In this document: positions 1 to 64,000 of the stretch, piece after piece
How the letters are laid out: every line of letters begins with the position of its first letter
How positions within the stretch are numbered: position 1 is the stretch's first letter
Source: Burkholderiaceae bacterium
GTDB taxonomy: Bacteria; Pseudomonadota; Gammaproteobacteria; Burkholderiales; Burkholderiaceae_E
DNA: 64,000 nucleotides
Assembly: GCA_024637155.1 (NCBI GenBank)
Contig: JAGXFR010000049.1
Coordinates: 62,001-126,000, forward strand
Direction of reading: 5' to 3'
The notes under the pieces: model-generated
What the model was told of the DNA's origin: nothing
The model's input: the letters and a program-made list of their open reading frames with translations, nothing else
The model's database searches: none
Made by a program: the position numbers and the translations under genes

Positions 1-1
1 C

Positions 2-724
2 CTGGTGTTCCTCTACGACGACGACGACGAGCGCGCGCCGCAGGCCTACGCGCTGCTCGCGCAGCGAGTTTCCGCGTGGCTCTCGACGCGCACCGCCTCC
101 GGACTGCTCTTCGAGACCGACCTGCGGCTGCGCCCGAACGGCAACGCCGGGCTGCTCGTCTCGAGCGTGACCGCGTTCGACGAGTACCAGCGGAATTCGG
201 CGTGGGTCTGGGAACACCAGGCGCTCACGCGGGCGCGTTTCTGTTGCGGCGATGCGTCCATCGGGGACGCCTTCGAGAAGCTGCGTCGGGAAATCCTCGA
301 ACTCGAGCGGGATCCCGAAACGCTGCGCGACGAGGTGCTCAAGATGCGCGCGCGCATGCACGAGGGGCACCCCAATCGCAGCGCGCTTTTCGACCTCAAG
401 CACAACCGGGGCGGGATGGTCGATGTCGAATTCACGATCCAGTACCTGGTGCTGCTGCATTCGCGCAAGCACCCGCGCCTGCTGGACAATCGCGGCAACA
501 TCGCGCTCTTGCGCCGTGCCGCCGAGGAGGGTCTGATCGACGCCGGGGACGCACAAGCCGCGGCCGATGCATACCGGAACTACCGCCGCCTGCAGCATGC
601 GCTGCGGCTCAACAACAGCGAACAGTACGCGCGGGTCGACGCGTCCGAGGTGGCCGCCGAGATCGGCGCGGTGACCCGGCTGTGGGACCGCGTGTTCGCG
701 GTTCCCGGGGGAGAGGACAGCTAG
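2..724 (+). CDS. glnE: Glutamine synthetase adenylyltransferase/deadenylase, C-terminal part
   Basis: This is the C-terminal end of the bifunctional enzyme that adenylylates and deadenylylates glutamine synthetase in response to PII. The reading frame is already open at base 2, so the window cuts the gene and its start is missing. The visible 240 residues cover the second nucleotidyltransferase domain (FETDLRLRPNGNAGLL, with the acidic D-x-R type core) and the following helical domain (RGGMVDVEFTIQYLVLLHS, a GlnE signature). The stop codon TAG lies inside a CTAG shared with the stop of the convergent MFS gene. Family assignment is secure; only the missing N-terminus limits it. Confidence 0.93.
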   Translation: MVFLYDDDDERAPQAYALLAQRVSAWLSTRTASGLLFETDLRLRPNGNAGLLVSSVTAFDEYQRNSAWVWEHQALTRARFCCGDASIGDAFEKLRREILELERDPETLRDEVLKMRARMHEGHPNRSALFDLKHNRGGMVDVEFTIQYLVLLHSRKHPRLLDNRGNIALLRRAAEEGLIDAGDAQAAADAYRNYRRLQHALRLNNSEQYARVDASEVAAEIGAVTRLWDRVFAVPGGEDS

Positions 725-1983
725 TCCGCGACGACCGTGCGTACCGGCACCGTGCCGGGAAGATCCGCCGCGCCGACGTCCTGCTCGAAGCGCCAGCCGC
801 GCCGACGGCCGAGCCACACGACGGCGACGAGCACGATGAGCACGAAGGGCAGCGCCACGATGTTGAGCCACTGCCAGCCGTCGGCAACGAGCAGCGCGCC
901 GGAGGCCGCCGACGAAGTGACCATGGTCGTGAACACGCAGGCGTCGGCAAAGCCCTGTGCCCGGTTCTTCTCGTGCACCCCGTACTCGTAGGTGAGCAGC
1001 GTCGTCCCGCCCGTGTACATGAAGTTCCACCCCACGCCGAGCAGGAAGAGCGCCACCACGAACTCGTGCGTCGACGTACCGGAGAGCGCCACCGCTATCG
1101 CGCCGAGGTTGAGCAGGCAGCCGGTGAAGACCACCGGGAGGACGCCGAAACGCACGATCAGCGCGCCGGTGAACAGACCGGGCGCGAACATGCCGATCAC
1201 GTGCCATTTGAGCACGGTCGCCGCCGCGCCGAAATCGTGGTGATGGGCGTGCATCGCCAGCGGCGTCGCCACCATCAGCAGGTTCATCACCCCGTAGGAG
1301 ATCGCGCAGCACAGGATCGCGATGCGCGCGGTGGCGGGGCGCAGCAGCTCGCGCAGCGCGCGCGGCGGCCCCGCCGCAGGCACGTCGCTGCGCTCGGGAA
1401 CGTGCAATAGCTGGGCGAGCAGCAGCGAAACGATCGCCAGCACGCCCAGGGACAGGTAGGTGCCGACGTATTGTGTCGGCAGCCAGCCGCGCGACCAGCC
1501 GGCGAGCGTCGGGCCGATCACCCCGCCGGCGATTCCGCCGGTGAGCACCAGCGAGATCGCCTTGGCCCGAAACGCCGGCCGGTAGGCGTCGGCGACGTCG
1601 GCCGCCGCAAAGCGATAGCTGATTCCGAATGCGTTGAAGGTGCCGCAGACGAAAGTGGCAACGCAGAGCAGCCACAGACTTCCGATGAGCACGGCGAACC
1701 CGGCCAGGGCCGCCCCGAAAACCATCACCACCGCCCCGATCGTGTAGCCGCGCCGTCGTCCCAGACGGCCCATCACGGCGGCGGCCGGCATCGCCCAAAG
1801 CGCGGCACCGAGCACGTAGCCGGTGACCGGAAGCGTGGCGAGCAGCTTGTTGTCGGCCAGCGCGAAGCCCACCAGCCCGTTGATGGCAATGAGCGAGACG
1901 TTGATCACCAGGAGCAGCGCCTGCATGGTGGCGAGCAGCCCCACCTGGAACCCGAGACCGCGCGTGAACGAGAGCCGCTGCAT
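721..1983 (-). CDS. MFS transporter, substrate unknown
   Basis: This is a 420-residue inner-membrane protein of the major facilitator superfamily with about 12 hydrophobic segments. The loop after TM2 has the MFS motif A pattern (MGRLGRRRGY), and TM4 and TM5 are Gly/Ala-rich. I start it at the ATG giving MQRLSFTRGLGFQ. A longer in-frame extension upstream would run into the ilvE promoter region and has no membrane-protein character. It is convergent with glnE (stops overlap) and divergent from ilvE. Nothing in the neighbourhood reveals the substrate; it may export or import a small organic molecule. Confidence 0.85.
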   Translation of the reverse strand: MQRLSFTRGLGFQVGLLATMQALLLVINVSLIAINGLVGFALADNKLLATLPVTGYVLGAALWAMPAAAVMGRLGRRRGYTIGAVVMVFGAALAGFAVLIGSLWLLCVATFVCGTFNAFGISYRFAAADVADAYRPAFRAKAISLVLTGGIAGGVIGPTLAGWSRGWLPTQYVGTYLSLGVLAIVSLLLAQLLHVPERSDVPAAGPPRALRELLRPATARIAILCCAISYGVMNLLMVATPLAMHAHHHDFGAAATVLKWHVIGMFAPGLFTGALIVRFGVLPVVFTGCLLNLGAIAVALSGTSTHEFVVALFLLGVGWNFMYTGGTTLLTYEYGVHEKNRAQGFADACVFTTMVTSSAASGALLVADGWQWLNIVALPFVLIVLVAVVWLGRRRGWRFEQDVGAADLPGTVPVRTVVAD

Positions 1984-2037
1984 CGCGCTAGCATACCAGT
2001 GCGCCGGATCGCCCGCCGCAGCGCGGCCATCATTCGC

Positions 2038-2043
2038 TAGAAT
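2038..2043 (+). promoter_or_regulatory. Candidate -10 element for ilvE
   Basis: TAGAAT lies about 55 bases before the chosen ilvE start, in the short gap between the divergent MFS gene and ilvE. No convincing -35 hexamer is visible, so this is only a plausible sigma-70 site. Confidence 0.3.
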
Positions 2044-2096
2044 GGCGGATTGTCCGTGCCGTGGCGCGGCAGCACCCAACTCAGGGAGTCTCGAAC

Positions 2097-3017
2097 ATGT
2101 CGATGTCCGACCGCGATGGTCTGATCTGGTACGACGGAAAGATGGTGGACTGGCGCTCGGCCAACGTTCATGTGCTCACCCACACGCTGCACTACGGCAT
2201 GGGCGTATTCGAGGGGGTGCGCGCCTACCAGACCGACCAGGGTGCCGCCATCTTTCGCCTCCCGGAACACACGCGGCGACTGTTCAATTCGGCCAAGATC
2301 CTGGGCATGACGATTCCGTTCTCCTACGAGGAGATCGCCCAGGCGCAGAAGGACGCGGTCCGCGAGAACCAACTGGAGTCCTGCTACCTGCGCCCGCTGG
2401 TGTGGTTCGGCTCAGAGAAGCTCGGGCTCTCGCCCACCGGCAACACGGTTCACGTCGCGATCGCCGCCTGGGCCTGGGGCGCGTACCTTGGCGAGGAAGG
2501 GCTGGCCAAGGGCATCCGCGTCAAGACCTCGTCGTTCACACGCCACCACGTCAACGTTTCGCTGGTGCGCGCCAAGGCCTGCGGCTACTACATCAATTCG
2601 ATCCTCGCCCACCAGGAAGCAGCGGCCGACGGCTACGATGAAGCGCTGCTGCTCGACACCGAAGGGTACGTCTCCGAGGGTCCCGGGGAAAACGTGTTTG
2701 TCGTGCGCAACGAGACGATCTACACGCCCGATGTAGCGTCGTGCCTCGACGGCATCACCCGCAACTCGGTGCTGACCATGGCGCGCGACCTGGGCATTCC
2801 CGTGGTCGAGAAGCGCATCACGCGCGACGAGATGTATTGCTGCGACGAGGCTTTCTTCACCGGCACGGCGGCCGAGATCACACCCATCCGTGAGCTTGAC
2901 CGCCGCACGCTTGGCGAAGGCCGACGCGGCCCGATCACCGAAAAAATCCAGACCTTGTTTTTCGACGTCGTGGCCGGACGCAACGATCACTACGCCGGCT
3001 GGCTTTCCCACGTTTGA
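2097..3017 (+). CDS. ilvE: Branched-chain amino acid aminotransferase
   Basis: This class IV PLP aminotransferase of 306 residues interconverts Val, Leu and Ile with their 2-oxo acids using glutamate/2-oxoglutarate. The N-terminus has DGLIWYDGKMVDW and HTLHYGMGVFEGVRAY, typical of bacterial IlvE. The PLP lysine lies in VRAKACGYYINSILA near residue 160, and the C-terminal phosphate-binding part reads FFTGTAAEITPI. The ATG at 2097 follows an AGGGAG ribosome-binding site and gives the usual family length; an upstream in-frame ATG would add 12 non-conserved residues. A zinc-finger gene follows after 33 bases, probably co-transcribed. Confidence 0.95.
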   Translation: MSMSDRDGLIWYDGKMVDWRSANVHVLTHTLHYGMGVFEGVRAYQTDQGAAIFRLPEHTRRLFNSAKILGMTIPFSYEEIAQAQKDAVRENQLESCYLRPLVWFGSEKLGLSPTGNTVHVAIAAWAWGAYLGEEGLAKGIRVKTSSFTRHHVNVSLVRAKACGYYINSILAHQEAAADGYDEALLLDTEGYVSEGPGENVFVVRNETIYTPDVASCLDGITRNSVLTMARDLGIPVVEKRITRDEMYCCDEAFFTGTAAEITPIRELDRRTLGEGRRGPITEKIQTLFFDVVAGRNDHYAGWLSHV

Positions 3018-3050
3018 GACGCGCCATTTCTTCTGTGAGCAAGAGCGACC

Positions 3051-3251
3051 ATGGCTGAAACCAGAACCGGGCAGTTCATTCAACTCGAGGCGTCCGACCT
3101 CCCCCTGTGCTGCCCGAACCGCAAGACCGCGGTGTGGAACTTGCATCCGCGGGTGTTCCTGCAGGCCGACGCGAAGGGCGAGGCGCACTGCCCCTATTGC
3201 GGAACCGCGTACCGGATGGATCCCGAGGCACTTGCCCACGCCGGGCACTGA
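3051..3251 (+). CDS. Small zinc-finger protein (zf-CHCC family)
   Basis: This 66-residue protein has a CHCC-type zinc site: an early LCCPN, then NLHPRVFL, then CPYCGTAYRM. The spacing matches the bacterial zf-CHCC family, related to the NDUFS6/complex I accessory fold. Such genes commonly follow ilvE in Betaproteobacteria, which fits its position 33 bases downstream. Its biochemical role is not established; metal binding is inferred from the conserved Cys/His pattern. It precedes a YheT-type hydrolase on the same strand. Confidence 0.85.
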   Translation: MAETRTGQFIQLEASDLPLCCPNRKTAVWNLHPRVFLQADAKGEAHCPYCGTAYRMDPEALAHAGH

Positions 3252-3276
3252 TCCCGGCGTCTCGCCCGGGATCGGC

Positions 3277-4305
3277 GTGCCGCGACTCGATTCCGGCTCC
3301 ACCTCGACCCCTGGGGCCTTCGCGCCGGAGCACTACGCAAACCCGGGCTGGCTGCGCGGCGCGCACGCGCAGACGATCTACGCCGCCCTGCTCGCGCCGC
3401 GCCCGCGCGTCGCGTATCGACGCGAATGCTGGAACTTGCCGGACGGGGACTTTCTCGACGCCGACTTCGCGTTCGATCCCGAGGGCGCTGCGCCCGACGA
3501 TTCCGCGCCGCTCGTCGTGCTGCTGCACGGCCTCGAAGGGAGTTCGCACAGCCACTATTCCATGGCCACCATGCACGAGGTGCTGCGCCGAGGCTGGCGT
3601 GGCGTGGTGGTGCACTGGCGCGGCTGCGGCGGCGAGATCAACCTCGCACCCCGCGCCTACCACTCCGGCGAGACGGGCGACGTCGACTGGGCGCTGCGCC
3701 GCCTCGCCGCACGGCAGGGACGCGACACGAAGCGCTTCGTGATCGGGATTTCGCTGGGCGGCAACGCGCTGCTCAAGTGGCTCGGCGAACAGGGATCCGC
3801 CGCGTCCTCGATCATCGATGGCGCGGCGGCGGTATCGGCCCCGCATGACCTGCACGCCGGGGCACGAGCGCTGTCCCATGGCTTCAACCTGCTCTACGCG
3901 CAGAACTTCCTGCGCTCGCTCAAGCGCAAGAGCCTGTCCAAGCTCATCCAGTTTCCGGGACTCTTCGATCGCGAGCGCATGATGGCCGCACGCACCTTCT
4001 TCGACTTCGACGACGCGGTGACCGCCCCGCTCCACGGCTTCGCCGACTGCTACGACTACTGGGAGAGGTGTTCCAGCCGTCGCTTCGTGGGCGGCATCCG
4101 AACGCCAACGCTGATCGTCAATGCGCGCAACGACCCCTTCCTGCCGGCCGCCGCCCTGATCGATCCGGGCACCCTGCCCGCTGCCGTACAGGCCTTCTAC
4201 CCGGACACGGGCGGGCACGCCGGCTTCGTGACGGGCGACTTCCGCGGGCGGATCGACTGGATCCCGCGCCAGGCACTGTCCTTCTTCGTCCCCCTGTGCA
4301 GCTGA
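3277..4305 (+). CDS. YheT-family alpha/beta hydrolase
   Basis: This alpha/beta hydrolase of about 342 residues belongs to the YheT/EMB8 family (COG0429), related to esterases and acyltransferases of lipid metabolism. It shows an HGLEGSS oxyanion strand, a nucleophile elbow GISLGGNALLKWL with the catalytic Ser, an acid in NARNDPFLP and the histidine in GGHAGF. The N-terminal HYANPGWLRGAHAQTIY is characteristic of the family. The start is uncertain: there is no ATG, and I take the GTG at 3277, 25 bases after the zinc-finger stop. The natural substrate is unknown. Confidence 0.83.
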   Translation: MPRLDSGSTSTPGAFAPEHYANPGWLRGAHAQTIYAALLAPRPRVAYRRECWNLPDGDFLDADFAFDPEGAAPDDSAPLVVLLHGLEGSSHSHYSMATMHEVLRRGWRGVVVHWRGCGGEINLAPRAYHSGETGDVDWALRRLAARQGRDTKRFVIGISLGGNALLKWLGEQGSAASSIIDGAAAVSAPHDLHAGARALSHGFNLLYAQNFLRSLKRKSLSKLIQFPGLFDRERMMAARTFFDFDDAVTAPLHGFADCYDYWERCSSRRFVGGIRTPTLIVNARNDPFLPAAALIDPGTLPAAVQAFYPDTGGHAGFVTGDFRGRIDWIPRQALSFFVPLCS

Positions 4306-4315
4306 TCCGGCGGAC

Positions 4316-5881
4316 TCACCCGTCGCGCCGTTGCGTCTTGCTGTCCTCCCGCTCGCGGCGCAGTTCCTGTTCGAGTTCGCGCAGGCGCGCGTCAATCCGC
4401 GAGCCCGTGTAGAAGTCCAACCCGCGTGTCCGGCGCGCCAGCTGCAGCTGCTCGATCGCCGCCGGCCACGCGCCGGCGAGCGCATATTGCTCGGCCGTGG
4501 CCTGGTGCGCCAACGCGACGTTGCCGCTGGAGAACTGTGCCTCGGCGAGCATCTTCCAGAGTTGGGAATCCGCGGGCCATTCGCGCAGTCGCTCGGTGAT
4601 GAAGCCGACCGCCGCGGGAAACTCGCGCATCCCGAGCAAGGCCCGGGCGCGCAGTTGCACGAGCGTGCGCGAGCGTGGGGAAGTGCGCAACGCGGCGTCC
4701 GCGAGCGCCAGCGCAGCGGGCAACATGCCCGCGTCGAGTTCCACCTCGACCCCGACACGATCCAGATACGCATCCCCGCCGGAAACCCGGCTGCGCGCCT
4801 GCGCGAGCGCCTGACGCGCCGCCTCGAAGTCGCGCTGGGCATGCGCGATCACGGCCAGGCCGTACCAACGCACCCCGTCCGCGGTCCCGGTGCCCTCGCC
4901 ACGCGCGGCCTCGAGATGAGCGCGCGCGAGACGCAGTCCATCGACGCTCCGGTCGGCCAGCGCGCGCAGCCGCGCACGAACGAGTTCAAAGCCAATGTCG
5001 TCCCGACGAGCCGGCGCGCCCTGCACGATCGCGTCCCGGACCCGCCCCTGGATGTCGGCCATGCGGTCCGTGGTGAACGGGTGGGTCTGCAGATACGCGG
5101 GGGCGCCGGTGTCGTGGAAGCGCGAAGCGCGCTGGATCCGCCCGAAGAAGCCGACCATGTCGCGCGGGTCGAAACCGGCCTGCGTGAGCATTTCCAGGCC
5201 GATCCGGTCGGCCTCGCGTTCGGCGTCGCGCGAAAAGCTCAGCATCTGCTGGTTCTGGACCGACTCCCCGAGCGCCAGCACACCGCCCGCGGCCTGCGGA
5301 TTCGAACGCACCGCGAGTGCTGCGAGGACCAGTGCCGCGATCGACAGCACGGAACCCTGACGCTCGCGCTCGAGCATCCGCGCGATGTGGCGCTGGGTGA
5401 CGTGGGCCATTTCGTGGGCCAGCACCGAGGCGAGTTCGGATTCGCTCTGCGCCGCGAGCATCAGCCCGGTGTGCACGCCGATGAACCCGCCGGGCAATGC
5501 GAACGCGTTGAGCGACGGGTCGGACACCAGGAAGAATTCGAAACGGAAGCCCTCGGCGCTCGCGGCACCCGGCAGGCGAACGGCGAGCCGATTCAGGTAA
5601 TCGGTGCCCTCGGTGTCGTCGAGGACCGATGCGTTGCGGCGCAGATCGCGCATGATCGCCTCGCCGATCCGGCGCTCGAGCATCTGCGAGAGCTCGCCCC
5701 CGCCGGGATCACCCAGCCGCGGCAGATTGCCCGTCTGCGCCCGCATCGGCGCGGCGCTCGCGGCCAGCGCGAGCGCGACGGTCACGCAGATCGCCGCGCG
5801 GATCCGCCGCGCGCGCGGCGCGCGCGCAGGGAGCGCAGCGCGACCGCGTTCCGATTCCTGCCCTTCACTCCATGAAGCCAT
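4316..5881 (-). CDS. Periplasmic M48 metalloprotease with C-terminal helical repeats (BepA-like)
   Basis: This 521-residue exported metallopeptidase resembles BepA/YfgC, which degrades or assists assembly of outer-membrane proteins. It has a basic start and a hydrophobic signal segment (about residues 28-48, ending near MRAQ). The HEMAH zinc motif is at about 156-160, and the third ligand lies in EREADRIG near residue 230. About 250 residues of Ala/Leu-rich helical, TPR-like sequence follow. The start is the ATG encoding MASWSEGQ; upstream sequence overlaps the moaC promoter. It is divergent from moaC and convergent with the YheT-type gene. Confidence 0.88.
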
Positions 5882-5948
5882 AAGCCCCTCGCGGCAACCC
5901 GAGGTCCGCCACAACCCGGTTATGATAGCCACTCCCGGAATGCCCACG

Positions 5949-6428
5949 ATGAGCGACCCGCTGACCCACTTCGACTCCGCCGGCCATGCCCACATGGTCG
6001 ACGTCGCGGACAAGGACGTCACGCGCCGTGTGGCGATCGCCTCCGGCACGATCCGCATGAGGCCCGCCACGCTGGAGCTGATTTGCGCGGGGACGGCGAA
6101 GAAGGGGGATGTGCTCGGCGTCGCGCGGATCGCCGCGATCCAGGGCGCCAAGCGCACCGCAGACCTGATCCCCCTGTGCCACCCGATCGCGCTCACGCGC
6201 GTGGCCGTCGACTTCGAGACCGACGTCGCGAATGCCGCCGTGCATTGCCGCGCGACCGTGGAGTGCAGTGGCCAGACCGGGGTCGAGATGGAGGCGCTGA
6301 CCGCCGTGCAGGTCGGGCTCCTGACCATCTACGACATGTGCAAGGCGGTGGATCGGGCGATGGTGATCGAGAACGTCCGGCTGCTCGAGAAGCACGGCGG
6401 GAAGTCGGGGAGTTTCATCGCGCCCTAG
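5949..6428 (+). CDS. moaC: Cyclic pyranopterin monophosphate synthase
   Basis: MoaC acts with MoaA in molybdenum cofactor synthesis, converting the 3',8-cyclo-GTP intermediate to cyclic pyranopterin monophosphate. The 159-residue product has the conserved [17 protein letters not shown], the active-site [10 protein letters not shown] and the [20 protein letters not shown] block. The length fits the usual 158-161. I chose ATG 5949; ATGs at 5940 and 5922 would add 3 or 9 residues. No other moa genes are present, so here it stands alone, divergent from the M48 protease gene. Confidence 0.95.
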
Positions 6429-6467
6429 GCCCGCCGCGCTGCCGCGCCGTCCGCGCGCCCCTCTGCA

Positions 6468-6659
6468 CTATTTCTTCGCGTCGTCCGAATCCGGAATCAC
6501 GGCGTTCAGCACCGCGCCCGTCGCCTTCACACCGGTCTTGACGACGACCGCGGCCACCGTCACGGCGGCGTCCGCTACCGCCACCACCGCGCACCCGCTG
6601 ATAAGCACCGCGGCGAGGACAAGCACGCTGCGCGCCAGGGCGCCGCTCACGCTTGTCAC
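6468..6659 (-). CDS. Small predicted lipoprotein
   Basis: This product of about 63 residues begins with a hydrophobic segment ending in the lipobox-like LISGC, after which the mature part is Val/Ala-rich and ends in DSDDAKK. This suggests a lipid-anchored envelope mini-protein. I start at the GTG at 6659, which places the gene 4 bases after the DUF2062 gene and so probably in one transcript. Its function is unknown. The hydrophobic mature part could instead form a glycine-zipper-like membrane segment. Confidence 0.55.
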   Translation of the reverse strand: MTSVSGALARSVLVLAAVLISGCAVVAVADAAVTVAAVVVKTGVKATGAVLNAVIPDSDDAKK

Positions 6660-6663
6660 AAAA

Positions 6664-7236
6664 TCACGGGGCCGCGCGCTCGCACTGGCGTGCGGCGACC
6701 CGGCGCCGCAAGCGGCGCACCGTCGTCCAGCGCCACGCCAGGTCGACGGCAAAGTAGCCGAGCACGGCGCCGACGACGGCGAAGATGACCAGCCCGATCA
6801 CGAGTGGCTGTCCCACCCCGGTCATCCACTCCCAGAGCCTCGGAATCCATTGCACGACGGCCTCGGTCTGTGCCTCGAGCGCGTCGGCGATCTCTTCGTG
6901 GACCGCCGCAAGCGGCTTGGGTCCCGTGACCAGCATGCCGGTGCGGTACGCCAGGTAGTAGATCGGCGGGAACGTAAAGGGGTTGGTGACGAAGGTGCTG
7001 AGGGCCGCCACCGTGATGTTCGCGCGCAGGATGATCGCCACGGCGACCGCGAACACGATCTGGGCGACCGGCAGGATGAACCCGAAGAAGAGCCCGATCG
7101 CAACCGCCAGGGCCACCGAGCGCCGGTTGAAGCGCAGCACCCCCTCGCGCCCGAGCATGGGCGCGAACGGACGCAGCATCCAGTTCTGCTGCAAAGTCTC
7201 GTGCCGCGGCGAGTACCGCTTGAAGAACTTGCGCAT
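6664..7236 (-). CDS. DUF2062 integral membrane protein
   Basis: This 190-residue membrane protein of the DUF2062 family has a basic N-terminus (MRKFFKRYSPRHETLQQN) followed by about four hydrophobic segments. The family block SVALAVAIGLFFGFILPV and the TNPFTFPPIYYLAYRTG stretch are clear. The family has no firm biochemical role. The gene overlaps nothing but leads into a small lipoprotein gene 4 bases later. The 170 bases up to mgtE hold no recognisable gene. Confidence 0.85.
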   Translation of the reverse strand: MRKFFKRYSPRHETLQQNWMLRPFAPMLGREGVLRFNRRSVALAVAIGLFFGFILPVAQIVFAVAVAIILRANITVAALSTFVTNPFTFPPIYYLAYRTGMLVTGPKPLAAVHEEIADALEAQTEAVVQWIPRLWEWMTGVGQPLVIGLVIFAVVGAVLGYFAVDLAWRWTTVRRLRRRVAARQCERAAP

Positions 7237-7406
7237 CGTCCGTCCATCCTACGCCAACCCGGGCTCATGCCCGAGGGTGCCCGATTGTGCCTAAAAATTG
7301 CGCACACCGGGAGTGAAAACCGACCGGCGGCGGCATTCAGCCCCGCGACCGTGGCGCATTTCGTACATGGGGCGCTGGACAGCGCCGCTGCGAGCGGGGA
7401 CCGGCC

Positions 7407-9056
7407 TCAGCGGAAGAGTACGCTCGCCAGCCCCAGAAAGATGAAGAACCCCATGCTATCGGTCGAGAAAGTCAACAGCACCGAGGAGCCCATCGCCGGG
7501 TCGCGGCCCATCTTCTGGAGCATCAGCGGCACACCCAGGCCGATCATCGAACCGAGCAGCAGGTTCGCGATCATGGCGAGCGTCATCGTCGCGCCCAGCA
7601 GCATCCCGTTGGGGGTGTCGCTGTAGAGCCACCACGCGAACAGACCCGCGATCCCACCCCAGACGAGTCCGTTCAGTGCCGCGATGCCCAGTTCCTTGAG
7701 CGCCAGTCGCCGCGCGTTGGCGTGAGTCACCTGACCGAGCGCGAGCGTGCGGATGAACAGCGTCATCGTCTGGTTGCCCGAGTTCCCGGCGATCCCGGCG
7801 ACGATGGGCATCAACGCCGCCAGCGCGACCACGCGCTCGATCGTCCCCTCGAAGAGCCCGATCACCCGGGACGCGAAGAACGCCGTGCACAGGTTCAGCG
7901 CCAGCCACAGCCAGCGGTTGCGGGCCGACGCCCAGATGCCGGCGAACAGATCCTCATCATCGCGCAGGCCGGCCTGACCGAAGAGGTCCGCTTCGCCCTC
8001 CTCGCGAATCACGTCGACGACCTCGGACACGGTCAGACGCCCGATCAGCCGGTTCCCGGGCCCCACGACCGCGGCCGAGACCAGGTCATAACGCTCGAAG
8101 GCCTGCGCCGCCTCGGAAACCTCGTCGTGGGCGTCGAGCGTCAGCATCTCGCGCTTCATCACCTCGTCCACCGACACGTCGGGCTCGTTGACCAGCAGCC
8201 GATCCAGCGGCAGCGTGCCAAGCAGCGCCTCATGGCGATCGATCACGAACACCTGGTCCGTGTGATCGGGCAGCGCGTCGAAACGCCGCAGATAACGCAA
8301 CACGACCTCGAGCGTGACGTCGTTGCGCACCGTCACGTAGTCGAAATCCATCCGTGCCCCGACCGAGTCCTCCGGGTAGGACATCGCTGCGCGCAACTGC
8401 CCGCGCTCCTCCGGGCTCAGACCCTTCTGGATCTGCTCGACGACCTCGCGGGGCAGGTACGGGACCAGGTCCGCAATCTCGTCGGCGTCGAGATTCTCCA
8501 TCGCCTCGACGAGTTCGCGACGGTCCATCGACGCGATCAGCGACTCGCGCACCGCATCCGAGACTTCGAGCAGGATGTTGCCGTCGCGCGAAGCCTTGGC
8601 CAGTGCCCAGATGACGAGCCGCTCGTCGAGCGGCAGCGCCTCGAGAATGTAGGCAACGTCGGCCGGATGCAGCCCGTCGACCTCCTCGCGCAGTGCGCTG
8701 AGATCGTGCACCAGGCTAAGTTCGGCGATCAGCTCGGCCCGCTCCGCCGGCTTGCGGACATCTTCGCGCTCGGCCAAGGCGAGCAGCAGCGGGTGCCCGT
8801 GGAGCAGTTGCAGCACCCGAGCCAGTGCCAGCGTGTCGGCCTCGGGATCGGCGGGCACGACGGCCTCTTCGTCCTCTTCCTCGTCGTCTTCCCAGTCTTC
8901 CAGGTCCGCGACGCTCTCTTCTGCGGCAGCGCCGTCGTCTTTGCCCGCCGGCGCGCCCGGCGATTGCGCACGATCGGACGCAGCCGCAGCCGGCTGGGCG
9001 TCCGGGCCGGGATCGATGCCCGGGAGTCCGGGCTCTTTTTCGGGAAGATCTGCCAT
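7407..9056 (-). CDS. mgtE: Magnesium transporter MgtE
   Basis: This 549-residue MgtE-type magnesium channel has an N-terminal cytosolic MgtE_N domain (AELIAELSLVHDLSAL, LHPADVAYILEALP), two CBS domains (YVTVRNDVTLEVVLRYLRR, then the segment around MLTLDAHDEV), a connecting helix and five C-terminal membrane helices. Those include GIAGNSGNQTMTLFIRTLA, the conserved pore-region GNSGNQT. The N-terminus carries about 100 extra residues, rich in Asp/Glu. ATG 9056 is used; a GTG at 9074 would add six residues. Nearby genes suggest no link, so it is probably a single transcription unit. Confidence 0.95.
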   Translation of the reverse strand: MADLPEKEPGLPGIDPGPDAQPAAAASDRAQSPGAPAGKDDGAAAEESVADLEDWEDDEEEDEEAVVPADPEADTLALARVLQLLHGHPLLLALAEREDVRKPAERAELIAELSLVHDLSALREEVDGLHPADVAYILEALPLDERLVIWALAKASRDGNILLEVSDAVRESLIASMDRRELVEAMENLDADEIADLVPYLPREVVEQIQKGLSPEERGQLRAAMSYPEDSVGARMDFDYVTVRNDVTLEVVLRYLRRFDALPDHTDQVFVIDRHEALLGTLPLDRLLVNEPDVSVDEVMKREMLTLDAHDEVSEAAQAFERYDLVSAAVVGPGNRLIGRLTVSEVVDVIREEGEADLFGQAGLRDDEDLFAGIWASARNRWLWLALNLCTAFFASRVIGLFEGTIERVVALAALMPIVAGIAGNSGNQTMTLFIRTLALGQVTHANARRLALKELGIAALNGLVWGGIAGLFAWWLYSDTPNGMLLGATMTLAMIANLLLGSMIGLGVPLMLQKMGRDPAMGSSVLLTFSTDSMGFFIFLGLASVLFR

Positions 9057-9273
9057 GTCAGAAGGGCTCGTCACTTCGCGCGCGCCGTCCCGACAGGGCC
9101 TGATGGGTCAGGATGGGAGGTGGGGCGTGCGCGAACGGCTATGTGTTCTCGGTTTCACTGGGTAGGGGACGCGCTGCGTCCGCTGCGGCAACGTGCGGGA
9201 TTATCCTTGAACGCGGCTCCCGACCCAAGCGCTCATCGACAAAAAGGGTCTTTTTTCTGCGCCGACGGGGCGC

Positions 9274-10089
9274 TCAGGGCAGCTGCACGCCGAACATGTG
9301 GCGCTCGATGAACGCGGCGCGCCGTGCGAGCCCCGGGGCATTGCGGTTCAGGTCGAAAAACCGGGGCCGCGGCAGCATCGCCGCCACCCGCGCAGCCTGC
9401 CAGGGCTGCAGTTGTGCGGCGGGGACGCCATGGTAGCGCAGCGCGGCGGCTTCGCACCCGAAAACGCCAACGCCCCACTCGGCAACATTCAGGTAGATCT
9501 CGAGAATGCGCCGCTTGCTCATCACGGCCTCGAGCATGTAGGTGATCATCAGTTCCTGGCCCTTGCGCAGGTAGCTGCGCTCGCCGGACAGGAAGAGGTT
9601 CTTGGCGAGCTGCATCGTGATGGTGGATCCGCCGCGCACCACCTTGCCGCGCTTGCGGTTCTGATCCCACGCGCGCTCGATCGCTTCCCAGTCGACTCCC
9701 TCGTGGTCGGCGAAGCGGGCGTCTTCACCGGCGAGCACCGCACGCAACAGGTGCGGAGAAATCCGCGCGTAGGGCACCCAGCGCTGGGTCAGCTTTGCCG
9801 CAGGATTCTTCTCGCGCAGCGACGCGAGCTGCTGATCCATGAATCGCGTCATCGACGGGTCGAACCAGTTCCACCAGACGATGTGCACGAAGTACCACAG
9901 ATGCAGCGCGAGCAATGCAGCCAGCACGCCGCCGAGCGCAATCACGGCCCAGCGCAGCGGCCAGGACAGCGAGCGCAAGCGTGCCCGCACGGGCGTCGTG
10001 AAAAGGGCGAGCCACGTCCGTGTCCTGCTCCGCGGCGCGAGAGCCGCGAACCACCCCCGCGCGCGCGCCCGCTTCGGCTTACGCCGCAT
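9274..10089 (-). CDS. mtgA: Monofunctional biosynthetic peptidoglycan transglycosylase
   Basis: This 271-residue GT51 glycosyltransferase polymerises lipid II into glycan strands at the inner membrane. It has a single N-terminal membrane anchor (about residues 46-70), the catalytic-Glu motif GEDARFADHEG (E122), then GGSTITMQLAKNLFL and KGQELMITYMLE. No transpeptidase domain follows. The ATG at 10089 overlaps the 3' end of aroE by 11 bases, making it the last gene of a four-gene operon. The start gives an N-terminus about 30 residues longer than the common MtgA length, so a later start is possible. Confidence 0.93.
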   Translation of the reverse strand: MRRKPKRARARGWFAALAPRSRTRTWLALFTTPVRARLRSLSWPLRWAVIALGGVLAALLALHLWYFVHIVWWNWFDPSMTRFMDQQLASLREKNPAAKLTQRWVPYARISPHLLRAVLAGEDARFADHEGVDWEAIERAWDQNRKRGKVVRGGSTITMQLAKNLFLSGERSYLRKGQELMITYMLEAVMSKRRILEIYLNVAEWGVGVFGCEAAALRYHGVPAAQLQPWQAARVAAMLPRPRFFDLNRNAPGLARRAAFIERHMFGVQLP

Positions 10090-10927
10090 GTTCGCGCAAC
10101 GCGCGGAACACGGGTCCGGTCGCGGGCCGCACGCCGCGCCAGACGAAGAAGGATTCCGCGGCCTGTTCGACGAGCATGCCCAGCCCGTCGGCACGCTGTC
10201 GGCACCCGGCGCGCTGCGCCTGCTCGAGGAAATCCGTGGCACGCGGCGCATACACCATGTCGTAGCAAAACGGCCGCCCCGCAAAGACCGCGTCGGGCAG
10301 TTCGAGCCCGTCTCCGGCGATCCCGGCCGAGGTGGCGTTGATGACCAGCGTCGGCGCGGCCTGGGCGATGCGCGACCAGTCGAGCGCCGTCGCCCGCGCA
10401 TCAGACAGGCGCTCGACGAGTTCGCGCGCCCGCGCGAGCGTGCGATTGGCAACGTGCAGGCCCTGCACCTGCCCGGCAAGCAGCGCCGGCGCGACGCCGC
10501 GCGCAGCGCCCCCCGCCCCCAGCAGCAGCACGCTTGCGCCGGCGAGGGCGACACCGTGGCGCTCCTGCAAGTCACGCACCAGCCCGGCGCCGTCGGTGTT
10601 GTCGCCAAGCAGCGCGTCGGCGCCGAAGCGCAGCGTATTGAGCGCTCCGGCGGCCAGCGCGCGCGGGGTCAGCACCCCGCCCTGCTCGCGCACCCAGTCG
10701 AAGGCCTGCTCCTTGAACGGAAGCGTCACGTTGAGGCCGCTGCCGCCATCGGAGCGGAACCGCTCGACGGTCTCCCGGAAGCCTTCGGGAGGCGCAAGCA
10801 GCGCGCCGTATTCGATGTGCTCGCCCGTCTGCGCGGCAAAGGCCGCGTGGATGGCCGGCGAGCGGCTGTGCGCGATCGGGTTCCCGATCACCGCGTAGCG
10901 CGCCACCATGGCACGGCGCTCCGTCAT
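10079..10927 (-). CDS. aroE: Shikimate dehydrogenase
   Basis: AroE reduces 3-dehydroshikimate to shikimate with NADPH. The 282 residues show the substrate site GNPIAHSRSPAIHAAF, LNVTLPFKEQAF with the catalytic Lys, DNTDGAGLVRDL, and the dinucleotide motif LLLGAGGAARGV. The C-terminus has the GLGMLVEQAAESFFVWRG block. Its ATG overlaps the stop of the TonB-like gene as ATGA, so translation is probably coupled. A second shikimate-pathway gene, aroQ, lies elsewhere in the window (18130-18585). Confidence 0.96.
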   Translation of the reverse strand: MTERRAMVARYAVIGNPIAHSRSPAIHAAFAAQTGEHIEYGALLAPPEGFRETVERFRSDGGSGLNVTLPFKEQAFDWVREQGGVLTPRALAAGALNTLRFGADALLGDNTDGAGLVRDLQERHGVALAGASVLLLGAGGAARGVAPALLAGQVQGLHVANRTLARARELVERLSDARATALDWSRIAQAAPTLVINATSAGIAGDGLELPDAVFAGRPFCYDMVYAPRATDFLEQAQRAGCRQRADGLGMLVEQAAESFFVWRGVRPATGPVFRALREHAA

Positions 10928-11799
10928 TTCGGTGCTCCCGTCTCGAGTCCCTCATTGGTGAAATGCCAGACGCGCACGATCTGCAGGATATCGCCCTCGC
11001 GGGCCATCTCGGGGGTGAACCGCGCGTAGGGAGCCCCAGCGTAGACGATCTGCCGCGCGGCGCGGTTGAGCACTTCGTGACGCGACTTCTGGTTGATCAC
11101 GACATCGACGACGTTGCCGTGACGGTCGATTTCGACGGTGAGGATCAGCGAATCGTAGAGCCGGCCGCGCGCCTCCACCGGGTAGCGTTCGGTGCCGATG
11201 CGTTCGATCTGTGCCGACCATGCCGCGACATACTGCGCGTAGCTGACGCCGATCGCGGTGACGCCGAAGGTCAGCCGTTTCGGGCGCTTGTTGTAATCGT
11301 CGATCTGACGATCGATCTGGGCCTGCAGGCGCGCGATCGACTGCGCGACCTCCGCCGTGTCCGCGCCCGGGTCGCGCGCGTCGCGCGCCGTCACCGTGGG
11401 GTCGGGCTGCGCGCGGGATCCCTTCTCCAGCGCGAGCGCGCGACGCGGCTGCCGCTCCGTCTGCGCCGCACGACGCTGCCGTTGCAACGGCTCGACACCG
11501 TCCTCGACCACCTGGCTGGCGGGCAACGGCGAGCGGGCCCGTCCCTCGTCGCGATCCCCGCCCGCTTCCATGTTCACCTGCGCGACGACCTGCGGTTGCA
11601 GCGGTCGGGCAGCCGTCGACGCATTGAGCAGCACCACTTCGATGCGCGAATCAACGGGCGCGAGGCGGATCGGCACCGGCGGCGCGAATCGGATCGCCAG
11701 CAGCATCAGGTGGAAGACGATCGAGGCCACGCTCGCCACGACGAGCGGTTCGCGGATCCGCACCCGCCAGTGCGACAGCGCGGCGCGCGCGGCGCTCAT
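10924..11799 (-). CDS. TonB-family energy transducer-like protein
   Basis: This 291-residue protein has one N-terminal membrane anchor (SVASIVFHLMLLAIRF), a long charged linker and a C-terminal TonB-type domain. The latter includes RLYDSLILTVEIDRHGNVV and the last strand region ARFTPEMAREGDILQIVRVWHF. TonB proteins transmit proton-motive energy to outer-membrane receptors, but no exbB, exbD or receptor gene is nearby. It overlaps the RNase gene upstream (TCAT junction) and aroE downstream. It may act in envelope physiology rather than iron uptake. The linker is Arg/Gln-rich rather than Pro/Lys-rich. Confidence 0.8.
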   Translation of the reverse strand: MSAARAALSHWRVRIREPLVVASVASIVFHLMLLAIRFAPPVPIRLAPVDSRIEVVLLNASTAARPLQPQVVAQVNMEAGGDRDEGRARSPLPASQVVEDGVEPLQRQRRAAQTERQPRRALALEKGSRAQPDPTVTARDARDPGADTAEVAQSIARLQAQIDRQIDDYNKRPKRLTFGVTAIGVSYAQYVAAWSAQIERIGTERYPVEARGRLYDSLILTVEIDRHGNVVDVVINQKSRHEVLNRAARQIVYAGAPYARFTPEMAREGDILQIVRVWHFTNEGLETGAPK

Positions 11800-13889
11800 G
11801 ACGGGTGGCCGGTGACCTCGCCGGATTCACCGTCGGCCACGGCATCGCCGCCGATCGCGGCATCCGGTTCCGGATCGCGTGCCCCCGCCGCGGGAGCTGC
11901 CCCACCCTCGGCCGCCGGGTCCGAGGAGTCGGCGGCGTCCGAGGGCCGTGCGTCGAAGCCTCCGAGCGAACCCTCCGCGTCCTCGAGTCCGCCTGCAAGT
12001 CCCGCGGGGTCCATCACGACGCTCCCCAGTTCGACGAAGCGTGCCTCGAGCGACAGATCGATCAGGTCATGATCCAGCAGGTCGACCACGATCGCGCGTC
12101 CGGGCGGCACGGAGGGCAGGCCGGTCGGCCGGAAGAAGAGCGGGGCGTCGACGAGCCGCACCAGGTCGTCGCGGATCGCGACCGCGTCGACCCGGCGCAA
12201 GTCGCGCTGTTCGAGCCAGCGCAAGCACCAGTAGCGCTCCATGCGCTGCTGGAAATCGTTGTAGGCGGCGGACTTCTCCTCGAAGGCCGACATCACGGCA
12301 AACAGTTCGGCATCCTGCGGCGCAAAGGGCGCTTTTTCGCCCGCGAGGACCGCGAGCACCTGGCGCTGATTGACCAGATCGACATAGCGTCGCAGCGGCG
12401 AGGTGCTCCAGCTGTACTGGGCGACGCCGATCCCCAGATGCGGCAGCGCCTGCGTGCTGGTGCGCACGCGCCCGCCCTGCTGCGAGCGGTAGATCCCCGG
12501 CACGCGATGATCCGCGAGGAATCGCCCCCACTCGCTGTTGGCAAGAATCATCATCTCGGCGACGATCCGGTCGAGCGGCGCGTCACGCCCGCGCGGCTCG
12601 ATGCGCACCTGATCCCCCTCGATGTAGAAGCTGAAGTCCGAACGAAACCGCGGCTCGGGCTTCCCGCGCACCCGTTCGCGCTCGGCGGTGAGTGCCCCGG
12701 TGAGCGTCCACAGCACGCGCAGTGCGTCGCCGTGCGGCAACGCGACCTCCCCGTCGGCGAGTGCCGCCTCGGTCACCTGTTCGGCAAGATGGTCGTGGCG
12801 CAGATTGTCGGCGACGCGAATGCGCTCGGCCCGCGAGAAACGTCCCGTGATCGCGGTTCCCGCGGCATCCAGATCCAGATAGAGCGACAGCGCCGGAACT
12901 TCCCGGCCCGCGTCGAGCGAGAACGCCTCGATCACGTCATCGGGGAGCATCGTGATCTTGTCGCCCGGCATGTAGACGGTGGACATGCGCTCGCGGGCGG
13001 CCAGATCGAGCGGACTGCCATGCGTGATGGCCAGCCCCGGCGCGGCAATGTGGATGCCCACCCGCAACGTGCCGCTCTCCAGCCGCTGGACGGACAGGCA
13101 GTCGTCGATTTCGGTGGTCGTCGAGTCGTCCACCGAGAACGGCTGCGCGTCGGCAAGCGGCAACTCGGGCACCTGCCCGGCAACAGCGTCGACCGCGCCC
13201 ACCACCCCCGAACCGAAACGCAGCCCGCAGGGGAAATGCTCGGCAGTGAATCGCCCGAGGTGCAGTGCGTGCGCCGACGCGAACGCCCCCACCGCCACCA
13301 GCAGGCGCTCCGGGCTCTGGCGCGTCTCCAGCGCGGCGCGATCGAGCGCGCGATAGGGCACACCGGTCTTGTCCGGCCGCACCAGAAGGCTCGCCGGATT
13401 CGCCTGCATCGCCTCGGGCAGCCGGCCGGCCGCCAGTTCCGCCGCGTAGGTCTCGACGAGCCGCTCCTGTTCGCGGCGGCGCGCGACGGCCGCCAGCGCG
13501 GCCTTGAGCGTGTCGGGAGTGGCCGGACGGAACCGGCCGCGCCCCTTTCTCTGGAAGTAGACGGGGGCGGACTGCAGCTTGATGAGCAGCGCGCCCGCCT
13601 GCACCGGCGTGGGCCCCGCGCCGTAGTATTCAGTGGCGAGCGAGGCGAAATCGAACTCGTCCTGCGGCGCGCACTCCCAGAGGAAGTCGAGGTCGATCTC
13701 TTCGGCAAGCGCCTGCGCACCCGGGATGATCTCGCGTGCCGGCGGCTGGTCGAAGCGCATCATCACGTGCGCGGCCTTGATCTTCGCGCGCCGGCCGCTG
13801 ACGAGTTCGATCTGCAGGCTCGAACCGTTGTCAGCCATTACGGTGCCCGCCTTCAGATCTCCATTTTCCTCAAACAGCGCGTACGTCAT
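11796..13889 (-). CDS. RNase II/R-family exoribonuclease
   Basis: This 697-residue protein carries an RNB catalytic domain that processively degrades RNA 3' to 5'. The signature FSVDDSTTTEIDDCLSVQ holds the metal-binding aspartates. Further RNB blocks are GSPLDLAARERMSTVYMPG, ILANSEWGRFLA, and SPLRRYVDLVNQRQVLA near the C-terminus. The C-terminal tail is acidic and low complexity. It is first of the four-gene unit with the tonB-like, aroE and mtgA genes, all with overlapping stop/start codons. It is closer to the RNB/VacB group of Betaproteobacteria than to classical E. coli Rnb, so no symbol is given. Confidence 0.92.
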   Translation of the reverse strand: MTYALFEENGDLKAGTVMADNGSSLQIELVSGRRAKIKAAHVMMRFDQPPAREIIPGAQALAEEIDLDFLWECAPQDEFDFASLATEYYGAGPTPVQAGALLIKLQSAPVYFQRKGRGRFRPATPDTLKAALAAVARRREQERLVETYAAELAAGRLPEAMQANPASLLVRPDKTGVPYRALDRAALETRQSPERLLVAVGAFASAHALHLGRFTAEHFPCGLRFGSGVVGAVDAVAGQVPELPLADAQPFSVDDSTTTEIDDCLSVQRLESGTLRVGIHIAAPGLAITHGSPLDLAARERMSTVYMPGDKITMLPDDVIEAFSLDAGREVPALSLYLDLDAAGTAITGRFSRAERIRVADNLRHDHLAEQVTEAALADGEVALPHGDALRVLWTLTGALTAERERVRGKPEPRFRSDFSFYIEGDQVRIEPRGRDAPLDRIVAEMMILANSEWGRFLADHRVPGIYRSQQGGRVRTSTQALPHLGIGVAQYSWSTSPLRRYVDLVNQRQVLAVLAGEKAPFAPQDAELFAVMSAFEEKSAAYNDFQQRMERYWCLRWLEQRDLRRVDAVAIRDDLVRLVDAPLFFRPTGLPSVPPGRAIVVDLLDHDLIDLSLEARFVELGSVVMDPAGLAGGLEDAEGSLGGFDARPSDAADSSDPAAEGGAAPAAGARDPEPDAAIGGDAVADGESGEVTGHPS

Positions 13890-13920
13890 GGCGTGAGACG
13901 ATTATACGGACGGGGGACGC

Positions 13921-14661
13921 TCAGACGGAGATCCCCCCGGAGACCTCGATCACGGCTCCGTTCACATACGAGGCCTCGTCCGAGGCCAGGAACGCGTAGA
14001 CCGCGGCAATCTCGTCCGGATTGCCCAGCCGGCCCAGCGGCACCTTCTCGATCATCTTGGCCATCACGGGCGCCGGGATCGTCTCGAGGATCGGCGTCGC
14101 GATGAACCCGGGACACACTGCTGCCGTGCGGATTCCCTTCGGACCGAGCTCGCGCGCCCAGGTCTTCGTGAAGGCGATCACGCCCGCCTTGGTCGCGGCG
14201 TAGTTGGTTTGCCCGAAATTCCCGTAGAGCCCGACCACCGACGATGCGTTGATCACCACGCCCGAACCGCGCTCGAGCATGGTCGGCAGCACGGCCTGGG
14301 TGCACTCGAACACGCCCTTGAGGTTGACGGCGATGACGTCGTCGAACTGCTCGTCGGTCATCTTGACGAGCCGCGCGTCACGGGTGATGCCGGCGTTGTT
14401 GACCAGCACGTCGATGCATCCCCAGTGCGCCAGCACGGCCACGCACATCGCGTCGATGGTGCTGCGGTCGGTGACATCCAGCCGCACTGCGAGGGCCTGC
14501 CCGCCGGCGGCCTCGATCGCGTCGGCGACCATGCGCGTCCGCTCCAGATCAAGATCCGCCACGACCACGCGCGCGCCCTCGCGCGCAAATCGTTCCACGG
14601 TGGCCTGTCCGATGCCACCCGCTGATCCGGTGACGATGCATACTTTCTCCTGCAAGCGCAT
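13921..14661 (-). CDS. SDR oxidoreductase, 3-oxoacyl-ACP / acetoacetyl-CoA reductase type
   Basis: This 246-residue classical short-chain dehydrogenase has the NAD(P) motif [17 protein letters not shown], a catalytic Ser in [11 protein letters not shown] and YAATKAG with the Tyr/Lys pair. It ends in the family-typical [15 protein letters not shown]. The sequence is closest to FabG and PhbB-type reductases, which reduce 3-oxoacyl thioesters. No pha or fab genes flank it, so a fatty-acid or polyhydroxybutyrate role cannot be decided. It is followed after 32 bases by a YqiA-type hydrolase on the same strand reading away. Confidence 0.88.
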
Positions 14662-14693
14662 GAGTGTTCCTCCAGTCGGTTTTCAGATGCCGG

Positions 14694-15287
14694 TCAGCCG
14701 GCGTGTTTCGTTTCGGTGTCGGACCCCGCAAGCCGCGCGAACGCGATCACCCGATCGCAGTAGGTCTCGAAATCGCTCAATCCATGATCGCTCCCCTCGA
14801 GGAGCAGCGTCTCGACCCCGGGGTAGCGCGCCACCATGTCGTGCCAGTCGATCACTTCGTCGCCCTTGGCGGCGACCAGGAAATAGCGCTCCGGGCGCGT
14901 GATCGCCGGTGCATCGAGCGCGCGGAGCTCCGCAACGTGACTCGCGCGAAATGCGAAGGGCTCGTCGCTGTGGTACATCTGCAATTCCCCCACGTAGGGG
15001 ACGAGGTCGCGCCCCGGGTGAATCGCGGGGTTGAGCAGCACTGCGCGGCAGCCATGCGCCTCGGCCAGCCAGGTCGCGTAGTAGCCGCCCAGCGAACTGC
15101 CCACGAGCGTGTCCTGCGGGCTGGGCGCGAACTGTGCGCGCAACAGCGCGACGGCTTCCCGCGGCGAAGGCGGCAGTTGCGGGCAGGCGAACAGCGCGCT
15201 GCGGCCCTGTGCGGCCAGGCGCTCGGCGATGATCCGGGCCTTGAACGAGAGCGGCGACGAGCGAAAGCCGTGCAGGTAAATCAGCAT
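14694..15287 (-). CDS. YqiA/YcfP-type alpha/beta-fold esterase
   Basis: This small alpha/beta hydrolase of 197 residues begins MLIYLHGFRSSP. It has a nucleophile elbow VGSSLGGYYATWLA (Ser), the strand VLLNPAIHPG, a probable acid in GDEVIDW and a histidine in EGSDHGLSDFE. This pattern matches the YqiA family, whose E. coli member hydrolyses short acyl esters. The gene overlaps the 3' end of mpl by 7 bases, so the two are probably translated from one message. Its physiological substrate is not known. Confidence 0.86.
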   Translation of the reverse strand: MLIYLHGFRSSPLSFKARIIAERLAAQGRSALFACPQLPPSPREAVALLRAQFAPSPQDTLVGSSLGGYYATWLAEAHGCRAVLLNPAIHPGRDLVPYVGELQMYHSDEPFAFRASHVAELRALDAPAITRPERYFLVAAKGDEVIDWHDMVARYPGVETLLLEGSDHGLSDFETYCDRVIAFARLAGSDTETKHAG

Positions 15288-16720
15288 GCGCGTCCGCCCG
15301 CGTGGTTCCGCGCCACGACGCCGGCATTCGTGCCATCCGCACCTGCGCCGGCCTCTCCCAAGGCCGGCCCAAGGGCCGTGAGCAGCTTTGCGTGGATTCC
15401 CCCGAAGCCGCCGTTGCTCATCACGACGATCCGGTCGCCCGGGCGCGCCTCGGCCACGATTGCCGCAACCAGCGGGTCGATGCCCGCGCGGAGCGTGGAC
15501 TTGCCGGCGATCGGCGCGAGCGCCTGCGCGAGGTCCCAGTCGATCGCACCAGTGTGGCAGAAGACCCGCTCGGCCTGGGCCAGGCTCTCGGGCAGCCGCG
15601 CCTTCATCGTGCCCAGCTTCATCGTGTTCGAGCGCGGCTCGAGCACCGCGAGGATTCTTCCGCTCGCGCCGATGCGCGCGCGCAAACCGGCGACCGTCGC
15701 CTCAATTGCGCTCGGATGGTGCGCGAAGTCGTCGTAGACCTCGACGCCGCCCACGGTGCCGCGCAGTTCGAGACGACGGCGCACGCCACGAAAACCGGCC
15801 AGCGCGGTGGCGCTGTCCTGCGGCGCCACCCCGACGTGGCGCGCCGCGGCGATGGCCGCCAGGGCATTCGCCCGGTTGTGCGCGCCCGCGAGCGGCAGGC
15901 GGCATTGCGCGACCGGCGCACCGCCCTCGCGCACTTCAAAGGTACAGGCGTCGGCCAGCTCGGTCGCCGGCCCAAGGTCCCACCCCTCGGCGCTGAACAA
16001 CGCCTCCTGCGCACTCCAGCATCCGCGTGCGAGCACGCGCGCGAGCGCCGGTTCCGCCGCGTTCCAGAGAATCCGCCCGGAACGCGGGATCGTGCGCACC
16101 AGGTGGTGAAACTGGGTCTCGATCGCCGCGAGGTCGGCAAAGATGTCGGCGTGGTCGAACTCGAGGTTGTTGAGCACCGCGGTCATCGGCCGGTAGTGGA
16201 CGAATTTGGAGCGCTTGTCGAAGAAGGCCGTGTCGTACTCGTCGGCTTCGACGACGAAGCACTCGCCACTGCCCAACCGGGCCGAAACGCCGAAATCCGC
16301 CGGAATCCCTCCGATCAGGAACCCGGGCGCGAGCCCGGCGGACTCCAGCAGGAAAGCCAGCAGCGACGCCGTGGTGGTCTTGCCGTGGGTCCCGGCAACC
16401 GCAAGCACCCAGCGATCGCGCAGCACGTTCTCGGCGAGCCACTGCGGACCCGAGGCATAGGGCGCGCGGGCGTCGAGAATCGCTTCCATCAGCGGGTTGC
16501 CGCGCGTGACCACGTTGCCGATTACCCAGAGGTCAGGCGCGAGCGCCAGCTGATCGGCACCGTAACCTTCGGTGAGTTCGATGCCCAGCGCACGCAGCTG
16601 GTCGCTCATCGGCGGGTAGACGTTCGCGTCGCAACCGGTGACGCGGTGTCCGGCTTCCCTGGCGATGGCCGCCAGGCCGCCCATGAAGGTGCCGCAAATT
16701 CCGAGAATATGGATATGCAT
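15281..16720 (-). CDS. mpl: UDP-N-acetylmuramate:L-alanyl-gamma-D-glutamyl-meso-diaminopimelate ligase
   Basis: Mpl ligates the recycled murein tripeptide to UDP-MurNAc in the cytoplasm. The 479-residue product is of Mur-ligase build: an N-terminal domain starting MHIHILGICGTFMGGLA, the ATP loop AGTHGKTTTASLLA, the central EADEYDTAFFDKRSKF block and the C-terminal domain around VYDDFAHHPSAIEATV and EPRSNTMKLG. The ICGTFMGG start and FDKRSKF separate Mpl from MurC. ampD (25422-26063) is a second murein-recycling gene in the window. The ATG at 16720 is chosen; the coding frame is open further upstream, but into the promoter region. Confidence 0.95.
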   Translation of the reverse strand: MHIHILGICGTFMGGLAAIAREAGHRVTGCDANVYPPMSDQLRALGIELTEGYGADQLALAPDLWVIGNVVTRGNPLMEAILDARAPYASGPQWLAENVLRDRWVLAVAGTHGKTTTASLLAFLLESAGLAPGFLIGGIPADFGVSARLGSGECFVVEADEYDTAFFDKRSKFVHYRPMTAVLNNLEFDHADIFADLAAIETQFHHLVRTIPRSGRILWNAAEPALARVLARGCWSAQEALFSAEGWDLGPATELADACTFEVREGGAPVAQCRLPLAGAHNRANALAAIAAARHVGVAPQDSATALAGFRGVRRRLELRGTVGGVEVYDDFAHHPSAIEATVAGLRARIGASGRILAVLEPRSNTMKLGTMKARLPESLAQAERVFCHTGAIDWDLAQALAPIAGKSTLRAGIDPLVAAIVAEARPGDRIVVMSNGGFGGIHAKLLTALGPALGEAGAGADGTNAGVVARNHAGGRAC

Positions 16721-16791
16721 GACCAAGAGATGCGCCCCGCGTTGCCCGCGATCCCGGCAGGGGACCATTAGAGGTGAGACGGGGAATTCGG

Positions 16792-16811
16792 TACAATCGG
16801 CGCCGATTCTA
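16792..16811. promoter_or_regulatory. Palindrome with divergent -10-like hexamers between mpl and the next gene
   Basis: A perfect 14-bp palindrome (AATCGGCGCCGATT, 16795-16808) is overlapped on the plus side by TACAAT (16792-16797) and on the minus side by TAGAAT (complement of 16806-16811). This is the arrangement expected of face-to-face divergent promoters sharing one operator. The -35 regions are not convincing on either strand. Confidence 0.4.
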
Positions 16812-16879
16812 CCGGAGGCCACCGTGCCTCGCGCCGGCACCTCGCCAAAGCGCCCCACTCGCCATGCACGAGATCCCCG

Positions 16880-17476
16880 ATGCAAGCTGATCCGATCCGG
16901 CTCGAGATTGCCGCGGTGGCCGCGCGGCTGATCGCCGAGGGCGGACTCGACTACGCGAGCGCCAAACGCAAGGCAACGCGCCAGGTGTTCGGCGCGTCCT
17001 CGCCGGCGCGCGACGCGATGCCCGACAATGCCCTGATCGACGAGGCCTTGCGCGAGCACCTGGAGCTTTTCGACCCGGATCACGACGCCCGGGTCGCGCG
17101 CCGGCGCGCCGTCGCGTGCCACTGGCTCGAGAGCCTGGCGGACTTCGGTCCTCTGGTCACCGGGGCGGTATGGAAGGGCGTGGTGGCCGAGCATGCACCG
17201 ATCCATCTCCAGCTCTTCCACGACAGCCACAAGGAAATCGAAATCGACCTGCTCAACCGCGGCATCGCCTTTGAGATCGCGACGGTCGGCCACTACCGGC
17301 GCCACGACGTCCAGGTCGAGGCGCTGGCTTTCGTCTGGGAGGGCGAGCCGATCCTGCTCTCGCTCTACGACCCGGTCGACCTGCGCGGCGCGCTGCGCCC
17401 GGGTCCGGCCGGCGCCGAGCGCGGCGACCGCGGCGCGCTGCTCGCACGCATGGCCCCAGCGGAGCCGGGATCATGA
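16880..17476 (+). CDS. Conserved protein of unknown function next to mpl
   Basis: I do not recognise a named domain in this 198-residue soluble protein. The N-terminal third is helical (IRLEIAAVAARLIAEGGLDYASAKRKA), and the middle contains the conserved-looking WLESLADFGPLVTGAVWKG and HLQLFHDSHKEIEIDLLN. The latter resembles the core of nucleotidyltransferase-like folds, but no complete metal triad is evident. It is divergent from mpl and its stop overlaps the ATG of the TlpA-like gene (ATGA), so it is probably translationally coupled to a thiol-redox protein. Some databases label similar betaproteobacterial proteins as Mur ligases, but no ATP loop is visible. Confidence 0.7.
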   Translation: MQADPIRLEIAAVAARLIAEGGLDYASAKRKATRQVFGASSPARDAMPDNALIDEALREHLELFDPDHDARVARRRAVACHWLESLADFGPLVTGAVWKGVVAEHAPIHLQLFHDSHKEIEIDLLNRGIAFEIATVGHYRRHDVQVEALAFVWEGEPILLSLYDPVDLRGALRPGPAGAERGDRGALLARMAPAEPGS

Positions 17477-18033
17477 GCGCCCGGCGGCTTTTCTCCGAAT
17501 CCCGGCGGCGCTGGCTCGTCGGCGGAGGGGTCGCGCTGGGTGCGGCCGGGGCGGGTGCCTGGTTCGCCAACCGGCGCTACACCCCCCGCGCACCGGCCGA
17601 CCTCGCGGTCGAGACCCTGCTCGCCCAGATCCTGACGGACAGCAACGGAAACAGCGTGGCGCTGTCGCGCTACCGGGGCCGGGTCCTGGTCGTGAATTTC
17701 TGGGCGACCTGGTGCCCGCCGTGCATCGAGGAAATGCCCGAGCTCTCGGCGCTGGCCCGCGAATTCGCCACGCGCGGCGTCGACGTGCTCGGCATCGGCG
17801 TGGACGCCGCGGTCAGCATTCGCCAGTTCGCCGCCCGCTGGCCGGTTGTCTATCCGCTGCTCATCGCCCAGAAAACCGGTTATGAGCTCTCGCGCCAGTT
17901 CGGCAATCGCAGCCTCGCGCTGCCGTTCACGGTCGTCGTGGATCGCGACGGACAGATCATCGAGCGCACGCTCGGGCGCTTCAAGGGCGACGAGTTGCGC
18001 GCGTCGATGGAAACCGCGCTGCGCGGCAGCTGA
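17473..18033 (+). CDS. TlpA-family thiol:disulfide oxidoreductase
   Basis: This 186-residue membrane-anchored thioredoxin-like protein has an N-terminal hydrophobic segment (WLVGGGVALGAAGAGAWF) and a periplasmic TlpA domain. The redox motif WCPPC falls at residues 80-84 within VVNFWATWCPPCIEEMPEL, and the cis-Pro region is in SLALPFTVVVDRDG. Such proteins reduce periplasmic disulfides, often for cytochrome c maturation. A ccsA gene lies at 29510-30385, though not linked. The ATG overlaps the preceding stop. The following 96 bases to aroQ hold a spacer without a visible gene. Confidence 0.9.
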   Translation: MSARRLFSESRRRWLVGGGVALGAAGAGAWFANRRYTPRAPADLAVETLLAQILTDSNGNSVALSRYRGRVLVVNFWATWCPPCIEEMPELSALAREFATRGVDVLGIGVDAAVSIRQFAARWPVVYPLLIAQKTGYELSRQFGNRSLALPFTVVVDRDGQIIERTLGRFKGDELRASMETALRGS

Positions 18034-18129
18034 TTTCCCGAACGCCCTGCCGACGACTGGACAAAGTAGCCGGACTACCCCAGACTTCGACTTCTGTACG
18101 CATCTTGGCGACAACGTCGCGCAAAATCC

Positions 18130-18585
18130 ATGGCCAGAAAAATCTGGGTGCTGCACGGTCCGAATCTGAATCTGCTCGGGACCCGTGAGCCGGACACCTA
18201 CGGGCGCGCCACATTGGTCGAGATCGACGCGGAGCTCGCTGAAATTGGCGCGCGAAGCGGGGTAGATGTCGCCTCTTTCCAGTCAAATCACGAGGGCGAG
18301 CTGGTTGAACGGATCCACGCGGCGGGTGCCGCGGGGGTTGACTTCATCGTGATCAACCCGGCGGCGTTCACCCACACCAGCGTCGCCCTGCGCGACGCAC
18401 TGCTGGGCGTGCGCATCCCCTTCGTCGAAGTGCATCTGTCCAACACCCACGCCCGTGAGCCGTTCCGGCACCACTCGCACTTCTCCGACATCGCCCGCGG
18501 GGTGGTGGTTGGACTCGGGCGCGCCGGGTACCGGTACGCCCTCGAATACGCGATCGACGCGCTGCCGGACACGGCTGCCGGCTAG
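18130..18585 (+). CDS. aroQ: Type II 3-dehydroquinate dehydratase
   Basis: AroQ converts 3-dehydroquinate to 3-dehydroshikimate in the shikimate pathway. The 151-residue protein has all type II signatures: [18 protein letters not shown] with the active-site Arg and Tyr, [31 protein letters not shown], and the EVHLSN and [19 protein letters not shown] substrate-binding parts. The order aroQ-accB-accC-prmA is widespread in Proteobacteria and is kept here. Confidence 0.97.
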
Positions 18586-18655
18586 ACGCGCCAGCGCCCG
18601 CCGCCGGTGCGCGGCCAGCGTGGCACGAACACCAGAAAATTCATCGGAGAACCAA

Positions 18656-19099
18656 ATGGATCTCAGGAAACTGAAGACGCTGATCGACCTCGTGGCGGAG
18701 TCTGCCATCTCGGAGCTCGAGATCAGCGAGGGTGATGACCGGGTGCGTATCGTCAAGGGTGGCGTGCCGTCCGCAGGAACAGCCAGTGCACCCGCCCCGA
18801 GCGTGGCGGCGCCCGCCGTAACGGAGGCCGCTGCGGCGGCCCCGGCGCCGGCCATGCCCGAACCGGGGCACATCGTGACCTCCCCGATGGTCGGAACCTT
18901 CTACCGGGCCTCGCAGCCGGGCGGCGAACCTTTCGTCACCGTTGGCGCGACGGTGCGCCTGGGCGACACCGTCTGCGTGATCGAGGCGATGAAGCTTCTG
19001 AACGAGGTCGAGGCAGACCGCGCGGGAACCATCAAGGCCGTGCTGGTCGAGAACGGCCAGCCGGTGGAGTTCGGCCAGCCGCTGTTCGTAATCGAGTGA
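18656..19099 (+). CDS. accB: Biotin carboxyl carrier protein of acetyl-CoA carboxylase
   Basis: AccB carries biotin between carboxylase and carboxyltransferase in the first step of fatty-acid synthesis. The 147-residue protein has a short N-terminal domain ([18 protein letters not shown]), a mobile Pro/Ala linker (about residues 40-70) and the biotinyl domain, with the biotinylated Lys113 in EAMKLLNE. The ATG at 18656 follows a GGAGA ribosome-binding site and gives the conserved start. It is followed by accC after 31 bases. Confidence 0.97.
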
Positions 19100-19130
19100 C
19101 GTTGCGGCTACGGCAACGCGAGGGGCGAGG

Positions 19131-20480
19131 ATGTTCGAGAAGATTCTGATTGCCAACCGCGGGGAAATCGCCCTGCGCATCCAGCGCGCGTGTCGCGAGC
19201 TGGGCATCAAGACGGTGGTCGTGCACTCCCAGGCCGACACCGAGGCCAAGTACGTCAAGCTCGCCGACGAGTCGGTGTGCATCGGACCGCCGCCGTCGCG
19301 CGACAGTTATCTGAACATCCCCTCGATCATCAGCGCCGCCGAGGTTACCGACGCCGAAGCGATTCACCCTGGCTACGGTTTTCTTTCGGAAAACGCCGAC
19401 TTCGCCGAGCGCGTCGAGAGCAGCGGTTTCGTTTTCATCGGACCGCGCCCGGAATCCATCCGCCTGATGGGCGACAAGATCAGCGCGAAGGAAGCGATGC
19501 GCAAGGCCGGCGTGCCGGTTGTCCCGGGCTCGGAGGGGGCGCTGCCCGAGGATCCCAAGGAACTCATCAAGCTCGCCAAATCGATCGGTTTCCCCGTGAT
19601 CGTCAAGGCCGCCGGGGGCGGCGGCGGGCGCGGCATGCGCGTCGTGCACACCGAAGCAACGCTGCTCCACGCGATCACGCTGACGCGCACCGAAGCGCAG
19701 GCCGCCTTCAACAACCCGATGGTCTACCTCGAGAAGTATCTCGAGGGGCCGCGCCACATCGAAATCCAGGTGCTGGCCGACGAACACAGGAACGCGATCT
19801 ACCTGGGCGAGCGCGATTGTTCGATGCAGCGTCGCCACCAGAAGGTCATTGAGGAGGCGCCCGCGCCGGGCATCCCGCGCCGCCAGATCGAGAAGATCGG
19901 CGCGCGTTGCGCAGACGCGTGCCGCAAGATCAAGTACCGCGGTGCCGGCACGTTCGAGTTCCTCTACGAGCGCGGCGAGTTCTTCTTCATCGAGATGAAC
20001 ACGCGGGTGCAGGTCGAGCACCCGGTCACGGAACTGATTACGGGTGTGGATATCGTCCAGGAGCAGATTCGCGTCGCAGCGGGCCTGAAACTCGCGTACA
20101 AGCAGCGCGACATCACGATTCGCGGGCACGCGATCGAATGCCGGATCAACGCAGAGGATCCGTACAAGTTCACGCCCTCACCCGGGCGCATCACGCACTG
20201 GCATCCCCCGGGCGGGCCGGGAATCCGGGTCGACTCCCACGCGTACACGAATTACTACGTCCCGCCGCACTATGACTCGATGATCGGCAAGCTGATCGCC
20301 TATGGCGACACGCGCGACCAGGCGATCCGGCGGATGCGCATCGCCCTGTCGGAAATGTCGGTCGACGGAATCCAGACGAACCTTGCGTTGCACCGCGAAC
20401 TGCTCGCCGATGCGCGTTTCGCCGAGGGCGGCACCTCGATCCACTACCTCGAGGAAAAGCTCGCGCGGCGCAATGGCTGA
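19131..20480 (+). CDS. accC: Biotin carboxylase subunit of acetyl-CoA carboxylase
   Basis: AccC carboxylates biotin on AccB using ATP and bicarbonate. The 449-residue ATP-grasp enzyme starts [20 protein letters not shown]. It has [15 protein letters not shown], the Gly-rich ATP loop [12 protein letters not shown], the [20 protein letters not shown] block and [16 protein letters not shown] with metal and catalytic residues. Length and motifs are entirely normal. It is co-transcribed with accB, and its stop is directly followed by the region of the prmA start. Confidence 0.98.
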
Positions 20481-20528
20481 ATGCCACGTTGCCGGAGGTT
20501 GCGCAGCGCGACGGCACAGGCGCGCGCC

Positions 20529-21464
20529 GTGACTGACCCCGCACAATGGCTGGAAGTGGGCTTCATTGCCCCCGGCGAGCGGGTCGATGACTGGTCCGAC
20601 GCGCTGTTCGAGGTGGGCGCGCTGTCGGTGCGCACCGAGGATGCCGAGGCGGACGGTCCGCTCGAGCAGGCGCTCTTCGGCGAACCCGGGGCGCCCGAGA
20701 CCGCGCATGTCTGGCCGCACACCCGGATCACCGCACTGATCGACGCGACCGTGGTGCCACGCGCTTTCGTCGCGCAGGCGGCGCGCCAGGCGGGTTTCTC
20801 CGCCCCGACTGCCCTCGATGTAACCCCCGTTGCCGGTCGCGACTGGGTGGCGACGACCCAGGCGCAGTTCGAGCCGATCGAGATCGGCAGCCGGTTGCGC
20901 ATCACCCCATCGTGGCACCGCGTTCCCCCGCAGCCCGGCCCGCCCGAAGCGCGCCTCGAGATCATCCTCGATCCGGGCCTCGCGTTCGGTACCGGCAGCC
21001 ACCCGACGACGCGCATGTGCCTGGAATGGCTCGATCGCCAGCTGGTGCCCGGCGCCAGCGTCATCGACTACGGATGTGGATCGGGCATCCTCGGGATCGC
21101 GGCGGCGCGACTCGGCGCCGCTCGCGTCACGGCGATCGACATCGACCCGCAGGCACTGCGCAGCACCGCCGACAACGCCGCGGCGAACGGCGTCACCTTG
21201 AGCGTGCGTTCGGGCGAGGAAGCACCCTGCGACCCCGCCGACGTGGTGCTGGCGAACATTCTCGCCAGCCCCCTGCGCGTGCTCGCCCCCATGCTCGAGA
21301 CCCTGGTCGCGTCGGGCGGAATCCTGATCCTCGCTGGACTGCTCGATCGGCAGGTCGACGAGGTCGCCGCGGCCTATCGCGAGATCCGACTGCGCCCCTG
21401 GGCCGCGCGCGAGGGCTGGGTCTGCCTGGCCGGTACCCGCGCGGGACCGGACGGCATCGGCTAA
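20529..21464 (+). CDS. prmA: Ribosomal protein L11 methyltransferase
   Basis: PrmA trimethylates ribosomal protein L11 using S-adenosylmethionine. The product has an N-terminal substrate-binding domain (WLEVGFIAPGERVDDWSDALFEVGA) and a methyltransferase domain with the family motif DPGLAFGTGSHPTTRMCLEWL (shown here in parts: GTGSHPTT and MCLEWL), then VIDYGCGSGILGIAAARLGA and VLANILASPLRVLAP. I use the GTG at 20529 (VTDPAQWLEV). An ATG at 20481, touching the accC stop, would add 16 residues without family similarity. Confidence 0.94.
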   Translation: MTDPAQWLEVGFIAPGERVDDWSDALFEVGALSVRTEDAEADGPLEQALFGEPGAPETAHVWPHTRITALIDATVVPRAFVAQAARQAGFSAPTALDVTPVAGRDWVATTQAQFEPIEIGSRLRITPSWHRVPPQPGPPEARLEIILDPGLAFGTGSHPTTRMCLEWLDRQLVPGASVIDYGCGSGILGIAAARLGAARVTAIDIDPQALRSTADNAAANGVTLSVRSGEEAPCDPADVVLANILASPLRVLAPMLETLVASGGILILAGLLDRQVDEVAAAYREIRLRPWAAREGWVCLAGTRAGPDGIG

Positions 21465-21495
21465 GATCGGGATCAAGCGCAGCTCCCCTTCGCAC

Positions 21496-22701
21496 ATGTC
21501 CCTCGCCACCACCTGTCCCACCTGCAAGACCAGTTTCCGGGTCGTGCCCGATCAGCTCAAGCTGCGGCGCGGGCTGGTGCGTTGCGGCGCCTGTCACTGC
21601 GTGTTCTCCGGCGTCGATGCGCTGCGTCACCTGCCCGACCCCGCCCATGCGGCTCGGCATTTGCGCGACGATGAGCGCGATGATGCCCTCGAGATCGCGG
21701 CAGCGCTCGCCGACACGCCCCCGGCGGCGGACGATGTTCCGGAGCTCGAATCGGTAGCCGAAGCGCTGCCTGACGCCCCCATGGCGCCGGATTCCGAGCC
21801 GGAAGCAGACGAACTTCCCGACGCCCCGGATCCCGAGCCAAGTGCCGGCGACGTGCTCCGCGAAAGCGCGGTCTCCGTGGACCCATGGTCCCCTCTTCGG
21901 TCCTTCCCCGAACCGGCCGCGGTCGAGACTCCCGCGACCGATCCCGACGTTGCGCCCGACGCTGATTCCGACATCGCGCCCGACGCTGATTCCGACATTC
22001 CGCCCGACCCCGACCCCGACCTCACACCCGCGTCCGATTTCGCCATCTCTCCCGAGTCCGATTTCGACATTGCCCCGGAGCCCGAACTCGATTCGGCGAC
22101 CGGCGACGGCAGCGAAACCGTGGCCGAGGCCGGCGCCGAGCCACCCACGCAGGAGATCGAGGAAGAGGACGAGGAAGACGCGATCGACTTCTTCGCGACG
22201 GGATCCGGTCGCCGCGTCGGCTGGAGGCCGCGCAGCGCCGTCGCACGGAGCATCGCGCTGTTGTTGGGGATCGTGTTGGCTGCCCAACTCGCATTGGGCG
22301 GCCGCGACTGGCTTGCCGCGTATTTCCCGCAGACCCGACCGTGGCTCGACGCCTTCGCGCGGCCTTTCGGCCTGCAGGTCGATCTGCTGCGACGCCCGGA
22401 CGCAGTGACGATCGAGTCCTTCGAACTCACCAGCGGCAGTCCGCCCGGAAGCTACCGCCTGAGCGCGCTGCTGCGCAGCCGTGCGGACACGGCACTGCAG
22501 TGGCCGGCGATCGAACTCTCCCTCACGGACGCCTCGGGCGCGATCGTCGTGCGCCGCGTGCTGATGGCGCGCGACTATATCGCGAACCCGTCTGTTGTCA
22601 GCCAGGGTCTGCCCGCACGCTCCGAGTACCCGGTTCTGATCGGGCTGGAGTTCGGCGATTTGACGCCGACGGGATATTCGGCGCTGCTCTTCTACCCATG
22701 A
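21496..22701 (+). CDS. Zinc-ribbon (MJ0042 type) and DUF3426 membrane protein
   Basis: This 401-residue protein begins with a two-CxxC zinc ribbon (CPTCKTSF and CGACHCVF, about residues 9-38). A long acidic, Pro/Asp-rich region with imperfect PDADSDI repeats (about 75-235) follows. After it come one membrane helix (SIALLLGIVLAAQLAL) and a C-terminal DUF3426 domain of about 120 residues that should lie in the periplasm. This architecture is typical of Betaproteobacteria downstream of prmA. The role is unknown. The cytosolic zinc ribbon plus periplasmic domain suggests a regulatory or scaffolding function, but that is inference. Confidence 0.88.
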   Translation: MSLATTCPTCKTSFRVVPDQLKLRRGLVRCGACHCVFSGVDALRHLPDPAHAARHLRDDERDDALEIAAALADTPPAADDVPELESVAEALPDAPMAPDSEPEADELPDAPDPEPSAGDVLRESAVSVDPWSPLRSFPEPAAVETPATDPDVAPDADSDIAPDADSDIPPDPDPDLTPASDFAISPESDFDIAPEPELDSATGDGSETVAEAGAEPPTQEIEEEDEEDAIDFFATGSGRRVGWRPRSAVARSIALLLGIVLAAQLALGGRDWLAAYFPQTRPWLDAFARPFGLQVDLLRRPDAVTIESFELTSGSPPGSYRLSALLRSRADTALQWPAIELSLTDASGAIVVRRVLMARDYIANPSVVSQGLPARSEYPVLIGLEFGDLTPTGYSALLFYP

Positions 22702-22732
22702 TTTCGCTGTTCACTTCCTTCTCGAGTCGCGT

Positions 22733-23674
22733 ATGAACCACCGTGTCGTCATCAGCGGGTCGGTCGCCTACGACACCATCATGGTGTTCGACGGCCATTT
22801 CAAGGATCACATCCTCCCGGAGCGCGTGCACATCCTCAACGTCTCCTTCCTGACGCCGCGCCTCAAGCGCGAGTTCGGCGGCTGCGCGGCGAACATCGCG
22901 TACAACCTGCGCGGGATCGGCGGCGAACCGGTCGTCGTGGCCACGATTGGACATGATGGCGGGGATTGCCTCGAGCGGCTGCGACAGCTCGGCGTCGACG
23001 TGAGCCATGTGCAACAGTTGCCGGATCACTTCACCGCTCAGGCGTTCATCACCACCGACCTGGCCGACAATCAGATCACCGCTTTTCACCCGGGTGCGAT
23101 GGCACTCGCACATACCGCTTCGGCACTCGATTCGCTGCCCGTCGCCTGCGGCATCGTCGCGCCCAATGGCAAGCAGGCAATGATCCGCCATGCCGAAGAA
23201 TTCAGCCGGGCGGGGGTGCCATTCCTGTTTGACCCGGGCCAGGGACTGCCGATGTTCGACGGCGCGGAGTTGCGCACCCTCATCGAGAGCGCGACGGCGG
23301 TGACGCTGAACGACTACGAGTGTCAGTTGATGTGCCAGCGCACGGGCTGGGACGAGCGCGCGATCAGCGAGCGCGTCGGCGCGCTGATCGTCACCCGGGG
23401 CGGCGAGGGATCGCTTCTCTTCCAGGGCCAGGAACGCATCGTGATCCCACCGGCCAGGGTGACCGACCCGGTCGATCCGACCGGATGCGGGGATGCCTAC
23501 CGCGGCGGACTGCTCTTCGGAATGGCGCGAGGGTGGGACTGGCTGCGCTGCGCCCAGTTGGGCAGCGTGCTCGGCGCCGTCAAGATCGAAAGCCAGGGCG
23601 CGCAAAACCACGTGGTCGATCGCGACACGGTGGCGCAGCGCTTCGCGCAGGCCTACGGGCCGGCACCCTGGTAG
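22733..23674 (+). CDS. PfkB-family carbohydrate/nucleoside kinase
   Basis: This 313-residue ribokinase-like sugar or nucleoside kinase has an early strand ISGSVAYDTIMVF, the first PfkB signature around FGGCAANIAYNLRGIGGEP and the second at DPTGCGDAYRGGLLFG with the catalytic Asp. Several features (the GGCAANIAYNL block and the FAQAYG end) resemble adenosine kinase-like members, but the substrate cannot be fixed from sequence. It lies 31 bases after the DUF3426 gene and ends convergent with yggT. Confidence 0.88.
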   Translation: MNHRVVISGSVAYDTIMVFDGHFKDHILPERVHILNVSFLTPRLKREFGGCAANIAYNLRGIGGEPVVVATIGHDGGDCLERLRQLGVDVSHVQQLPDHFTAQAFITTDLADNQITAFHPGAMALAHTASALDSLPVACGIVAPNGKQAMIRHAEEFSRAGVPFLFDPGQGLPMFDGAELRTLIESATAVTLNDYECQLMCQRTGWDERAISERVGALIVTRGGEGSLLFQGQERIVIPPARVTDPVDPTGCGDAYRGGLLFGMARGWDWLRCAQLGSVLGAVKIESQGAQNHVVDRDTVAQRFAQAYGPAPW

Positions 23675-23689
23675 TCGTCCGATTCGCCC

Positions 23690-24250
23690 TCAGGCGCCGA
23701 GCGAGAGCAGCGCCGGCAGCGCCGCGTGCAACGCCGAGAGCAGCACCTGCGCGGCGATGAGCACCACCAGCGGGGAGAGATCCACGCCGCCGAGCAGGGG
23801 CACGACCCGACGCACCGGATCGAGCAACGGCCCGGTCAGCGTATCGATCGTCGGCCGAATGGGTGCGTAGGGATTGACCCACGAGAGGATCGCGCCGAGC
23901 AGCACCAGCCCCATCACCAGGTACAGCGACCACTTGACGAGCCAGAGGGCGGTAAGCAGGATCACGACCCCCAACGAGGGGATGCGCCCTGCGCCGAACG
24001 CGAGCACGTAGAACACGGAGAGCACCAGCGCAATCAACACACCGGCGAGCACGCTGCCCCAGTCGAAACGCCGCGGTCGCGGCAACATCCGGCGCATCGG
24101 CCGAACGAGCCAGTCGGTGGCGGCGATCAGGAACTGCCCGATCGGGTTGCGCACGCCCAGCCTGAGCCAGTTCATGTACCCGCGCAACAGGCAGGCGGCG
24201 GCAAGCAGGCTCGCCAGCGTTTCAACAAGAAACCAGAGACTTTGCAGCAT
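23690..24250 (-). CDS. yggT: YggT-family membrane protein
   Basis: This 186-residue integral membrane protein is made of two related YggT halves, each with two hydrophobic helices. The motif RNPIGQFLIAATDWLVRPMRR in the first half is echoed by VNPYAPIRPTIDTLTGPLLDPVRR in the second. YggT proteins are linked to osmotic and ion tolerance and cell-division-plane factors, but lack a defined activity. The start is the ATG encoding MLQSLWFLVETLAS; the longer reading frame upstream is unlikely. It is convergent with the PfkB gene. Confidence 0.86.
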   Translation of the reverse strand: MLQSLWFLVETLASLLAAACLLRGYMNWLRLGVRNPIGQFLIAATDWLVRPMRRMLPRPRRFDWGSVLAGVLIALVLSVFYVLAFGAGRIPSLGVVILLTALWLVKWSLYLVMGLVLLGAILSWVNPYAPIRPTIDTLTGPLLDPVRRVVPLLGGVDLSPLVVLIAAQVLLSALHAALPALLSLGA

Positions 24251-24354
24251 CGCGTGACCGTCTGCGGCGTGGGCCGGGCAGAACCAGGAAATGATTCGTT
24301 TGTGCGCACGAGGCACGGGCTGTCGCCGGACAGCGTGCCGAACGATTCTCGCAC

Positions 24355-24388
24355 GAAAAAAGCCCGGGCCGCCTCAGACGGCACCGGG
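24355..24388 (-). terminator. Rho-independent terminator of the histone-like gene
   Basis: On the minus strand a G+C-rich hairpin (CCCGG-t-GCCG paired with CGGC-CCGGG, loop of about 7) is followed by CTTTTTTC. It lies 50 bases after the stop of the Lys/Ala-rich gene. Confidence 0.8.
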
Positions 24389-24439
24389 ATTGGGCAGCAC
24401 TGCCGGGCGGGCGGGGTACGGCCCCGCCCGGGGGCCACA

Positions 24440-24919
24440 TCAGGGTTTGGGACCCGTCGGAAAGGGCCAGGCTGCCTGCGGTGCCGCTGACGGCGCAATC
24501 ACCGGAACCGGAGGCGTTTTGGGCACCGCCGGCTTCTTCACCGCCGGCTTTTTCGCTGCCGGTTTCGCTGCCGGTTTCGCTGCAGCTTTCTTCACCGCCG
24601 GCTTCTTGGCTGCGGCCTTCTTGGCTGCCGGCTTCTTGGCTGCCGGCTTCTTGGCTGCCGGCTTCTTCGCTACGGCCTTTTTCGCTGCCGGCTTTTTCGC
24701 CGCGGCTTTTTTCACCGCCGGCTTCTTCGCCGCAGCCTTCTTCACCGCCGGCTTCTTCGCCGCAGCCTTCTTCACTGCCGGCTTCTTCGCCGCGGCCTTC
24801 TTCACTGCCGGCTTCTTCGCCGCAGCCTTCTTCACTGCCGGCTTCTTCGCCGCAGGTTTTTTCGCCGCAGGTTTTTTCGCCGCAGCCTTCTTCACAGCAG
24901 GTTTTTTCACGGTAGCCAT
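24440..24919 (-). CDS. Histone H1-like Lys/Ala/Pro-rich protein
   Basis: This 159-residue basic protein consists almost wholly of repeated [10 protein letters not shown] / KKPAAKK units, followed by a short C-terminal tail ([20 protein letters not shown]). It matches the histone H1 C-terminal-like proteins of Betaproteobacteria (BpH1/HctB-like), which bind and condense DNA without sequence specificity. The ATG is preceded by a strong GAGGAG ribosome-binding site. A terminator lies 50 bases after the stop. Upstream is a probable separate RNA gene with its own terminator at 25061-25090, so the gene most likely has its own promoter within 24920-25060. Confidence 0.88.
24530..24910. repeat. Tandem degenerate 15/30-bp repeats inside the histone-like gene
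   Basis: Units of the form GCCGGCTTCTTCGCC with GCAGCCTTCTTCAC recur about a dozen times and encode the [10 protein letters not shown] blocks. Copies differ mainly at third positions. Such tracts vary in length between strains by slippage or recombination. Confidence 0.85.
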
Positions 24920-25060
24920 GGAACGATCTCCTCAGTTGATGATTGAGACTCGAAAGACCCGTCCGGTTAGTCTGTGAAGACTCGCGTTGCACGGGCCATT
25001 CATCGGCGCAACAACCGCCTGGTCGGCGGGGGTGTTCATTGCGCTAATGAATAGGGGGCT

Positions 25061-25090
25061 GAAAAAACGCCAGGCTTCTTGGCCTGGCGT
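25061..25090 (-). terminator. Rho-independent terminator of the candidate RNA
   Basis: The perfect 9-bp stem ACGCCAGGC / GCCTGGCGT with a 6-base loop is followed on the minus strand by TTTTTTC. It is 330 bases past ampD and 140 bases before the histone-like start, so it ends a transcript that contains no evident protein gene. Confidence 0.85.
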
Positions 25091-25311
25091 GCAGCTGTTC
25101 GAAACGGGAAGTCGGAGGGGCGATGGCCCGATGGGGGCACGGCCTCCGATCTTGCGGAGGCAGGGGCGAGAGGCGCAGAAGTGGGAGGATGGATCGCAAC
25201 CCCCGGGGCCTGTTGATGTACGTTCGACGGTTCCAGCACTCCATCTCACGACTCGCTTCAATACTTCGCTTTAAATGCTTGTACCGAATCGAGATTCCGC
25301 TGTTTTACACA
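25061..25311 (-). ncRNA. Candidate structured small RNA (6S-like fold)
   Basis: No convincing gene lies between ampD and the histone-like gene, yet the minus strand shows a promoter (25318-25346) and a strong terminator (25061-25090). Within the last 190 bases the ends pair at long range: GTGCTG and CGAACG (about 25240-25221) with CGTTTCG and CAG/CAC (about 25105-25086). An inner pair GGGG/CGAT with ATCG/CCCC follows, then a large bubble with a small GCCC/GGGC hairpin on its 3' side, and a terminal GCCTCCG/CGGAGGC stem-loop. A rod with a central bubble is the 6S RNA layout, but I cannot confirm homology. The 5' end is inferred from the -10 box. Confidence 0.45.
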
Positions 25312-25317
25312 AGCGCG

Positions 25318-25346
25318 ATCATACGATCGACTGTTGCGCAATGCAA
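25318..25346 (-). promoter_or_regulatory. Sigma-70 type promoter for the candidate RNA
   Basis: On the minus strand TTGCAT (25346-25341) and TATGAT (25323-25318) are separated by exactly 17 bases. The -10 matches consensus at 5 of 6 positions; the -35 only at 3. Start of transcription would be near 25311. Confidence 0.5.
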
Positions 25347-25421
25347 TGGTCTTCGTGACAAAAATGCGTCATCGCTGCAGTTTTTTTCAACGCGCGCGAC
25401 AGCAAATGCGCGCGCTTCGCT

Positions 25422-26063
25422 TCACGCTCGTGCGCCCGCGTTTTTCTTTCTGACGATTCCCGCAAGTTGCGCGCTTGCGAGAAAACGTCGCCAGTCGAAA
25501 TGCGGACCGGGATCGCGTTTTCGATCGGGTGCGATGTCGGAGTGCCCAGCCACGTAGCGCAGCGGATAACGTTCGCGCAGTGAGCCGATCAGGCGCGCCA
25601 GCCGGCGGTACTGTGGCTCGGTGAAGCGGTGCTGCTCGTCCCCCTCGAGCTCGATGCCGATGGAGAAATCGTTGCACCGCACGCGATCGAGAAACCACGA
25701 CACACCCGCGTGCCACGCACGCGCGTCGCACCCGACGAACTGCAGCAGTTCGCCGCGGCGCCGGATCAGGAAGTGCGCCGAGACGTGCAGCGTCGCGACG
25801 TCGCGAAACGACGGGTGGGCGTGCGCGTCGAGACGATTGCAGAACAAATCGACGATGGCGGTGCCGCTGAAGCGACCGGGCGGCAGGCTGATGTGGTGGA
25901 TCACGACCAGCTCGATCGCGGTGCCGCCCGGCCGTGCATCGCAGTTGGGTGACGCGACACGCCGGGCGCCGCGCAGCCAGCCGTCTTCGTCGAAGCGGCT
26001 CTGCCGGACGGCGGCGGTGCGTCCCGGTATCGTTGCGGGCACCGCGTCGGAACCCTTGGACAT
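25422..26063 (-). CDS. ampD: 1,6-anhydro-N-acetylmuramyl-L-alanine amidase AmpD
   Basis: AmpD is a cytosolic zinc amidase that cleaves the peptide from anhydromuropeptides during murein recycling and so lowers beta-lactamase induction in many species. The 213 residues show the zinc ligands in VVIHHISLPPG, the C-terminal pair in AGHSDIAPDRKRDPGPHFDW (quoted within 20 residues) and the core SIGIELEG. It has about 30 residues more at the N-terminus than E. coli AmpD. It lies 8 bases after pilR, the conserved betaproteobacterial order. Confidence 0.94.
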   Translation of the reverse strand: MSKGSDAVPATIPGRTAAVRQSRFDEDGWLRGARRVASPNCDARPGGTAIELVVIHHISLPPGRFSGTAIVDLFCNRLDAHAHPSFRDVATLHVSAHFLIRRRGELLQFVGCDARAWHAGVSWFLDRVRCNDFSIGIELEGDEQHRFTEPQYRRLARLIGSLRERYPLRYVAGHSDIAPDRKRDPGPHFDWRRFLASAQLAGIVRKKNAGARA

Positions 26064-26071
26064 CGCGCGGC

Positions 26072-27556
26072 TCAGTTGAGTCCGAGCCGCTGCATCCGGT
26101 GGCGCAGCGCGCGAAAACTGATCCCCAGCAGCCGGGCCGCAGCCGTGCGATTGAAGCGTGTTCTCTCGAGCGCGCGCTCGATCGCGTGGCGCTCGACCTG
26201 GTCGAGGTAGTCCGGGAGCGACTCCGGAATTCCATCGGCGCTGAGCTTCGCAGGCGCGCGCGTGCTTCGTCCGCCCGATGCCGCTGCGGCCACGGCGCCG
26301 CGCGCCGACTCCTCCGCGCGTTCACTCGCCGTGTCGTCCGAGACGCTCGGACGCAGACCGAGATCCTCGACGTTGACGGTAATTCCGTCGGAGAAGGCGA
26401 GCGAGCGCTCGAGGATGTTCTCGAGCTCACGAACGTTCCCGGGGAAGTTGTAGCTCGCCAGGTAGCGCAGGGTCACACTCGATAGTGTCGGCGCCCGCGC
26501 GACTCCCGCGCGCTGCACGATCTTCTCGAGGATCGCCTCGGCGAGCAACGGGATATCCTCCGGCCGCTCGCGCAACGACGGCAGCGCGAGTTCGATCACG
26601 TTGAGTCGATAGTAGAGATCCTGGCGGAACCGGCCGGCCGCGACGCACTGCGCGAGGTCCTGGTGCGTGGCGCTGAGAATGCGCACGTCGATCGGCTCCT
26701 CGATCGTCGCGCCGACCTTGCGCACGCGCTTCTCCTGGATCGCCCGCAACAGCTTCACCTGCATCGCCAGCGGCAGATCGGCGACCTCATCGAGCAGCAT
26801 CGTCCCGCCGTTGGCGGCCTGGAAAAAACCGTCGCGATCCCGGTCGGCACCGGTGAACGCTCCCTTCTTGTGGCCGAAGAACTCGGCCTCCATCAGCGTC
26901 TCGGGTATCGCGCCGCAATTGACCGCGACGAAGGGCTGGCGTGCCCGCGGCCCGGCTTCGTGGATCAGACGCGCCGCGAGTTCCTTGCCGGAGCCCGACT
27001 CGCCGATGATCGCCACCGGCGCCATGCTGCGCGCAAGCCGCACGATCTGGCTGCGCACCTCGAGCGTCTTGTCCGAGTTCCCGAGCAGGCGCGCGGTGAT
27101 GTCCGCAGGTCCATCGGAAGTTGCGTCTGCGCCGAGTCCCGTGCCGGGCAACTGAATGGCCGCGCGCACCAGGCTGCGCAACGCTTCCAGCGCCACGGGC
27201 TTGCCCAGATAGTCGAAGGCACCGGCCTTGAGGGCTGCCACCGCGTTCTCGGCACTGCCATAGGCGGTGATCACCGCCACCGGCGTGGCCGGATGTTCGC
27301 GCGAGATCCGATCGACGAGTTCCAGGCCGTCGCCGTCGGGAAGTCGCATGTCGGTCAGGCATAGCGCATAGCTGTGCGCGGCGAGCAGTTCGTGCGCCTG
27401 CGCGAGGTCGGCGGCGCAGTCCACATCGAGTCCCATTCCCGCGATCGTCAGATCGAGCAGTTCGCGCAGGTCGGCTTCGTCGTCCACGACCAGAACGCGC
27501 GGGTTCCTGCCGCCGTGCATCACCAATCCGTCGCCGTACTCACTCACCTGTGTCAT
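26072..27556 (-). CDS. pilR: Sigma-54-dependent response regulator, PilR type
   Basis: This 494-residue NtrC-class activator has an N-terminal receiver domain with the phosphoryl-accepting Asp69 in LCLTDMRLPDGDG. The AAA+ domain has GESGSGKELAARLIH and the sigma-54 contact loop GAFTGADRDRDGFF, then a Fis-type helix-turn-helix at the end (NRTAAARLLGISFRALRHRM). PilR drives pilin transcription with sigma-54 in response to PilS. The ATG overlaps the kinase stop as ATGA, giving translational coupling. Pilin genes are not in the window, so the PilR identity rests on gene order and architecture. Confidence 0.85.
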   Translation of the reverse strand: MTQVSEYGDGLVMHGGRNPRVLVVDDEADLRELLDLTIAGMGLDVDCAADLAQAHELLAAHSYALCLTDMRLPDGDGLELVDRISREHPATPVAVITAYGSAENAVAALKAGAFDYLGKPVALEALRSLVRAAIQLPGTGLGADATSDGPADITARLLGNSDKTLEVRSQIVRLARSMAPVAIIGESGSGKELAARLIHEAGPRARQPFVAVNCGAIPETLMEAEFFGHKKGAFTGADRDRDGFFQAANGGTMLLDEVADLPLAMQVKLLRAIQEKRVRKVGATIEEPIDVRILSATHQDLAQCVAAGRFRQDLYYRLNVIELALPSLRERPEDIPLLAEAILEKIVQRAGVARAPTLSSVTLRYLASYNFPGNVRELENILERSLAFSDGITVNVEDLGLRPSVSDDTASERAEESARGAVAAAASGGRSTRAPAKLSADGIPESLPDYLDQVERHAIERALERTRFNRTAAARLLGISFRALRHRMQRLGLN

Positions 27557-29286
27557 CCCGAAGCTTCCTGTCCGTTGCCGTGTTGCGGCCGTGTCACCAC
27601 GAAGACCCCACGATACCGGGATTCCCGCCCCACGGGCTCGTAGCGAATGGTCGCATGGTTGGCCCGGCACAACTCGCGCGCCAGATACAGGCCCAGGCCC
27701 GTGCCCCGCGACTCGGTCGTGAAGAAGGGCTCGAAAACGTGCGCAAGCGCCGCTTCGCTGATCCCCGGCCCGTCGTCGCAAAAGCGCAGTTCGGGCTCGC
27801 CTGCGCTGCCTTCGCGCCACTCGATCACGATCGCGGCGCGCTCCTTCGAGGCGTAGCGCAGCGCGTTGCCCAGCAGGTTGGCCAGCACCTGGCGAAGATG
27901 GTTCTCGTCGAAAAGGAGCGGCTGTCGCGAGGTCACCGACACCACGACCCGGTCTGCGATCGATTCGGTTTCCGAGGCGTATTCGGCGAGGACGCGCCGG
28001 AGGAAGTCGAGCATCTCGATCGGCTCCTCCATGGCGCGGTCGCGCCGCGAGATCGACAACACGTCCTCGATGATGCGGTTGATCCGCAGCGTGTTGTCTT
28101 CGACGATGCGCACGAGCCGTTTATGGGCGGCCAGGCCAAGGCTCTCGCCGAGCAGTCCGTTGGCGTGGCGAATCGCGCCGAGCGGATTGCGGATTTCGTG
28201 CGCGATCGACGCGGAAAGCCGCCCCATTGACGCGAGTTTCAACTGCTGCGCGCGCTCTTCGACGACACGCAGGTCCTCGAGCAGCAGCACCGTGTCGCCC
28301 TGCGTTGCGTCGCCCTCCCCGAGCAGGCGCAGCCCGATGCGGTGCGTCCCGGGCGCGGTCCCCGCCGCGTCGGCCACGACGGCGAATTCGCTGACCGCGT
28401 TCACGCCCCGACCCGCGCGTGCCTGCCGGAACGCCTCGGCGAGGCCCTGCCACGCTCCGCTCGCAATGTGCTCGAAACGCAGCGGGCGCCCGGCCCACCA
28501 CGCCGCAGGGTCGACGCCGAGCATGGTCTGCGCGGCGCGGTTGATCGCGCGCACTTCACCGTCCGCACCGATCACGACGACGCCGCGGTCGAGTTCGGCC
28601 ATCACCTGATGCGTCACCGCGAGCTGGCTGCGCAGTTCCTCGCCACGGCGACGCGCCAGTTCTTCCTGCATGTGCAGCCGCGCGGCCAGCCAGCTCACCG
28701 CGATTCCCGTCAGGAAACAGACCGTGCCGAGCAGCGCGGCGTTCGCCAGCGCAGCCGGGTCGAAACCGGCATCATCCTGTATGCGCAGCGCGGTCTCGCC
28801 GAGCAGCAGGAGCGTCGCGGCGGCAGCGAAGGCCGCGGCCAGGCGCGGCGGTGAAACCGTCGCAGCGCTGGCGACCGTCGCGACCATCAGCACGCCCAGC
28901 CCGCTGCGCACCCCGCCAGCGGCCCAGATCAGGGCGATGAACACCGCAAGATCCAGGACCACCTGTGTGACGAGCTGCGTGTAGAAGAGCGGTCGCAGGG
29001 TGCGGGTCAGCGCGAAGAGCATCACGGCGAGCACGAGGTAGCCGAATGCGAGCGGACCGAAGAGCGAAAGGTCGTCGAACGAGAAGACCGGCGTCGTGCG
29101 GGACACGTAGGCCAGTGCCGCCAGCATGACAGCGACCGCGATCCTGCCGCCGGAGAACCACCGAAGCGCGCGCCAGAACGATTCGGGAACCGGGCCGGCG
29201 CGCAGTTCGGCGGCCAGATCGACGGGGTCCGGCCCCGGAATCCAGACGGCGTCCGGCGCCGCCCCGGCTCGCGCCGGCGCGCTCAT
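27553..29286 (-). CDS. pilS: Membrane histidine kinase, PilS type
   Basis: This 577-residue sensor kinase has about six N-terminal membrane helices (residues 45-210) and a PAS domain (VMAELDRGVVVIGADGEVRAI). The HisKA box SIAHEIRNPLGAIRHANG carries the phosphorylated His. The HATPase domain shows the N-box LANLLGNALRYAS, DDGPGISEAALAHVF and TGLGLYLARELC. Its membrane part matches the PilS architecture. It starts in an ATGA overlap with the PP0621-family gene and ends in one with pilR, so the three form one translationally coupled unit. Confidence 0.87.
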   Translation of the reverse strand: MSAPARAGAAPDAVWIPGPDPVDLAAELRAGPVPESFWRALRWFSGGRIAVAVMLAALAYVSRTTPVFSFDDLSLFGPLAFGYLVLAVMLFALTRTLRPLFYTQLVTQVVLDLAVFIALIWAAGGVRSGLGVLMVATVASAATVSPPRLAAAFAAAATLLLLGETALRIQDDAGFDPAALANAALLGTVCFLTGIAVSWLAARLHMQEELARRRGEELRSQLAVTHQVMAELDRGVVVIGADGEVRAINRAAQTMLGVDPAAWWAGRPLRFEHIASGAWQGLAEAFRQARAGRGVNAVSEFAVVADAAGTAPGTHRIGLRLLGEGDATQGDTVLLLEDLRVVEERAQQLKLASMGRLSASIAHEIRNPLGAIRHANGLLGESLGLAAHKRLVRIVEDNTLRINRIIEDVLSISRRDRAMEEPIEMLDFLRRVLAEYASETESIADRVVVSVTSRQPLLFDENHLRQVLANLLGNALRYASKERAAIVIEWREGSAGEPELRFCDDGPGISEAALAHVFEPFFTTESRGTGLGLYLARELCRANHATIRYEPVGRESRYRGVFVVTRPQHGNGQEASG

Positions 29287-29510
29287 GCGTCGGCGTCGCG
29301 GTGCGCGCTGCTGCAGTAGGCGCGCTCGCCAACCGTCAGCGCGTCGGATACGGGCAGATGAACTCCGCAATGCGCGCACTGCACCATCGGCTCCCCCTTG
29401 CCGTCGGGTCCGCCCTCCATCCGGTCGTCGCGGCGTCGCGACCCGCTCACCACCTTGAACGCGAGATAGAGGACCGCGAACACGGCCGCCCAGAACAGAA
29501 TCTTGCCCAT
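29283..29510 (-). CDS. PP0621-family small membrane protein
   Basis: This 75-residue protein has one N-terminal membrane helix (ILFWAAVFAVLYLAFKVV) and a C-terminal zinc-ribbon-like part with CAHCGVHLPVSDAL and YCSSAHR. This is the PP0621 family, a frequent partner of the pilS/pilR locus in Beta- and some Gammaproteobacteria. Metal binding by the three Cys and His is an inference. Its start overlaps the ccsA stop by one base (TGATG), and its stop overlaps the pilS start. Confidence 0.83.
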   Translation of the reverse strand: MGKILFWAAVFAVLYLAFKVVSGSRRRDDRMEGGPDGKGEPMVQCAHCGVHLPVSDALTVGERAYCSSAHRDADA

Positions 29511-30385
29511 CAGACCCGTCCGAGAATCACTTCAAGCACGAAACGGGTGCCGATGTAGGCGAGCAGCAGCACGCCGTAGCCGGCCATCGTGGCGCGCAGC
29601 GCGCCGCGGCCGCGCCAGCCGCGCAACCATCGTCCAAGCAGCAGCACGCCGAAGACCGCCCACGCGATCAGGGTGAAGACGGTCTTGTGATCGAAACGCA
29701 GCGGCCGCCCGAAGATCTCCTCGGTGAAGAAAATCCCGGTGATCGCGGTCAGCGTCAGCAGCAGGAATCCGAGCCGGATCAGCGTGAAGAGCATGCGCTC
29801 GAGCACCAGCAGCGGCGGCAGCTCGTCAATCAGGCGCGCGAAGATCGAACGCTGCGCGCCGGGGCCCCCATGCAGTGCGCGCTCGGCCGCCGTCATCAAC
29901 CCGGCGTGCAGCGCGGCAAGCAGGAGCACCCCGTAGGCGAGTGTTCCGACCAGCAGGTGCATCACGAACATCGGCCGCATCCGGGTCTCGGCCAGCACGG
30001 ACCCGGGAAAGAACAGCGGCAGGAGCACCGCGAGCGCGGCGATCGGCAGGATCAGCGCGCGCAGGGCGGCCACCCGCACGCGGCGCCCCTCGATCCAGAG
30101 CACGGCCACGCCCACGAGCAGCGTTGCCGAGAGCGCCTGCGCGAAACCGAAGCGGAATTCCGATCCGTCGAGCATCACGAAATAGAGCGAGACGGCGTGG
30201 AGTAGCAGGCCCACGAAAAGCAGCAGCGCGGGCAGCGACGCCGCGGCCAGCCGGGTGCCGTCGTCCTGCAGACCCACCGCGCCGACGATGCGCCGATGCT
30301 CGGCGAGCGAGCGCCGGTCGCCGAGCCACGAGAACACGTAGCAGGCAGCAGGGAGGGCGAGCGTCAGAACCGGTAGAATGCGCAC
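29510..30385 (-). CDS. Cytochrome c assembly membrane protein (CcsA/YpjD-like)
   Basis: This membrane protein of about 291 residues has eight hydrophobic segments and belongs to the CcmC/CcsA haem-handling superfamily. The family region covers MFVMHLLVGTLAYGVLLLAALHA and the late stretch FDHKTVFTLIAWAVFGVLLLGRW with its haem-region His. E. coli YpjD is a close relative. The start is uncertain: I take the GTG giving VRILPVLTLALP. An ATG at 30409 would overlap the divergent ffh start codon. It heads the operon ccsA / PP0621 / pilS / pilR / ampD. Confidence 0.85.
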   Translation of the reverse strand: MRILPVLTLALPAACYVFSWLGDRRSLAEHRRIVGAVGLQDDGTRLAAASLPALLLFVGLLLHAVSLYFVMLDGSEFRFGFAQALSATLLVGVAVLWIEGRRVRVAALRALILPIAALAVLLPLFFPGSVLAETRMRPMFVMHLLVGTLAYGVLLLAALHAGLMTAAERALHGGPGAQRSIFARLIDELPPLLVLERMLFTLIRLGFLLLTLTAITGIFFTEEIFGRPLRFDHKTVFTLIAWAVFGVLLLGRWLRGWRGRGALRATMAGYGVLLLAYIGTRFVLEVILGRV

Positions 30386-30407
30386 CTGACAAGTGTAATA
30401 CACGACC

Positions 30408-31763
30408 ATGCTCGAAAACCTCTCCCAACGCCTCTCCCGCGTCGTCAAGACGATGCGCGGCGAGGCCCGCCTGACCGAGGCGAACACCGCCGAGATGCTG
30501 CGCGAGATTCGCATCGCGCTGCTCGAGGCCGACGTCGCGCTGCCGGTGGTGCGCGACTTCATCGCACGGGTCAAGGACAAGGCGCTGGGCCAGGAGGTTC
30601 TCCAGAGCCTGTCGCCGGGGCAGGCGCTGGTGGGCGTGTTCCACCGCGAACTCACCGAGCTGATGGGCGGGGCGAACGCCGAGCTGAGCTTCGCGACCCA
30701 GCCGCCGGCGGTGATCCTGATGGCTGGCCTGCAGGGCGCGGGCAAGACCACCACGGTCGCCAAGCTGGCCAAGTGGCTGCGCGAGAACCGGCGCAAGAAA
30801 GTGCTGACCGTCTCGTGCGACGTCTATCGTCCCGCGGCCATCGAGCAGCTGCGCACGGTGACGCAACAGGCGGGTGCCGATTTCTTCGCGTCGGATCCCG
30901 GCCAGAAGCCGGCTGACATCGCCGCCGCGGCGCTCCAGTGGGCGCGCACGCACTTCCATGACGTGCTCATCGTCGACACCGCCGGCCGGCTGGCGATCGA
31001 CGAGGCGATGATGGCCGAGATCCGGGCCCTGCACGCGCAGCTGCGCCCGATCGAGACGCTCTTCGTCGTCGACGCGATGCAGGGCCAGGACGCGGTCAAC
31101 ACCGCGCGCGCTTTCAAGGAAGCGCTGCCGATCACCGGCATCGTGCTCACCAAGCTCGACGGCGACGCGCGCGGCGGCGCGGCGCTCTCGGTGAAGGCGG
31201 TCACCGGCGCGCCGATCAAGTTCGCCGGTATCGGCGAGAAGATCGACGGGATCGAGCCCTTCCATCCCGAGCGCCTGGCGAGCCGCATCCTGGGGATGGG
31301 GGACATCGTTTCGCTGGTCGAGGACGCCCACAAGCACATCGACCAGAAGGCCGCGAAGGATCTGGCCGACAAGCTCAAGTCCGGCAACCGCTTCGACCTG
31401 AACGATTTCGCCGGGCAGCTCGGGCAAATGAAGAAGATGGGCGGGCTCTCCGGGATGCTCGACAAGCTCCCCTCGCAGCTGCAGCAGGCGGCCGCCGGCG
31501 CCGATCTGGGCATGGCCGAGAAGCAGACCGCCCGGATGGTGGGAATCATCCACTCGATGACGCCTGGCGAACGCAGCCGGCCCGAGATCATCAAGGCGAC
31601 GCGCAAGCGCCGGATCGCGTCCGGCGCCGGGGTGCAGGTTCAGGAGGTGAACCGGCTGCTCAAGCAGTTCGAGCAGATGCAGGGAATGATGAAGAAAATG
31701 CAAAAGGGCGGCATGGCCAAGATGATGCGCGGCATGAAGGGCATGCTGCCGGGGATGCGGTGA
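30408..31763 (+). CDS. ffh: Signal recognition particle protein Ffh
   Basis: Ffh is the SRP54 GTPase that, with 4.5S RNA, brings nascent membrane proteins to FtsY. The 451 residues comprise the N domain (MLENLSQRLSRVVKTMRGEA), the G domain (GLQGAGKTTTVAKLAKW, DTAGRLAIDEAMM, TKLDGDARGGAAL) and the Met-rich M domain ending MKKMQKGGMAKMMRGMKG. All GTPase motifs are intact. It is divergent from ccsA, and its stop overlaps the GTG of the L,D-transpeptidase gene, an unusual coupling to envelope genes. Confidence 0.97.
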   Translation: MLENLSQRLSRVVKTMRGEARLTEANTAEMLREIRIALLEADVALPVVRDFIARVKDKALGQEVLQSLSPGQALVGVFHRELTELMGGANAELSFATQPPAVILMAGLQGAGKTTTVAKLAKWLRENRRKKVLTVSCDVYRPAAIEQLRTVTQQAGADFFASDPGQKPADIAAAALQWARTHFHDVLIVDTAGRLAIDEAMMAEIRALHAQLRPIETLFVVDAMQGQDAVNTARAFKEALPITGIVLTKLDGDARGGAALSVKAVTGAPIKFAGIGEKIDGIEPFHPERLASRILGMGDIVSLVEDAHKHIDQKAAKDLADKLKSGNRFDLNDFAGQLGQMKKMGGLSGMLDKLPSQLQQAAAGADLGMAEKQTARMVGIIHSMTPGERSRPEIIKATRKRRIASGAGVQVQEVNRLLKQFEQMQGMMKKMQKGGMAKMMRGMKGMLPGMR

Positions 31764-32656
31764 CCCGGCTTTTCGCGTGCGCGCTCGCTAGCGCGCTGTG
31801 CCTTGGCACTGCGTCCGCGGCGCCGCCGGACTCCGCGGCCTTCGGCAGCGCCGTGGTCGGCGGACGCTTCGCGCATGTCGTGCAGCCCGGCGAGCACCTC
31901 GGACGGATCGGCGCGCGCTACGGAGTGGCCTGGTCCCTGCTCGTGGAAGACAACGGCATCGCGCGCCCCGACCAGTTGCGCCCCGGCCAGCTGGTGATGG
32001 TCGAGAACCGTCACATCGTGCCACCGGCGATCGATGACGGCATCGTGCTGAACGTGCCGCAACGCATGCTGTTTCACTTTGCCCAGGGGTCGCTGGTGGC
32101 CGCCTACCCCGTGGGGCTGGGACGTCCCAACTGGCGCACGCCGCTGGGCCCCTTCACGGTGGTCAATCTCCAGAAGGACAAGACCTGGTACGTACCCAGG
32201 TCGATCCAGGAAGAGATGCGCCGCGAGGGCAAGCCCGTATTGACCGAAGTCCCCCCGGGCCCGGAAAACCCGCTCGGGCGCCACTGGATCGGCCTGTCCA
32301 TGCCCGCGATCGGGATCCACGGGACGATCGCGCCCTCGAGCATCTTCGGATTCCGTTCGCACGGCTGCATCCGGCTGCACCCGGACGACGTCGCGCAGCT
32401 TTTCGAGCGGATCACCGTCGGCACGCCCGGGGAGATCGTCTATTTCCCCGCGTTGCTTGCCACGGGCCCGGACGGGCGCGTGTTCGTGGAGGTGCACTCC
32501 GATATCTACTCGCGCACCGGGGATCCGAGCGCGGCGCTCGCCGCGGCGATCGCCGAACGCGGTTTGACCGAGCGAATCGATCCGGGCAAACTGGCCGCCG
32601 CGATCCGCGCGCGCGACGGCATCGCGCGCGATGTAACCAGAGGAAGCAATCCGTGA
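31760..32656 (+). CDS. L,D-transpeptidase with LysM domain (YkuD family)
   Basis: This 298-residue exported protein has a signal peptide (LFACALASALCLGTASAA), a LysM repeat (VVQPGEHLGRIGARYGVAWS and RPGQLVMV) and a YkuD catalytic domain with the H...SHGCIRL motif (HGTIAPSSIFGFRSHGCIRL), where Cys is the nucleophile. Such enzymes make 3-3 crosslinks in peptidoglycan or attach lipoproteins to it. Translation starts at a GTG overlapping the ffh stop (GTGA). The following YcbK-like peptidase gene also starts in a GTGA overlap; the two may act together on the wall. Confidence 0.92.
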   Translation: MTRLFACALASALCLGTASAAPPDSAAFGSAVVGGRFAHVVQPGEHLGRIGARYGVAWSLLVEDNGIARPDQLRPGQLVMVENRHIVPPAIDDGIVLNVPQRMLFHFAQGSLVAAYPVGLGRPNWRTPLGPFTVVNLQKDKTWYVPRSIQEEMRREGKPVLTEVPPGPENPLGRHWIGLSMPAIGIHGTIAPSSIFGFRSHGCIRLHPDDVAQLFERITVGTPGEIVYFPALLATGPDGRVFVEVHSDIYSRTGDPSAALAAAIAERGLTERIDPGKLAAAIRARDGIARDVTRGSNP

Positions 32657-33261
32657 GCGCTCACTGGCGCAACGAAGGAAGCGGCGCCGTTCGCGCCGCA
32701 CAGAGTCAGGCCACCGGCCGTCCGCCGCGCCGCGTGCTGTTGCGCCGGGGCCTGGCCGCGGCGATCACGCTGCTCGGCCCGGTCGTCGCTCGCCCGGCGC
32801 TGGCGGCCCGCATGCAAGGTCCGGCGCGGCTGGCCTTCTACAACACGCACACCGCCGAGCGGATCGACGTCGTCTACCGCGACGCGAACGGCTACGTGCC
32901 CGACGCGCTCGCCGCGATCGCACAGGTGCTGCGCGACCATCGCAACGACACGGTGAAAGCGATCGATCCGGAATTGCTCGAGCAACTGCACCGGATCGGC
33001 ACCACGCTCGGCGCCGCACAGCCCTTCCACGTGATCTCCGGCTACCGCTCGCCCGAAACCAACTCCCGGCTCGCTGCCGCCAGCGGCGGGGTGGCACGGC
33101 ACAGCCTCCATCTCGAGGGCCGCGCCATCGACATCCGCGTGCCCGGGCGTCCGCTGGCCGACCTGCACCGCGTGGCGCTCGAACTGCGCGCGGGCGGCGT
33201 CGGGCGCTACGTGGCTTCCGACTTCATCCATATCGACACCGGGCGCGTGCGCACCTGGTAG
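32653..33261 (+). CDS. YcbK-type DUF882/M15 peptidase
   Basis: This 202-residue protein has a twin-arginine-like N-terminus (RRVLLRRGLAAAITLLG), suggesting Tat export as for E. coli YcbK. The M15-type domain has the zinc ligands in HVISGYRSPETN, HSLHLEGRAIDI and the final DFIHIDTG. YcbK-like proteins are thought to act on peptidoglycan peptides. It follows the L,D-transpeptidase with overlapping codons, as in other Proteobacteria where ycbK sits next to an L,D-transpeptidase gene. The start is a GTG. Confidence 0.9.
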   Translation: MSAHWRNEGSGAVRAAQSQATGRPPRRVLLRRGLAAAITLLGPVVARPALAARMQGPARLAFYNTHTAERIDVVYRDANGYVPDALAAIAQVLRDHRNDTVKAIDPELLEQLHRIGTTLGAAQPFHVISGYRSPETNSRLAAASGGVARHSLHLEGRAIDIRVPGRPLADLHRVALELRAGGVGRYVASDFIHIDTGRVRTW

Positions 33262-33269
33262 GGGGTGCC

Positions 33270-34721
33270 ATGGGCGCGCCGGACCTCACCGAACTCGCGG
33301 CATCCTTTCAGGGCCGGCTGCTCACCGACGCCGCCGATACCGCACCCTTTCTGGTCGACTGGCGCGGCCGCTACAGCGGTCTGGCGCTGGCCGTCGCGCA
33401 GCCCGACACCACCGAGGACGTCGCCGCCGTGGTGCGCTGGTGCGCCGCGCAGCGCGTGCCGATCGTGCCGCAAGGCGGCAACACGGGGCTGAGCGGCGGC
33501 GGAACGCCCGACGCGTCGGGGACCGCGCTGCTCCTCTCTCTCGCGCGGCTCAACCGGGTGCGCGCCGTGGACCCCGTCAACAACTCGCTGACCGTCGAGG
33601 CCGGCTGCGTGCTCGCCAATGTGCAGCAGGCGGCACGCGATGCCGGGCGGCTGTTTCCGCTCAGCCTCGGAGCGCAGGGCTCGTGCACCATCGGCGGCAA
33701 CCTCGCCACCAACGCCGGCGGCACCCAGGTGCTGCGCTACGGCAACAGCCGCGAACTGTGCCTCGGGCTGGAAGTGGTCACCGCCAGCGGCGAAATCTGG
33801 AACGGGCTGCGCGCGCTGCGCAAGGACAACACCGGCTACGACCTGCGTGACCTGTACATCGGCTCCGAAGGGACTCTCGGCGTGATCACCGCCGCCACGC
33901 TCAAGCTCTTTCCGCTGCCCGCCGCGCAGATGACCGCGTTCGCCGCGGTGTCCTCGCCCGACGATGCGCTGCGCCTGCTCGCGCTCGCGCAGCAGCAGCT
34001 CGGCGCCGCGCTCACCGCCTTCGAACTGATCAGCGACTTCTGCATCGAACTCGTCGAGCGGCACTTCCCCGAACTGCGCCGCCCGCTGGCCGGACACAGC
34101 CCCTATTACGTGCTGCTCGAATCCTCCGACTCGGACGGGGAGGCGCAGGCGACCGAGCGCTTCGAGGGGCTGCTGGGGGAGGCGCTGGCGGGAGAGGACG
34201 CCCCGGGTCGTCCGACCGCCGCGCCCTGCATCACCGACGCCGTGCTCGCCTCGTCGCTCGCGCAGGCCCGCTCGCTGTGGGCGATCCGCGAACACATCAC
34301 AATGGCGCAGATGGCCGAAGGCAAGAACATCAAGCACGACATCTCCGTGCCCATCTCGTCGATCCCCGCCTTCCTCGAGCAGGTCGACGCCGAGCTCGAG
34401 CGGCGCTTCCCCGGGGTGCGGGTCGTCAACTTCGGCCACCTCGGCGACGGCAACCTGCACTACAACGTCTCGCCGCCCGACTGGGGCACGGCGGGGCACC
34501 CGCCGACCGACCTGCAGGCCCTGCAGCCCGACATCAACCGGGTCGTCCACGATGCCGTGATCGAATTCAACGGCTCGATCTCCGCCGAGCACGGGCTCGG
34601 CCAGCTGCGCCGCGACGAGGCCGCGCGCTACAAGTCGCCGGTGGAGATGGCGCTGATGCGATCCGTGAAGCAGGCGCTCGACCCGCTGGGGATCATGAAT
34701 CCCGGGAAGGTGCTGGGGTAG
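33270..34721 (+). CDS. FAD-binding oxidoreductase, GlcD / D-2-hydroxyacid dehydrogenase type
   Basis: This 483-residue flavoprotein has a PCMH-type FAD domain (RVPIVPQGGNTGLSGGGTPD, GSCTIGGNLATNAGGT, IGSEGTLGVITAATLKL) and a C-terminal FAD-oxidase domain with HLGDGNLHYNVS and EHGLGQLRRDEAARYKSP. It ends in the usual DPLGIMNPGKVLG. Relatives oxidise D-2-hydroxyglutarate, D-lactate or glycolate; the substrate is undetermined. Its last 117 bases recur at 37184-37300 and a 36-base piece at 35584-35619, so its 3' end has been a recombination or insertion site although the gene itself is intact. Confidence 0.92.
   Translation: MGAPDLTELAASFQGRLLTDAADTAPFLVDWRGRYSGLALAVAQPDTTEDVAAVVRWCAAQRVPIVPQGGNTGLSGGGTPDASGTALLLSLARLNRVRAVDPVNNSLTVEAGCVLANVQQAARDAGRLFPLSLGAQGSCTIGGNLATNAGGTQVLRYGNSRELCLGLEVVTASGEIWNGLRALRKDNTGYDLRDLYIGSEGTLGVITAATLKLFPLPAAQMTAFAAVSSPDDALRLLALAQQQLGAALTAFELISDFCIELVERHFPELRRPLAGHSPYYVLLESSDSDGEAQATERFEGLLGEALAGEDAPGRPTAAPCITDAVLASSLAQARSLWAIREHITMAQMAEGKNIKHDISVPISSIPAFLEQVDAELERRFPGVRVVNFGHLGDGNLHYNVSPPDWGTAGHPPTDLQALQPDINRVVHDAVIEFNGSISAEHGLGQLRRDEAARYKSPVEMALMRSVKQALDPLGIMNPGKVLG
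34605..34721 (+). repeat. Direct repeat copy 1: 3' end of the GlcD-type gene
   Basis: This is the functional copy of a 117-base segment, running from CTGCGCCGCGACGAGG to the stop codon. It reappears at 37184-37300 with one visible mismatch (GGGGTAG versus GGCGTAG). Confidence 0.95.
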
Positions 34722-34782
34722 CGTTCCCTGCGGGCAATTGTGAAGCTTTGATCCTGCGATGGATTTCACTCGTTAAACTTTT

Positions 34783-35100
34783 TTACGCGGTCGGAACCGC
34801 GGACGCGGGTAGCGGTTGGACCGCCAGCCGCAGTCCCATCGCCTTGAGGATTGCCAACAAGCTGCTGAGCGCCGGATTGCCCTTCGGCGAGAGCGTGCGA
34901 TAAAGCTGCGTCGGGTTCAGGTGTGCCTGCTCGGCCACCGCCTGTACGCCGCCGAAGGCTTGGGCCATCTGGCGCAGCACAATCAGCAGTTCGGCTTGGT
35001 CGCCGTCTTCCAGAATACCGTTAACTACTTCCAGCGCGAACGCGGGATCGTTGCGGTACAACTCGGCCATCGCATCGTCATGGGGTCTACTTCTCATCAT
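34783..35100 (-). CDS. HigA/HI1420-type antitoxin
   Basis: This 105-residue antitoxin is of the HTH addiction-module antidote family paired with HI1419/HigB-like toxins. It has the opening YRNDPAFALEVVNGILEDGD, then FGGVQAVAEQAHLNPTQLYR as helix-turn-helix and the family-typical NPALSSLLAILKAMGLRL. It should bind and neutralise the toxin and repress the operon. The start is ATG 35100 or 35097; in the ancestral layout it overlaps the toxin stop. Because the toxin has a one-base deletion, the two genes now share one continuous 214-codon frame. Confidence 0.85.
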   Translation of the reverse strand: MMRSRPHDDAMAELYRNDPAFALEVVNGILEDGDQAELLIVLRQMAQAFGGVQAVAEQAHLNPTQLYRTLSPKGNPALSSLLAILKAMGLRLAVQPLPASAVPTA

Positions 35101-35427
35101 CTGTTCTCCGTTGCCAGTCCTGCCAGTAATCCACCGCCCGAGCGATGTCCGCGTCCTGCGTGCGTTGTCGCCGCCGCACAGCAACAACACCACACGCCGG
35201 CCCGACAAGGCGTAGTACACCCGGTAGCCCGGCCCCGCATCGATGCGCAGTTCCCACACGCCCTCGCGACAGAACTTGTGATCGCCGAAGTTGCCTTGTT
35301 CGATGCGGGTCACGCGTCGAACAACTGCAACCTTGGCTTGCCTGTCGCGTAGCCGCCCCAGCCAGTCGATGTACAAGTCCCTGTGCTCACCGGGACTCAG
35401 GTAGTGCTCAATCTCGTATGTCGTCAT
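35087..35427 (-). pseudogene. HigB/RelE-type toxin (HI1419 family), frameshifted near its C-terminus
   Basis: The first 87 residues (MTTYEIEHYL to LLLCGGD) match the phage-derived Gp49/HigB-like mRNA-interferase family, including GPGYRVYYALSGRRVVLLLC. After GGD the expected family ending is found only in another frame: inserting one base near 35164/35165 restores RTQDADIARAVDYWQDWQ and a stop at 35087-35089, 113 residues in all. The actual frame reads into the antitoxin. The deletion removes the C-terminal helix and basic residues usually needed for activity, so the toxin is probably dead or attenuated, unless ribosomes shift frame here. A single sequencing error would give the same picture. 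Confidence 0.8.
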
Positions 35428-35450
35428 TTTCGTCTATAAACGAATAGTCG

Positions 35451-35594
35451 TCAAGACGCAGAAACAGACGCAGAAACGGGTGTGGCAACCGTTCCCGCCA
35501 CCACCGTCTTGTGCGCGGTCAGCACCATGCCGACCTTGACCGGGATGCCCGAATTAGCGATGTCGGTGCCAGTCCGGCCGCAGCTGGGGATCAT
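35451..35594 (-). other. Short open frame, possible gene remnant
   Basis: A 47-codon frame starts inside the antisense of repeat copy 2 and reads on as TDIANSGIPVKVGMVLTAHK and then TVVAGTVATPVSASVSAS. The composition looks like a beta-rich protein end rather than random high-GC sequence, but I recognise no family. It may be a fragment carried in with the island. The rest of 35428-35770 holds the toxin promoter region and repeat copy 2. Confidence 0.25.
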
Positions 35595-35619
35595 GAATCC
35601 GGGGAAGGTGCTGGGGTAG
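35584..35619 (+). repeat. Direct repeat copy 2: last 36 bases of the GlcD-type gene
   Basis: From CTGGGGATCATGAATCC to the TAG it equals 34686-34721 with one mismatch (CCGGGG for CCCGGG). It lies between the toxin-antitoxin module and the nucleotidyltransferase gene, as if marking the junction of two insertions. Confidence 0.92.
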
Positions 35620-35622
35620 GAA

Positions 35623-35790
35623 TCAACCAGGTTGTGTCACTCGGGCCTGGATACTCTCGATATTCGCGCGGTTAGTAACTCGGTGTTTGCCGTCAGCGGC
35701 CTCGAACCTCAACCCGTGAAAAATTGTCACGACTTCACTGCCCTCAGCGCAAAGCTTGAACAGTTCTATTTCAGACCGAAGGGCCCGCAC
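35623..35790 (-). CDS. Possible small gene overlapping the nucleotidyltransferase 3' end
   Basis: A frame beginning at a GTG 20 bases before the nucleotidyltransferase stop gives 55 residues: VRALRSEIELFKLCAEG, then SEVVTIFHGLRFEAADGK and HRVTNRANIESIQARVTQPG. Unlike the shadow frames around it, it has balanced amino-acid use. It ends 4 bases before repeat copy 2. It could be a real small partner gene, or the truncated or frameshifted tail of the upstream gene. No family is recognised and no ribosome-binding site is clear. Confidence 0.35.
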   Translation of the reverse strand: MRALRSEIELFKLCAEGSEVVTIFHGLRFEAADGKHRVTNRANIESIQARVTQPG

Positions 35791-36874
35791 GTTGCCGCAG
35801 AGGTCGCGCTGAATCCGATTTCCTGGAAACAAGCTTTGCCAGGAACGGGTGGACCTCCAGATCGGGATGGGCCTTGCGCAGCGCGTCGGCCCCCTGACGA
35901 AAGCGGGACAGCCAGCGCTGGCCGCGAGACCGCAGATCGCGCGCTGCTTCTTCGACGGAATCGCGACGGTATTTCCACAGGAATGCGAGTAGCGCAGCGG
36001 CCTGCGCCAGGTCTTTGGCAGACTTGCTGCGAAACGTCCCGGTGCGTTGGCTATGCACCAGGAGCTTGTGCAGCGCAAAGTGCGCAGGATCCGGGACATT
36101 GACGACCAACGCCCCCTCGGCACAGAAGATCACCGCCTGTTCCACGGCCTCCAACGAGAAATCCATGAACGCCAGTGGCTGGAGCGTGATGTGCAGTTTC
36201 GGATGCACGAACGGCCCCCGGCCGCGATGCAGGGGCGTCAGAAAGTCGAGCCGAAACTCCGGCTCGTGGGGAATCAGGTAACTGCCACCGGCCTTCCCGC
36301 CCAGGCCCGAGATGGGCAGAAATCCCATGTTGAGCGAAGAAATCGCGTCGTCGGTCCGAACCTCCAGATTGCCTGGCAAGAGCAGGGCAAGCGCCTTCCC
36401 CGCGTGGGCAAAGTCGATGTCCTGCGTACGGTCCTGGCTGCCCCAGCGCGCACCCAGCATGTTTCCGCAGGCGAGAAAGGCATGGGTTCCCACGAGCACG
36501 CCACCGGCCTGGAAGAAACCGTAATCCGCCAGGCGACGCAGCACACGGTAGTGGCGCGGCAGCACCCCTTCGCAACCGAGCGCCAGCGCGGAACGCGCGA
36601 GCGGCCCGAGCGATGCGCCAGCGCCCGGTTCGGACTTGCGCGTCATCAGCCGCTGCACCGCCTCGTTGTCGGGCCCCACGTACACCTGGCGCAGAATTCC
36701 GGATGGTTCGGTGTACTGGAAGTACCAGTACTTCCTGCCCTTCACGATCTTCGCGTTGAACGAACCGCTAAGGTCAGCCACCGACCTGAGGTGCGCCGCG
36801 CCGAGCGCCGCATCGAGAAGCTGCGCGTAGGCGGTCTGGGCGGACAGCTTCAGTTCGGTGAAAAGAGCGGCCAT
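35771..36874 (-). CDS. GSU2403-type nucleotidyltransferase-fold protein
   Basis: This 367-residue protein is of the GSU2403 family (NTP_transf_8). After an N-terminal domain with GRKYWYFQYTEPSGILRQVY, the nucleotidyltransferase core has GGVLVGTHAF at about residues 124-133 and the acidic pair in RTQDIDFAH at about 149-157. A third acidic residue is probable in the FRLDFLTPL strand. The C-terminal part is helical and basic. The activity and target are unknown; the fold suits RNA or protein nucleotidylation, as in several toxin or defence enzymes. It sits alone in an island, behind an inverted-repeat promoter. An adjacent antidote gene is not obvious. Confidence 0.82.
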   Translation of the reverse strand: MAALFTELKLSAQTAYAQLLDAALGAAHLRSVADLSGSFNAKIVKGRKYWYFQYTEPSGILRQVYVGPDNEAVQRLMTRKSEPGAGASLGPLARSALALGCEGVLPRHYRVLRRLADYGFFQAGGVLVGTHAFLACGNMLGARWGSQDRTQDIDFAHAGKALALLLPGNLEVRTDDAISSLNMGFLPISGLGGKAGGSYLIPHEPEFRLDFLTPLHRGRGPFVHPKLHITLQPLAFMDFSLEAVEQAVIFCAEGALVVNVPDPAHFALHKLLVHSQRTGTFRSKSAKDLAQAAALLAFLWKYRRDSVEEAARDLRSRGQRWLSRFRQGADALRKAHPDLEVHPFLAKLVSRKSDSARPLRQRAGPSV

Positions 36875-36918
36875 GTCTGCTGGTGCGATGCCGTTGTGGG
36901 GTCTTCGACAAATGAGCC

Positions 36919-36953
36919 AGTTATACTAGTTTTGCATTCTGTCTAGTATAACT
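36919..36953. promoter_or_regulatory. Inverted repeat in the promoter of the nucleotidyltransferase gene
   Basis: AGTTATACTAG and CTAGTATAACT form perfect 11-bp arms with a 13-base spacer, about 45 bases before the gene. On the minus strand the proximal arm contains TATAAC, usable as a -10 box. A repressor bound here would block transcription. This stretch is clearly A+T-richer than its surroundings. Confidence 0.6.
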
Positions 36954-37006
36954 CTGCGGGGCGCCCTTCGGGATTGGCGTGCTTGGCGCGCGAAGCACCT
37001 TGTTCT

Positions 37007-37132
37007 GTTCGATCCGACGGGAGAGTTTGCGGCCGACCCTTCTCGCCAACCGACAACGGCGATCGCGCGTACGCCCACATTCTGGCGGATCTTCCCTGCG
37101 GCACGCCGGTCTTGATCGCCAATGCAGCGTAA
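37007..37132 (+). pseudogene. Possible remnant of an IS5-type transposase
   Basis: A 41-codon frame reads VRSDGRVCGRPFSPTDNGD then RAYAHILADLPCGTPVLIAN. The ILADLPCGTPVLIA part resembles the strand before the second catalytic Asp in IS5-family DDE transposases, but the downstream part is missing and no terminal inverted repeats are visible. The rest of 36954-37183 shows nothing else I can name. Confidence 0.25.
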
Positions 37133-37183
37133 TTCTCGCGGCCAAGGCATGTGGCAACGAGGCAGTGGGGCTCAATTGAACAA

Positions 37184-37300
37184 CTGCGCCGCGACGAGGC
37201 CGCGCGCTACAAGTCGCCGGTGGAGATGGCGCTGATGCGATCCGTGAAGCAGGCGCTCGACCCGCTGGGGATCATGAATCCCGGGAAGGTGCTGGCGTAG
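37184..37300 (+). repeat. Direct repeat copy 3: full 117-base copy of the GlcD-type 3' end
   Basis: It is identical in length and nearly in sequence to 34605-34721, including the stop codon. It has no start and is not a gene. It marks the far end of the island, and beyond it comes the terminator of the PEP-CTERM gene, presumably the original downstream neighbour. Confidence 0.93.
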
Positions 37301-37312
37301 TCGAAACCCGGG

Positions 37313-37341
37313 CGAAAAAAACGCCCCGCAGAGCGGGGCGT
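37313..37341 (-). terminator. Rho-independent terminator of the first PEP-CTERM gene
   Basis: Stem ACGCCCCGC / GCGGGGCGT with a 3-base loop is followed on the minus strand by TTTTTTTCG. It is 27 bases past the PEP-CTERM stop. Confidence 0.88.
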
Positions 37342-37367
37342 TGGGTCGGTCGGAAGTCTGGTTTTGA

Positions 37368-37922
37368 TTATTTCTTGCTGCGCCGGCGGGCGAGGCCGAG
37401 GCCGAGGACTCCGAGTCCGAGAAGAGCGAGGGTGGCGGGGGCGGGGACTGTTCGCTGCGGATCCCCAAGAATCGCGACGTGCGAGATCGCGCCATTCCCC
37501 GTCCAGAAACCATTCAGTTGCAGCGTGTCCTTTCCGTCCCACGATCCGATATCGAAGATGTACTGGGCGGGTTGATTGTTCCCATCCTTCACCAACAGGA
37601 AGCAATACGGACAAACGATGTAGCTGCCGCCGCCCCAGGTGATCGTCGCTTCCTGGGGATCAGAGGCCGTGTTGGCAAAAGTCGTCGAGTACCAACCTGC
37701 AGCCGAACCTGAGTCCGTCGGGTCGCCGACGTTCATCTTGTAGAGTTCGCTTACCGTTCGGCCCACGATGAGTGAGACGGCGGCGGCGTCGAGATTTGCA
37801 GTGCTGGAGCTCGTCCATTGCGGCGTGGTAGCGGGCGTGATCGTAACGATAGCAGCCTGCGCTTGCGCACTCAGCAGGGCGGCCGACACAGCCATCGTCT
37901 GAAGCATCGTCAACAGTTTCAT
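37368..37922 (-). CDS. PEP-CTERM exported protein
   Basis: This 184-residue protein has a signal peptide (MLQTMAVSAALLSAQAQA), a mature domain rich in Ser, Thr and Gly, and a C-terminal sorting signal: VPAPATLALLGLGVLGLG followed by ARRRSKK. The PEP motif is a VPAP variant. Exosortase EpsH is expected to cleave it and move the protein to the exopolysaccharide matrix; no exosortase gene is in the window. The ATG follows GAAGGAAAAC as ribosome-binding site. A sigma-54 type element lies 55 bases upstream. The mature sequence (YIVCPYCFLLVKDGNNQ) is not assigned to a known family. Confidence 0.9.
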   Translation of the reverse strand: MKLLTMLQTMAVSAALLSAQAQAAIVTITPATTPQWTSSSTANLDAAAVSLIVGRTVSELYKMNVGDPTDSGSAAGWYSTTFANTASDPQEATITWGGGSYIVCPYCFLLVKDGNNQPAQYIFDIGSWDGKDTLQLNGFWTGNGAISHVAILGDPQRTVPAPATLALLGLGVLGLGLARRRSKK

Positions 37923-37976
37923 TCTTTGTTTTCCTTCGTTCTCTCGCCAGAAAATCCGGCGTCCCGGGAGATACAA

Positions 37977-37991
37977 GCAAAATTCGCGCCA
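37977..37991 (-). promoter_or_regulatory. Sigma-54 -24/-12 promoter of the first PEP-CTERM gene
   Basis: On the minus strand TGGCGC-GAATT-TTGC matches the TGGCAC-N5-TTGC consensus with the invariant GG and GC at the correct spacing and one mismatch. Transcription would start near 37965, about 43 bases before the ATG. Confidence 0.75.
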
Positions 37992-38077
37992 GAGAATACT
38001 TTTCTCTTACTTATCAATGCCCCAAGGCGCCACTAGGGGGAATTTTTCTTCCCTGTTCGAGATGGCGAGGCGAAAAC

Positions 38078-38093
38078 GTCAATTTTCCCGACA
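38078..38093. promoter_or_regulatory. Candidate enhancer site upstream of the first PEP-CTERM promoter
   Basis: GTCA-N8-GACA (TGTC-N8-TGAC on the minus strand) lies about 90 bases upstream of the -24 element, a typical position for a sigma-54 activator. The remainder of 37992-38250 holds nothing else recognised; it ends at the 3' end of the intron. Confidence 0.3.
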
Positions 38094-38250
38094 CCCCATT
38101 TTGAGGGAATCGTCCCAACCTTGGCCACCGGCACTATCTGGCCATGCGCCGGCCGAGTCGAACGGAACCTTGATTCATGCGCTGCACCGCAGCAATCCGT
38201 GGACCCTGTCGTCGGACGCGAAGGGATCGCCAACTCGACTACCCCGCGGA

Positions 38251-40095
38251 ATCGGGATAGGGGCGATCAGTCTACCTGACCGCGCCCCTCCCACACCACA
38301 CGGCATGCGGGTCCGCACCGGGCGGTTCGAGAAGTTGAGGTCATGAGAGTCGAGGCACACCGAGTTGGTCGAAGTAGGCGATGGTCAGCACCCGTTGGAT
38401 GTCGCCATGGCTGTGTCGCCACCAGCAGCGGGAATTACCCGCCACACGCTTCGCCACATGCTCGGCTGCGCCCAGGTTGATCAGTTCCCGGTAGATCGTG
38501 CGACCTCGCTTCCAGTGCTTGAGATGGATTGCCCGAAGCCGGTGCCGCAACCATTCGTCCAGCGACAGCCAGACTTTCGGTGTTTGCGCCAGCCCATAGT
38601 AGGCCTTCCATCCCCGCAGGTAAGGTTTCAGCCGCTCGATGACTTCCGCCATGCTGCGTCCGCCCAAGCGTCGGGTCAGTTGTCTCACCCGTTGCTTGAA
38701 CGTCGCCATCGGCTTCACCGCCACACCCCGCTTGACCGTCCCCCCGTAGCTCCAGAAACTGTAGCCCAAGAACTTCCTCCCCGTCACATCGGCCACCGCG
38801 CTCTTGGTCTCATTGACCTTGAGCTGTAGCTTGGCGTAACACCGCCGCAAGAGCGCCATCACCCGCTCGCCTGCCTTCCGACTGTATACATAGACGTTGC
38901 AGTCGTCGGCATAGCGTGCGAAGCAGTGGCCATGCTGCTCCAGTACCTTATCCACTTCGTCCAGCATAACGTTCGCCAGCAGCGGTGACAGTGGCCCGCC
39001 TTGCGGCGTGCCCTGATACCGTTCCAGCACCACACCATCGCTCATGATGCCGCTGTTCAGGTACGCTCGTATCAGCCGAAGGATCCCGGCGTCGTCAATG
39101 CGTTTCCGTAGACGATCGATGAGGATGTCGTGATGGACGCGATCAAAGAATTTCTCCAGATCAACATCGACCACAATCCGCCGTCCGGACTGCACGTAGC
39201 CGTGCGCGGCCAAGACCGCGTCGTGCGCACGTCTGCCCGGCCGGAAGCCGTAGCTGTGTTCGCTGAAGGTGGGGTCAAGTAGCGGTTGCAGCACTTGCAG
39301 CAGCGCTTGCTGGATCAGCCGATCCGTGACCGTCGGGATGCCAAGCTCGCGCTCGCCCCCATCCGGTTTCGGGATCGTGACCCGTCGTCCCGGACTGGGC
39401 CGGTACGTCCCCCGCAGTAGTTGGTCACGTATCTGCGGCCACGCCGTCACCAGATGACGGGCGGTCTGCTCAATGTCCAGACCATCCACGCCGCCCGCGC
39501 CTTTGTTGGCCTTGACACGTTTCCACGCTTGCCGCAGGTTCTCTCTCGTCAGTGCTGCCCCCACCAGTGTCTCGGGCAGTCCTGACCCTGTGCTCTCGGT
39601 GTCATGTCGCGGGCGGCTCGCTTCGTCGCTGACCGGATCACGCCCGGCTTCACCGTGCGCTACGCCCGCCCGCTCCGCTGTCGCGGACTTCTGACGCCTT
39701 GCTTGCTGCATCGACATGGCCTTGAACACTTCTCCTCGTTCGGCCCTTCACCCCTTACCGGCAGCTACTACGACCTCTGCTGACTTCTCGCTCCGTGTCT
39801 CCACGTCAGCCTTTCAGCCATCAGGCGAGATCTCCCTGGGTAAGAACGCACTCCTTCCCTGCACAACCGCCGGATTTACGCCGCTTCGCCTTGATCACGA
39901 GAGCTTCGCGGAATCATGCCCGCTCGCCCTGCTCGGCAACGCCTTCTATCCGGTTCTTGTCCATCGGCTCGCAGTTTCGCTCCACGCTTCCTCCCCACAC
40001 TCGGTCGCCCTCATGCAGTTGCGCTTCGCTTCGCTCGCTGTGATCAACTTACGGTGGGACTTGCACCCACAAGAGTGCGCCCGTGCCGGGCGCAC
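38251..40095 (-). mobile_element. Complete group II intron, class C type
   Basis: The 5' end at 40095 reads GTGCGCCCGGCACGGGCGCA, the conserved GUGYG start with domain I, followed by GGGTGCAAGTCCCAC. The 3' end at about 38251 is CCCCTATCCCGAT, preceded by a domain V-like hairpin (about 38290-38330, starting GAACCGCCCGG) and a domain VI stem. The 1,845-base element holds one reverse transcriptase gene. The 5' exon is the terminator of the PEP-CTERM gene at 40145-40795: hairpin, then TTTTTCATT, then the intron. Insertion just after a terminator hairpin, with an intron protein lacking an endonuclease domain, is characteristic of class C. The element appears intact. Confidence 0.88.
38341..39717 (-). 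CDS. ltrA: Group II intron reverse transcriptase/maturase
   Basis: This intron-encoded protein of 458 residues has reverse-transcriptase blocks (TIPKPDGGERELGIPTVTDR, GFRPGRRAHDAVLAA, VDLEKFFDRVHHDIL, GTPQGGPLSPLLANVMLDEV), the catalytic YADD in FARYADDCNVYV, and the maturase domain X (ERLKPYLRGWKAYYGLAQTP). It ends at GVPRLS without an HNH endonuclease, as in class C introns, which use the replication fork or hairpin targets. ATG 39717 follows GAGGAGAA; a GTG at 39729 is an alternative. No frameshift is seen, so it is probably active. Confidence 0.93.
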   Translation of the reverse strand: MSMQQARRQKSATAERAGVAHGEAGRDPVSDEASRPRHDTESTGSGLPETLVGAALTRENLRQAWKRVKANKGAGGVDGLDIEQTARHLVTAWPQIRDQLLRGTYRPSPGRRVTIPKPDGGERELGIPTVTDRLIQQALLQVLQPLLDPTFSEHSYGFRPGRRAHDAVLAAHGYVQSGRRIVVDVDLEKFFDRVHHDILIDRLRKRIDDAGILRLIRAYLNSGIMSDGVVLERYQGTPQGGPLSPLLANVMLDEVDKVLEQHGHCFARYADDCNVYVYSRKAGERVMALLRRCYAKLQLKVNETKSAVADVTGRKFLGYSFWSYGGTVKRGVAVKPMATFKQRVRQLTRRLGGRSMAEVIERLKPYLRGWKAYYGLAQTPKVWLSLDEWLRHRLRAIHLKHWKRGRTIYRELINLGAAEHVAKRVAGNSRCWWRHSHGDIQRVLTIAYFDQLGVPRLS

Positions 40096-40102
40096 AATGA
40101 AA

Positions 40103-40125
40103 AACGCCCCGCATCGCGGGGCGTT
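40103..40125 (-). terminator. Rho-independent terminator of the second PEP-CTERM gene and intron insertion target
   Basis: Stem AACGCCCCGC / GCGGGGCGTT with a 3-base loop is followed on the minus strand by TTTCATT and then the first base of the intron. The stem is almost identical to that of the other PEP-CTERM gene (37313-37341). Confidence 0.9.
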
Positions 40126-40144
40126 CGTGCAATCGACGGCGTGG

Positions 40145-40795
40145 TCAGGATTGTTGTTTGCGCCGGCGGGCGAGCGCGAAGCCGAGGGCTCCGATACCGA
40201 AGAGTGCAAGCGACATCGGTTCCGGGATCGGACCACAATTCACGGTGCAGGGGGGAACATTGGCACCGATCAAGAAGACGTTCTCGGTACCATCATTTGC
40301 ATTGTTGAAGACAAAGTGGAATTGGACCGTATCGGTCGAGAGAAACGAAGAAAAGTTTCTCAGCGTGTAGTCTGACCAACCAGTCCCGTTGGCGGTGTCT
40401 GGCACGTTGCCCGCAGAACCCGTATACGTGTCGACGACGAACCCGTTCACCAGCATTTCGAACGTTGTCAGCGTTTGGGCACTCCCCCCCTGATTGATAT
40501 CGATACCGAGCAGCATCGGGGTGCCGGCGATGCCCAGCAGCGTCGCGCCACTATATACAGGCGACAAAGCATCGTAGCCACTCACGTTCCCGCCGGTATC
40601 CAAGTTCGTTGAAAGAAAGAACCCGTTTTGTGCGGTACCGCTGGCGCAAGGTGGGTTGCTGAAGATGCACGGGCTCTGGGCTGTCTGCTGGTAGAGATTG
40701 GGCGCCGGGTCCAAAATGAGCACGTTGGCAGCAGCGGAGCCACCGAACGCAAGACCTGCCAAGCCGACCAGCACTGCTGAGAATTTTGCCTTCAT
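40145..40795 (-). CDS. PEP-CTERM exported protein
   Basis: This 216-residue protein has a signal peptide (MKAKFSAVLVGLAGLAFGGS, cleaved near AAAN), an Asn/Gly/Thr-rich beta-type mature domain (about 25-185) and the C-terminal signal IPEPMSLALFGIGALGFALA followed by RRRKQQS. The mature region carries two Cys pairs (CIFSNPPC and CTVNC). It is predicted to be an exosortase substrate delivered to the extracellular matrix. A consensus sigma-54 element lies about 60 bases upstream of the start, and the terminator at 40103 has been invaded by a group II intron. Its ligand or function is unknown. Confidence 0.92.
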   Translation of the reverse strand: MKAKFSAVLVGLAGLAFGGSAAANVLILDPAPNLYQQTAQSPCIFSNPPCASGTAQNGFFLSTNLDTGGNVSGYDALSPVYSGATLLGIAGTPMLLGIDINQGGSAQTLTTFEMLVNGFVVDTYTGSAGNVPDTANGTGWSDYTLRNFSSFLSTDTVQFHFVFNNANDGTENVFLIGANVPPCTVNCGPIPEPMSLALFGIGALGFALARRRKQQS

Positions 40796-40856
40796 GATTC
40801 TTGACTCCTTACATTCACAAACGTTGGCTGGCTATCGGCCAGACGCCAGTGATTTA

Positions 40857-40871
40857 GCAAGACGCGTGCCA
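40857..40871 (-). promoter_or_regulatory. Sigma-54 -24/-12 promoter of the second PEP-CTERM gene
   Basis: On the minus strand TGGCAC-GCGTC-TTGC is a perfect match to the sigma-54 consensus with correct spacing. Transcription would start near 40845, some 50 bases before the ATG at 40795. Confidence 0.85.
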
Positions 40872-40924
40872 GAAAAGAAGATTCCTTTTCCGAAAAGGAC
40901 TTGTGCTACTGCCCCGGTTATCGC

Positions 40925-40941
40925 TTGACGAATACTGTCAA
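40925..40941. promoter_or_regulatory. Candidate activator site upstream of the second PEP-CTERM promoter
   Basis: The inverted repeat TTGAC-N7-GTCAA lies about 55-70 bases upstream of the -24 element. Position and symmetry suit a sigma-54 enhancer-binding protein. The rest of 40796-41147 shows no gene. Confidence 0.35.
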
Positions 40942-41107
40942 GAATTTCGACGGGCGTCGCGGCGCGTACGCGTGCCCGGGATCGTCAGAGCCTTTAGCCA
41001 GTGCGGGGACGAATGACTCGCCCTGCGACGGACAGGCACCCGACCGTTGAGCGCAGACTGGCCGATGGACGCTCCTGGTCCTAAGCGCCCAGTCAGCCGA
41101 GGGTGTA

Positions 41108-41140
41108 AGAAACGGCGACACACCCAATGGGGTGACGCCG
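41108..41140 (-). terminator. Candidate terminator of the liv operon
   Basis: On the minus strand CGGCG-T-CACCC pairs with GGGTG-TGT-CGCCG around a short CATT loop, then GTTTCTT follows. It is 8 bases past the livF stop. The T-tract is weak. Confidence 0.45.
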
Positions 41141-41147
41141 CACCCCC

Positions 41148-41909
41148 CTACAACCCCAAATAAGCCTCCCGCACCCGCGGATCCGCGAGCAGTTCCTGCC
41201 CGCTGCCTTCCAACGCCACGCGCCCGTTCTCCAGCACATAGGCCCGGTTGGCGAGCTTGAGCGAGGCGGCGACGTTCTGCTCGACGAGCAGGATGGTCAT
41301 CCCCTCGTCGTGCAGGGTGCGGATGGTGCGCAGCACGTCGGCGACGACTGCGGGGGCGAGCCCGAGCGAGGGCTCGTCGAACATGATCAGGCGCGGCGCG
41401 CCCATCAGGCAGCGGCCGATGGCGAGCATCTGCTGCTCGCCGCCCGAGAGGGTGCCGGCGAGCTGGTTGCTGCGCTCGCCAAGCCGGGGGAACATCGCGA
41501 GCACCTTGGCCATCGTCCGGGCGGCGCCGGCGCGCGCACGCGGGAGCATCGCGCCCATTTCGAGATTCTCGTGCACGGTGAGCGTGGGGAAGATCTGCCG
41601 GCCCTCGGCCACCTGGCCGATGCCCAGGTTGCAGGTGCGATGGCTCTCAAAGCCGGCGATCTCGGTGCCGTCGAAGGCGACCGAGCCGCTGCGCGCGGGC
41701 ACGATCCCGGCGATCGCGCTGATCAGCGAGGTCTTCCCGGCACCGTTGGCCCCGATGATCGCGACGATCTCGCCCTCGCCCACCTCGAGCGACACGCTCT
41801 CGAGCGCCTGCGCATCCCCGTAGCAGACGCACAGGTCGCGCACGACGAGCAGCCGGCGGTACGACCCGTCGGGCGCGCGCGTCGCTGCCAGGGAAGTGTC
41901 GGAATTCAT
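41148..41909 (-). CDS. livF: Branched-chain-type ABC importer ATPase LivF
   Basis: This 253-residue ABC ATPase of the LivF subfamily powers import through LivH/LivM. Walker A is GANGAGKTSLISAIAG, the signature is LSGGEQQMLAIGRCLM and Walker B is LIMFDEPSLGLAP; the switch region reads MTILLVEQNVAASL. It is the last gene of livK-H-M-G-F and starts one base into the livG stop (TGATG). With an acyl-CoA ligase upstream, the substrate may be a carboxylic or aromatic acid rather than an amino acid. Confidence 0.93.
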   Translation of the reverse strand: MNSDTSLAATRAPDGSYRRLLVVRDLCVCYGDAQALESVSLEVGEGEIVAIIGANGAGKTSLISAIAGIVPARSGSVAFDGTEIAGFESHRTCNLGIGQVAEGRQIFPTLTVHENLEMGAMLPRARAGAARTMAKVLAMFPRLGERSNQLAGTLSGGEQQMLAIGRCLMGAPRLIMFDEPSLGLAPAVVADVLRTIRTLHDEGMTILLVEQNVAASLKLANRAYVLENGRVALEGSGQELLADPRVREAYLGL

Positions 41910-42679
41910 CAGGCCACCGCCTCGCTCCCCAGATAGCTCTCGAGCACCTTCGGGTCGCGCGTCACCTCGTCGGGCGTGCCCGCGGCGATGATCTCGCCGT
42001 GGTGCAGCACGTAGACGCGCCCGGCGAGCGCCATCACCGCGCGCATCACGTGTTCGATCAGCAGGATGGTGACCCCCTGCTCGGCGTTCAACTTGCGAAA
42101 GGCGCGCACCATCACGTCGGTCTCGGTCGGGCGCAGCCCGGCCATCACCTCATCGAGCAACAGCAATTGCGGCTCGGTGGCCAGCGCGCGCGCCACCTCG
42201 AGGCGCTTTCGATCGGGCAGCGTCAGGCTCGCCGCCGGCCAGTGCCGCAGCCCCCACATGCCGAGCGCCTGCAGCGCGCGCTGCGCGCGCACCTGGGCGA
42301 GGTCGGCGTCGGGCGTGCCCCGAAAGCCTCCGACCATCGCATTCTCGAGCACCGACATGTCGGCGAAGGGCTTGACGATCTGGAAGGTGCGCCCGATCCC
42401 GAGCGCGCACACCTGGTCGGGACGCAGCCCGGCGAGTTCGCAGCCGTTGAACCGGATGCTGCCGGTATCGGGCGCCAGCGTTCCGGCCATCAGGTTGAAG
42501 AGCGTCGTCTTGCCGGCCCCGTTGGGGCCGATCAGCGCGACGATCTCGCCCTGCGCGACCTCGAGCGAGGCCTCGGCAACGGCCATCAGTCCGCGAAAGC
42601 TCTTCGACACCGCGGCAACGCGCAACTGGGGCTCGGCGCCGCTCGCGCTCGGAGGCGGACGCCCGCGTTCACTCATCAT
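41909..42679 (-). CDS. livG: Branched-chain-type ABC importer ATPase LivG
   Basis: This ABC ATPase of about 256 residues belongs to the LivG subfamily. It has Walker A GPNGAGKTTLFNLMAGTLAP, the LivG-specific GIGRTFQIVKPFADMSVLEN, LTLPDRKRLEVARALATEP as a signature variant lacking the usual LSGG, and Walker B LLLLDEVMAGLRPTE. The signature starting LTLPDRK instead of LSGGxQ is a departure from many homologues but occurs in this subfamily. I start at ATG 42679, overlapping livM by 11 bases. Confidence 0.92.
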   Translation of the reverse strand: MMSERGRPPPSASGAEPQLRVAAVSKSFRGLMAVAEASLEVAQGEIVALIGPNGAGKTTLFNLMAGTLAPDTGSIRFNGCELAGLRPDQVCALGIGRTFQIVKPFADMSVLENAMVGGFRGTPDADLAQVRAQRALQALGMWGLRHWPAASLTLPDRKRLEVARALATEPQLLLLDEVMAGLRPTETDVMVRAFRKLNAEQGVTILLIEHVMRAVMALAGRVYVLHHGEIIAAGTPDEVTRDPKVLESYLGSEAVA

Positions 42680-43721
42680 CGCGCCCCCCCTTCGCTTCCA
42701 GCTCGGCGCGGCTGCGCACGAAGCCCAGCCGCCGCGCGATCCCGGGCCACACCCCGTGCGGCATGAACATGATCGACAGGCCGAGCGCAACGCCGTAGAG
42801 GATCTGCTTGACGCCGGGCACGTCGATCTCGAACGCGTCGAGCCCGTGCGTGATGCCCTCGGAGAGCAGCGTCAGGATCACAGCGCCTAGCACCGGCCCG
42901 AAGAGTGTCCCGATGCCCCCGATGATCGGCGCGAGAATGATCTCGATCGAGCGGCTCATCGCGAAGATCTGCTCGGGAAACAGGTTGTTGTAATAGAAGG
43001 CGTAGAAGACTCCCGCCAGGGCCGTCAGCCCGCCGGAGATCTGCACCGCGAACATCTTGTAGCGAAAGGTCGGCACGCCTGCCGCGCGCGCGGCCTCCTC
43101 GTTGTCGCGGATGGCTCGAAAGTAGAAGCCGGCCCGGCTGCGCAGCAGCCATGCGGAGAGCAGGAACGCGAACACCGTGAGCCCAAGCGCAAGGTAGTAG
43201 AACATCCACGGCCCGCCGCGCAGGTTGAGCCAGTCGCGCGTGCCCCCCTCCGCGACCCGCAGGAAAAAGCCCCCCGAACCGCCGACCCAGTTGAAATGAT
43301 CGAAACCGATCCGCGTGAACTCGGCAAACGCAATGGTCAGCAGCGCGAAGTAGGTGCCGCCGATCCCGAAGCGAAACGCGAGCCAGCCGATGAACGATGC
43401 GGCGAGCACGCAGACCGCCACGGCCACGAGCATCCCGATCCACGGCACGATGCCGAAGTGCTGGTATAGCGCCGCGGCAGTGTAGGCGCCCAGCCCGACA
43501 TAGAGTGCGTGCCCGAGCGAAAGCTGGCCGCAGAAACCCATCATGATGTTCCACGCCAGTCCGACAAAGGCGAGGAACAGGATGAGGATCATCACCGAGA
43601 GCACGTAGCGGTCGGCCACGGTGGGCACCACCGCGAGCACGGCGAACAGGCCAAGGAGCGCAAGGCGCGAACGCGCCGGCGCGTCGGTCCAGGCGGCGCG
43701 CAGCGGGGATCCGATCGCCAT
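42669..43721 (-). CDS. livM: Branched-chain-type ABC importer permease LivM
   Basis: This 350-residue permease has about ten membrane helices. Family blocks include GLAWNIMMGFCGQLSLGHAL near residues 55-75, FRFGIGGTYFALLTIAFAEF, and the EAARAAGVPTFRYKMFAVQI loop that contacts the ATPases. The C-terminal part carries FGPVLGAVILTLLSEG. It pairs with LivH to form the pore, 6 bases after the livH stop. Confidence 0.93.
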   Translation of the reverse strand: MAIGSPLRAAWTDAPARSRLALLGLFAVLAVVPTVADRYVLSVMILILFLAFVGLAWNIMMGFCGQLSLGHALYVGLGAYTAAALYQHFGIVPWIGMLVAVAVCVLAASFIGWLAFRFGIGGTYFALLTIAFAEFTRIGFDHFNWVGGSGGFFLRVAEGGTRDWLNLRGGPWMFYYLALGLTVFAFLLSAWLLRSRAGFYFRAIRDNEEAARAAGVPTFRYKMFAVQISGGLTALAGVFYAFYYNNLFPEQIFAMSRSIEIILAPIIGGIGTLFGPVLGAVILTLLSEGITHGLDAFEIDVPGVKQILYGVALGLSIMFMPHGVWPGIARRLGFVRSRAELEAKGGRDDE

Positions 43722-43727
43722 GCGCGC

Positions 43728-44597
43728 TTAGCCCCGTCGTCCGAACAGGCCCTGGGGCCGAACCGCGAGCACCAGGATGAGCAACGCGAAGGACAGCATG
43801 CTCTTGGCCGAGGGGGTGATCAGCAGTCCGGCCACCGACTCCGAAACCCCGATCAGCACCCCGCCGGCGAGCGCCCCGACCATCGAGCCCAGTCCGCCGA
43901 TGATCACGATGACGAAGGCGAGCAGTGTGTAGGCCGGCCCCGAGGCGGGCGTGACGTCCACCAGCAGCGTCAGCAGCACGCCGGCCACGCCGACGCACGC
44001 CGTGCCCAGCCCGAAGGTCAGGCCGTAGAGGTGCGGCACGTTGAGCCCGACGACCCGCGCCCCGTGGAGGTTGTCGGCGCAGGCGCGGATCGCCTTGCCG
44101 AAACCGGTGAAGCGAAAGATCGCGAAGAGCACCGCGCAGGCGGCGAGCGCCACCACGGCGCAGATGACGCGTACCTTGTCGATCAGCATCGCCCCCACCT
44201 CGTAGGACTCGAGCGAGTAGTCGACCTGGACATTGCGCGCGTCCGGGCCGAAGGCGACGAGCAGCCCGTTCACCAGCACCAGCGCCACGGCGAGCAGCAG
44301 CATAAACTGCGAGTGCTCGGGACGGTTGATGAACGGGTTGATCAGCCCGCGCTGCAGCACATAGCCGAGCCCGAAGAAGACGAAGGCCACCGGGACGATC
44401 ATCCACAACGGGTCGATGCCCGTCGCCACGAAGGTGACGATGGTGAGGTACATCGCGAGCACCATCAGTTCGCCGTGGGCGAAGTTCACGATGCGCACCA
44501 CGCCGAAGATCACCGAGAGCCCGAGCGCCATCAGCCCATAGACGAGGCCGGTCAGAAAGCCACTGAGGATGATGTTGAGAACGGCTTCGAAGGACAA
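43728..44597 (-). CDS. livH: Branched-chain-type ABC importer permease LivH
   Basis: This permease of about 289 residues with eight membrane helices opens NIILSGFLTGLVYGLMALGL and continues VIFGVVRIVNFAHGELMVLA, the LivH hallmark. The EAA-like loop near FTGFGKAIRACADNLHGARV contacts the ATPases. No ATG is available in the expected place. I use the TTG giving LSFEAVLNIILSG; a TTG at 44651 would put the start inside the hairpin at 44651-44674. It follows livK. Confidence 0.9.
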   Translation of the reverse strand: MSFEAVLNIILSGFLTGLVYGLMALGLSVIFGVVRIVNFAHGELMVLAMYLTIVTFVATGIDPLWMIVPVAFVFFGLGYVLQRGLINPFINRPEHSQFMLLLAVALVLVNGLLVAFGPDARNVQVDYSLESYEVGAMLIDKVRVICAVVALAACAVLFAIFRFTGFGKAIRACADNLHGARVVGLNVPHLYGLTFGLGTACVGVAGVLLTLLVDVTPASGPAYTLLAFVIVIIGGLGSMVGALAGGVLIGVSESVAGLLITPSAKSMLSFALLILVLAVRPQGLFGRRG

Positions 44598-44650
44598 GAT
44601 TCTGGTCTCGCTGTTGCTCGGGCCCGCCGCGTTCCCCGCTGCCGCAGACA

Positions 44651-44674
44651 ACGGCCGGGGTTGCCCCCGGCCGT
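44651..44674. other. Strong intercistronic hairpin between livK and livH
   Basis: Perfect 10-bp stem ACGGCCGGGG / CCCCGGCCGT with a GCAA loop on the transcribed (minus) strand, 23 bases after the livK stop. It has no T-tract, so it is more likely an mRNA-stabilising or attenuating structure that raises binding-protein expression over permease expression than a full terminator. Confidence 0.7.
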
Positions 44675-44696
44675 CTCGTTCAGGTGGGTCGCCGGA

Positions 44697-45941
44697 TCAG
44701 GTTCGCTTGTCCCAGGCGGGCATCGGAAATACCGGCTTCATCTCGGCGTTGGCCGCGGGCAGCACCACGGTCGGGCGCAGGTTGCGGTTCTGGATGCACG
44801 CCGAGGCGATTTCGGTGTTCTGCCCCTTCTCGTTGAAGCGGATCGGACCGCCCAGCATCACCCGCTCGGCGATGTTGGTCGTGCGGATCGCGGCGGTGAG
44901 CGGCTCGCTGTCCGCACTGCCGGCGCGCTTGAACGCGTCCGCGCAGATCATCAGCGCCTCGAAGGTGAAGCCGGCGTTCAACGCGTGGAAGAGCAGCTTG
45001 GTGTCGGTGTGTCGCTTCTCGAACACGCGCTGCACGGTCTGGGTGAGCTTCGACTTGGGGTTGTACCAGGGGACGTTGGCGATGCAGTACTCGGAGTACT
45101 TGCCCAGCGCCTTATAGAACTGGTCTTCGTACATTCCCGGCGAACCCGGGCTGATGATGCCCATGGGCGAATAGCGCTGCTTGACCATCTCGCGCACCAG
45201 CAGGATCCCGTCGTTGAGGCGACTCACCAGCATCACGATCTCCGCGCCCGTGGCCTTGGCCTTGGCCACTTCGACCGACAGGTCGCGCGCCGCCGGATCG
45301 TAGGAGATCGTTTCGACCACCTTGAAGGGCAGGAAGTCGAGCCGGGGCAGGATTGCCTTGATGCCGCCCGCCATCGACTGCCCGAAGGTATCGTTGACGT
45401 GCATGAACACGGCGGTGCGCGGCGCGGTCTGGGTCTCCTGGAACAGGTCGCGGAACAGCGCCAGGCCGTTGCGGATCAGGTCGCCCGCAGTCGGGAAATT
45501 GCGGAAGGTGTACTTGTAGCCCTGCTCGGTGATCTGCGGGGCCGCCGCGATGTTGATCACGAAGGGGATCTTGCGCTGTTCGGCCACCTGAGCGATGGCC
45601 GCGGCCGCGCCGCTGTCAAAGGGGCCGACGAGCACGTTCGCGCCTTCGTTGATGAGCTTCTCGGCGTACGCACGCGCCACCTCGACCTTGGTCTCGAAGT
45701 CGACGTTCATCAGCTCGATTTCGACGCCGTACATCTCCTTGAGGATCTCGGGCGCGATGTCGGCGCCACGCTGGCACGACTGCCCGATCTGCGCCTGCGG
45801 TCCGGACTTGGGCAGCAGCACGCCCACCTTGAGTTTCTTGCCCTGCGCACGCACGATCGACGGCGCCAGCGCCGTGGTGGCGCCCACCGCCACCGATCCG
45901 GCGGCCAGCTTGTTGAAATCCCGACGAGTGAAGTTGTCCAT
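44697..45941 (-). CDS. Branched-chain-type ABC importer substrate-binding protein
   Basis: This 414-residue periplasmic binding protein of the LivK/type I fold has a twin-arginine-like signal (TRRDFNKLAAGSVAVGATTA), cleaved near VRAQ. The mature part starts KKLKVGVLLPKSGPQAQIGQ and contains NVLVGPFDSGAAAAIAQVAE. Members with Tat-type signals next to CoA ligases often bind aromatic or other carboxylic acids. It heads the liv operon, with the acyl-CoA synthetase gene 30 bases upstream on the same strand. Confidence 0.9.
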   Translation of the reverse strand: MDNFTRRDFNKLAAGSVAVGATTALAPSIVRAQGKKLKVGVLLPKSGPQAQIGQSCQRGADIAPEILKEMYGVEIELMNVDFETKVEVARAYAEKLINEGANVLVGPFDSGAAAAIAQVAEQRKIPFVINIAAAPQITEQGYKYTFRNFPTAGDLIRNGLALFRDLFQETQTAPRTAVFMHVNDTFGQSMAGGIKAILPRLDFLPFKVVETISYDPAARDLSVEVAKAKATGAEIVMLVSRLNDGILLVREMVKQRYSPMGIISPGSPGMYEDQFYKALGKYSEYCIANVPWYNPKSKLTQTVQRVFEKRHTDTKLLFHALNAGFTFEALMICADAFKRAGSADSEPLTAAIRTTNIAERVMLGGPIRFNEKGQNTEIASACIQNRNLRPTVVLPAANAEMKPVFPMPAWDKRT

Positions 45942-45971
45942 GATTGTCTCCCTCCTCCGTTTTGATTTTGA

Positions 45972-47471
45972 TCAGATTCCCTGCGCCCGCAACACCCGCT
46001 TGAGGATCTTGCCCGTGGCGCTCTTGGGCAGTTCCGTGACGATGTCGACCTGCGCCGGCACCTTGTAACTGGCAATACTACGCGTGCAGAACTCCACCAC
46101 CTGCTCGGGCGCCAGCGTCTGGCCGGGCTTGACCACCACCGCGACCGCCACCTGCTCGCCCTTCACCGGATGCGGCACGCCGTAGACGGCCACTTCCTGC
46201 ACCTCGGGAATCCGATAGAGGTACTGCTCGACTTCGGCCGGCCAGACCTTGAAGCCGGACACGTTGATCATGTCCTTCACCCGGTCGACGATGTAGACGT
46301 AGCCTTCGTCGTCCATCCTGCCGATGTCGCCCGAGTGCAGCCAACCGGTGCGCAGCGCGCGCGCGGTGTCCTCGGGTCGCCCCCAGTATTCCTTCATCAC
46401 GCCGGGGCCGCGGATCACGATCTCGCCCCAGGTGCCGTGCGGCGCCACCCGGTCGTCCTCGTCGAAGATCGCCAGTTCGAAGCCATCGATCGCGCGACCG
46501 ACCGAGCCGAAGCGGTGTTCGTGCAGGTCGTTGTAGCAGGCAAATGGCGAGCACTCGGTGAGCCCGTACCCCTCGAAGATGCGCCGCCCGAAGCGCTCGT
46601 GCCAGCGCCGCGAGATCTCCTCGGGCATCGTCGCGGCGGCCGACATCTCGTAGCGCAGGCTCGCGAGGTCGTAGCCGGAGAGATCCAGCGAGAGCAGGCC
46701 GATGAAGATCGTCGGCACCCCGAAGAACAGGGTGATCTTCTCTTCGGCGACGGCCTTGAGCACGGCGTCGGGGACGAAGCGCCGGAACAGCACCAGCGTC
46801 GCGCCCGCGAGCACGCAGGCATTCATGATGTAGTTCTGGCCGTAGACGTGAAAGAGCGGCAGGAAGCCCGCCAACCGGTCCTCGGCGCGATAGCCCGAAT
46901 ACTTCGCCGCGCTCGCGATGTTCGAGTGCAGGTTCGCCTGCGTCAGCGCGACCCCCTTTGGAAAGCCGGTGGTGCCCGACGAGTAGAGGAGCGCCGCCGG
47001 ATCATCCGGCGCGCAATCGACGAGTTCCGCTGCGCCGGGCGCGGCATCGATCCATTCGTCAAAGCCGACGCTTCCCGCCGGGCGCTCCCCCGGCCCGGCG
47101 ATGACGCGGTGCTCGAGCGCGGCGCAATCGGCGGGGACGAAACCGATCAGTTCGGCGGTGGTCACCACCACGCGCGCGCCGGAGTCGTCGAGCAGAAAGC
47201 GCACTTCCTCGGTCTTGAATACCGAGTTGATCGAAACCGAGATCGCGCCGATCGCCTGGATTCCGAAATAGGCAACGGGGAATTCGGGGATGTTCGGGAG
47301 ATAGATCGCGACCCGGTCGCCCTTGCCGATGCCGGCTGCAGCGAGCGCCGCGCCGAAGCGCCGGGCGCGTCGTGCCAGCTCCGCGTACGTGAGCGTCGTG
47401 CCCTCGAAACGGATCGCAGGTCGCTCGGGCGCAGACTTGGCCTGCGCCACCAGGTATTGCGCGAGATTCAT
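45972..47471 (-). CDS. Acyl-CoA synthetase (AMP-binding, class I adenylate-forming)
   Basis: This 499-residue ligase activates a carboxylic acid to its CoA thioester through an acyl-AMP. It has the P-loop YSSGTTGFPKGVALTQANLH, GYGLTECSPF, SGDIGRMDDEGYVYIVDRVK and the C-terminal catalytic lysine motif KSATGKILKRVLRAQG. Length and the INSVFKTEEVRFLLDDSGAR stretch suit medium-chain or aryl-acid CoA ligases. Next to the liv-type importer it probably traps the imported acid as a CoA ester. The substrate is not determined. Confidence 0.92.
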   Translation of the reverse strand: MNLAQYLVAQAKSAPERPAIRFEGTTLTYAELARRARRFGAALAAAGIGKGDRVAIYLPNIPEFPVAYFGIQAIGAISVSINSVFKTEEVRFLLDDSGARVVVTTAELIGFVPADCAALEHRVIAGPGERPAGSVGFDEWIDAAPGAAELVDCAPDDPAALLYSSGTTGFPKGVALTQANLHSNIASAAKYSGYRAEDRLAGFLPLFHVYGQNYIMNACVLAGATLVLFRRFVPDAVLKAVAEEKITLFFGVPTIFIGLLSLDLSGYDLASLRYEMSAAATMPEEISRRWHERFGRRIFEGYGLTECSPFACYNDLHEHRFGSVGRAIDGFELAIFDEDDRVAPHGTWGEIVIRGPGVMKEYWGRPEDTARALRTGWLHSGDIGRMDDEGYVYIVDRVKDMINVSGFKVWPAEVEQYLYRIPEVQEVAVYGVPHPVKGEQVAVAVVVKPGQTLAPEQVVEFCTRSIASYKVPAQVDIVTELPKSATGKILKRVLRAQGI

Positions 47472-47587
47472 GTCTCCCCCAGTCTGGCCGCCGCGGGTTG
47501 CCCCCGCTCTTGCGGATTTCCACCCGCTCGTTCGGCTCCGGGCCCAACCATAACCGGGAATCCCCGGTCTGTGCCAGTGTTTTTTCG

Positions 47588-48286
47588 CTACGCGACGGCG
47601 CGCACGCGGCCATCGGCCAGCACGCAGGCACGATCGGCGAAGGCCAGCGCGAGCGCTTCATCCGACTCGGTCAGGAGGATGGCCAGACCGTCGGCGCGCA
47701 GCGCGGCGAGCACCGCGTAGACCTCGTCGCGGGTCGGCTCGGCGAGCCCCTGGGTGGGTTCGTCGAGCATCACCAGGCGCGGCGCGCTCATCAGGCAGCG
47801 TCCGATCGCGAGCAGTTGCTGCTCTCCGCCGGAGAGCGTTCCGGCGATCTGGCCGCGCCGCGCGGCCAGCTTCGGGAAGAGCGCGTAGACGCGCTCGAAG
47901 AGCTCTGGCGCGCGGGCACGCGCGCGCGCAATCGTCGCGCCGGCCTTCAGGTTGTCGGCGACGCTGAGCGCCGGGAAGACCTGCCTGCCCGCCGGCACCA
48001 TCGCGACGCCCAGGTTGCACACCCGCGCCGAGTCAAGCCCGGTGATCGCCACGCCGTCCAAGTGGATGGTTCCCCCGGAAACGCGCATCAGCCCCGCGAT
48101 CGTGCTCATCAGCAGCGTCTTGCCGACGCCCTCCTCGCCGAGCAGTGCGAGCGTCTCGCCGGCGCCGAGTTCCAGCGACACATCGGTGATGAGCGGCGTG
48201 CGGCCGTGACCGGCGCGCAGGTTGCGCACCTCGAGCAATTTCGGGACGGCGCGCGCCGGCGCCTCGTGCCGCGCCGGCTCAACCAC
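47588..48286 (-). CDS. Second LivF-like ABC ATPase
   Basis: This ATPase of about 232 residues is similar to LivF. Walker A is GEEGVGKTLLMSTIAGLM, the signature is LSGGEQQLLAIGRCLM and Walker B is LVMLDEPTQGLAEPTRD. The switch region differs: ILLTESDEALALAFAD replaces the usual LLVEQN. No second livG, livH or livM accompanies it, so it may be a spare or modulatory subunit for the adjacent importer. I use a GTG start at 48286; a TTG at 48307 is possible. It overlaps the 3' end of the transglycosylase gene by 8 bases and is separated from the CoA-ligase gene by about 115 bases. Confidence 0.82.
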   Translation of the reverse strand: MVEPARHEAPARAVPKLLEVRNLRAGHGRTPLITDVSLELGAGETLALLGEEGVGKTLLMSTIAGLMRVSGGTIHLDGVAITGLDSARVCNLGVAMVPAGRQVFPALSVADNLKAGATIARARARAPELFERVYALFPKLAARRGQIAGTLSGGEQQLLAIGRCLMSAPRLVMLDEPTQGLAEPTRDEVYAVLAALRADGLAILLTESDEALALAFADRACVLADGRVRAVA

Positions 48287-48986
48287 CGGGTCGGCGTTGC
48301 CCGGCAAGCGCGGGGGGCGCCGCAGGCGGCCGCCCGGGGGTGTGCGCGACGTTCGTGACGCCGCCGAAGGTGCCCGCAGGCCGATACTTCCAGCGATCCC
48401 ACGCGCGCTGCACCAGCTGGGGATACTCGGCGCGACCGAGGCTGCCGTTGTAGCGCCCGAGCGCGCGGAACAGGTCGCCGTTCTCGATGTCGAGGTAGTG
48501 GCGCAGGATCACGGAACCGTAGCGCAGGTTGGCGCGCATGTCGAAGAGCGCCGGGCGACTCCGGTCGCCGATCACATCGGTCCAGAAGGGCATCACCTGC
48601 ATGTAGCCGCGCGCACCGGCACTCGAGACCGCGTACTTGCGGAAATTGCTCTCGACCTCGATCAGGCCGAGCACCAGTTCGGGCTCCAGCCCGGCGCGCT
48701 GGGCCTCGTAGCGCACGGCCTTGAGGAACTCGATGCGCTGCCGGTAGTCGGGCTTCCAGCGTCGCGGCAGCCGGGCGGACATCTGGTCGAGCCAGTCGAT
48801 CTTCTCCGCGACGGAGCGGAACTGCGGCTCCGGATCGCTGCGCTCGGCCACGGCCGCAGCGAGCGCCGTGCGCACCGAGGCCGCCATCGGTTCGTAGTTC
48901 TGCGCGCCGCCCCAGGCCGCGGAACTGCCCAGCCCGGCGCAAACGGTGAGCGCGGCGGCGAGGAAGAAACGGGGGACGATCGGCAT
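48279..48986 (-). CDS. Lytic transglycosylase (Slt/GH23 type)
   Basis: This 235-residue exported murein hydrolase has a signal peptide (FFLAAALTVCAGLGSSAAWG) and a C-terminal GH23 domain. The catalytic Glu lies in LGLIEVESNFRKYAVSSAGA, followed by RGYMQVMPFWTDVIG and LGRYNGSLGRAEYP. It cleaves glycan strands to 1,6-anhydro products, the substrates recycled through AmpD and Mpl elsewhere in the window. Position directly after proS is conserved in Betaproteobacteria. An alternative GTG at 48998 would abut the proS stop. Confidence 0.9.
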   Translation of the reverse strand: MPIVPRFFLAAALTVCAGLGSSAAWGGAQNYEPMAASVRTALAAAVAERSDPEPQFRSVAEKIDWLDQMSARLPRRWKPDYRQRIEFLKAVRYEAQRAGLEPELVLGLIEVESNFRKYAVSSAGARGYMQVMPFWTDVIGDRSRPALFDMRANLRYGSVILRHYLDIENGDLFRALGRYNGSLGRAEYPQLVQRAWDRWKYRPAGTFGGVTNVAHTPGRPPAAPPALAGQRRPGG

Positions 48987-48998
48987 GATCACAGGCAC

Positions 48999-50753
48999 TC
49001 AGTTCGCGGGGGTGAGCTCGCGCAGGCGCGCCAGCACCCGGGCGGCGGCCTCGTCGAGCGGCGCCGTCGTGTTGACCATTCCGCGGCGCTCGAGCAGTTC
49101 GAGCTGCCCTTCCTTCAGGCTGCGCTCGCCCACGGTCACGCGCAGCGGCACGCCGATCAACTCCCACTCGGCGAACATCACGCCCGGGCGCTCGTCCCGA
49201 TCGTCGAGCAGCACGTCCGCGCCGGCTGCCACCAGATCCGCGTAGATGCGATCGGCGGCTTCGCGCACGGCGTCCGACTTGCGATAGCCCAGCGGCACGA
49301 TCACCACCTCGAAGGGCGCGATCGGCACCGGCCAGATGATGCCGCGTTCATCGTGGTTCTGCTCGATGGCCGCGCCCAGCAGGCGCGTGACGCCGATGCC
49401 GTAGCAGCCCATCTCGATCACCTTACTCTTGCCGTCGTCGTCGACGAAGGTGGCGCCCATCGCCTCGGAGTACTTGGTGCCCAGATAGAACACATGGCCC
49501 ACCTCGATGCCCCGCTGGATCGCGAGCGCGCCCTTGCCGTCGGGGGACGGATCTCCGGCCACCACGTTGCGGATGTCGGCGACGAGCGGCTCGGCGAGGT
49601 CGCGTCCCCAATTGACTCCCGTGTAGTGGAAGTCGTTCTCGTTCGCGCCGCAGACGAAATCGCTCATGTTCGCCACGGTGCGATCGGCCACCACCGTGAC
49701 CGGCCGGCGCGTGCCGATCGGCCCGAGATAACCGGGCGCGCACCCGAATGTGTCGATGATCTCCGTTTCACTCGCAAACCGGAACCCCGCGAGGCCGGGC
49801 ACCTTGCCGGCCTTGACCTCGTTCAGGTCATGGTCTCCGCGCACCAGCAGCAGCCAGATTGCAGCACCCGTGACCGCACCCTGCCCGTTCCGGCGATCGA
49901 CCGCGAGCACCAGCGACTTGACGGTGCGCGCGAGCGGCAGGCCGAGCAGTTCGGCGACATCTTCGCACTTTGCGCGCCCGGGAGTGGGCGTCTTGACCAT
50001 CGCCTCGCCGGCCGGCGGGCGTGCGGCGACGAGCGGCAGGGCCTCGGCCAGTTCCACGTTGGCCGCGAAGTCCGACTCCGGACACCAGGCGATCGCATCT
50101 TCCCCGGTATCGGCGATCACCTGGAACTCGTGGCTCGCCGAGCCCCCGATCGCCCCGGTGTCGGCCGCGACCGTGCGGAATTCCAGGCCCATGCGCGTGA
50201 AGGTGCGGGTGTAGGCGTCATACATCGCCTGATAGCTGACCAGCGCGCGCTCGTGGTCCCGATCGAACGAGTAGGCATCCTTCATCGTGAACTCGCGCCC
50301 GCGCATCACCCCGAAGCGCGGCCGACGCTCGTCGCGGAACTTGGTTTGAATGTGGTAGAAATTCTTGGGCATCTGTCGGTAGCTGCGAATTTCCTGGCGC
50401 GCGATGTCGGTGATCACCTCCTCGGAGGTCGGCTGGATGATGAAGTCGCGGCCGTGACGGTCCTTGAGCCGCAGCAGTTCCGGCCCGTACTGCTCCCAGC
50501 GCCCCGACTCCATCCACAGTTCGGCCGGCTGCACCACCGGCATCAGCAGTTCGATCGCGCCGGCGCGGTTCATCTCTTCACGGATGATGCCCTCGATCTT
50601 GCGGATCACCCGCAGCCCCATCGGCAGGTAGTTGTAGACCCCTCCGGCGATGCGCTTGATCATTCCGGCACGCGTCATCAGCCGATGGCTGACGATTTCG
50701 GCGTCGCCGGGAGCTTCCTTGAGGGTCGAGATATGGAACCGGGATGCTTTCAT
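48999..50753 (-). CDS. proS: Prolyl-tRNA synthetase, bacterial type with editing domain
   Basis: ProS charges tRNA-Pro. The 584 residues start [20 protein letters not shown]. Class II motif 2 is seen in [20 protein letters not shown] and motif 3 near [18 protein letters not shown]. The YbaK-like editing insertion (about residues 225-390) that hydrolyses Ala-tRNA-Pro is present, as is the anticodon-binding C-terminal domain. It is divergent from rppH with a 65-base gap. Confidence 0.96.
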
Positions 50754-50779
50754 GGGGCTGATGTGCCTCGGGGGGATCG

Positions 50780-50785
50780 TATAAT
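50780..50785 (+). promoter_or_regulatory. Candidate -10 element for rppH
   Basis: A perfect TATAAT lies 34 bases before the rppH ATG in the gap to proS. No good -35 box is seen at the right spacing. Confidence 0.45.
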
Positions 50786-50818
50786 CGAACGAATTCTAAA
50801 GTATCGAGGGGTTCGGCC

Positions 50819-51436
50819 ATGCTGGATCGTGACGGCTACCGACCCAACGTGGGCATCATCCTGGTCAACGCAAGGAACGAGGTTTTCTGGGGCAAGCGGG
50901 TACGGGAGCATTCCTGGCAGTTTCCTCAAGGCGGCATCGACCGCGGAGAATCGCCCGAACAGGCGATGTACCGCGAATTGCACGAGGAGGTCGGGCTGAC
51001 CCGCGATCAGGTGCGCATCTTGGGGCGAACCCGTGACTGGCTGCGTTACGACGTTCCCGAACATTGGGTACGGCGCGAATGGCGCGGCCACTACCGGGGT
51101 CAAAAGCAAATCTGGTTTCTGCTGCAGCTGACCTGCCGCGACAGCGAGGTCGACCTGCGCGCGTCGGGGCGTCCCGAGTTCGATGCCTGGCGCTGGAACG
51201 AATACTGGGTGCCGCTCGACGTGGTGATCGAGTTCAAGCGCGAGGTCTATCGCAACGTGCTCCACGAGTTGTCGCGCTTCCTGAAGATGGAACCGCACGC
51301 CGGTTCGTTTCCCCCGGCACGCGGTCCCGGCACACGGCGTACCCGCATCGCTGCAGCCCGGCGCCAGCGCGCCGGCGCAGACCCTGCCGTGAATCTCGAC
51401 GGACAGGACAGCCCTTGCCGACCGGAGCAGCCATGA
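50819..51436 (+). CDS. rppH: RNA pyrophosphohydrolase
   Basis: RppH removes pyrophosphate from the 5' end of mRNAs and so starts RNase E decay. The 205-residue protein has [20 protein letters not shown] and a complete Nudix box [20 protein letters not shown] followed by VGL. The C-terminal extension after about residue 160 is basic and Arg-rich, longer than in E. coli. The start is ATG 50819. The CNP1-like gene begins in an ATGA overlap at its stop. Confidence 0.95.
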
Positions 51437-51966
51437 GGCGAATGGCGGCCGCGCGACGCATGGGCAGGGCTCTGGTCACTGTCGCGACCCTCGCGCTTGC
51501 GGTGCTGCCGGCGCGGGCACAGTGGACGCAGGAAACGCTCGTGCCCGGCGTCGGGCTGCCGGTACCCATGCCCGCAACACCGCAAACGGCCGATCTCGTT
51601 GCCTTCGACATGAGCGCGGCGTCGCAAAACCGCTTCGCCATCGATCCGGCCAGCGTGCGCCCCGAGGGCACCCGTTTCGTGCGGCTGACCATGGTGGTGA
51701 CCAGTTCCGGCGGCGCATCCAATATTTCCTACGAGGCCTTCGACTGCGAGCGCTGGACGCACCGGCTGCTCGCAATCGGCCACGCCGATGGCAGCTGGCG
51801 ACCCGTGCCGGACGCGCAATGGCTCACGGTGCGCAACAGCGATCGCATCCTGCGCCAGCATCTGGTCGTGTTCAACGCCGCCTGCGAGGGCGGCAAGATT
51901 GCCGGCGACACGAAACGCATCGTGCGGCGACTCACCGCCCCGACCGACGAGCGCTTCCTGCGCTGA
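51433..51966 (+). CDS. CNP1-like exported protein
   Basis: This 177-residue protein has a signal peptide ([19 protein letters not shown]) and a mature CNP1-like domain with [40 protein letters not shown] and a late Cys in [12 protein letters not shown]. This betaproteobacterial family has no established function. The two conserved Cys may form a disulfide in the periplasm. The start overlaps the rppH stop, so the pair is probably translationally coupled. A strong hairpin follows 20 bases after the stop. Confidence 0.85.
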
Positions 51967-51986
51967 GGCGCGCGCAGGCAGGCGCG

Positions 51987-52017
51987 CCGGGGCACCCGCC
52001 GCCGGCGGGTGCCCCGG
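51987..52017. terminator. Hairpin between convergent CNP1-like and dehydrogenase genes
   Basis: CCGGGGCACCCGCC pairs perfectly with GGCGGGTGCCCCGG over 14 bp around a 3-base loop. It ends directly at the stop codon of the minus-strand gene. No T-tract is present on either side, so it may block RNA decay or read-through for both convergent transcripts. Confidence 0.6.
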
Positions 52018-52953
52018 CTAGACGGGTGTCACCAGCGGTTTCCCCGCAAAGTACGCGGCGACGTTGTCGAGCACGATCTGTCCCATCGCGGTGCGGGTCG
52101 GCACCGTGGCACTCGCCTGATGGGGCTGCAGCACGACGTTCTCGAGCGCGATCAGCGCAGCAGGCACGCGCGGTTCGTCATTGAACACGTCCAGCCCGGC
52201 GCGCCCCAGCGCGCCCGACGAAAGCAGTTCGACGAGCGCTTCCTGATCGACCACCGAGCCGCGCGCGATGTTGACGAACACGCCCTGTGACCCGAGCGCC
52301 GTGAGCACCTCACGCGACACGACGCCCTGCGTCGCCGAGCCACCCGGACACGCCGCGATCAGCACGTCGGCCCACGTCGCCAGTCGCACCGGATCATCGA
52401 AGAAGGCGTAGTCGACGCCGTCGTTGCGCCGCGGATCGTGATACCCGATCTCGGTGTTGAAGCCGACGCAGCGCCGCGCGATCGCTCCTCCGATGCGCCC
52501 GAGCCCCAGGATGCCAATGCGCTTTCCCTGCAGGCTCGAGGTGAGCGGCATGGCGCCCTGCAACCAGCGCCCGTCGCGCACGAACCGGTCCCCGAAGGGG
52601 ATGCGGCGCACGGTGGCGAGCAGCAGCGCGAGCGCCATGTCGGCGACGTCCTCGGTAAGCACCTCGGGCGTGTTGCTGACGGCCACGCCGTGCGCGCGAC
52701 ACCATTCCACGTCGACCGCGTCGACCCCGACCGCGAAACAGGCCACCAGCTTGAGCCGCGGCAGCACCTGCATGATCTCCACCTCGACCCCGCGGCCGCC
52801 GCTGGTGACGATCACCTCACAGCGATCTACGAGCGAGGCCAGCATCGCCGGCTTGTCGGGTGCCTGCCAGTAGCGATGGCAGGTGTAGAGATTCTCGAGT
52901 TCGCGCTGCTTCGGCTCGAAAAACGGCCCAATCAGCAGGACGTCCGGTTTCAT
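52018..52953 (-). CDS. D-2-hydroxyacid dehydrogenase (NAD(P)-dependent)
   Basis: This 311-residue Rossmann enzyme belongs to the glyoxylate/hydroxypyruvate reductase group. It has a substrate-side Arg in CFAVGVDAVD-flanking sequence, IGILGLGRIGGAIARRCVGF as nucleotide motif, VNIARGSVVDQEALVELLSS with the catalytic Arg, and QPHQASATVPTR with the catalytic His. In this operon it could reduce the small 2-oxo product of sugar-acid cleavage or act as a side reductase. The start is ATG 52953 after GAGGGGAC, 13 bases past the hydrolase gene. Confidence 0.88.
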   Translation of the reverse strand: MKPDVLLIGPFFEPKQRELENLYTCHRYWQAPDKPAMLASLVDRCEVIVTSGGRGVEVEIMQVLPRLKLVACFAVGVDAVDVEWCRAHGVAVSNTPEVLTEDVADMALALLLATVRRIPFGDRFVRDGRWLQGAMPLTSSLQGKRIGILGLGRIGGAIARRCVGFNTEIGYHDPRRNDGVDYAFFDDPVRLATWADVLIAACPGGSATQGVVSREVLTALGSQGVFVNIARGSVVDQEALVELLSSGALGRAGLDVFNDEPRVPAALIALENVVLQPHQASATVPTRTAMGQIVLDNVAAYFAGKPLVTPV

Positions 52954-52966
52954 TGCGGTCCCCTCC

Positions 52967-53815
52967 TCACTTGGCAAAACGCACCACCTTCGCGCACTGC
53001 TCGCCCAGGCCCTCGATGCCCAGGGTCATCACGTCGCCTGGTTTGAGAAAGCGCGGCGGCTTCATCCCCGCCGCGACGCCCGGAGGCGTGCCGGTGGTGA
53101 TCACGTCGCCGGGATTCAGCGTCATGAAGTGGCTGACGTAGGAAACCAGCGCCGCGCAGTCGAACACCATCGTCCTGGTGTTGCCGCGCTGGCGTTTCTC
53201 GCCGTTCACGTCGAGCCACAGGTCGAGCTTCTGGGGATTCTTCACCTGGTCGGCGCTCAGCAGCCAGGGACCGATCGGACCGAAAGTGTCGCAGCCCTTG
53301 CCCTTGTCCCAGGTGCCGCCGCGCTCGAGCTGGTATTCGCGTTCGGACACGTCGTTCACCAGCACATAGCCGGCCACATGGGACAGCGCGTCCTTGCGGC
53401 TCACGTAACGCGCGCGCGTGCCGATCACGATGCCGAGTTCCACCTCGTAGTCGGTTTTCGTCGAGCCCTTGGGCAGCATCACATCGTCGTTGGGGCCCTG
53501 CATCGAGCTGAGCGTCTTCATGAACACCACCGGCTCCTTCGGAACCGCGGCGCCGACCTCGGCGGCATGGTCGGAGTAATTGAGTCCGATGGCGACGAAC
53601 TTGGTCGCGCCGGTGACCGGCACGCCCAGGCGCGGCTTCCCGCGCACCAGCGGCAGGCGCTCGGCCTTGAGTTTGGCGAGCCGCGCCATCACCGCCGGCG
53701 CGAGCTGGGCGGGACCGATGTCGGGAACGACTTTCGAGAGGTCGCGCAGTTTCCCTTCTGCGTCGATCAGGCCGGGCTTCTCCTTGCCGGGCTTTCCGTA
53801 GCGAACGAGTTTCAT
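52967..53815 (-). CDS. Fumarylacetoacetate hydrolase-family protein
   Basis: This 282-residue enzyme has the FAH fold: IGLNYSDHAAEVGAAVPKEP, VVFMKTLSSMQGPNDDVML and the metal-binding acidic DYEVELGIVIGTRARYVS. The GDTFGPIGPW-like block reads CDTFGPIGPWLL and the end GDVITTGTPPGVAAGMKPP. Members of this type include 2,4-diketo-3-deoxy-L-fuconate hydrolase and ureidoglycolate-lyase-like enzymes. With an SDR and a UxaA-type dehydratase nearby, C-C cleavage of a 2,4-diketo-3-deoxy sugar acid to pyruvate plus a hydroxy acid is the best guess. Confidence 0.88.
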   Translation of the reverse strand: MKLVRYGKPGKEKPGLIDAEGKLRDLSKVVPDIGPAQLAPAVMARLAKLKAERLPLVRGKPRLGVPVTGATKFVAIGLNYSDHAAEVGAAVPKEPVVFMKTLSSMQGPNDDVMLPKGSTKTDYEVELGIVIGTRARYVSRKDALSHVAGYVLVNDVSEREYQLERGGTWDKGKGCDTFGPIGPWLLSADQVKNPQKLDLWLDVNGEKRQRGNTRTMVFDCAALVSYVSHFMTLNPGDVITTGTPPGVAAGMKPPRFLKPGDVMTLGIEGLGEQCAKVVRFAK

Positions 53816-53897
53816 CAACGTCTCCTTGGTGGGTTGGATGGATTCGGATTCGATTGGCGCGGAAAGGATTGTGGCGCCGCGCCGTCGCAAACGGTGG

Positions 53898-54656
53898 TCA
53901 GATCGTCAGGCCCCCGTCGATCGTGAACAACTGCCCCGTGGCGAACGAGCTCTCCTCGCTCGCCAGGTAGACGACGATCGGGACGATCTCCTCGGGGCTC
54001 GCGATGCGTCCCATCGGCTGGCGCGCCGTGAACATCCGGCGCGCCTCCTTGATGTCGCCGAGCTGGCGCATGCGCTCGTGCAGGCTCGGGCTGTCCACCG
54101 TTCCGGGGCAGATTGCGTTGCAGCGGATGCCCTGGGCGACGTAATCGGCCGCGACCGACTTGGTGAGGCCGATCACCGCCGCCTTCGTCGTGCCATAGGC
54201 GAAGCGATTGGGCAGTCCCTTGATCGACGAGCACACGGACGCCATGTTGATGATCGAACCGGTGCCGGCCGAGAGCATCCCGGGCAGCGCAGCGCGAATG
54301 GTCGTGTACATCGAGCGCACGTTGATCGCGAAGCTGCGCTCCCACTCGGCCTCATCGGTCTCGAGGATCGTGCCCTGGTGCACGTAGCCGGCACAGTTGA
54401 AGAGCACGTCGAGCCGCTTCTGCGCACCGATCAGCCGCACCACCGCCGCCGGGTCCGTGACGTCGAGGGGTGCCGTCTCGAGCGGCGTGCCCGCTGCGCG
54501 GGCCTCGTCGGCGAGCGTGGCGAGCAGATCCTCGCGAATGTCGGTGGCGAGCACCTGCGCGCCATCGCGTGCGAGCGCCAGCGCCGCCGCGCGTCCCATT
54601 CCCTGTGCCGCCGCCGTCACGAGCACCCGCTTGCCCTGCACCCTGTCACCCATCAT
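53898..54656 (-). CDS. SDR dehydrogenase, 2-keto-3-deoxy-L-fuconate dehydrogenase-like
   Basis: This 252-residue short-chain dehydrogenase has VTAAAQGMGRAAALALAR, FNCAGYVHQGTILE, SIINMASVCSSIKGLPNRFA and the catalytic YGTTKAAVIGLTKSVAAD, then QGIRCNAICPGTVDSPSLHE. This string of motifs is shared by 2-keto-3-deoxy-L-fuconate dehydrogenases and BDH2-type enzymes. It would oxidise the 2-keto-3-deoxy acid for the FAH-type hydrolase. It begins in an ATGA overlap with the ABC exporter gene. Confidence 0.86.
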   Translation of the reverse strand: MMGDRVQGKRVLVTAAAQGMGRAAALALARDGAQVLATDIREDLLATLADEARAAGTPLETAPLDVTDPAAVVRLIGAQKRLDVLFNCAGYVHQGTILETDEAEWERSFAINVRSMYTTIRAALPGMLSAGTGSIINMASVCSSIKGLPNRFAYGTTKAAVIGLTKSVAADYVAQGIRCNAICPGTVDSPSLHERMRQLGDIKEARRMFTARQPMGRIASPEEIVPIVVYLASEESSFATGQLFTIDGGLTI

Positions 54657-56506
54657 TTCGCTCCCGCAAGAAGTGGTTCATCACTGCGTGCCGATTCCGT
54701 CCTTTCCCCGTCGACGCCTCGGCGCTGGTCGAATTGCAGCGCCGCGAGGCGCGCGTAGAGGCCGCCGCGTTCGAGCAGCTCGGCGTGGCTGCCGACATCG
54801 ACGACGCGTCCCCGGTCGAGCACCACGATCCGGTCGGCGCCGATCACCGTGGCCAGCCGGTGGGCGATCACGATCGTCGTGCGATCGCGCATCGCGCTGG
54901 CCAGCGCCTGCTGCACGGCGCGCTCGCTCTCGGCGTCGAGTGCGCTGGTCGCTTCGTCGAGCAGCAGCAGCGGCGCGTTCTTCAGCAGCGCCCGGGCGAT
55001 CGCGATGCGCTGGCGCTGTCCGCCGGAGAGCCGCACGCCGCGCTCGCCGAGGAAGCTCTGGTAGCCCTGCGGCAGGCGCTCGATGAACTCGTGGGCGCGC
55101 GCCGCATTCGCCGCAGCGATCACCTCCTCGTCGGAAGCATCGAGCCGCCCGTAGCGGATATTCTCCATCGCATTCGCGGAAAAGACCACGCTGTCCTGCG
55201 ACACCACCGCGATCGCGCCGCGCAGCGCCGCGAGATCCATCTCGCGCAGGTCGACCCCATCGAGCCGGATCGCCCCGGCGTCCGGGTCGCGAAAGCGCAG
55301 CAGCAGCTGGAACAAGGTGGACTTGCCGGCTCCGGAGGGACCGACCAGCGCCACCGTCTCGCCCGGGCGCACCGCCAGGTCGACGCCGTCGAGCGCGCGC
55401 TCCTGGGGCCGCGACGGGTAGTGGAAGACCACCGATTCGAGGCGCAGCGCGGCGCCGCCCGGCGAAGGCGCGACCGGCTGCACGCGCGCGCCCGAAACGA
55501 TGCTCGGCTCGGCTTCGAGCAGTTCCAGCAGCCGCTCGGTCGCACCGGCCGCGCGCTGGACGTCACCGAGCACCTCGGCGATGGCACCGGTCGAGCCGGC
55601 CACCAGTGCGGCGTAGAGGATGAACTGCGTGAGCAGGCCGGGCGTCATCCGCCCCTCGAGCACCATGTTGGCGCCCAGCCAGAGCACGAAGACGATGGCG
55701 CCGAACACGAGCACGATCACCAGCGCCGAGAGCAGCGCCCGGGCGCGGGTGCGCCGCACCGCCGCGGCGAACGCGGCATCAGTTGCCGCGGCGTAGCGCG
55801 CCGTCTCCAGGGACTCGCGCACGTAGGCCTGCACGACCTGGATCGCGTTGAGCGTCTCGCCGGCGAGTGCGCCGGTGTCCGCGAGCCGGTCCTGGCTTGT
55901 GCGCGACAGCCGCCGCACCCTGCGCCCCACCATGAGGATCGGCAGCACCACGAGCGCGAGCAGCCCGACGATGACCGAGGCGAGCTGCGGCGTGGTCACC
56001 ATCATCATCGTCACGCTGCCCACCAGGAGCAGCGCGTTGCGCAGACCCAGCGAGATGCTGCTGCCGATGAGCGTCTGGATCAACGTCGTGTCGGTGCTCA
56101 GCCGCGAGAGCACCTCGCCGGTGCGCAGCGTCTCGAAGAACCCCGGGTCCTGGAGCAGGACCTTGCGATAGACGGCGTCGCGCAGGTCGGTGGTGACGCG
56201 CTCGCCCAGCCACGAGACGAGGTAGAAACGCACCGCGGTGCCGATCGCCAGCACCACCGAAACGGCGAAGAGGGTCAGGAATACGCGATCGACCTGCTGC
56301 GGGCTGCGTCCGGCCTCGGGTCCCGCGAAGCCCAGATCGATCAGGTGGCGAAAGGCGGCCGGCACCGCGAGCGCGGCGGCGGCGGCCACCAGCAGCGCCA
56401 GCGCCGCGAAAAACAGGCGCATCCGATAGCGCGCGAGAAAGGGCACGAGTCCGCGCAGGACACGCAGCGCACTGCGCTGCCCGGCAGGCACCGGAGTTTC
56501 GCTCAT
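54653..56506 (-). CDS. ABC exporter, fused permease and ATPase (MsbA-like)
   Basis: This 617-residue half-transporter of the lipid/multidrug exporter type has six membrane helices in the first 320 residues (RMRLFFAALALLVAAAAALA as TM1). A nucleotide-binding domain follows with Walker A VGPSGAGKSTLFQLLLRF, signature VRLSGGQRQRIAIARALL and Walker B LLLLDEATSALDAESE, and the switch His in VIAHRLATV. Homologues next to GntR regulators occur widely, but the cargo is unknown. It is embedded between gntR and the SDR gene with 4-base overlaps on both sides, so it belongs to the same transcript. Confidence 0.92.
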   Translation of the reverse strand: MSETPVPAGQRSALRVLRGLVPFLARYRMRLFFAALALLVAAAAALAVPAAFRHLIDLGFAGPEAGRSPQQVDRVFLTLFAVSVVLAIGTAVRFYLVSWLGERVTTDLRDAVYRKVLLQDPGFFETLRTGEVLSRLSTDTTLIQTLIGSSISLGLRNALLLVGSVTMMMVTTPQLASVIVGLLALVVLPILMVGRRVRRLSRTSQDRLADTGALAGETLNAIQVVQAYVRESLETARYAAATDAAFAAAVRRTRARALLSALVIVLVFGAIVFVLWLGANMVLEGRMTPGLLTQFILYAALVAGSTGAIAEVLGDVQRAAGATERLLELLEAEPSIVSGARVQPVAPSPGGAALRLESVVFHYPSRPQERALDGVDLAVRPGETVALVGPSGAGKSTLFQLLLRFRDPDAGAIRLDGVDLREMDLAALRGAIAVVSQDSVVFSANAMENIRYGRLDASDEEVIAAANAARAHEFIERLPQGYQSFLGERGVRLSGGQRQRIAIARALLKNAPLLLLDEATSALDAESERAVQQALASAMRDRTTIVIAHRLATVIGADRIVVLDRGRVVDVGSHAELLERGGLYARLAALQFDQRRGVDGERTESARSDEPLLAGAK

Positions 56507-57210
56507 GGGGCCGATTGCAGTCCGTCGAAGTAGTGCTCGTGCTCGACGGCGATATTGCCGATCGCGTCAAAGATCGAGGCGAGGTGCTTGCGCATCGCGG
56601 CCGATGCCCCGGCGCCGTCCCCCGCACAAACGCGCTCGACGATGGCGCGGTGCTCGATCAGGCGCTGGCGCTGGCGTCGCGGATCGGCCAGCGCGATCCG
56701 GCGCAGCCGGTCGAGCTGCGCCTTCACCTCGTGGATCACCCCCCACGCGCTGCTGTGCCCCGAGATTGCGGCGAGCAACTCGTGCATCTGCTCGTCTGCC
56801 CGGAAGAATCCGGACGAATCCTCGGCATCGATCGCCTCCTGCTGCCGGGTGAGCGTCGCGATGAGCCGACTGCGCTCCGCCGGGCGAATCCGCTCGGCGG
56901 CCAGCTCGACGATCCGGCATTCGAGCGTCTGGCGGATGAACTGGCTGTCGCGCACGGCGCCCAGGTCGATGCGGGCGACGTAGGTGCCGACCTTGGGCAC
57001 CACTTCGACCAGTTGCTCCTCCTCGAGGCGCTTGAACGCCTCGCGCACGGGCGTGCGGCTCACGCCGTAATCCTGCGCGACGCGCACCTCCGAGAGCAGT
57101 TCACCGGGAACGAGTGCGACCGATACAATCCGCTCACGCAGGTCGTCGTAGATCTGGGGCGCCACCAGACGGCCCCGCCGGATCGGATTGCGTCGCACTG
57201 CGGTATTCAT
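56503..57210 (-). CDS. GntR-family regulator, FadR/FCD subfamily
   Basis: This 235-residue repressor-type regulator has an N-terminal winged helix (PQIYDDLRERIVSVALVPGE and GVSRTPVREAFKRLEEEQLV) and an all-helical FCD effector domain with acidic and His metal or carboxylate ligands (ADEQMHELLAAISGHSS, LIEHRAIVERVCAG). Such proteins release DNA on binding sugar acids. A perfect palindrome sits at its own start. It is divergent from dctP and overlaps the exporter gene, so it probably represses both arms of the locus. Confidence 0.92.
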   Translation of the reverse strand: MNTAVRRNPIRRGRLVAPQIYDDLRERIVSVALVPGELLSEVRVAQDYGVSRTPVREAFKRLEEEQLVEVVPKVGTYVARIDLGAVRDSQFIRQTLECRIVELAAERIRPAERSRLIATLTRQQEAIDAEDSSGFFRADEQMHELLAAISGHSSAWGVIHEVKAQLDRLRRIALADPRRQRQRLIEHRAIVERVCAGDGAGASAAMRKHLASIFDAIGNIAVEHEHYFDGLQSAP

Positions 57211-57212
57211 CC

Positions 57213-57222
57213 ATACTAGTAT
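57213..57222. promoter_or_regulatory. Operator-like palindrome for the GntR regulator
   Basis: ATACTAGTAT is a perfect 10-bp palindrome, extended as CATACTAGTATAC, directly before the gntR ATG and about 80 bases before dctP. Short A/T-rich palindromes of this size are usual for FCD-type GntR proteins. Binding would cover the gntR leader. Confidence 0.6.
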
Positions 57223-57303
57223 ACAAGGCCGGCGATCGAATCGGCATCTGCTGGTCCCGCTCCCTGACTTGCCCGGACCGTTCAACCGCATGGAGGAACA
57301 CCA

Positions 57304-58290
57304 ATGAAAGCCATTACCCTGATTCGCACCACGAGCGTGCTCACCGCGGCGCTCGTCGCGGTCGGCGCCGCCGCGCCCGCCGCCGCGCAGACCAAGCTCA
57401 AGTGGGCCCACGTCTACGAGACCTCCGAGCCGTTCCACACCTCCTCGGTGTGGGCCGCCGAGGAAATCCGCAAGCGCACCAATGGCAAGTACGACATTCA
57501 GGTCTTCCCGGCGTCGTCGCTCGGGAAGGAGACCGACATCAACCAGGGCCTGCAGCTGGGCACCATCGACATCATCATCTCGGGTCTTTCCTTCGCAGCG
57601 CGCAGCTTCCCGCGCATCGGGGTCAGCTATTACCCGTTCATCTTCCGCGACGCGGACCATGTTCTGAACTACGCCAAGAGCGACGTCTTCCGCGAACTCA
57701 CCGAGGGCTACCGCCAGAAGTCCGGTGCGCAGATCACGGCCGTCACGTACTACGGCGCGCGCCACTCGACGTCGAACAAGGACTTCAATGACTGCGCCGG
57801 GATGAAGAACCTGAAGATGCGCGTTCCCGATGCGCCGGCCTACACCGCGCTGCCCAGGTCGTGCGGCGCCAACGTGACGCCGATCGCGTTCGCCGAGGTC
57901 TACCTCGCGCTGCAAAACGGCACGGTCGACGCGCAGGAGAACCCGCTCACGACGATCGAGGCCAAGAAGTTCTACGAAGTGCAGAAGTACATCATCCTCA
58001 CCGGCCACATCCTCGACGCCCTCTCGACGCAGATCGGCGGGCACGTCTGGGCCAAGCTCTCCGACGCGGAGAAGAAGCTGTTTACCGAGGTGATGCAGCA
58101 GGCCGCCGCCCAAGCAACCGCGGAAATCAAGAAGCGCGAAGGCGAACTGGTCGATGAGTTCCGCAAGAAGGGACTCGTCGTGCATGCGGTCGAGCGCAAG
58201 AGCTTCCAGGATGCGGTCATGAAGACCGTGAGCCTCGAGTCGATGGGCTACACGAAGTCCGACTGGGACCGGATCCAGGCGATCAAGTAA
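57304..58290 (+). CDS. dctP: TRAP transporter substrate-binding protein
   Basis: This 328-residue periplasmic DctP-type protein has a signal peptide (SVLTAALVAVGAAAPAAAQ). The mature part starts KLKWAHVYETSEPFHTSSVW. The carboxylate-binding Arg region is LKMRVPDAPAYTALPRSCGA, followed by FAEVYLALQNGTVDAQENPL. It delivers a sugar acid or similar carboxylate to DctQM. The ATG follows GGAGGAACACCA. Its upstream region contains the GntR operator. It is the first gene of dctP-Q-M-uxaA. Confidence 0.94.
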   Translation: MKAITLIRTTSVLTAALVAVGAAAPAAAQTKLKWAHVYETSEPFHTSSVWAAEEIRKRTNGKYDIQVFPASSLGKETDINQGLQLGTIDIIISGLSFAARSFPRIGVSYYPFIFRDADHVLNYAKSDVFRELTEGYRQKSGAQITAVTYYGARHSTSNKDFNDCAGMKNLKMRVPDAPAYTALPRSCGANVTPIAFAEVYLALQNGTVDAQENPLTTIEAKKFYEVQKYIILTGHILDALSTQIGGHVWAKLSDAEKKLFTEVMQQAAAQATAEIKKREGELVDEFRKKGLVVHAVERKSFQDAVMKTVSLESMGYTKSDWDRIQAIK

Positions 58291-58314
58291 GCTTTGCACG
58301 AGGGGATCGGTGGC

Positions 58315-58878
58315 ATGAAGACGATCGACGAAGACGATTCCGGGCCCATCCTGGACGCCGAAGGTCACTTTCACGCCACCGACGCCCCGATCGAACTGCA
58401 TTCCTACCGCTTTGAGGACTGGTTCACGCTGGTGGTGTTCTGGGTGCTCATCTTCGTCGTCTTTTACCAGTTCTTCACGCGCTACGTCCTCTCCGATTCG
58501 GCCTCGTGGACCGAGGAGATCGCGCGCTATCTGCTCGTCGTCGTGACCTTTCTGGGGGCCTCGATGGCGGTGCGCAAGAACACGCACATCCACGTCGAAT
58601 TCCTCTACCGTTTCATTCCGGCGCGCGCGGGCCGCTGGGCCGCGACCTTCGTGGACGTGGTGCGCGTCACCTTCCTGTTCTACCTGACCTGGCTCGCCAT
58701 CGAACTGGTGCCGAAGATGCACAACCAGCAGATGACGGTGATCGATTTCCCGATGAGCTATGTGTACGGCTTTGTCGCCGCCGGAATCGCGCTGATGGCG
58801 ATGCGCTCCGTGCAGGTCGCGATCCGGCACTGGCGCCAGGGCTGGAGCCTGCTCGAACGGCCCGCGGAGGATTTCTGA
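58315..58878 (+). CDS. dctQ: TRAP transporter small permease
   Basis: This 187-residue membrane protein has four helices and the DctQ pattern: WFTLVVFWVLIFVVFYQFFT, SWTEEIARYLLVVVTFLGAS, and KNTHIHVEFLYRFIPARAGR. The N-terminus carries about 35 polar residues before TM1. The chosen ATG follows GAGGGGATC. It works with DctM and DctP in sodium- or proton-driven uptake. dctM follows after 70 bases. Confidence 0.92.
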   Translation: MKTIDEDDSGPILDAEGHFHATDAPIELHSYRFEDWFTLVVFWVLIFVVFYQFFTRYVLSDSASWTEEIARYLLVVVTFLGASMAVRKNTHIHVEFLYRFIPARAGRWAATFVDVVRVTFLFYLTWLAIELVPKMHNQQMTVIDFPMSYVYGFVAAGIALMAMRSVQVAIRHWRQGWSLLERPAEDF

Positions 58879-58948
58879 TGGTGGCAGTACGCGGCGCTTC
58901 GCACCCGGCGGCGTGCCGATCCGCCACGGCCCTCCCGGCGGGAACCCG

Positions 58949-60355
58949 ATGAACGGACTGCTTTTCGGCACCTTCCTCGCCGCGATGTCGACGGGGATTC
59001 CGATCGCGCTGGCGATGTGCCTCGCCTCGCTCGCCTACATTCTGGTGAGCGGAACCATCCCGCCCTTCGCGCTGGTGCACCGGATGGTCGGGGGCATCGA
59101 CAGCTTCCCGCTGCTGGCCGTGCCTTTCTTCATCTTGGCCGGCAACCTGATGAACTCGGCCGGCATCACCAACCGCATCTACAATTTCGCGCTCGCGCTG
59201 GTGGGCTGGTTGAAGGGTGGGCTGGGTCACGTGAACGTGGTCGGTTCCGTTGTCTTCTCGGGGATGTCGGGCACCGCGGTCGCCGACGCCGGCGGGCTGG
59301 GCACCATCGAGATCAAGGCGATGCGCGACCACGGCTACCCGGTGGATTTCGCGGTCGGCGTCACGGCCGCCTCGTCGACGCTCGGCCCGATCATCCCCCC
59401 TTCGTTGCCGCTGGTGATCTACGGCGTGCAGGCCAACGCCTCGATCGGCAAGCTCTTCGCCGGCGGCTTCATCCCCGGTGCGCTGATGGCGCTGCTGATG
59501 ATGGCGATGGTCAGCTTCTACGCGCACCGTCGCAACTACGGCCGCGACGTCGCGTTCCACTGGGGCCGGATGGGCCGCGCCTTCATCGAACTGTTTGCCG
59601 TGGCGGTGGTCGCGGTGGTGCTTTTCCGGCTCTGGCAGGACGAGAGCATGAGCGGCATGATGAAGTTCGGCTACCCGCTCGCGGTGGTGCTGATCGCCGA
59701 CCGGCTGTTTCGCTTCGAGGCCTTCATGGCGCTGCTCACCCCGGTGATCCTGATCGGCGGGATGGCCTCGGGCCTGTTCACGCCCACCGAGGCGGCGGTC
59801 GCGGCAGTGGCGTGGGCGCTCTTCCTCGGGATCATCTGGTACCGGACGCTCAATTGGCGAATGCTGATCAAGGTTTCGATGGAGACGATCGAAACCACGG
59901 CAACCGTGCTCTTCATCGTCGCCTCGGCTTCGATCTTCGCGTGGGTGCTGACGACCACGCAGGTCACCGAGGCGATCGGCGTCTGGGTGCTGTCGATCAG
60001 TTCGAACCCGCTCGTCTTCCTGCTGCTCGCCAACGGCTTCCTGCTGTTCGTGGGCATGTTCATGGAGACGATCGCGGCGATCACGATCCTGGTGCCCGTC
60101 TTCATGCCGATCATCGCCAAGCTGGGCATCGACCCGGTGCACTTCGGTTTGGTGATGGTGCTGAACCTGATGATCGGACTGATCACCCCGCCGGTGGGCA
60201 TGGTGCTGTACATCCTGGCGAAGGTCTCGCGCATCTCCTTCGAGGAGACGGTGCGCGCCGTGGCGCCATGGTGGATCCCGCTGTTGGCCACACTGGCCCT
60301 GATCACCTATGTACCCGACCTCGTCATGTGGCTGCCGCGGGTTCTTTATCCCTGA
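58949..60355 (+). CDS. dctM: TRAP transporter large permease
   Basis: This 468-residue DctM-type permease has about 12 helices. Family blocks are SFPLLAVPFFILAGNLMNSA, GSVVFSGMSGTAVADAGGLG, TAASSTLGPIIPPSLPLVIY and GLITPPVGMVLYILAKVSRI near the end. These contain the SGTAVAD and GPIIPPS motifs of the ion- and substrate-binding hairpins. The ATG at 58949 follows GCGGGAAC; the upstream frame extension is not conserved. Confidence 0.95.
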   Translation: MNGLLFGTFLAAMSTGIPIALAMCLASLAYILVSGTIPPFALVHRMVGGIDSFPLLAVPFFILAGNLMNSAGITNRIYNFALALVGWLKGGLGHVNVVGSVVFSGMSGTAVADAGGLGTIEIKAMRDHGYPVDFAVGVTAASSTLGPIIPPSLPLVIYGVQANASIGKLFAGGFIPGALMALLMMAMVSFYAHRRNYGRDVAFHWGRMGRAFIELFAVAVVAVVLFRLWQDESMSGMMKFGYPLAVVLIADRLFRFEAFMALLTPVILIGGMASGLFTPTEAAVAAVAWALFLGIIWYRTLNWRMLIKVSMETIETTATVLFIVASASIFAWVLTTTQVTEAIGVWVLSISSNPLVFLLLANGFLLFVGMFMETIAAITILVPVFMPIIAKLGIDPVHFGLVMVLNLMIGLITPPVGMVLYILAKVSRISFEETVRAVAPWWIPLLATLALITYVPDLVMWLPRVLYP

Positions 60356-60431
60356 GGGCGCAGACGTCGAAGTCCCGGGGCCGAGCGTTCGCACCGCCCC
60401 GGGTGCCTCACGAACTCAATCGGAAACTCCC

Positions 60432-61970
60432 ATGAAGACCCAAACCGTCCCCCTGATCCGCACCCACGCCCTGCGCCTGCACGCTGCGGACGACGTCGTC
60501 ATCGCGGTGCGCCCGTTGCCCGTGGGAACGCGCATCGCGAATGAGGATCTCTCGTGCGTCGATCCGATTCCGGCCGGCCACAAGGTGGCCACCCGTGCCG
60601 TCGCCAAGGGTCAGCCGGTGCGGCGCTACAACCAGATCATCGGATTCGCGACCGACGACATCGATCCCGGGCAGCACGTGCACTCGCACAACCTGGCCTT
60701 CGAGAACTTCGAGCGCGACTACGCGATCGGGGCCGATGTGCGCTCCCTGCCGACAGCTGAATCGACAGCCAGCTTCCTGGGACTGAAGCGCGCCGACGGA
60801 AGGGTCGCCACCCGCAACTTCATCGGTGTGCTCGCCACGGTGAACTGCTCCGCATCGGTGGCCCGCTTCGTGGCCCGCCACTTCACCCCGGACGTGCTCG
60901 CCGCCTGGCCGAACGTCGACGGCGTACTCGCCGTCACCCACGGCAGCGGCTGCGGAATGGACGGGGCCGGAGAAGGCCTGCGGCTGATGCGACGGACGAT
61001 GGCCGGCTGGGCGCGCCACCCGAACTTCGCCGGCATGGTGGTGATCGGGCTGGGCTGCGAAGTCAACCAGGTCGCCGACCTGTTCTCGAACCAGCGTCTG
61101 GAGGAGTCCGACCTGCTGCGCACGCTGGTGATCCAGGCCTCGGGAGGAACGCGCCAGACGGTCGAAGCCGGCATCGCCGCGGTCGAGGCGATGCTGCCGC
61201 ACGCCAACGCGGTCACGCGGGTGCCGGTGCCGGCCAGCCACCTGACCGTCGCCCTGCAGTGCGGCGGCTCGGACGGCTATTCGGGCATCACGGCCAACCC
61301 GGCGCTGGGCGCCGCCTGCGACCTGCTGGTCGCACAGGGCGGCACCGTGGTGCTGGCCGAGACGCCCGAGGTCTACGGTGCCGAGCATCTGCTGACGCGC
61401 CGCGCGGTGCGCCCCGAAGTCGCCGAGAAACTGATCCGCCGCATCAAGTGGTGGGAGGACTACACCGCGCGCAACCACGGCAGCATGGACAACAACCCGA
61501 GTCCCGGCAACAAGGCGGGCGGCCTGACGACGATCCTCGAGAAGTCGCTCGGCGCCGTCGCCAAGGGGGGCACGACCAACCTCGTCGACGTCTACGAGTA
61601 CGCCGAGCCAATCACCGCCAAGGGATTCGTGTTCATGGACTCGCCTGGCTATGACCCGGTGTCGATCACCGGCGAGATCGCCGGCGGCGCCAACCTCGTT
61701 TCCTTCACCACGGGGCGGGGTTCGGTGTACGGATGCAAACCCGCGCCGAGCATCAAGATCGCGACCCACACCGCGCTCTTCGAGCGCATGCGCGAGGACA
61801 TGGACGTCGACAGCGGCGGCATCCTCGACGGGAGCGCCACCGTCGCGCAAAAGGGCCAGGAAATCTTCGATCTGTGGCTGCGGGTTGCCTCGGGCGAGAA
61901 GAGTCGCAGCGAAGCCCTGGGGATCGGCGACGAGGAATTCGTGCCCTGGCAGATCGGCGCTGTGATGTAA
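60432..61970 (+). CDS. UxaA-family altronate/galactarate-type dehydratase
   Basis: This 512-residue sugar-acid dehydratase has an N-terminal SAF domain (residues 1-90, with AVAKGQPVRRYNQIIGFATD and HVHSHNLAFENFERDYAIG) and a C-terminal dehydratase domain. The latter contains TRNFIGVLATVNCSASVARF, THGSGCGMDGAGEGLRLM, GLGCEVNQVADL and LQCGGSDGYSGITANPALGA. The Cys residues in these blocks fit the metal-dependent UxaA mechanism, giving a 2-keto-3-deoxy acid. It is coupled to the TRAP genes. The exact substrate (altronate, fuconate, galactarate or another) is not resolved. Confidence 0.92.
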   Translation: MKTQTVPLIRTHALRLHAADDVVIAVRPLPVGTRIANEDLSCVDPIPAGHKVATRAVAKGQPVRRYNQIIGFATDDIDPGQHVHSHNLAFENFERDYAIGADVRSLPTAESTASFLGLKRADGRVATRNFIGVLATVNCSASVARFVARHFTPDVLAAWPNVDGVLAVTHGSGCGMDGAGEGLRLMRRTMAGWARHPNFAGMVVIGLGCEVNQVADLFSNQRLEESDLLRTLVIQASGGTRQTVEAGIAAVEAMLPHANAVTRVPVPASHLTVALQCGGSDGYSGITANPALGAACDLLVAQGGTVVLAETPEVYGAEHLLTRRAVRPEVAEKLIRRIKWWEDYTARNHGSMDNNPSPGNKAGGLTTILEKSLGAVAKGGTTNLVDVYEYAEPITAKGFVFMDSPGYDPVSITGEIAGGANLVSFTTGRGSVYGCKPAPSIKIATHTALFERMREDMDVDSGGILDGSATVAQKGQEIFDLWLRVASGEKSRSEALGIGDEEFVPWQIGAVM

Positions 61971-62001
61971 GCTTGCACAGACCGGCATCCGGGACGCGGA
62001 G

Positions 62002-62919
62002 ATGGTCAGCGAGTTGGAACACAGCGGCACGAAGGTGCTCGGGCCCAATGCGCGGGTCGCGACGGCGCTCGCCGAGGCGGCGGCCATCCTCGAGTCCCAG
62101 GGCGCGAACCCGTTTCGCGTCGCGGCGTACCGGCACGCCGCCGACACGGTCGAGCATCTGCCGCGCAACATCGCGACCCTGTTCGCGCTGCACGGGCCGA
62201 AGGCGCTCACGGAACTCCCCGGGATCGGCGAGGGCATCTCCAGCGCGATCGCCGAGATGCTGCTCACGGGCCGCTGGGCGCAACTCGAGCGCCTGCGCGG
62301 GCAGCTCGACCCGGTGGCGGTGTTCCAGGCCGTGCCCGGCATCGGCGAGGAACTGGCCGAGCGCATCCACGACACCCTGCACATCGACACCCTCGAATCC
62401 CTCGAGGACGTCCTGCAAAGCGGCGAATTGCGCTCGGTGCAGGGCATCGGACCGGCGCGCGAGCAGACGATCCGCTCGGGACTCGGCCCGCTGCTCGACC
62501 GGCGCCGGGTCAGCCGTCCGAGCCCGCGCAGCGAGGCCGAAGACCTGCCCGACGTCGCGCTCATTCTCGACGTGGACCGGGAATACCGGGGGCTGGCCCG
62601 GCTGGGCCGCCTCAAGACGATCGCGCCGCACCGAAACAACCCCACCGGGGAAGCCTGGCTGCCGTTGATGCAGACGAGCCGCGGCGCCTGGCACTTCACC
62701 GCGCTGTACTCGAACACCACCCAGGCGCACCAGCTCGGGCGCACCAGCGACTGGGTGGTGATCTACTTCTACGACCACCAGCACCTTGAACGCCAGTGCA
62801 CGGTCGTGACCGAGAATCACGGACCGCTGCTCGCGCGGCGCGTGGTGCGCGGCCGCGAGACCGAGTGCCGGATTCACTACCGCGCGACCGATCCCTTCTT
62901 CGGCGCCCATCCAGGATGA
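62002..62919 (+). CDS. PolX-like helix-hairpin-helix protein with an unassigned C-terminal domain
   Basis: This 305-residue protein's N-terminal half resembles the 8-kDa and HhH region of family X polymerases: ALAEAAAILESQGANPFRVA, YRHAADTVEHLPRNI, two hairpins LTELPGIGEGISSAIAEML and VQGIGPAREQTI. The nucleotidyltransferase palm is absent. The C-terminal 125 residues (LPDVALILDVDREYRGLARL, HRNNPTGEAWLPLMQTSRGA, WVVIYFYDHQHLERQC) form a domain I cannot name. DNA binding is likely; enzymatic activity is unknown. The stop overlaps the threonine aldolase start (ATGA). Confidence 0.8.
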   Translation: MVSELEHSGTKVLGPNARVATALAEAAAILESQGANPFRVAAYRHAADTVEHLPRNIATLFALHGPKALTELPGIGEGISSAIAEMLLTGRWAQLERLRGQLDPVAVFQAVPGIGEELAERIHDTLHIDTLESLEDVLQSGELRSVQGIGPAREQTIRSGLGPLLDRRRVSRPSPRSEAEDLPDVALILDVDREYRGLARLGRLKTIAPHRNNPTGEAWLPLMQTSRGAWHFTALYSNTTQAHQLGRTSDWVVIYFYDHQHLERQCTVVTENHGPLLARRVVRGRETECRIHYRATDPFFGAHPG

Positions 62920-64000
62920 TGCCGACCATGATTGCACTGAGCAGCGACACCGAAACCCGCCCCAGCGCGGCCATGCGCGCGGCGATTGCTGCAGCGCCGG
63001 TCGGCGACGAGCAGCGCGGCGAGGACCCGAGCGTCAACTTGCTGCTCGAACGCGTCGCAGAGTTGCTGGGCATGGAAGCCGCGCTCTTTCTGCCGACGGG
63101 AACCATGTGCAACCTGATCTCGGTCAAGGTGCACACGCAGGCGGGCGACGTGATCGTCGCCGAACGCGACGCGCACGTGCTGCGCGCCGAGTCGGGTGGC
63201 GCCGGGCTCGTCTCCGGTGTGATCACCGAAGCGCTGGTCGCGTCGGACCATGCCAGCGCGTTCGCCGACGTCGACGCCGGACCCGCCTCCGCCCGAATCC
63301 CCGGCACCTTCACCGCCGAGGACCTGCGCGCCGCGCTCGACCGACTCACGATGATGCCCGCTCCCTACGCGCCACCGGCGTCGCTGCTGTGCGTCGAGCA
63401 GACGCACAATTTCGGTGGCGGCTCGATCTGGCCGCTGGAGCGGCTCGCCGCGGTCAGCGATCTCGCACGCACCCGCGGCCTGCGCGTGCATATGGACGGG
63501 GCGCGGCTGCTCAACGCGGTGGTCGCCTCCGGGGTGCCGGCGGCGCAATGGTGCAGCCACGTCGACTCGGCGTGGATCGATTTCACCAAGGGGCTCGGCG
63601 CGCCGCTGGGCGCGGTGCTTGCCGGCTCACGCGCTTTCATCGCGCAGGCGTTGCGCTACAAGTTCGCGTTCGGCGGCGCGATGCGCCAGGCGGGCATCGC
63701 GGCGGCGGGGTGTCTGTATGCGCTCGACCACCACGTCGAGCGCCTCGCCGAGGATCACGCCAACGCAAGCCGGCTGGCCACCGGAATTGCTGCGCTCTCT
63801 GGGGTGCGGCTGGTCTACGGGATGCCGCAGACCAACATCGTCTTCTTCGAACCCGATCGCTCGGGCCTCAGCGCCGCCGAGTTGGCACGCCGCTGCGGCG
63901 AACGCGGCCTGCGCATGAGCGCCATCGGTGGGCGGCTGCGGGCGGTCGCACACCTGGATGTGAGCCGCGCGCAGGTCGACGAAGCGCTCGCGATCATCGC
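62916..64000 (+). CDS. ltaE: Low-specificity L-threonine aldolase, 3' end missing
   Basis: This PLP enzyme of fold type I cleaves L-threonine or allo-threonine to glycine and acetaldehyde. The 361 visible residues have ALSSDTETRPSAAMRAAIAA, FLPTGTMCNLISVKVHTQ, RVHMDGARLLNAVVASGV and the PLP lysine (about K225) in WIDFTKGLGAPLGAVLAG. The frame is open to the window end, so only the last few residues are missing. The ATG at 62916 overlaps the stop of the preceding gene. ATGs at 62919 and 62928 are alternatives. Confidence 0.92.
   Translation, partial: MMPTMIALSSDTETRPSAAMRAAIAAAPVGDEQRGEDPSVNLLLERVAELLGMEAALFLPTGTMCNLISVKVHTQAGDVIVAERDAHVLRAESGGAGLVSGVITEALVASDHASAFADVDAGPASARIPGTFTAEDLRAALDRLTMMPAPYAPPASLLCVEQTHNFGGGSIWPLERLAAVSDLARTRGLRVHMDGARLLNAVVASGVPAAQWCSHVDSAWIDFTKGLGAPLGAVLAGSRAFIAQALRYKFAFGGAMRQAGIAAAGCLYALDHHVERLAEDHANASRLATGIAALSGVRLVYGMPQTNIVFFEPDRSGLSAAELARRCGERGLRMSAIGGRLRAVAHLDVSRAQVDEALAII

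Follow-up and report, generated by a model that had tools for sequence, protein, structure and literature searches.

The window analysed here is a stretch of 64,000 nucleotides of Burkholderiaceae DNA, and the locus of interest within it begins with a gene for an FAD-linked oxidase (33270..34721, plus strand, 483 aa) whose protein carries the FAD_binding_4 and FAD-oxidase_C domains (PF01565 and PF02913). The original prediction called this gene GlcD-type. The flavoprotein assignment holds, but the GlcD model scores only 253 bits on the protein against a cut-off of 568, far below it, and we therefore refer to the gene as GlcD-like.

The end of this gene occurs three times. The proximal copy, E1 (34602..34721, plus strand), is 120 bp long and terminates at the stop codon; the distal copy, E3 (37181..37300, plus strand), is 98% identical to it, with two mismatches, which fall on positions 3 and 116 of the 120. 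Given these positions, the earlier count of 117 bp with one mismatch was right for the shorter span that it described. A middle partial copy, E2 (35583..35619, plus strand), had been reported as 36 bases at 35584-35619; it is indeed present, and comprises the last 37 nt of the gene end from 35583, with one mismatch. A search of the whole 3.2-Mb assembly returned these three good copies only (E 5.7e-56, 1.8e-54 and 2.9e-11), followed by a match of 31 nt at 87% (E 5.9e-4). The three-copy pattern is far beyond chance, and the repeat observation is confirmed. Repeats are a classic site of misassembly in metagenome bins, but the copies are non-identical and lie on a single 163-kb contig, and because a second assembly, that of the congener G003, shows a comparable architecture, we regard an assembly artefact as very improbable.

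All three copies agree as far as the stop codon and then run into three different sequences, as would follow if every insert had to provide the end of the reading frame anew. Beyond E3 lie a terminator-like hairpin (37320..37342, minus strand), similar to those after the single gene end of the congener G002 and the second copy in G003, and a PEP-CTERM protein gene (37368..37976, minus strand), a marker of the far flank to which related sequence is found at that place in both congeners. In the window and in G003 alike, the distal copy aligns without gaps over 120 bp and adjoins a similar terminator and PEP-CTERM gene; we take E3 as the original gene end. GC content is 60.5 and 62.2% in the two inserts between the copies, against 70.9% in the target gene. 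A group II intron at 38341-40014 was considered as a cause and dropped, as it lies outside the repeats, past the PEP-CTERM gene, with no link seen.

The first insert, cassette 1, contains a toxin-antitoxin module and then roughly 130 bp from the 3' end of a tyrosine integrase gene. Its left stretch (34722..34812) ends where homology to the Polaromonas plasmid pPNAP01 starts, and has no relatives in 40 other genomes except for one 22-nt match in G007. The antitoxin gene (34783..35097, minus strand, its start placed by residue count in the translation) encodes an HI1420-type addiction module antidote (PF21716) with a homologue on pPNAP01, and the adjacent gene (35087..35427, minus strand) encodes a RelE/ParE-type (HI1419) toxin (TIGR02683). 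Both genes are thereby related to the type II HI1419/HI1420 toxin-antitoxin family. Profile scores, obtained on one fused frame, exceed the cut-off for the toxin in NCBIfam (97.8 against 62.9) and fall just under it in Pfam Gp49 (22.5 against 23.9), whereas the antitoxin is over the cut-off in Pfam (42.6 against 27) and under it in NCBIfam (43.5 against 53.7). The toxin reading frame is not intact, its 3' part being frameshifted relative to the whole Polaromonas toxin, although the frameshift may be a sequencing error. The integrase remnant (35451..35582, minus strand) has an internal 84-bp deletion and abuts E2; its best piece is identical to the pPNAP01 integrase at 67 of 68 bp, and its homology to a Cupriavidus integrase locus extends to query position 129, which is window position 35583. 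The original prediction that neither cassette carries an integrase is correct for an intact gene and overlooked this remnant.

Cassette 2 opens with what is left of a Bro-N gene and of the DNA downstream of it (35620..35750, minus strand), which match G003 at 88-89% in two pieces; the alignment score of 142 was reached by none of 300 shuffles, and the remnant was also translated. There follow a gene of the GSU2403-type nucleotidyltransferase fold (35771..36874, minus strand, PF12281, 367 aa), absent from G003, and, upstream of that gene, a 33-bp inverted repeat with 10-bp arms (36920..36952). The right end of the cassette (37079..37147) is weakly related to the same position in G003, with a score of 30 against a maximum of 27 in 300 shuffles. 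Both ends of cassette 2 therefore match the G003 cassette, the right one weakly, while the middle differs: the Bro gene, intact in G003, is mostly deleted in the window. The G003 gene matches the PADLOC candidate family PDC-S13, of which we found no account in the literature searched. Of the four open reading frames scanned between E1 and E3, two matched families (the toxin-antitoxin frame and the nucleotidyltransferase), none of them for conjugation; these profile searches agree with the cargo proposed earlier.

Comparison with related genomes, which had been put forward as the way to look for empty sites and other cargo, gave both. G002 has one gene-end copy and an empty site, and G003 has two copies around different cargo, the Bro-N gene; a third congener, G001, yielded no gene-end copy. 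The site therefore varies, rather than holding the same three copies everywhere, and the view of the gene's 3' end as an accessory site is borne out. So is filling one cassette at a time, since the middle copy in the window runs past the stop codon into the left end of an older, G003-like cassette (35583-35750 matches the first copy and cargo of G003). Among 57 family genomes with a match, none of the other 55 was reported to have a tandem gene-end copy, nor did we see end duplication beyond the genus. In G016 the last 116 bp of the gene recur 400 kb away; both places border runs of N, and we dropped this copy as a scaffolding effect.

Rooted trees were built from two linked loci, of which one spans 380 bp, and they pair G003 with the empty G002 (support 80 and 99); for the liv tree, ten outgroup loci were tried and the three with a match of more than 2,500 bases were used, leaving out two shorter and five without a match. 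This pairing requires one clean loss or two independent gains, and we dropped a single ancestral insertion without loss. It is also doubtful, indeed quite unlikely, that the whole gene was once duplicated in tandem, all but the last 120 bp of the second copy eroding away and other DNA entering between. The native terminator beside the distal copy and the erosion of that copy in G003 (16 mismatches over 120 positions) suit such a history, but the preceding 0.8 kb of the gene (query 33800-34721) could not be traced between or beyond the copies in G000, nor the gene body in G003, and the third copy and the change of sequence exactly at the stop codon would be left unexplained.

We consider it somewhat better supported than all other readings together that the locus is what remains of an integrative element that sat at a gene 3' end and has decayed and lost its integrase, that a further insertion hit this site, and that the repeats have been partly homogenised. 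An integrative element would have entered by recombination some 120 bp before the stop codon, bringing its own version of the last 120 bp, so that the target gene stayed whole (with an E1-type end) while its original end was pushed to the far side as E3. The first element would be cassette 2, whose ends are common to G003, with the nucleotidyltransferase in place of the mostly deleted Bro-N gene. A second element, carrying the toxin-antitoxin module and its own integrase, may later have inserted at the same gene end, after which a deletion would have taken most of the integrase and the first 83 bp of the adjoining copy, leaving the 37-bp third copy. E1 and E3 would subsequently have recombined by gene conversion, unless E1 came from an element of the same lineage. 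Integrase catalysis, the order of events, the deletion and the gene conversion are steps that we infer, and we make no claim that the island still moves. The earlier idea that each insertion restores the gene end is not supported for the two cassettes as they now stand, with a 37-bp middle copy, a mostly deleted Bro gene, a frameshifted toxin and an integrase remnant.

The copies have probably been reshaped by homogenisation. Within each species the two long copies are closest to each other (98.3% in the window and about 87% in G003, where they differ at 16 of 120 positions), and the window species differs from G003 by 6% in the gene end and by 18% over the remainder of the gene. An incoming foreign element would bring alleles of its own, and the decayed-element reading must therefore be joined by homogenisation or same-lineage donors; this within-species likeness and the 37-bp rather than 120-bp middle copy count against it. 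The repeats thus appear to exchange sequence once inserts are in place; wherever flank identity is used as a clock, this would mask the age of an island.

These same features lend some credit to a possible, though clearly less likely, entry of foreign fragments without an integrase, through transformation or template switching and short-homology joining at the gene end that duplicated part of it, with later homologous recombination between the repeats, much as for the minimal mobile elements known from transformable bacteria. Within-species likeness fits the copying of the host's own DNA, both E1/E3 mismatches fall at the outermost edges of the repeat, the pattern expected of a conversion tract, the duplications are of unequal length (120 and 37), and neither the island nor the contig has an intact integrase. 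Random joins, however, would hardly be expected to pick a match ending exactly at the stop codon or a left edge of the 120-bp repeat that is alike in both species, and an integrase remnant lies at one junction. Against the decayed-element reading, this remnant may have been a mere passenger, broken before it entered the island.

The searches for an integrase and for a free element weigh against the decayed-element reading, as does the lack of end duplication beyond the genus. There is no intact integrase between the repeats, and none of the six tyrosine recombinases in the assembly is on this contig. No full element at the same att site was found in 74 family genomes, at least 80 named loci, phages, viral contigs and the plasmid records listed (30 of 47). 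We likewise found no free copy of the gene end in phages or, by exact pattern or encoded peptide, in viral contigs, and the matches in those 30 plasmid records were all to FAD-oxidase genes or unannotated places. Relatives of the integrase at E 1e-60 or better occur in two of 61 genomes. The one in G008 is 72% identical to that of pPNAP01 and heads a toxin-antitoxin pair downstream of a gene that we take to be panB; its locus has no tRNA and no repeat of at least 28 bases in 16 kb, and the end of the upstream gene gave only chance-size matches downstream to the contig end. The one in G027 is a partial match, whose single 72-nt repeat lies some 4 kb away. Since these searches turned up no integrase active at this site, we infer the att-type mechanism at the gene end.

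The kind of element is already known; its site and content are new as far as a limited literature search shows. The e14 prophage splits off the last 163 bp of E. coli icd, supplies a replacement end and displaces the original (PMC6379469). Both systems have a duplicated, displaced original gene end, whereas e14 is a 15-kb prophage and the present inserts measure 0.9 and 1.6 kb, lack an intact integrase and involve three copies. In the literature searched we found nothing relevant on phage 21 and icd. ICESt1 and ICESt3 of Streptococcus thermophilus lie within the 3' end of fda (PMC3234194), and tandem accretion is described in S. suis (PMC7168690). Our locus would share with these cases integration and accretion at the 3' end of a protein gene, but the island lacks conjugation genes and any whole recombination gene, and, unlike in the ICESt1/ICESt3 case, we found no full-length element using the flavoprotein site.

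Islands derived from ICESt1 and ICESt3 evolve by deletion and tandem accretion. Accretion and cis-mobilisation have reportedly been described for ICESt1/ICESt3-derived islands (Pavlovic, 2004; Bellanger, 2011). A cis-mobilisable element, or CIME, is a decayed island with att sites and without recombination or conjugation genes, related to a full element at the same att site; the present island has flanking att-like repeats and neither class of gene. It also shows two marks of a genomic island, namely flanking direct repeats, of which one overlaps the restored gene end, and an empty site in a relative (G002); with only a 3' remnant of an integrase, it is best described as a decayed relic working like an integrative element rather than as a full member. 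Neisseria minimal mobile elements are small variable cargo between conserved genes, without their own recombinase, spread by homologous exchange between flanks. Small cargo without a recombinase is common to both, and gene-end duplication, to our knowledge no part of their definition, is found only here.

The locus offers a compact case, within one genus, of empty, one-cassette and stacked decaying states, in which a gene end serves as a repeated landing site and inserts lose their integrase while keeping toxin-antitoxin and candidate defence cargo. In a limited literature search we found no fitting account of integration into genes of this type, nor of a defence hotspot. The furthest reach of these observations, which we hold unlikely, would be a genus-specific hotspot of tiny integrase-less cassettes with candidate defence cargo, mobilised in trans by a helper recombinase with specificity for the end of the flavoprotein gene, cleared by clean loss via the copies and turning over between species.

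The closest relative of cassette 1 is on pPNAP01, whose annotation shows whole genes for integrase, toxin and antitoxin, one after another. The toxin-antitoxin modules share 88% DNA identity over 708 aligned bases, and the remnant adjoins the toxin as the integrase does there; the integrase is whole on the plasmid, whereas the window has a frameshifted toxin and has lost most of the integrase. No gene-end copy occurs within the 6.8 kb of pPNAP01 compared. Its integrase is presumably linked to Tn4371, elements of which type combine conjugation genes with an integrase; the island has no such combination. Related modules in G196 and G275 likewise lie beside broken integrase pieces, in keeping with the possible entry of the window's integrase piece as a broken passenger. 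The modules of G196, G275 (at a contig edge) and G233 have no flanking repeats in the DNA compared; G233 has one 68-bp repeat, away from its module.

We identify three copies of the 3′ end of a GlcD-like flavoprotein gene (33270-34721, forward strand) and propose a decayed gene-end insertion site as the best description of the locus; the kind is already known, and any activity, like the recombinase behind it, is putative. The gene's 3′-terminal 120 bases (E1, 34602-34721) reappear at 37181-37300 (E3) with mismatches at repeat positions 3 and 116, and the terminal 37 bases reappear at 35583-35619 (E2) with a single mismatch, confirming that the repeat locus named in the original prediction is real and informative. 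Searching the complete assembly with the gene end gave no other good copies. A few mismatches aside, agreement among them ends with the stop codon TAG, and the sequences part directly 3′ of it. An insert recombining inside the coding end would have to bring a new end that reaches as far as the stop codon but not beyond it, and the copies fit this expectation. The known model for such resupply is e14 in icd, whose insertion displaces 163 bp at the end of the gene and supplies a substitute (PMC6379469). Direct-repeat families of at least 45 nt are otherwise rare in the window, comprising a tandem array of 15-bp units, motifs of transporter-ATPase genes, two PEP-CTERM gene ends, and one pair at 72%, with gene labels assigned from coordinates and family matches. 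The units of the array are degenerate, and it occupies ~0.4 kb (24531-24947) within a stretch covered by long ORFs.

Both an empty site and other cargo between copies, as anticipated for related genomes, were found in our genus sample (four genomes, including the source assembly, G000). In the congener G002, a terminator-like stretch and then a PEP-CTERM gene come immediately after the single copy, which constitutes an empty site. The congener G003 carries the gene for a 305-aa Bro-N protein between two copies, beyond which come a comparable terminator and PEP-CTERM gene. This protein matches PADLOC family PDC-S13 (2e-114), and a partial read of it scores exactly at the cut-off for Pfam Bro-N. 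No gene-end copy was found in a search of the genome of G001, a further congener. Across the family, 57 of 74 genomes contain a gene-end match at E 1e-6, with a second tandem copy in G000 and G003 alone (up to 11 candidates scored per genome); where other family genomes gave further matches, these were on separate contigs or at distances above 100 kb. End duplication was not found downstream in 20 other relatives (1.3 to 19 kb each; one 15-nt chance hit). Nor was it found among the best 80 of at least 465 named loci of a public genome collection, 68 of these 80 having at least 2 kb downstream and 17 giving hits of 9–35 nt that we read as chance. Given that many of the assemblies in these comparisons are fragmented, such absences are not proof genome by genome.

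The older cassette, unit 2 (35620-37180, between E2 and E3), contains a Bro-N gene remnant followed by a nucleotidyltransferase gene (PF12281). Plasmid relatives of the latter carry the annotation GSU2403 family, and a DNA-level search did not find it in G003 or G002. A perfect inverted repeat at 36920-36952 (GTTATACTAG, 13 nt, CTAGTATAAC), ~45 bp before the start of the nucleotidyltransferase gene, looks like an operator; the pattern arose in none of 100 shuffles of the window. Positions 35583-35647 and 35650-35750 are 88–89% identical to the first copy of G003 with its adjoining downstream DNA, including part of the G003 Bro gene. The left end of unit 2 scores 142 against the G003 cassette (maximum 30 in 300 shuffles), while the right end, which occupies the equivalent position next to the distal copy, matches more weakly (30 versus a shuffle maximum of 27). 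The two cassettes thus have ends in common and different middles. E2 has the G003-type base and thus marks the older cassette's left boundary, with the other insert, unit 1, sitting between E2 and E1.

G003 pairs with G002 in both trees rooted with outgroups from other genera, one built on the liv operon (~3 kb; support 80) and the other on a 380-bp stretch of the gene (support 99), although liv operon identities are less clear-cut (G003 ~87% to both G000 and G002; G000-G002 83.5%). Because the partner of G003 is empty, the older cassette was either ancestral and cleanly lost in G002 or gained twice, and the data favour neither. Either course implies precise gain or loss at the gene end.

Identity between E1 and E3 is 98.3%. 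Between G000 and G003 the gene end diverges by 6% and the remainder of the gene by ~18%, and the distal copy of G003 has 16 mismatches in 120. An unconstrained E3, if as old as the common cassette, should have drifted like that distal copy. Both E1/E3 mismatches lie within 5 bases of the repeat edges, a placement that uniform scatter gives in ~0.7% of cases ((10/120) squared, our estimate), and this position together with the likeness makes gene conversion between E1 and E3 likely, but the arrival of a second wave of inserts derived from the same lineage is also compatible.

Unit 1 (34722-35582) contains an antitoxin gene, a RelE/ParE-type toxin gene, and an integrase 3′ end. Its toxin-antitoxin genes share 88% DNA identity with those of the Polaromonas plasmid pPNAP01, and next to them comes the 3′ end of the pPNAP01 integrase gene (best piece 67/68 bp identical). 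Compared with pPNAP01, the toxin gene has a disrupted reading frame, and the integrase piece lacks an internal 84 bp. This piece adjoins the toxin gene as in pPNAP01, its 5′ side facing E2, and a Cupriavidus plasmid locus carries the homology on to base 35583, so that it abuts E2. The island has no intact integrase, and none of the six tyrosine recombinases in the assembly lies on the window's contig. A single deletion, from inside the integrase gene into E2, would account for the loss of the integrase as well as for the shortening of the copy to 37 bp. It is also possible that the piece was a passenger already broken on arrival, as related toxin-antitoxin modules in G196 (4226-5108 of its extracted locus) and G275 (134-1113, at a contig edge) likewise lie beside broken integrase genes. 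From these two cases, the module may have persisted more than once after its integrase was lost; in G233, a third relative of the module, no integrase piece is present in the 14 kb examined. GC content is 60.5% in unit 1 and 62.2% in unit 2, both below the 70.9% of the flavoprotein gene. The stacked inserts resemble those of streptococci, where stacking at one site is described as tandem accretion (PMC7168690), and where ICESt1/ICESt3 likewise use a gene 3′ end, that of fda (PMC3234194).

The stretch from the flavoprotein gene to the liv operon (34722-41140) is variable overall, spanning 6.4 kb in the window, ~2 kb in G003, and ~8 kb in G002; in the family genome G008, the operon seems to come almost directly after the gene. 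A group II intron (38341-40014), with a reverse transcriptase/maturase gene and D1-D4 RNA matches, lies between two PEP-CTERM genes in this stretch, before the liv transporter operon. G008 also encodes an integrase with 72% identity to that of Polaromonas, at the head of a toxin-antitoxin pair (Gp49-type toxin, HTH antitoxin). The region (7391-12372 of its extracted locus) lies beside a gene that we take to be panB, and two large genes follow the pair; in our reading they look like candidate defence genes, making the region a possible int-led defence island.

Follow-up and report, generated by a model that had tools for sequence, protein, structure and literature searches.

Two PEP-CTERM genes of a Burkholderiaceae bacterium carry predicted sigma-54 promoters and PrsR-type activator sites set at helix-turn spacings

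The sequence under study, hereafter the window, is a 64 kb stretch (JAGXFR010000049.1, positions 62,001-126,000) of the 3.2 Mb assembly GCA_024637155.1 of a Burkholderiaceae bacterium, and the whole assembly was scanned by means of sequence patterns and protein families. A TIGR02595 search detected seven PEP-CTERM genes in this genome, two of which lie in the window, both on the minus strand. Gene 1 (37368..37922) encodes a protein of 184 aa with a signal peptide-like start and a C-terminal tail, VPAPATLALLGLGVLGLGLARRRSKK, in which VPAP replaces PEP; gene 2 (40145..40795) encodes 216 aa and ends in the tail PIPEPMSLALFGIGALGFALARRRKQQS. Both proteins scored above the curated thresholds of TIGR02595 (16 bits) and PF07589 (20.7 bits), i.e., 23.2 and 26.1 bits for gene 1, and 27.9 and 25.2 bits for gene 2, respectively. 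Gene 1 starts with the ATG at 37922 and gene 2 with that at 40795. We placed the start of gene 1 at ATG 37922 because a ribosome-binding site precedes it and the signal peptide-like sequence begins there; an upstream TTG at 37976 was rejected, as it would coincide with the -12 element described below. Elsewhere in the genome, two PEP-CTERM genes (L003 and L004) stand at opposite ends of contig C39. Their activator regions (GGGTGAGTCG..TTACATG) and N-termini (RIRTLL.K.A) are much alike, with bodies that differ, and on account of the similar activator regions and N-termini they look like a paralogous pair.

Gene 2 is followed by an intrinsic terminator (40126-40102, minus strand) with an 11-pair stem of -20.8 kcal/mol, and gene 1 by an intrinsic terminator-like hairpin (37320..37342, minus strand). 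A group II intron that looks complete (about 38240-40095, minus strand) appears to start directly after the gene 2 terminator and ends short of the upstream activator site (UAS) of gene 1. It includes an intact reverse transcriptase/maturase gene between the two PEP-CTERM genes (38341..39729, minus strand; TIGR04416, 400 bits), as well as group II intron RNA domains (40014-39743, minus strand; RF01998 and RF02001 of Rfam). A typed consensus for domain V had no match in the window, and the 3' end of the intron is therefore approximate. Insertion directly behind a terminator hairpin is typical of class C group II introns, and the position of this intron after the gene 2 terminator resembles a class C-like insertion. 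Because the intron sits between the gene 2 terminator and the UAS of gene 1, both promoters are intact. On the other side of gene 1, the window contains a 120-nt direct repeat (34602-34721 and 37181-37300; 98% identical, 2579 apart), which is the 3' end of a FAD-linked oxidase-like gene (33270-34721) duplicated just beyond gene 1. Between the repeat copies lie a HigB/HigA-like fused ORF (34783-35427, minus strand) and a nucleotidyltransferase ORF (35771-36874, PF12281), an arrangement that looks as if an inserted block had duplicated its edge.

Upstream of the two genes we located the -24/-12 elements TGGCGC-N5-TTGC (gene 1; 37991-37977, minus strand; TGGCGCGAATTTTGC) and TGGCAC-N5-TTGC (gene 2; 40871-40857, minus strand; TGGCACGCGTCTTGC), the latter with the full consensus TGGCACG-N4-TTGC. 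A sequence-only reading that preceded this analysis had placed both strings exactly, and its estimate of 55-60 bases to the start codons was close, though not exact: we measured 54 nt for gene 1 and 61 nt for gene 2, counted from where the -12 element ends. Both elements have GG at -24 and GC at -12 at the correct spacing (TGGCAYR-N4-TTGCW-like), and when all sites in the window were ranked by a simple -24/-12 score, these two took ranks 1 and 2 (scores of 14.3 of 14.3 and 13.5). The corresponding transcription starts are predicted at ~37965 (gene 1) and ~40845 (gene 2).

One explanation of these strings is that they arose by chance in GC-rich DNA and that ordinary sigma-70 promoters drive the genes. 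The window itself leaves room for this, since 0.56 matches to TGGCRC-N5-TTGC are expected in it and at least two were reached in 10 of 100 shuffles; the string alone is therefore weak evidence and not significant. Genome-wide, we counted 37 exact strings versus 19 for a reversed control pattern, and roughly half of the 37 are thus expected by chance. However, five of the 37 lie just upstream of detected PEP-CTERM genes, where 0.006 would be expected (Poisson p ~7e-14), and the remaining two PEP-CTERM genes have near-match elements in the equivalent position (TGGCATCGATCTTGC and TGGCATGAATCGTGC). The presence of -24/-12 elements before all seven detected PEP-CTERM genes is not chance. In addition, a simple consensus scan of 37200-41200 found no sigma-70-like promoter, and the elements are matched by a UAS at phased spacing, as described below. 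We give virtually no credence to the chance explanation.

The other half of the switch, the UAS, was absent from the sequence-only reading and was found in this analysis: GTCG-N8-KAC occurs upstream of all seven -24/-12 elements of the genome. The predicted PrsR sites of the window genes are GTCGGGAAAATTGAC for gene 1 (38092-38078, minus strand), which is of the Haft motif 1 type, and GTCGAAATTCTTGAC for gene 2 (40951-40937, minus strand), with gaps to the -24 element of about 85-86 nt and about 64-65 nt, respectively. Three of the seven sites, including both in the window, have GAC instead of TAC in the 3' half, a variant that completes the inverted repeat GTC-N9-GAC. In its text, Haft et al. 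2006 (PMC1569441) describes a motif 1 of 17 nt that ends in TTTACA and is followed by a sigma-54 motif after 62.8 ± 10.6 nt, and proposes that PrsR binds motif 1. GTCG-N8-KAC fits this predicted activator site, and the arrangement given there (motif 1 upstream of motif 2, spacer of 32-92 nt) is found here as well, motif 1 being judged by that text and the TTTACA end.

In a leave-two-out test, the UAS pattern derived solely from the five other genes fitted gene 2 without a mismatch, while at gene 1 it had one. When a single mismatch was tolerated, two window matches were reached in 15 of 100 shuffles, and the evidence for the UAS therefore rests on position. The strict UAS, a gap of 40-95 and the sigma-54 pattern together gave exactly seven matches in 3.2 Mb, all before the seven PEP-CTERM genes; as the strict UAS pattern was derived from these same genes, their match is partly circular, whereas the specificity and the leave-two-out test are not. 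A reversed bipartite control pattern had one match in 399 genomes, and false matches are therefore few. The genome search for the same element before other PEP-CTERM genes, which the earlier reading had put forward, thus returned a -24/-12 element (five of them exact) plus a UAS at all seven.

The trans-acting genes are also present. The genes prsR and prsK lie in tandem on contig C46 (26850-28172 and 28296-30338, both minus strand); PrsR is the one protein above its cut-off (710 bits; cut-off 503), and PrsK scored 715 bits (cut-off 300). The genome encodes one RpoN and a single exosortase (one PF09721 protein, 242 bits). Hence, the proposal that the two window genes form a co-regulated pair is upheld in that they share RpoN/PrsR-type elements and the regulators are present, but the set comprises seven genes rather than two. 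That sigma-54 and PrsK-PrsR control is already known for such genes, as had been claimed, is backed by Haft et al. 2006 and by Xia et al. 2023 (PMC9850573), although the former is a prediction and the latter an experiment in another species.

The sigma-54 promoters could be real and yet respond to another NtrC-type response regulator than PrsR. Sigma-54 response regulators other than PrsR exist in the genome, which encodes three further long PrsR-like response regulators (300-330 bits), and two relatives (G051 and G059) have a credible element and no PrsR hit. However, only a single protein exceeds the PrsR cut-off (710 versus 503 bits), and UAS and PrsR co-occur, both in Haft et al. 2006 and among the 74 genomes of the family, in which 17 of the 19 with a credible element encode PrsR as compared with 18 of the 55 others (Fisher p 3e-5). 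Furthermore, PEP-CTERM transcription in Zoogloea resiniphila is reported to depend on RpoN and PrsK-PrsR (PMC9012009, which summarises work on prsK and prsR mutants). Control by a regulator other than PrsR is accordingly very unlikely in our judgment. In three genomes of the same genus (G005, G006, and G007), PrsR is encoded and no strict UAS plus sigma-54 element was found at gaps of 40-70; they may have a reduced regulon or a drifted site, and draft assemblies together with the strict pattern may explain these exceptions as well as G051 and G059.

The total element lengths at the seven genes (i.e., 94, 95, 95, 95, 96, 106, and 116 nt) hinted at helix-turn steps, and we therefore applied the pattern, with two gap ranges, to 399 genomes of the order, and also to the family. 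Among the matches listed, this yielded 283 distinct elements from 108 genomes; the shorter length classes are thinned among these matches, which cannot create a period. Lengths of the 283 elements cluster at 83, 94, 105, and 116, with almost nothing between, and 251 of them (89%) fall within 2 nt of such a rung, windows that make up 37% of the lengths scanned. The best period was 11.1 bp (Rayleigh R 0.72). The two window genes also fall on the ladder; gene 1, with a length of 116, is two rungs from gene 2.

As promoters are shared among related genomes, the ladder might reflect shared promoter ancestry rather than helical phasing. Against this, it holds when each family and length is counted once (R 0.64, n = 162, p ~1e-29, among the matches listed), a value reached by none of 2000 simulated null sets; the spacer sequences vary widely; and the genome under study on its own shows 94-96, 106, and 116. 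We regard the ancestry explanation as very improbable. A strict helical-phase rule is, in our assessment, likely: the PrsR site would be placed only at discrete helix-turn steps (gaps of ~53, 64, 75, and 86), and IHF-like sites would occupy fixed positions to match, which would make spacing an inherent variable of the regulon. A ladder of this kind is as expected if the activator must face the polymerase.

From the genome under study and its relatives, we read out 134 elements in full; 96 of them lie ahead of an ORF whose tail is PEP-CTERM-like. Some elements in relatives (L056, L059, L060, L075, L163, L165, and L167) look like chance matches that no PEP-CTERM ORF follows; most of them are off the ladder. 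Others in relatives (L150, L151, L120, L129, and L135) are on the ladder and precede ORFs without a PEP-CTERM tail. These ORFs have recurring C-termini (e.g., ...WDQY..LYCGYDAHG and ...EP.AG..W...DIV.YLKTT) and are candidates for PrsR regulon members outside the PEP-CTERM proteins.

We searched the spacers for the IHF-like consensus WATCAANNNNTTR (9 scored positions) and observed a match of at least 8/9 in 76 of the 134, as compared with a mean of 17.5 and a largest value of 26 in dinucleotide shuffles. The IHF-like sites lie mostly 18-20 nt before the -24 element and in one orientation; other positions are 6-8, 16-19, and 29-30 nt before it, again about one turn apart. Gene 1 has a degenerate IHF-like site (38012..38024, plus strand; TATCAATGCCCCA) that matches at 7/9 and is weak on its own, at the commonest position in relatives, i.e., 20 nt before the -24 element. 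The spacer of gene 2 has no recognisable match to WATCAANNNNTTR. A palindrome, CCTTTTCGGAAAAGG (40885-40899), lies within this spacer, at the place where relatives often carry an IHF-like site; none of the other six PEP-CTERM genes has a counterpart upstream.

The two window genes are on the same strand with gene 2 upstream, and a group II intron can splice itself from a joint transcript. Gene 1 might on these grounds be read from the gene 2 promoter through the intron, its own promoter being a relic. Such co-transcription is opposed by the strong terminator after gene 2 and by the full bipartite element that gene 1 possesses on the ladder (length 116), and we consider it exceedingly unlikely. 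As far as sequence can tell, the two genes are separate transcription units, linked by regulation rather than by an operon. The view that they lie outside one operon, already expressed in the sequence-only reading, is thus borne out by the gene 2 terminator, the intron between the genes, and the promoter of gene 1.

We observed directly the sites and their one-to-one correspondence with the seven genes, as well as the full set of trans-acting genes, the ladder of spacings, and the enrichment of IHF-like sites. We are highly confident in a reading in which each gene forms a transcription unit of its own, with a sigma-54 promoter that depends on an enhancer and is governed from PrsK through PrsR by looping at phased spacing, the seven genes acting together and their products undergoing exosortase processing. 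In this model, the sensor kinase PrsK would phosphorylate PrsR, the presumed trigger, and a PrsR oligomer would bind GTCG-N8-KAC, ~65-86 nt ahead of the -24 element. The spacer DNA would then bend, assisted by IHF in many promoters, and the PrsR ATPase would remodel the RNA polymerase-sigma-54 waiting at -24/-12. A short, stiff spacer would fix PrsR to one helix face relative to the polymerase, leading to spacing only in ~11 bp steps. The window genes would be activated jointly with the other five detected PEP-CTERM genes; export and processing by the one exosortase would probably bring their products into the extracellular matrix. For this organism, we infer both the RpoN/PrsR dependence and the surface location.

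A switch composed of an RpoN promoter and an activator site has been known since 2006, and the window and its genome are another instance of this type. As in the regulon described in the text of Haft et al. 2006 (PMC1569441), single PEP-CTERM genes are preceded by motif 1, ~63 nt, a -24/-12 motif, and ~71 nt to the start codon, in the company of tandem prsK-prsR and an exosortase. Unlike in that regulon, in which 99 of 167 genes have the element, all seven genes detected here do, and three of the seven UAS, including those of both window genes, have GAC rather than TAC. Likewise, pepA of Aquincola tertiaricarbonis (Xia et al. 2023; PMC9850573) is a PEP-CTERM gene with TGGCAC / CTGCTT as its -24/-12, a terminator after it, and an enhancer-like sequence upstream; its start site was mapped and its rpoN1 dependence shown, whereas here the start and rpoN dependence are predicted from sequence. 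The window proteins also differ from PepA, as they scored 28.4 and 27 bits with the flocculation protein PepA family NF033554, far under the equivalog cut-off of 80. The order of UAS, IHF-like site, and -24/-12 is the textbook sigma-54 layout (review PMC7057263), and the helix face, probably important here, also matters in CbrB, between subsites of the UAS (PMC6296734). In contrast to classical sigma-54 promoters, the UAS is close (gap of about 53-86 nt), and hundreds of natural promoters show a plainly quantised UAS-promoter spacing.

The ladder and the IHF enrichment may be the new part. The text of Haft et al. 2006 (PMC1569441) contains no mention of IHF or integration host factor and no discussion of helical phasing, giving only the mean and spread of the spacer, and we found no statement on helical spacing for PEP-CTERM genes in the open-access literature; subscription journals were outside this search, and novelty is thus not certain. 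With regard to the biology, the seven-gene regulon implies that otherwise dissimilar exported proteins appear tied to one signal. The ladder provides a nearly noise-free rule to find members of the PEP-CTERM regulon in draft genomes, and it makes testable why natural sigma-54 activator sites sit whole helix turns away and whether the rung sets promoter strength.
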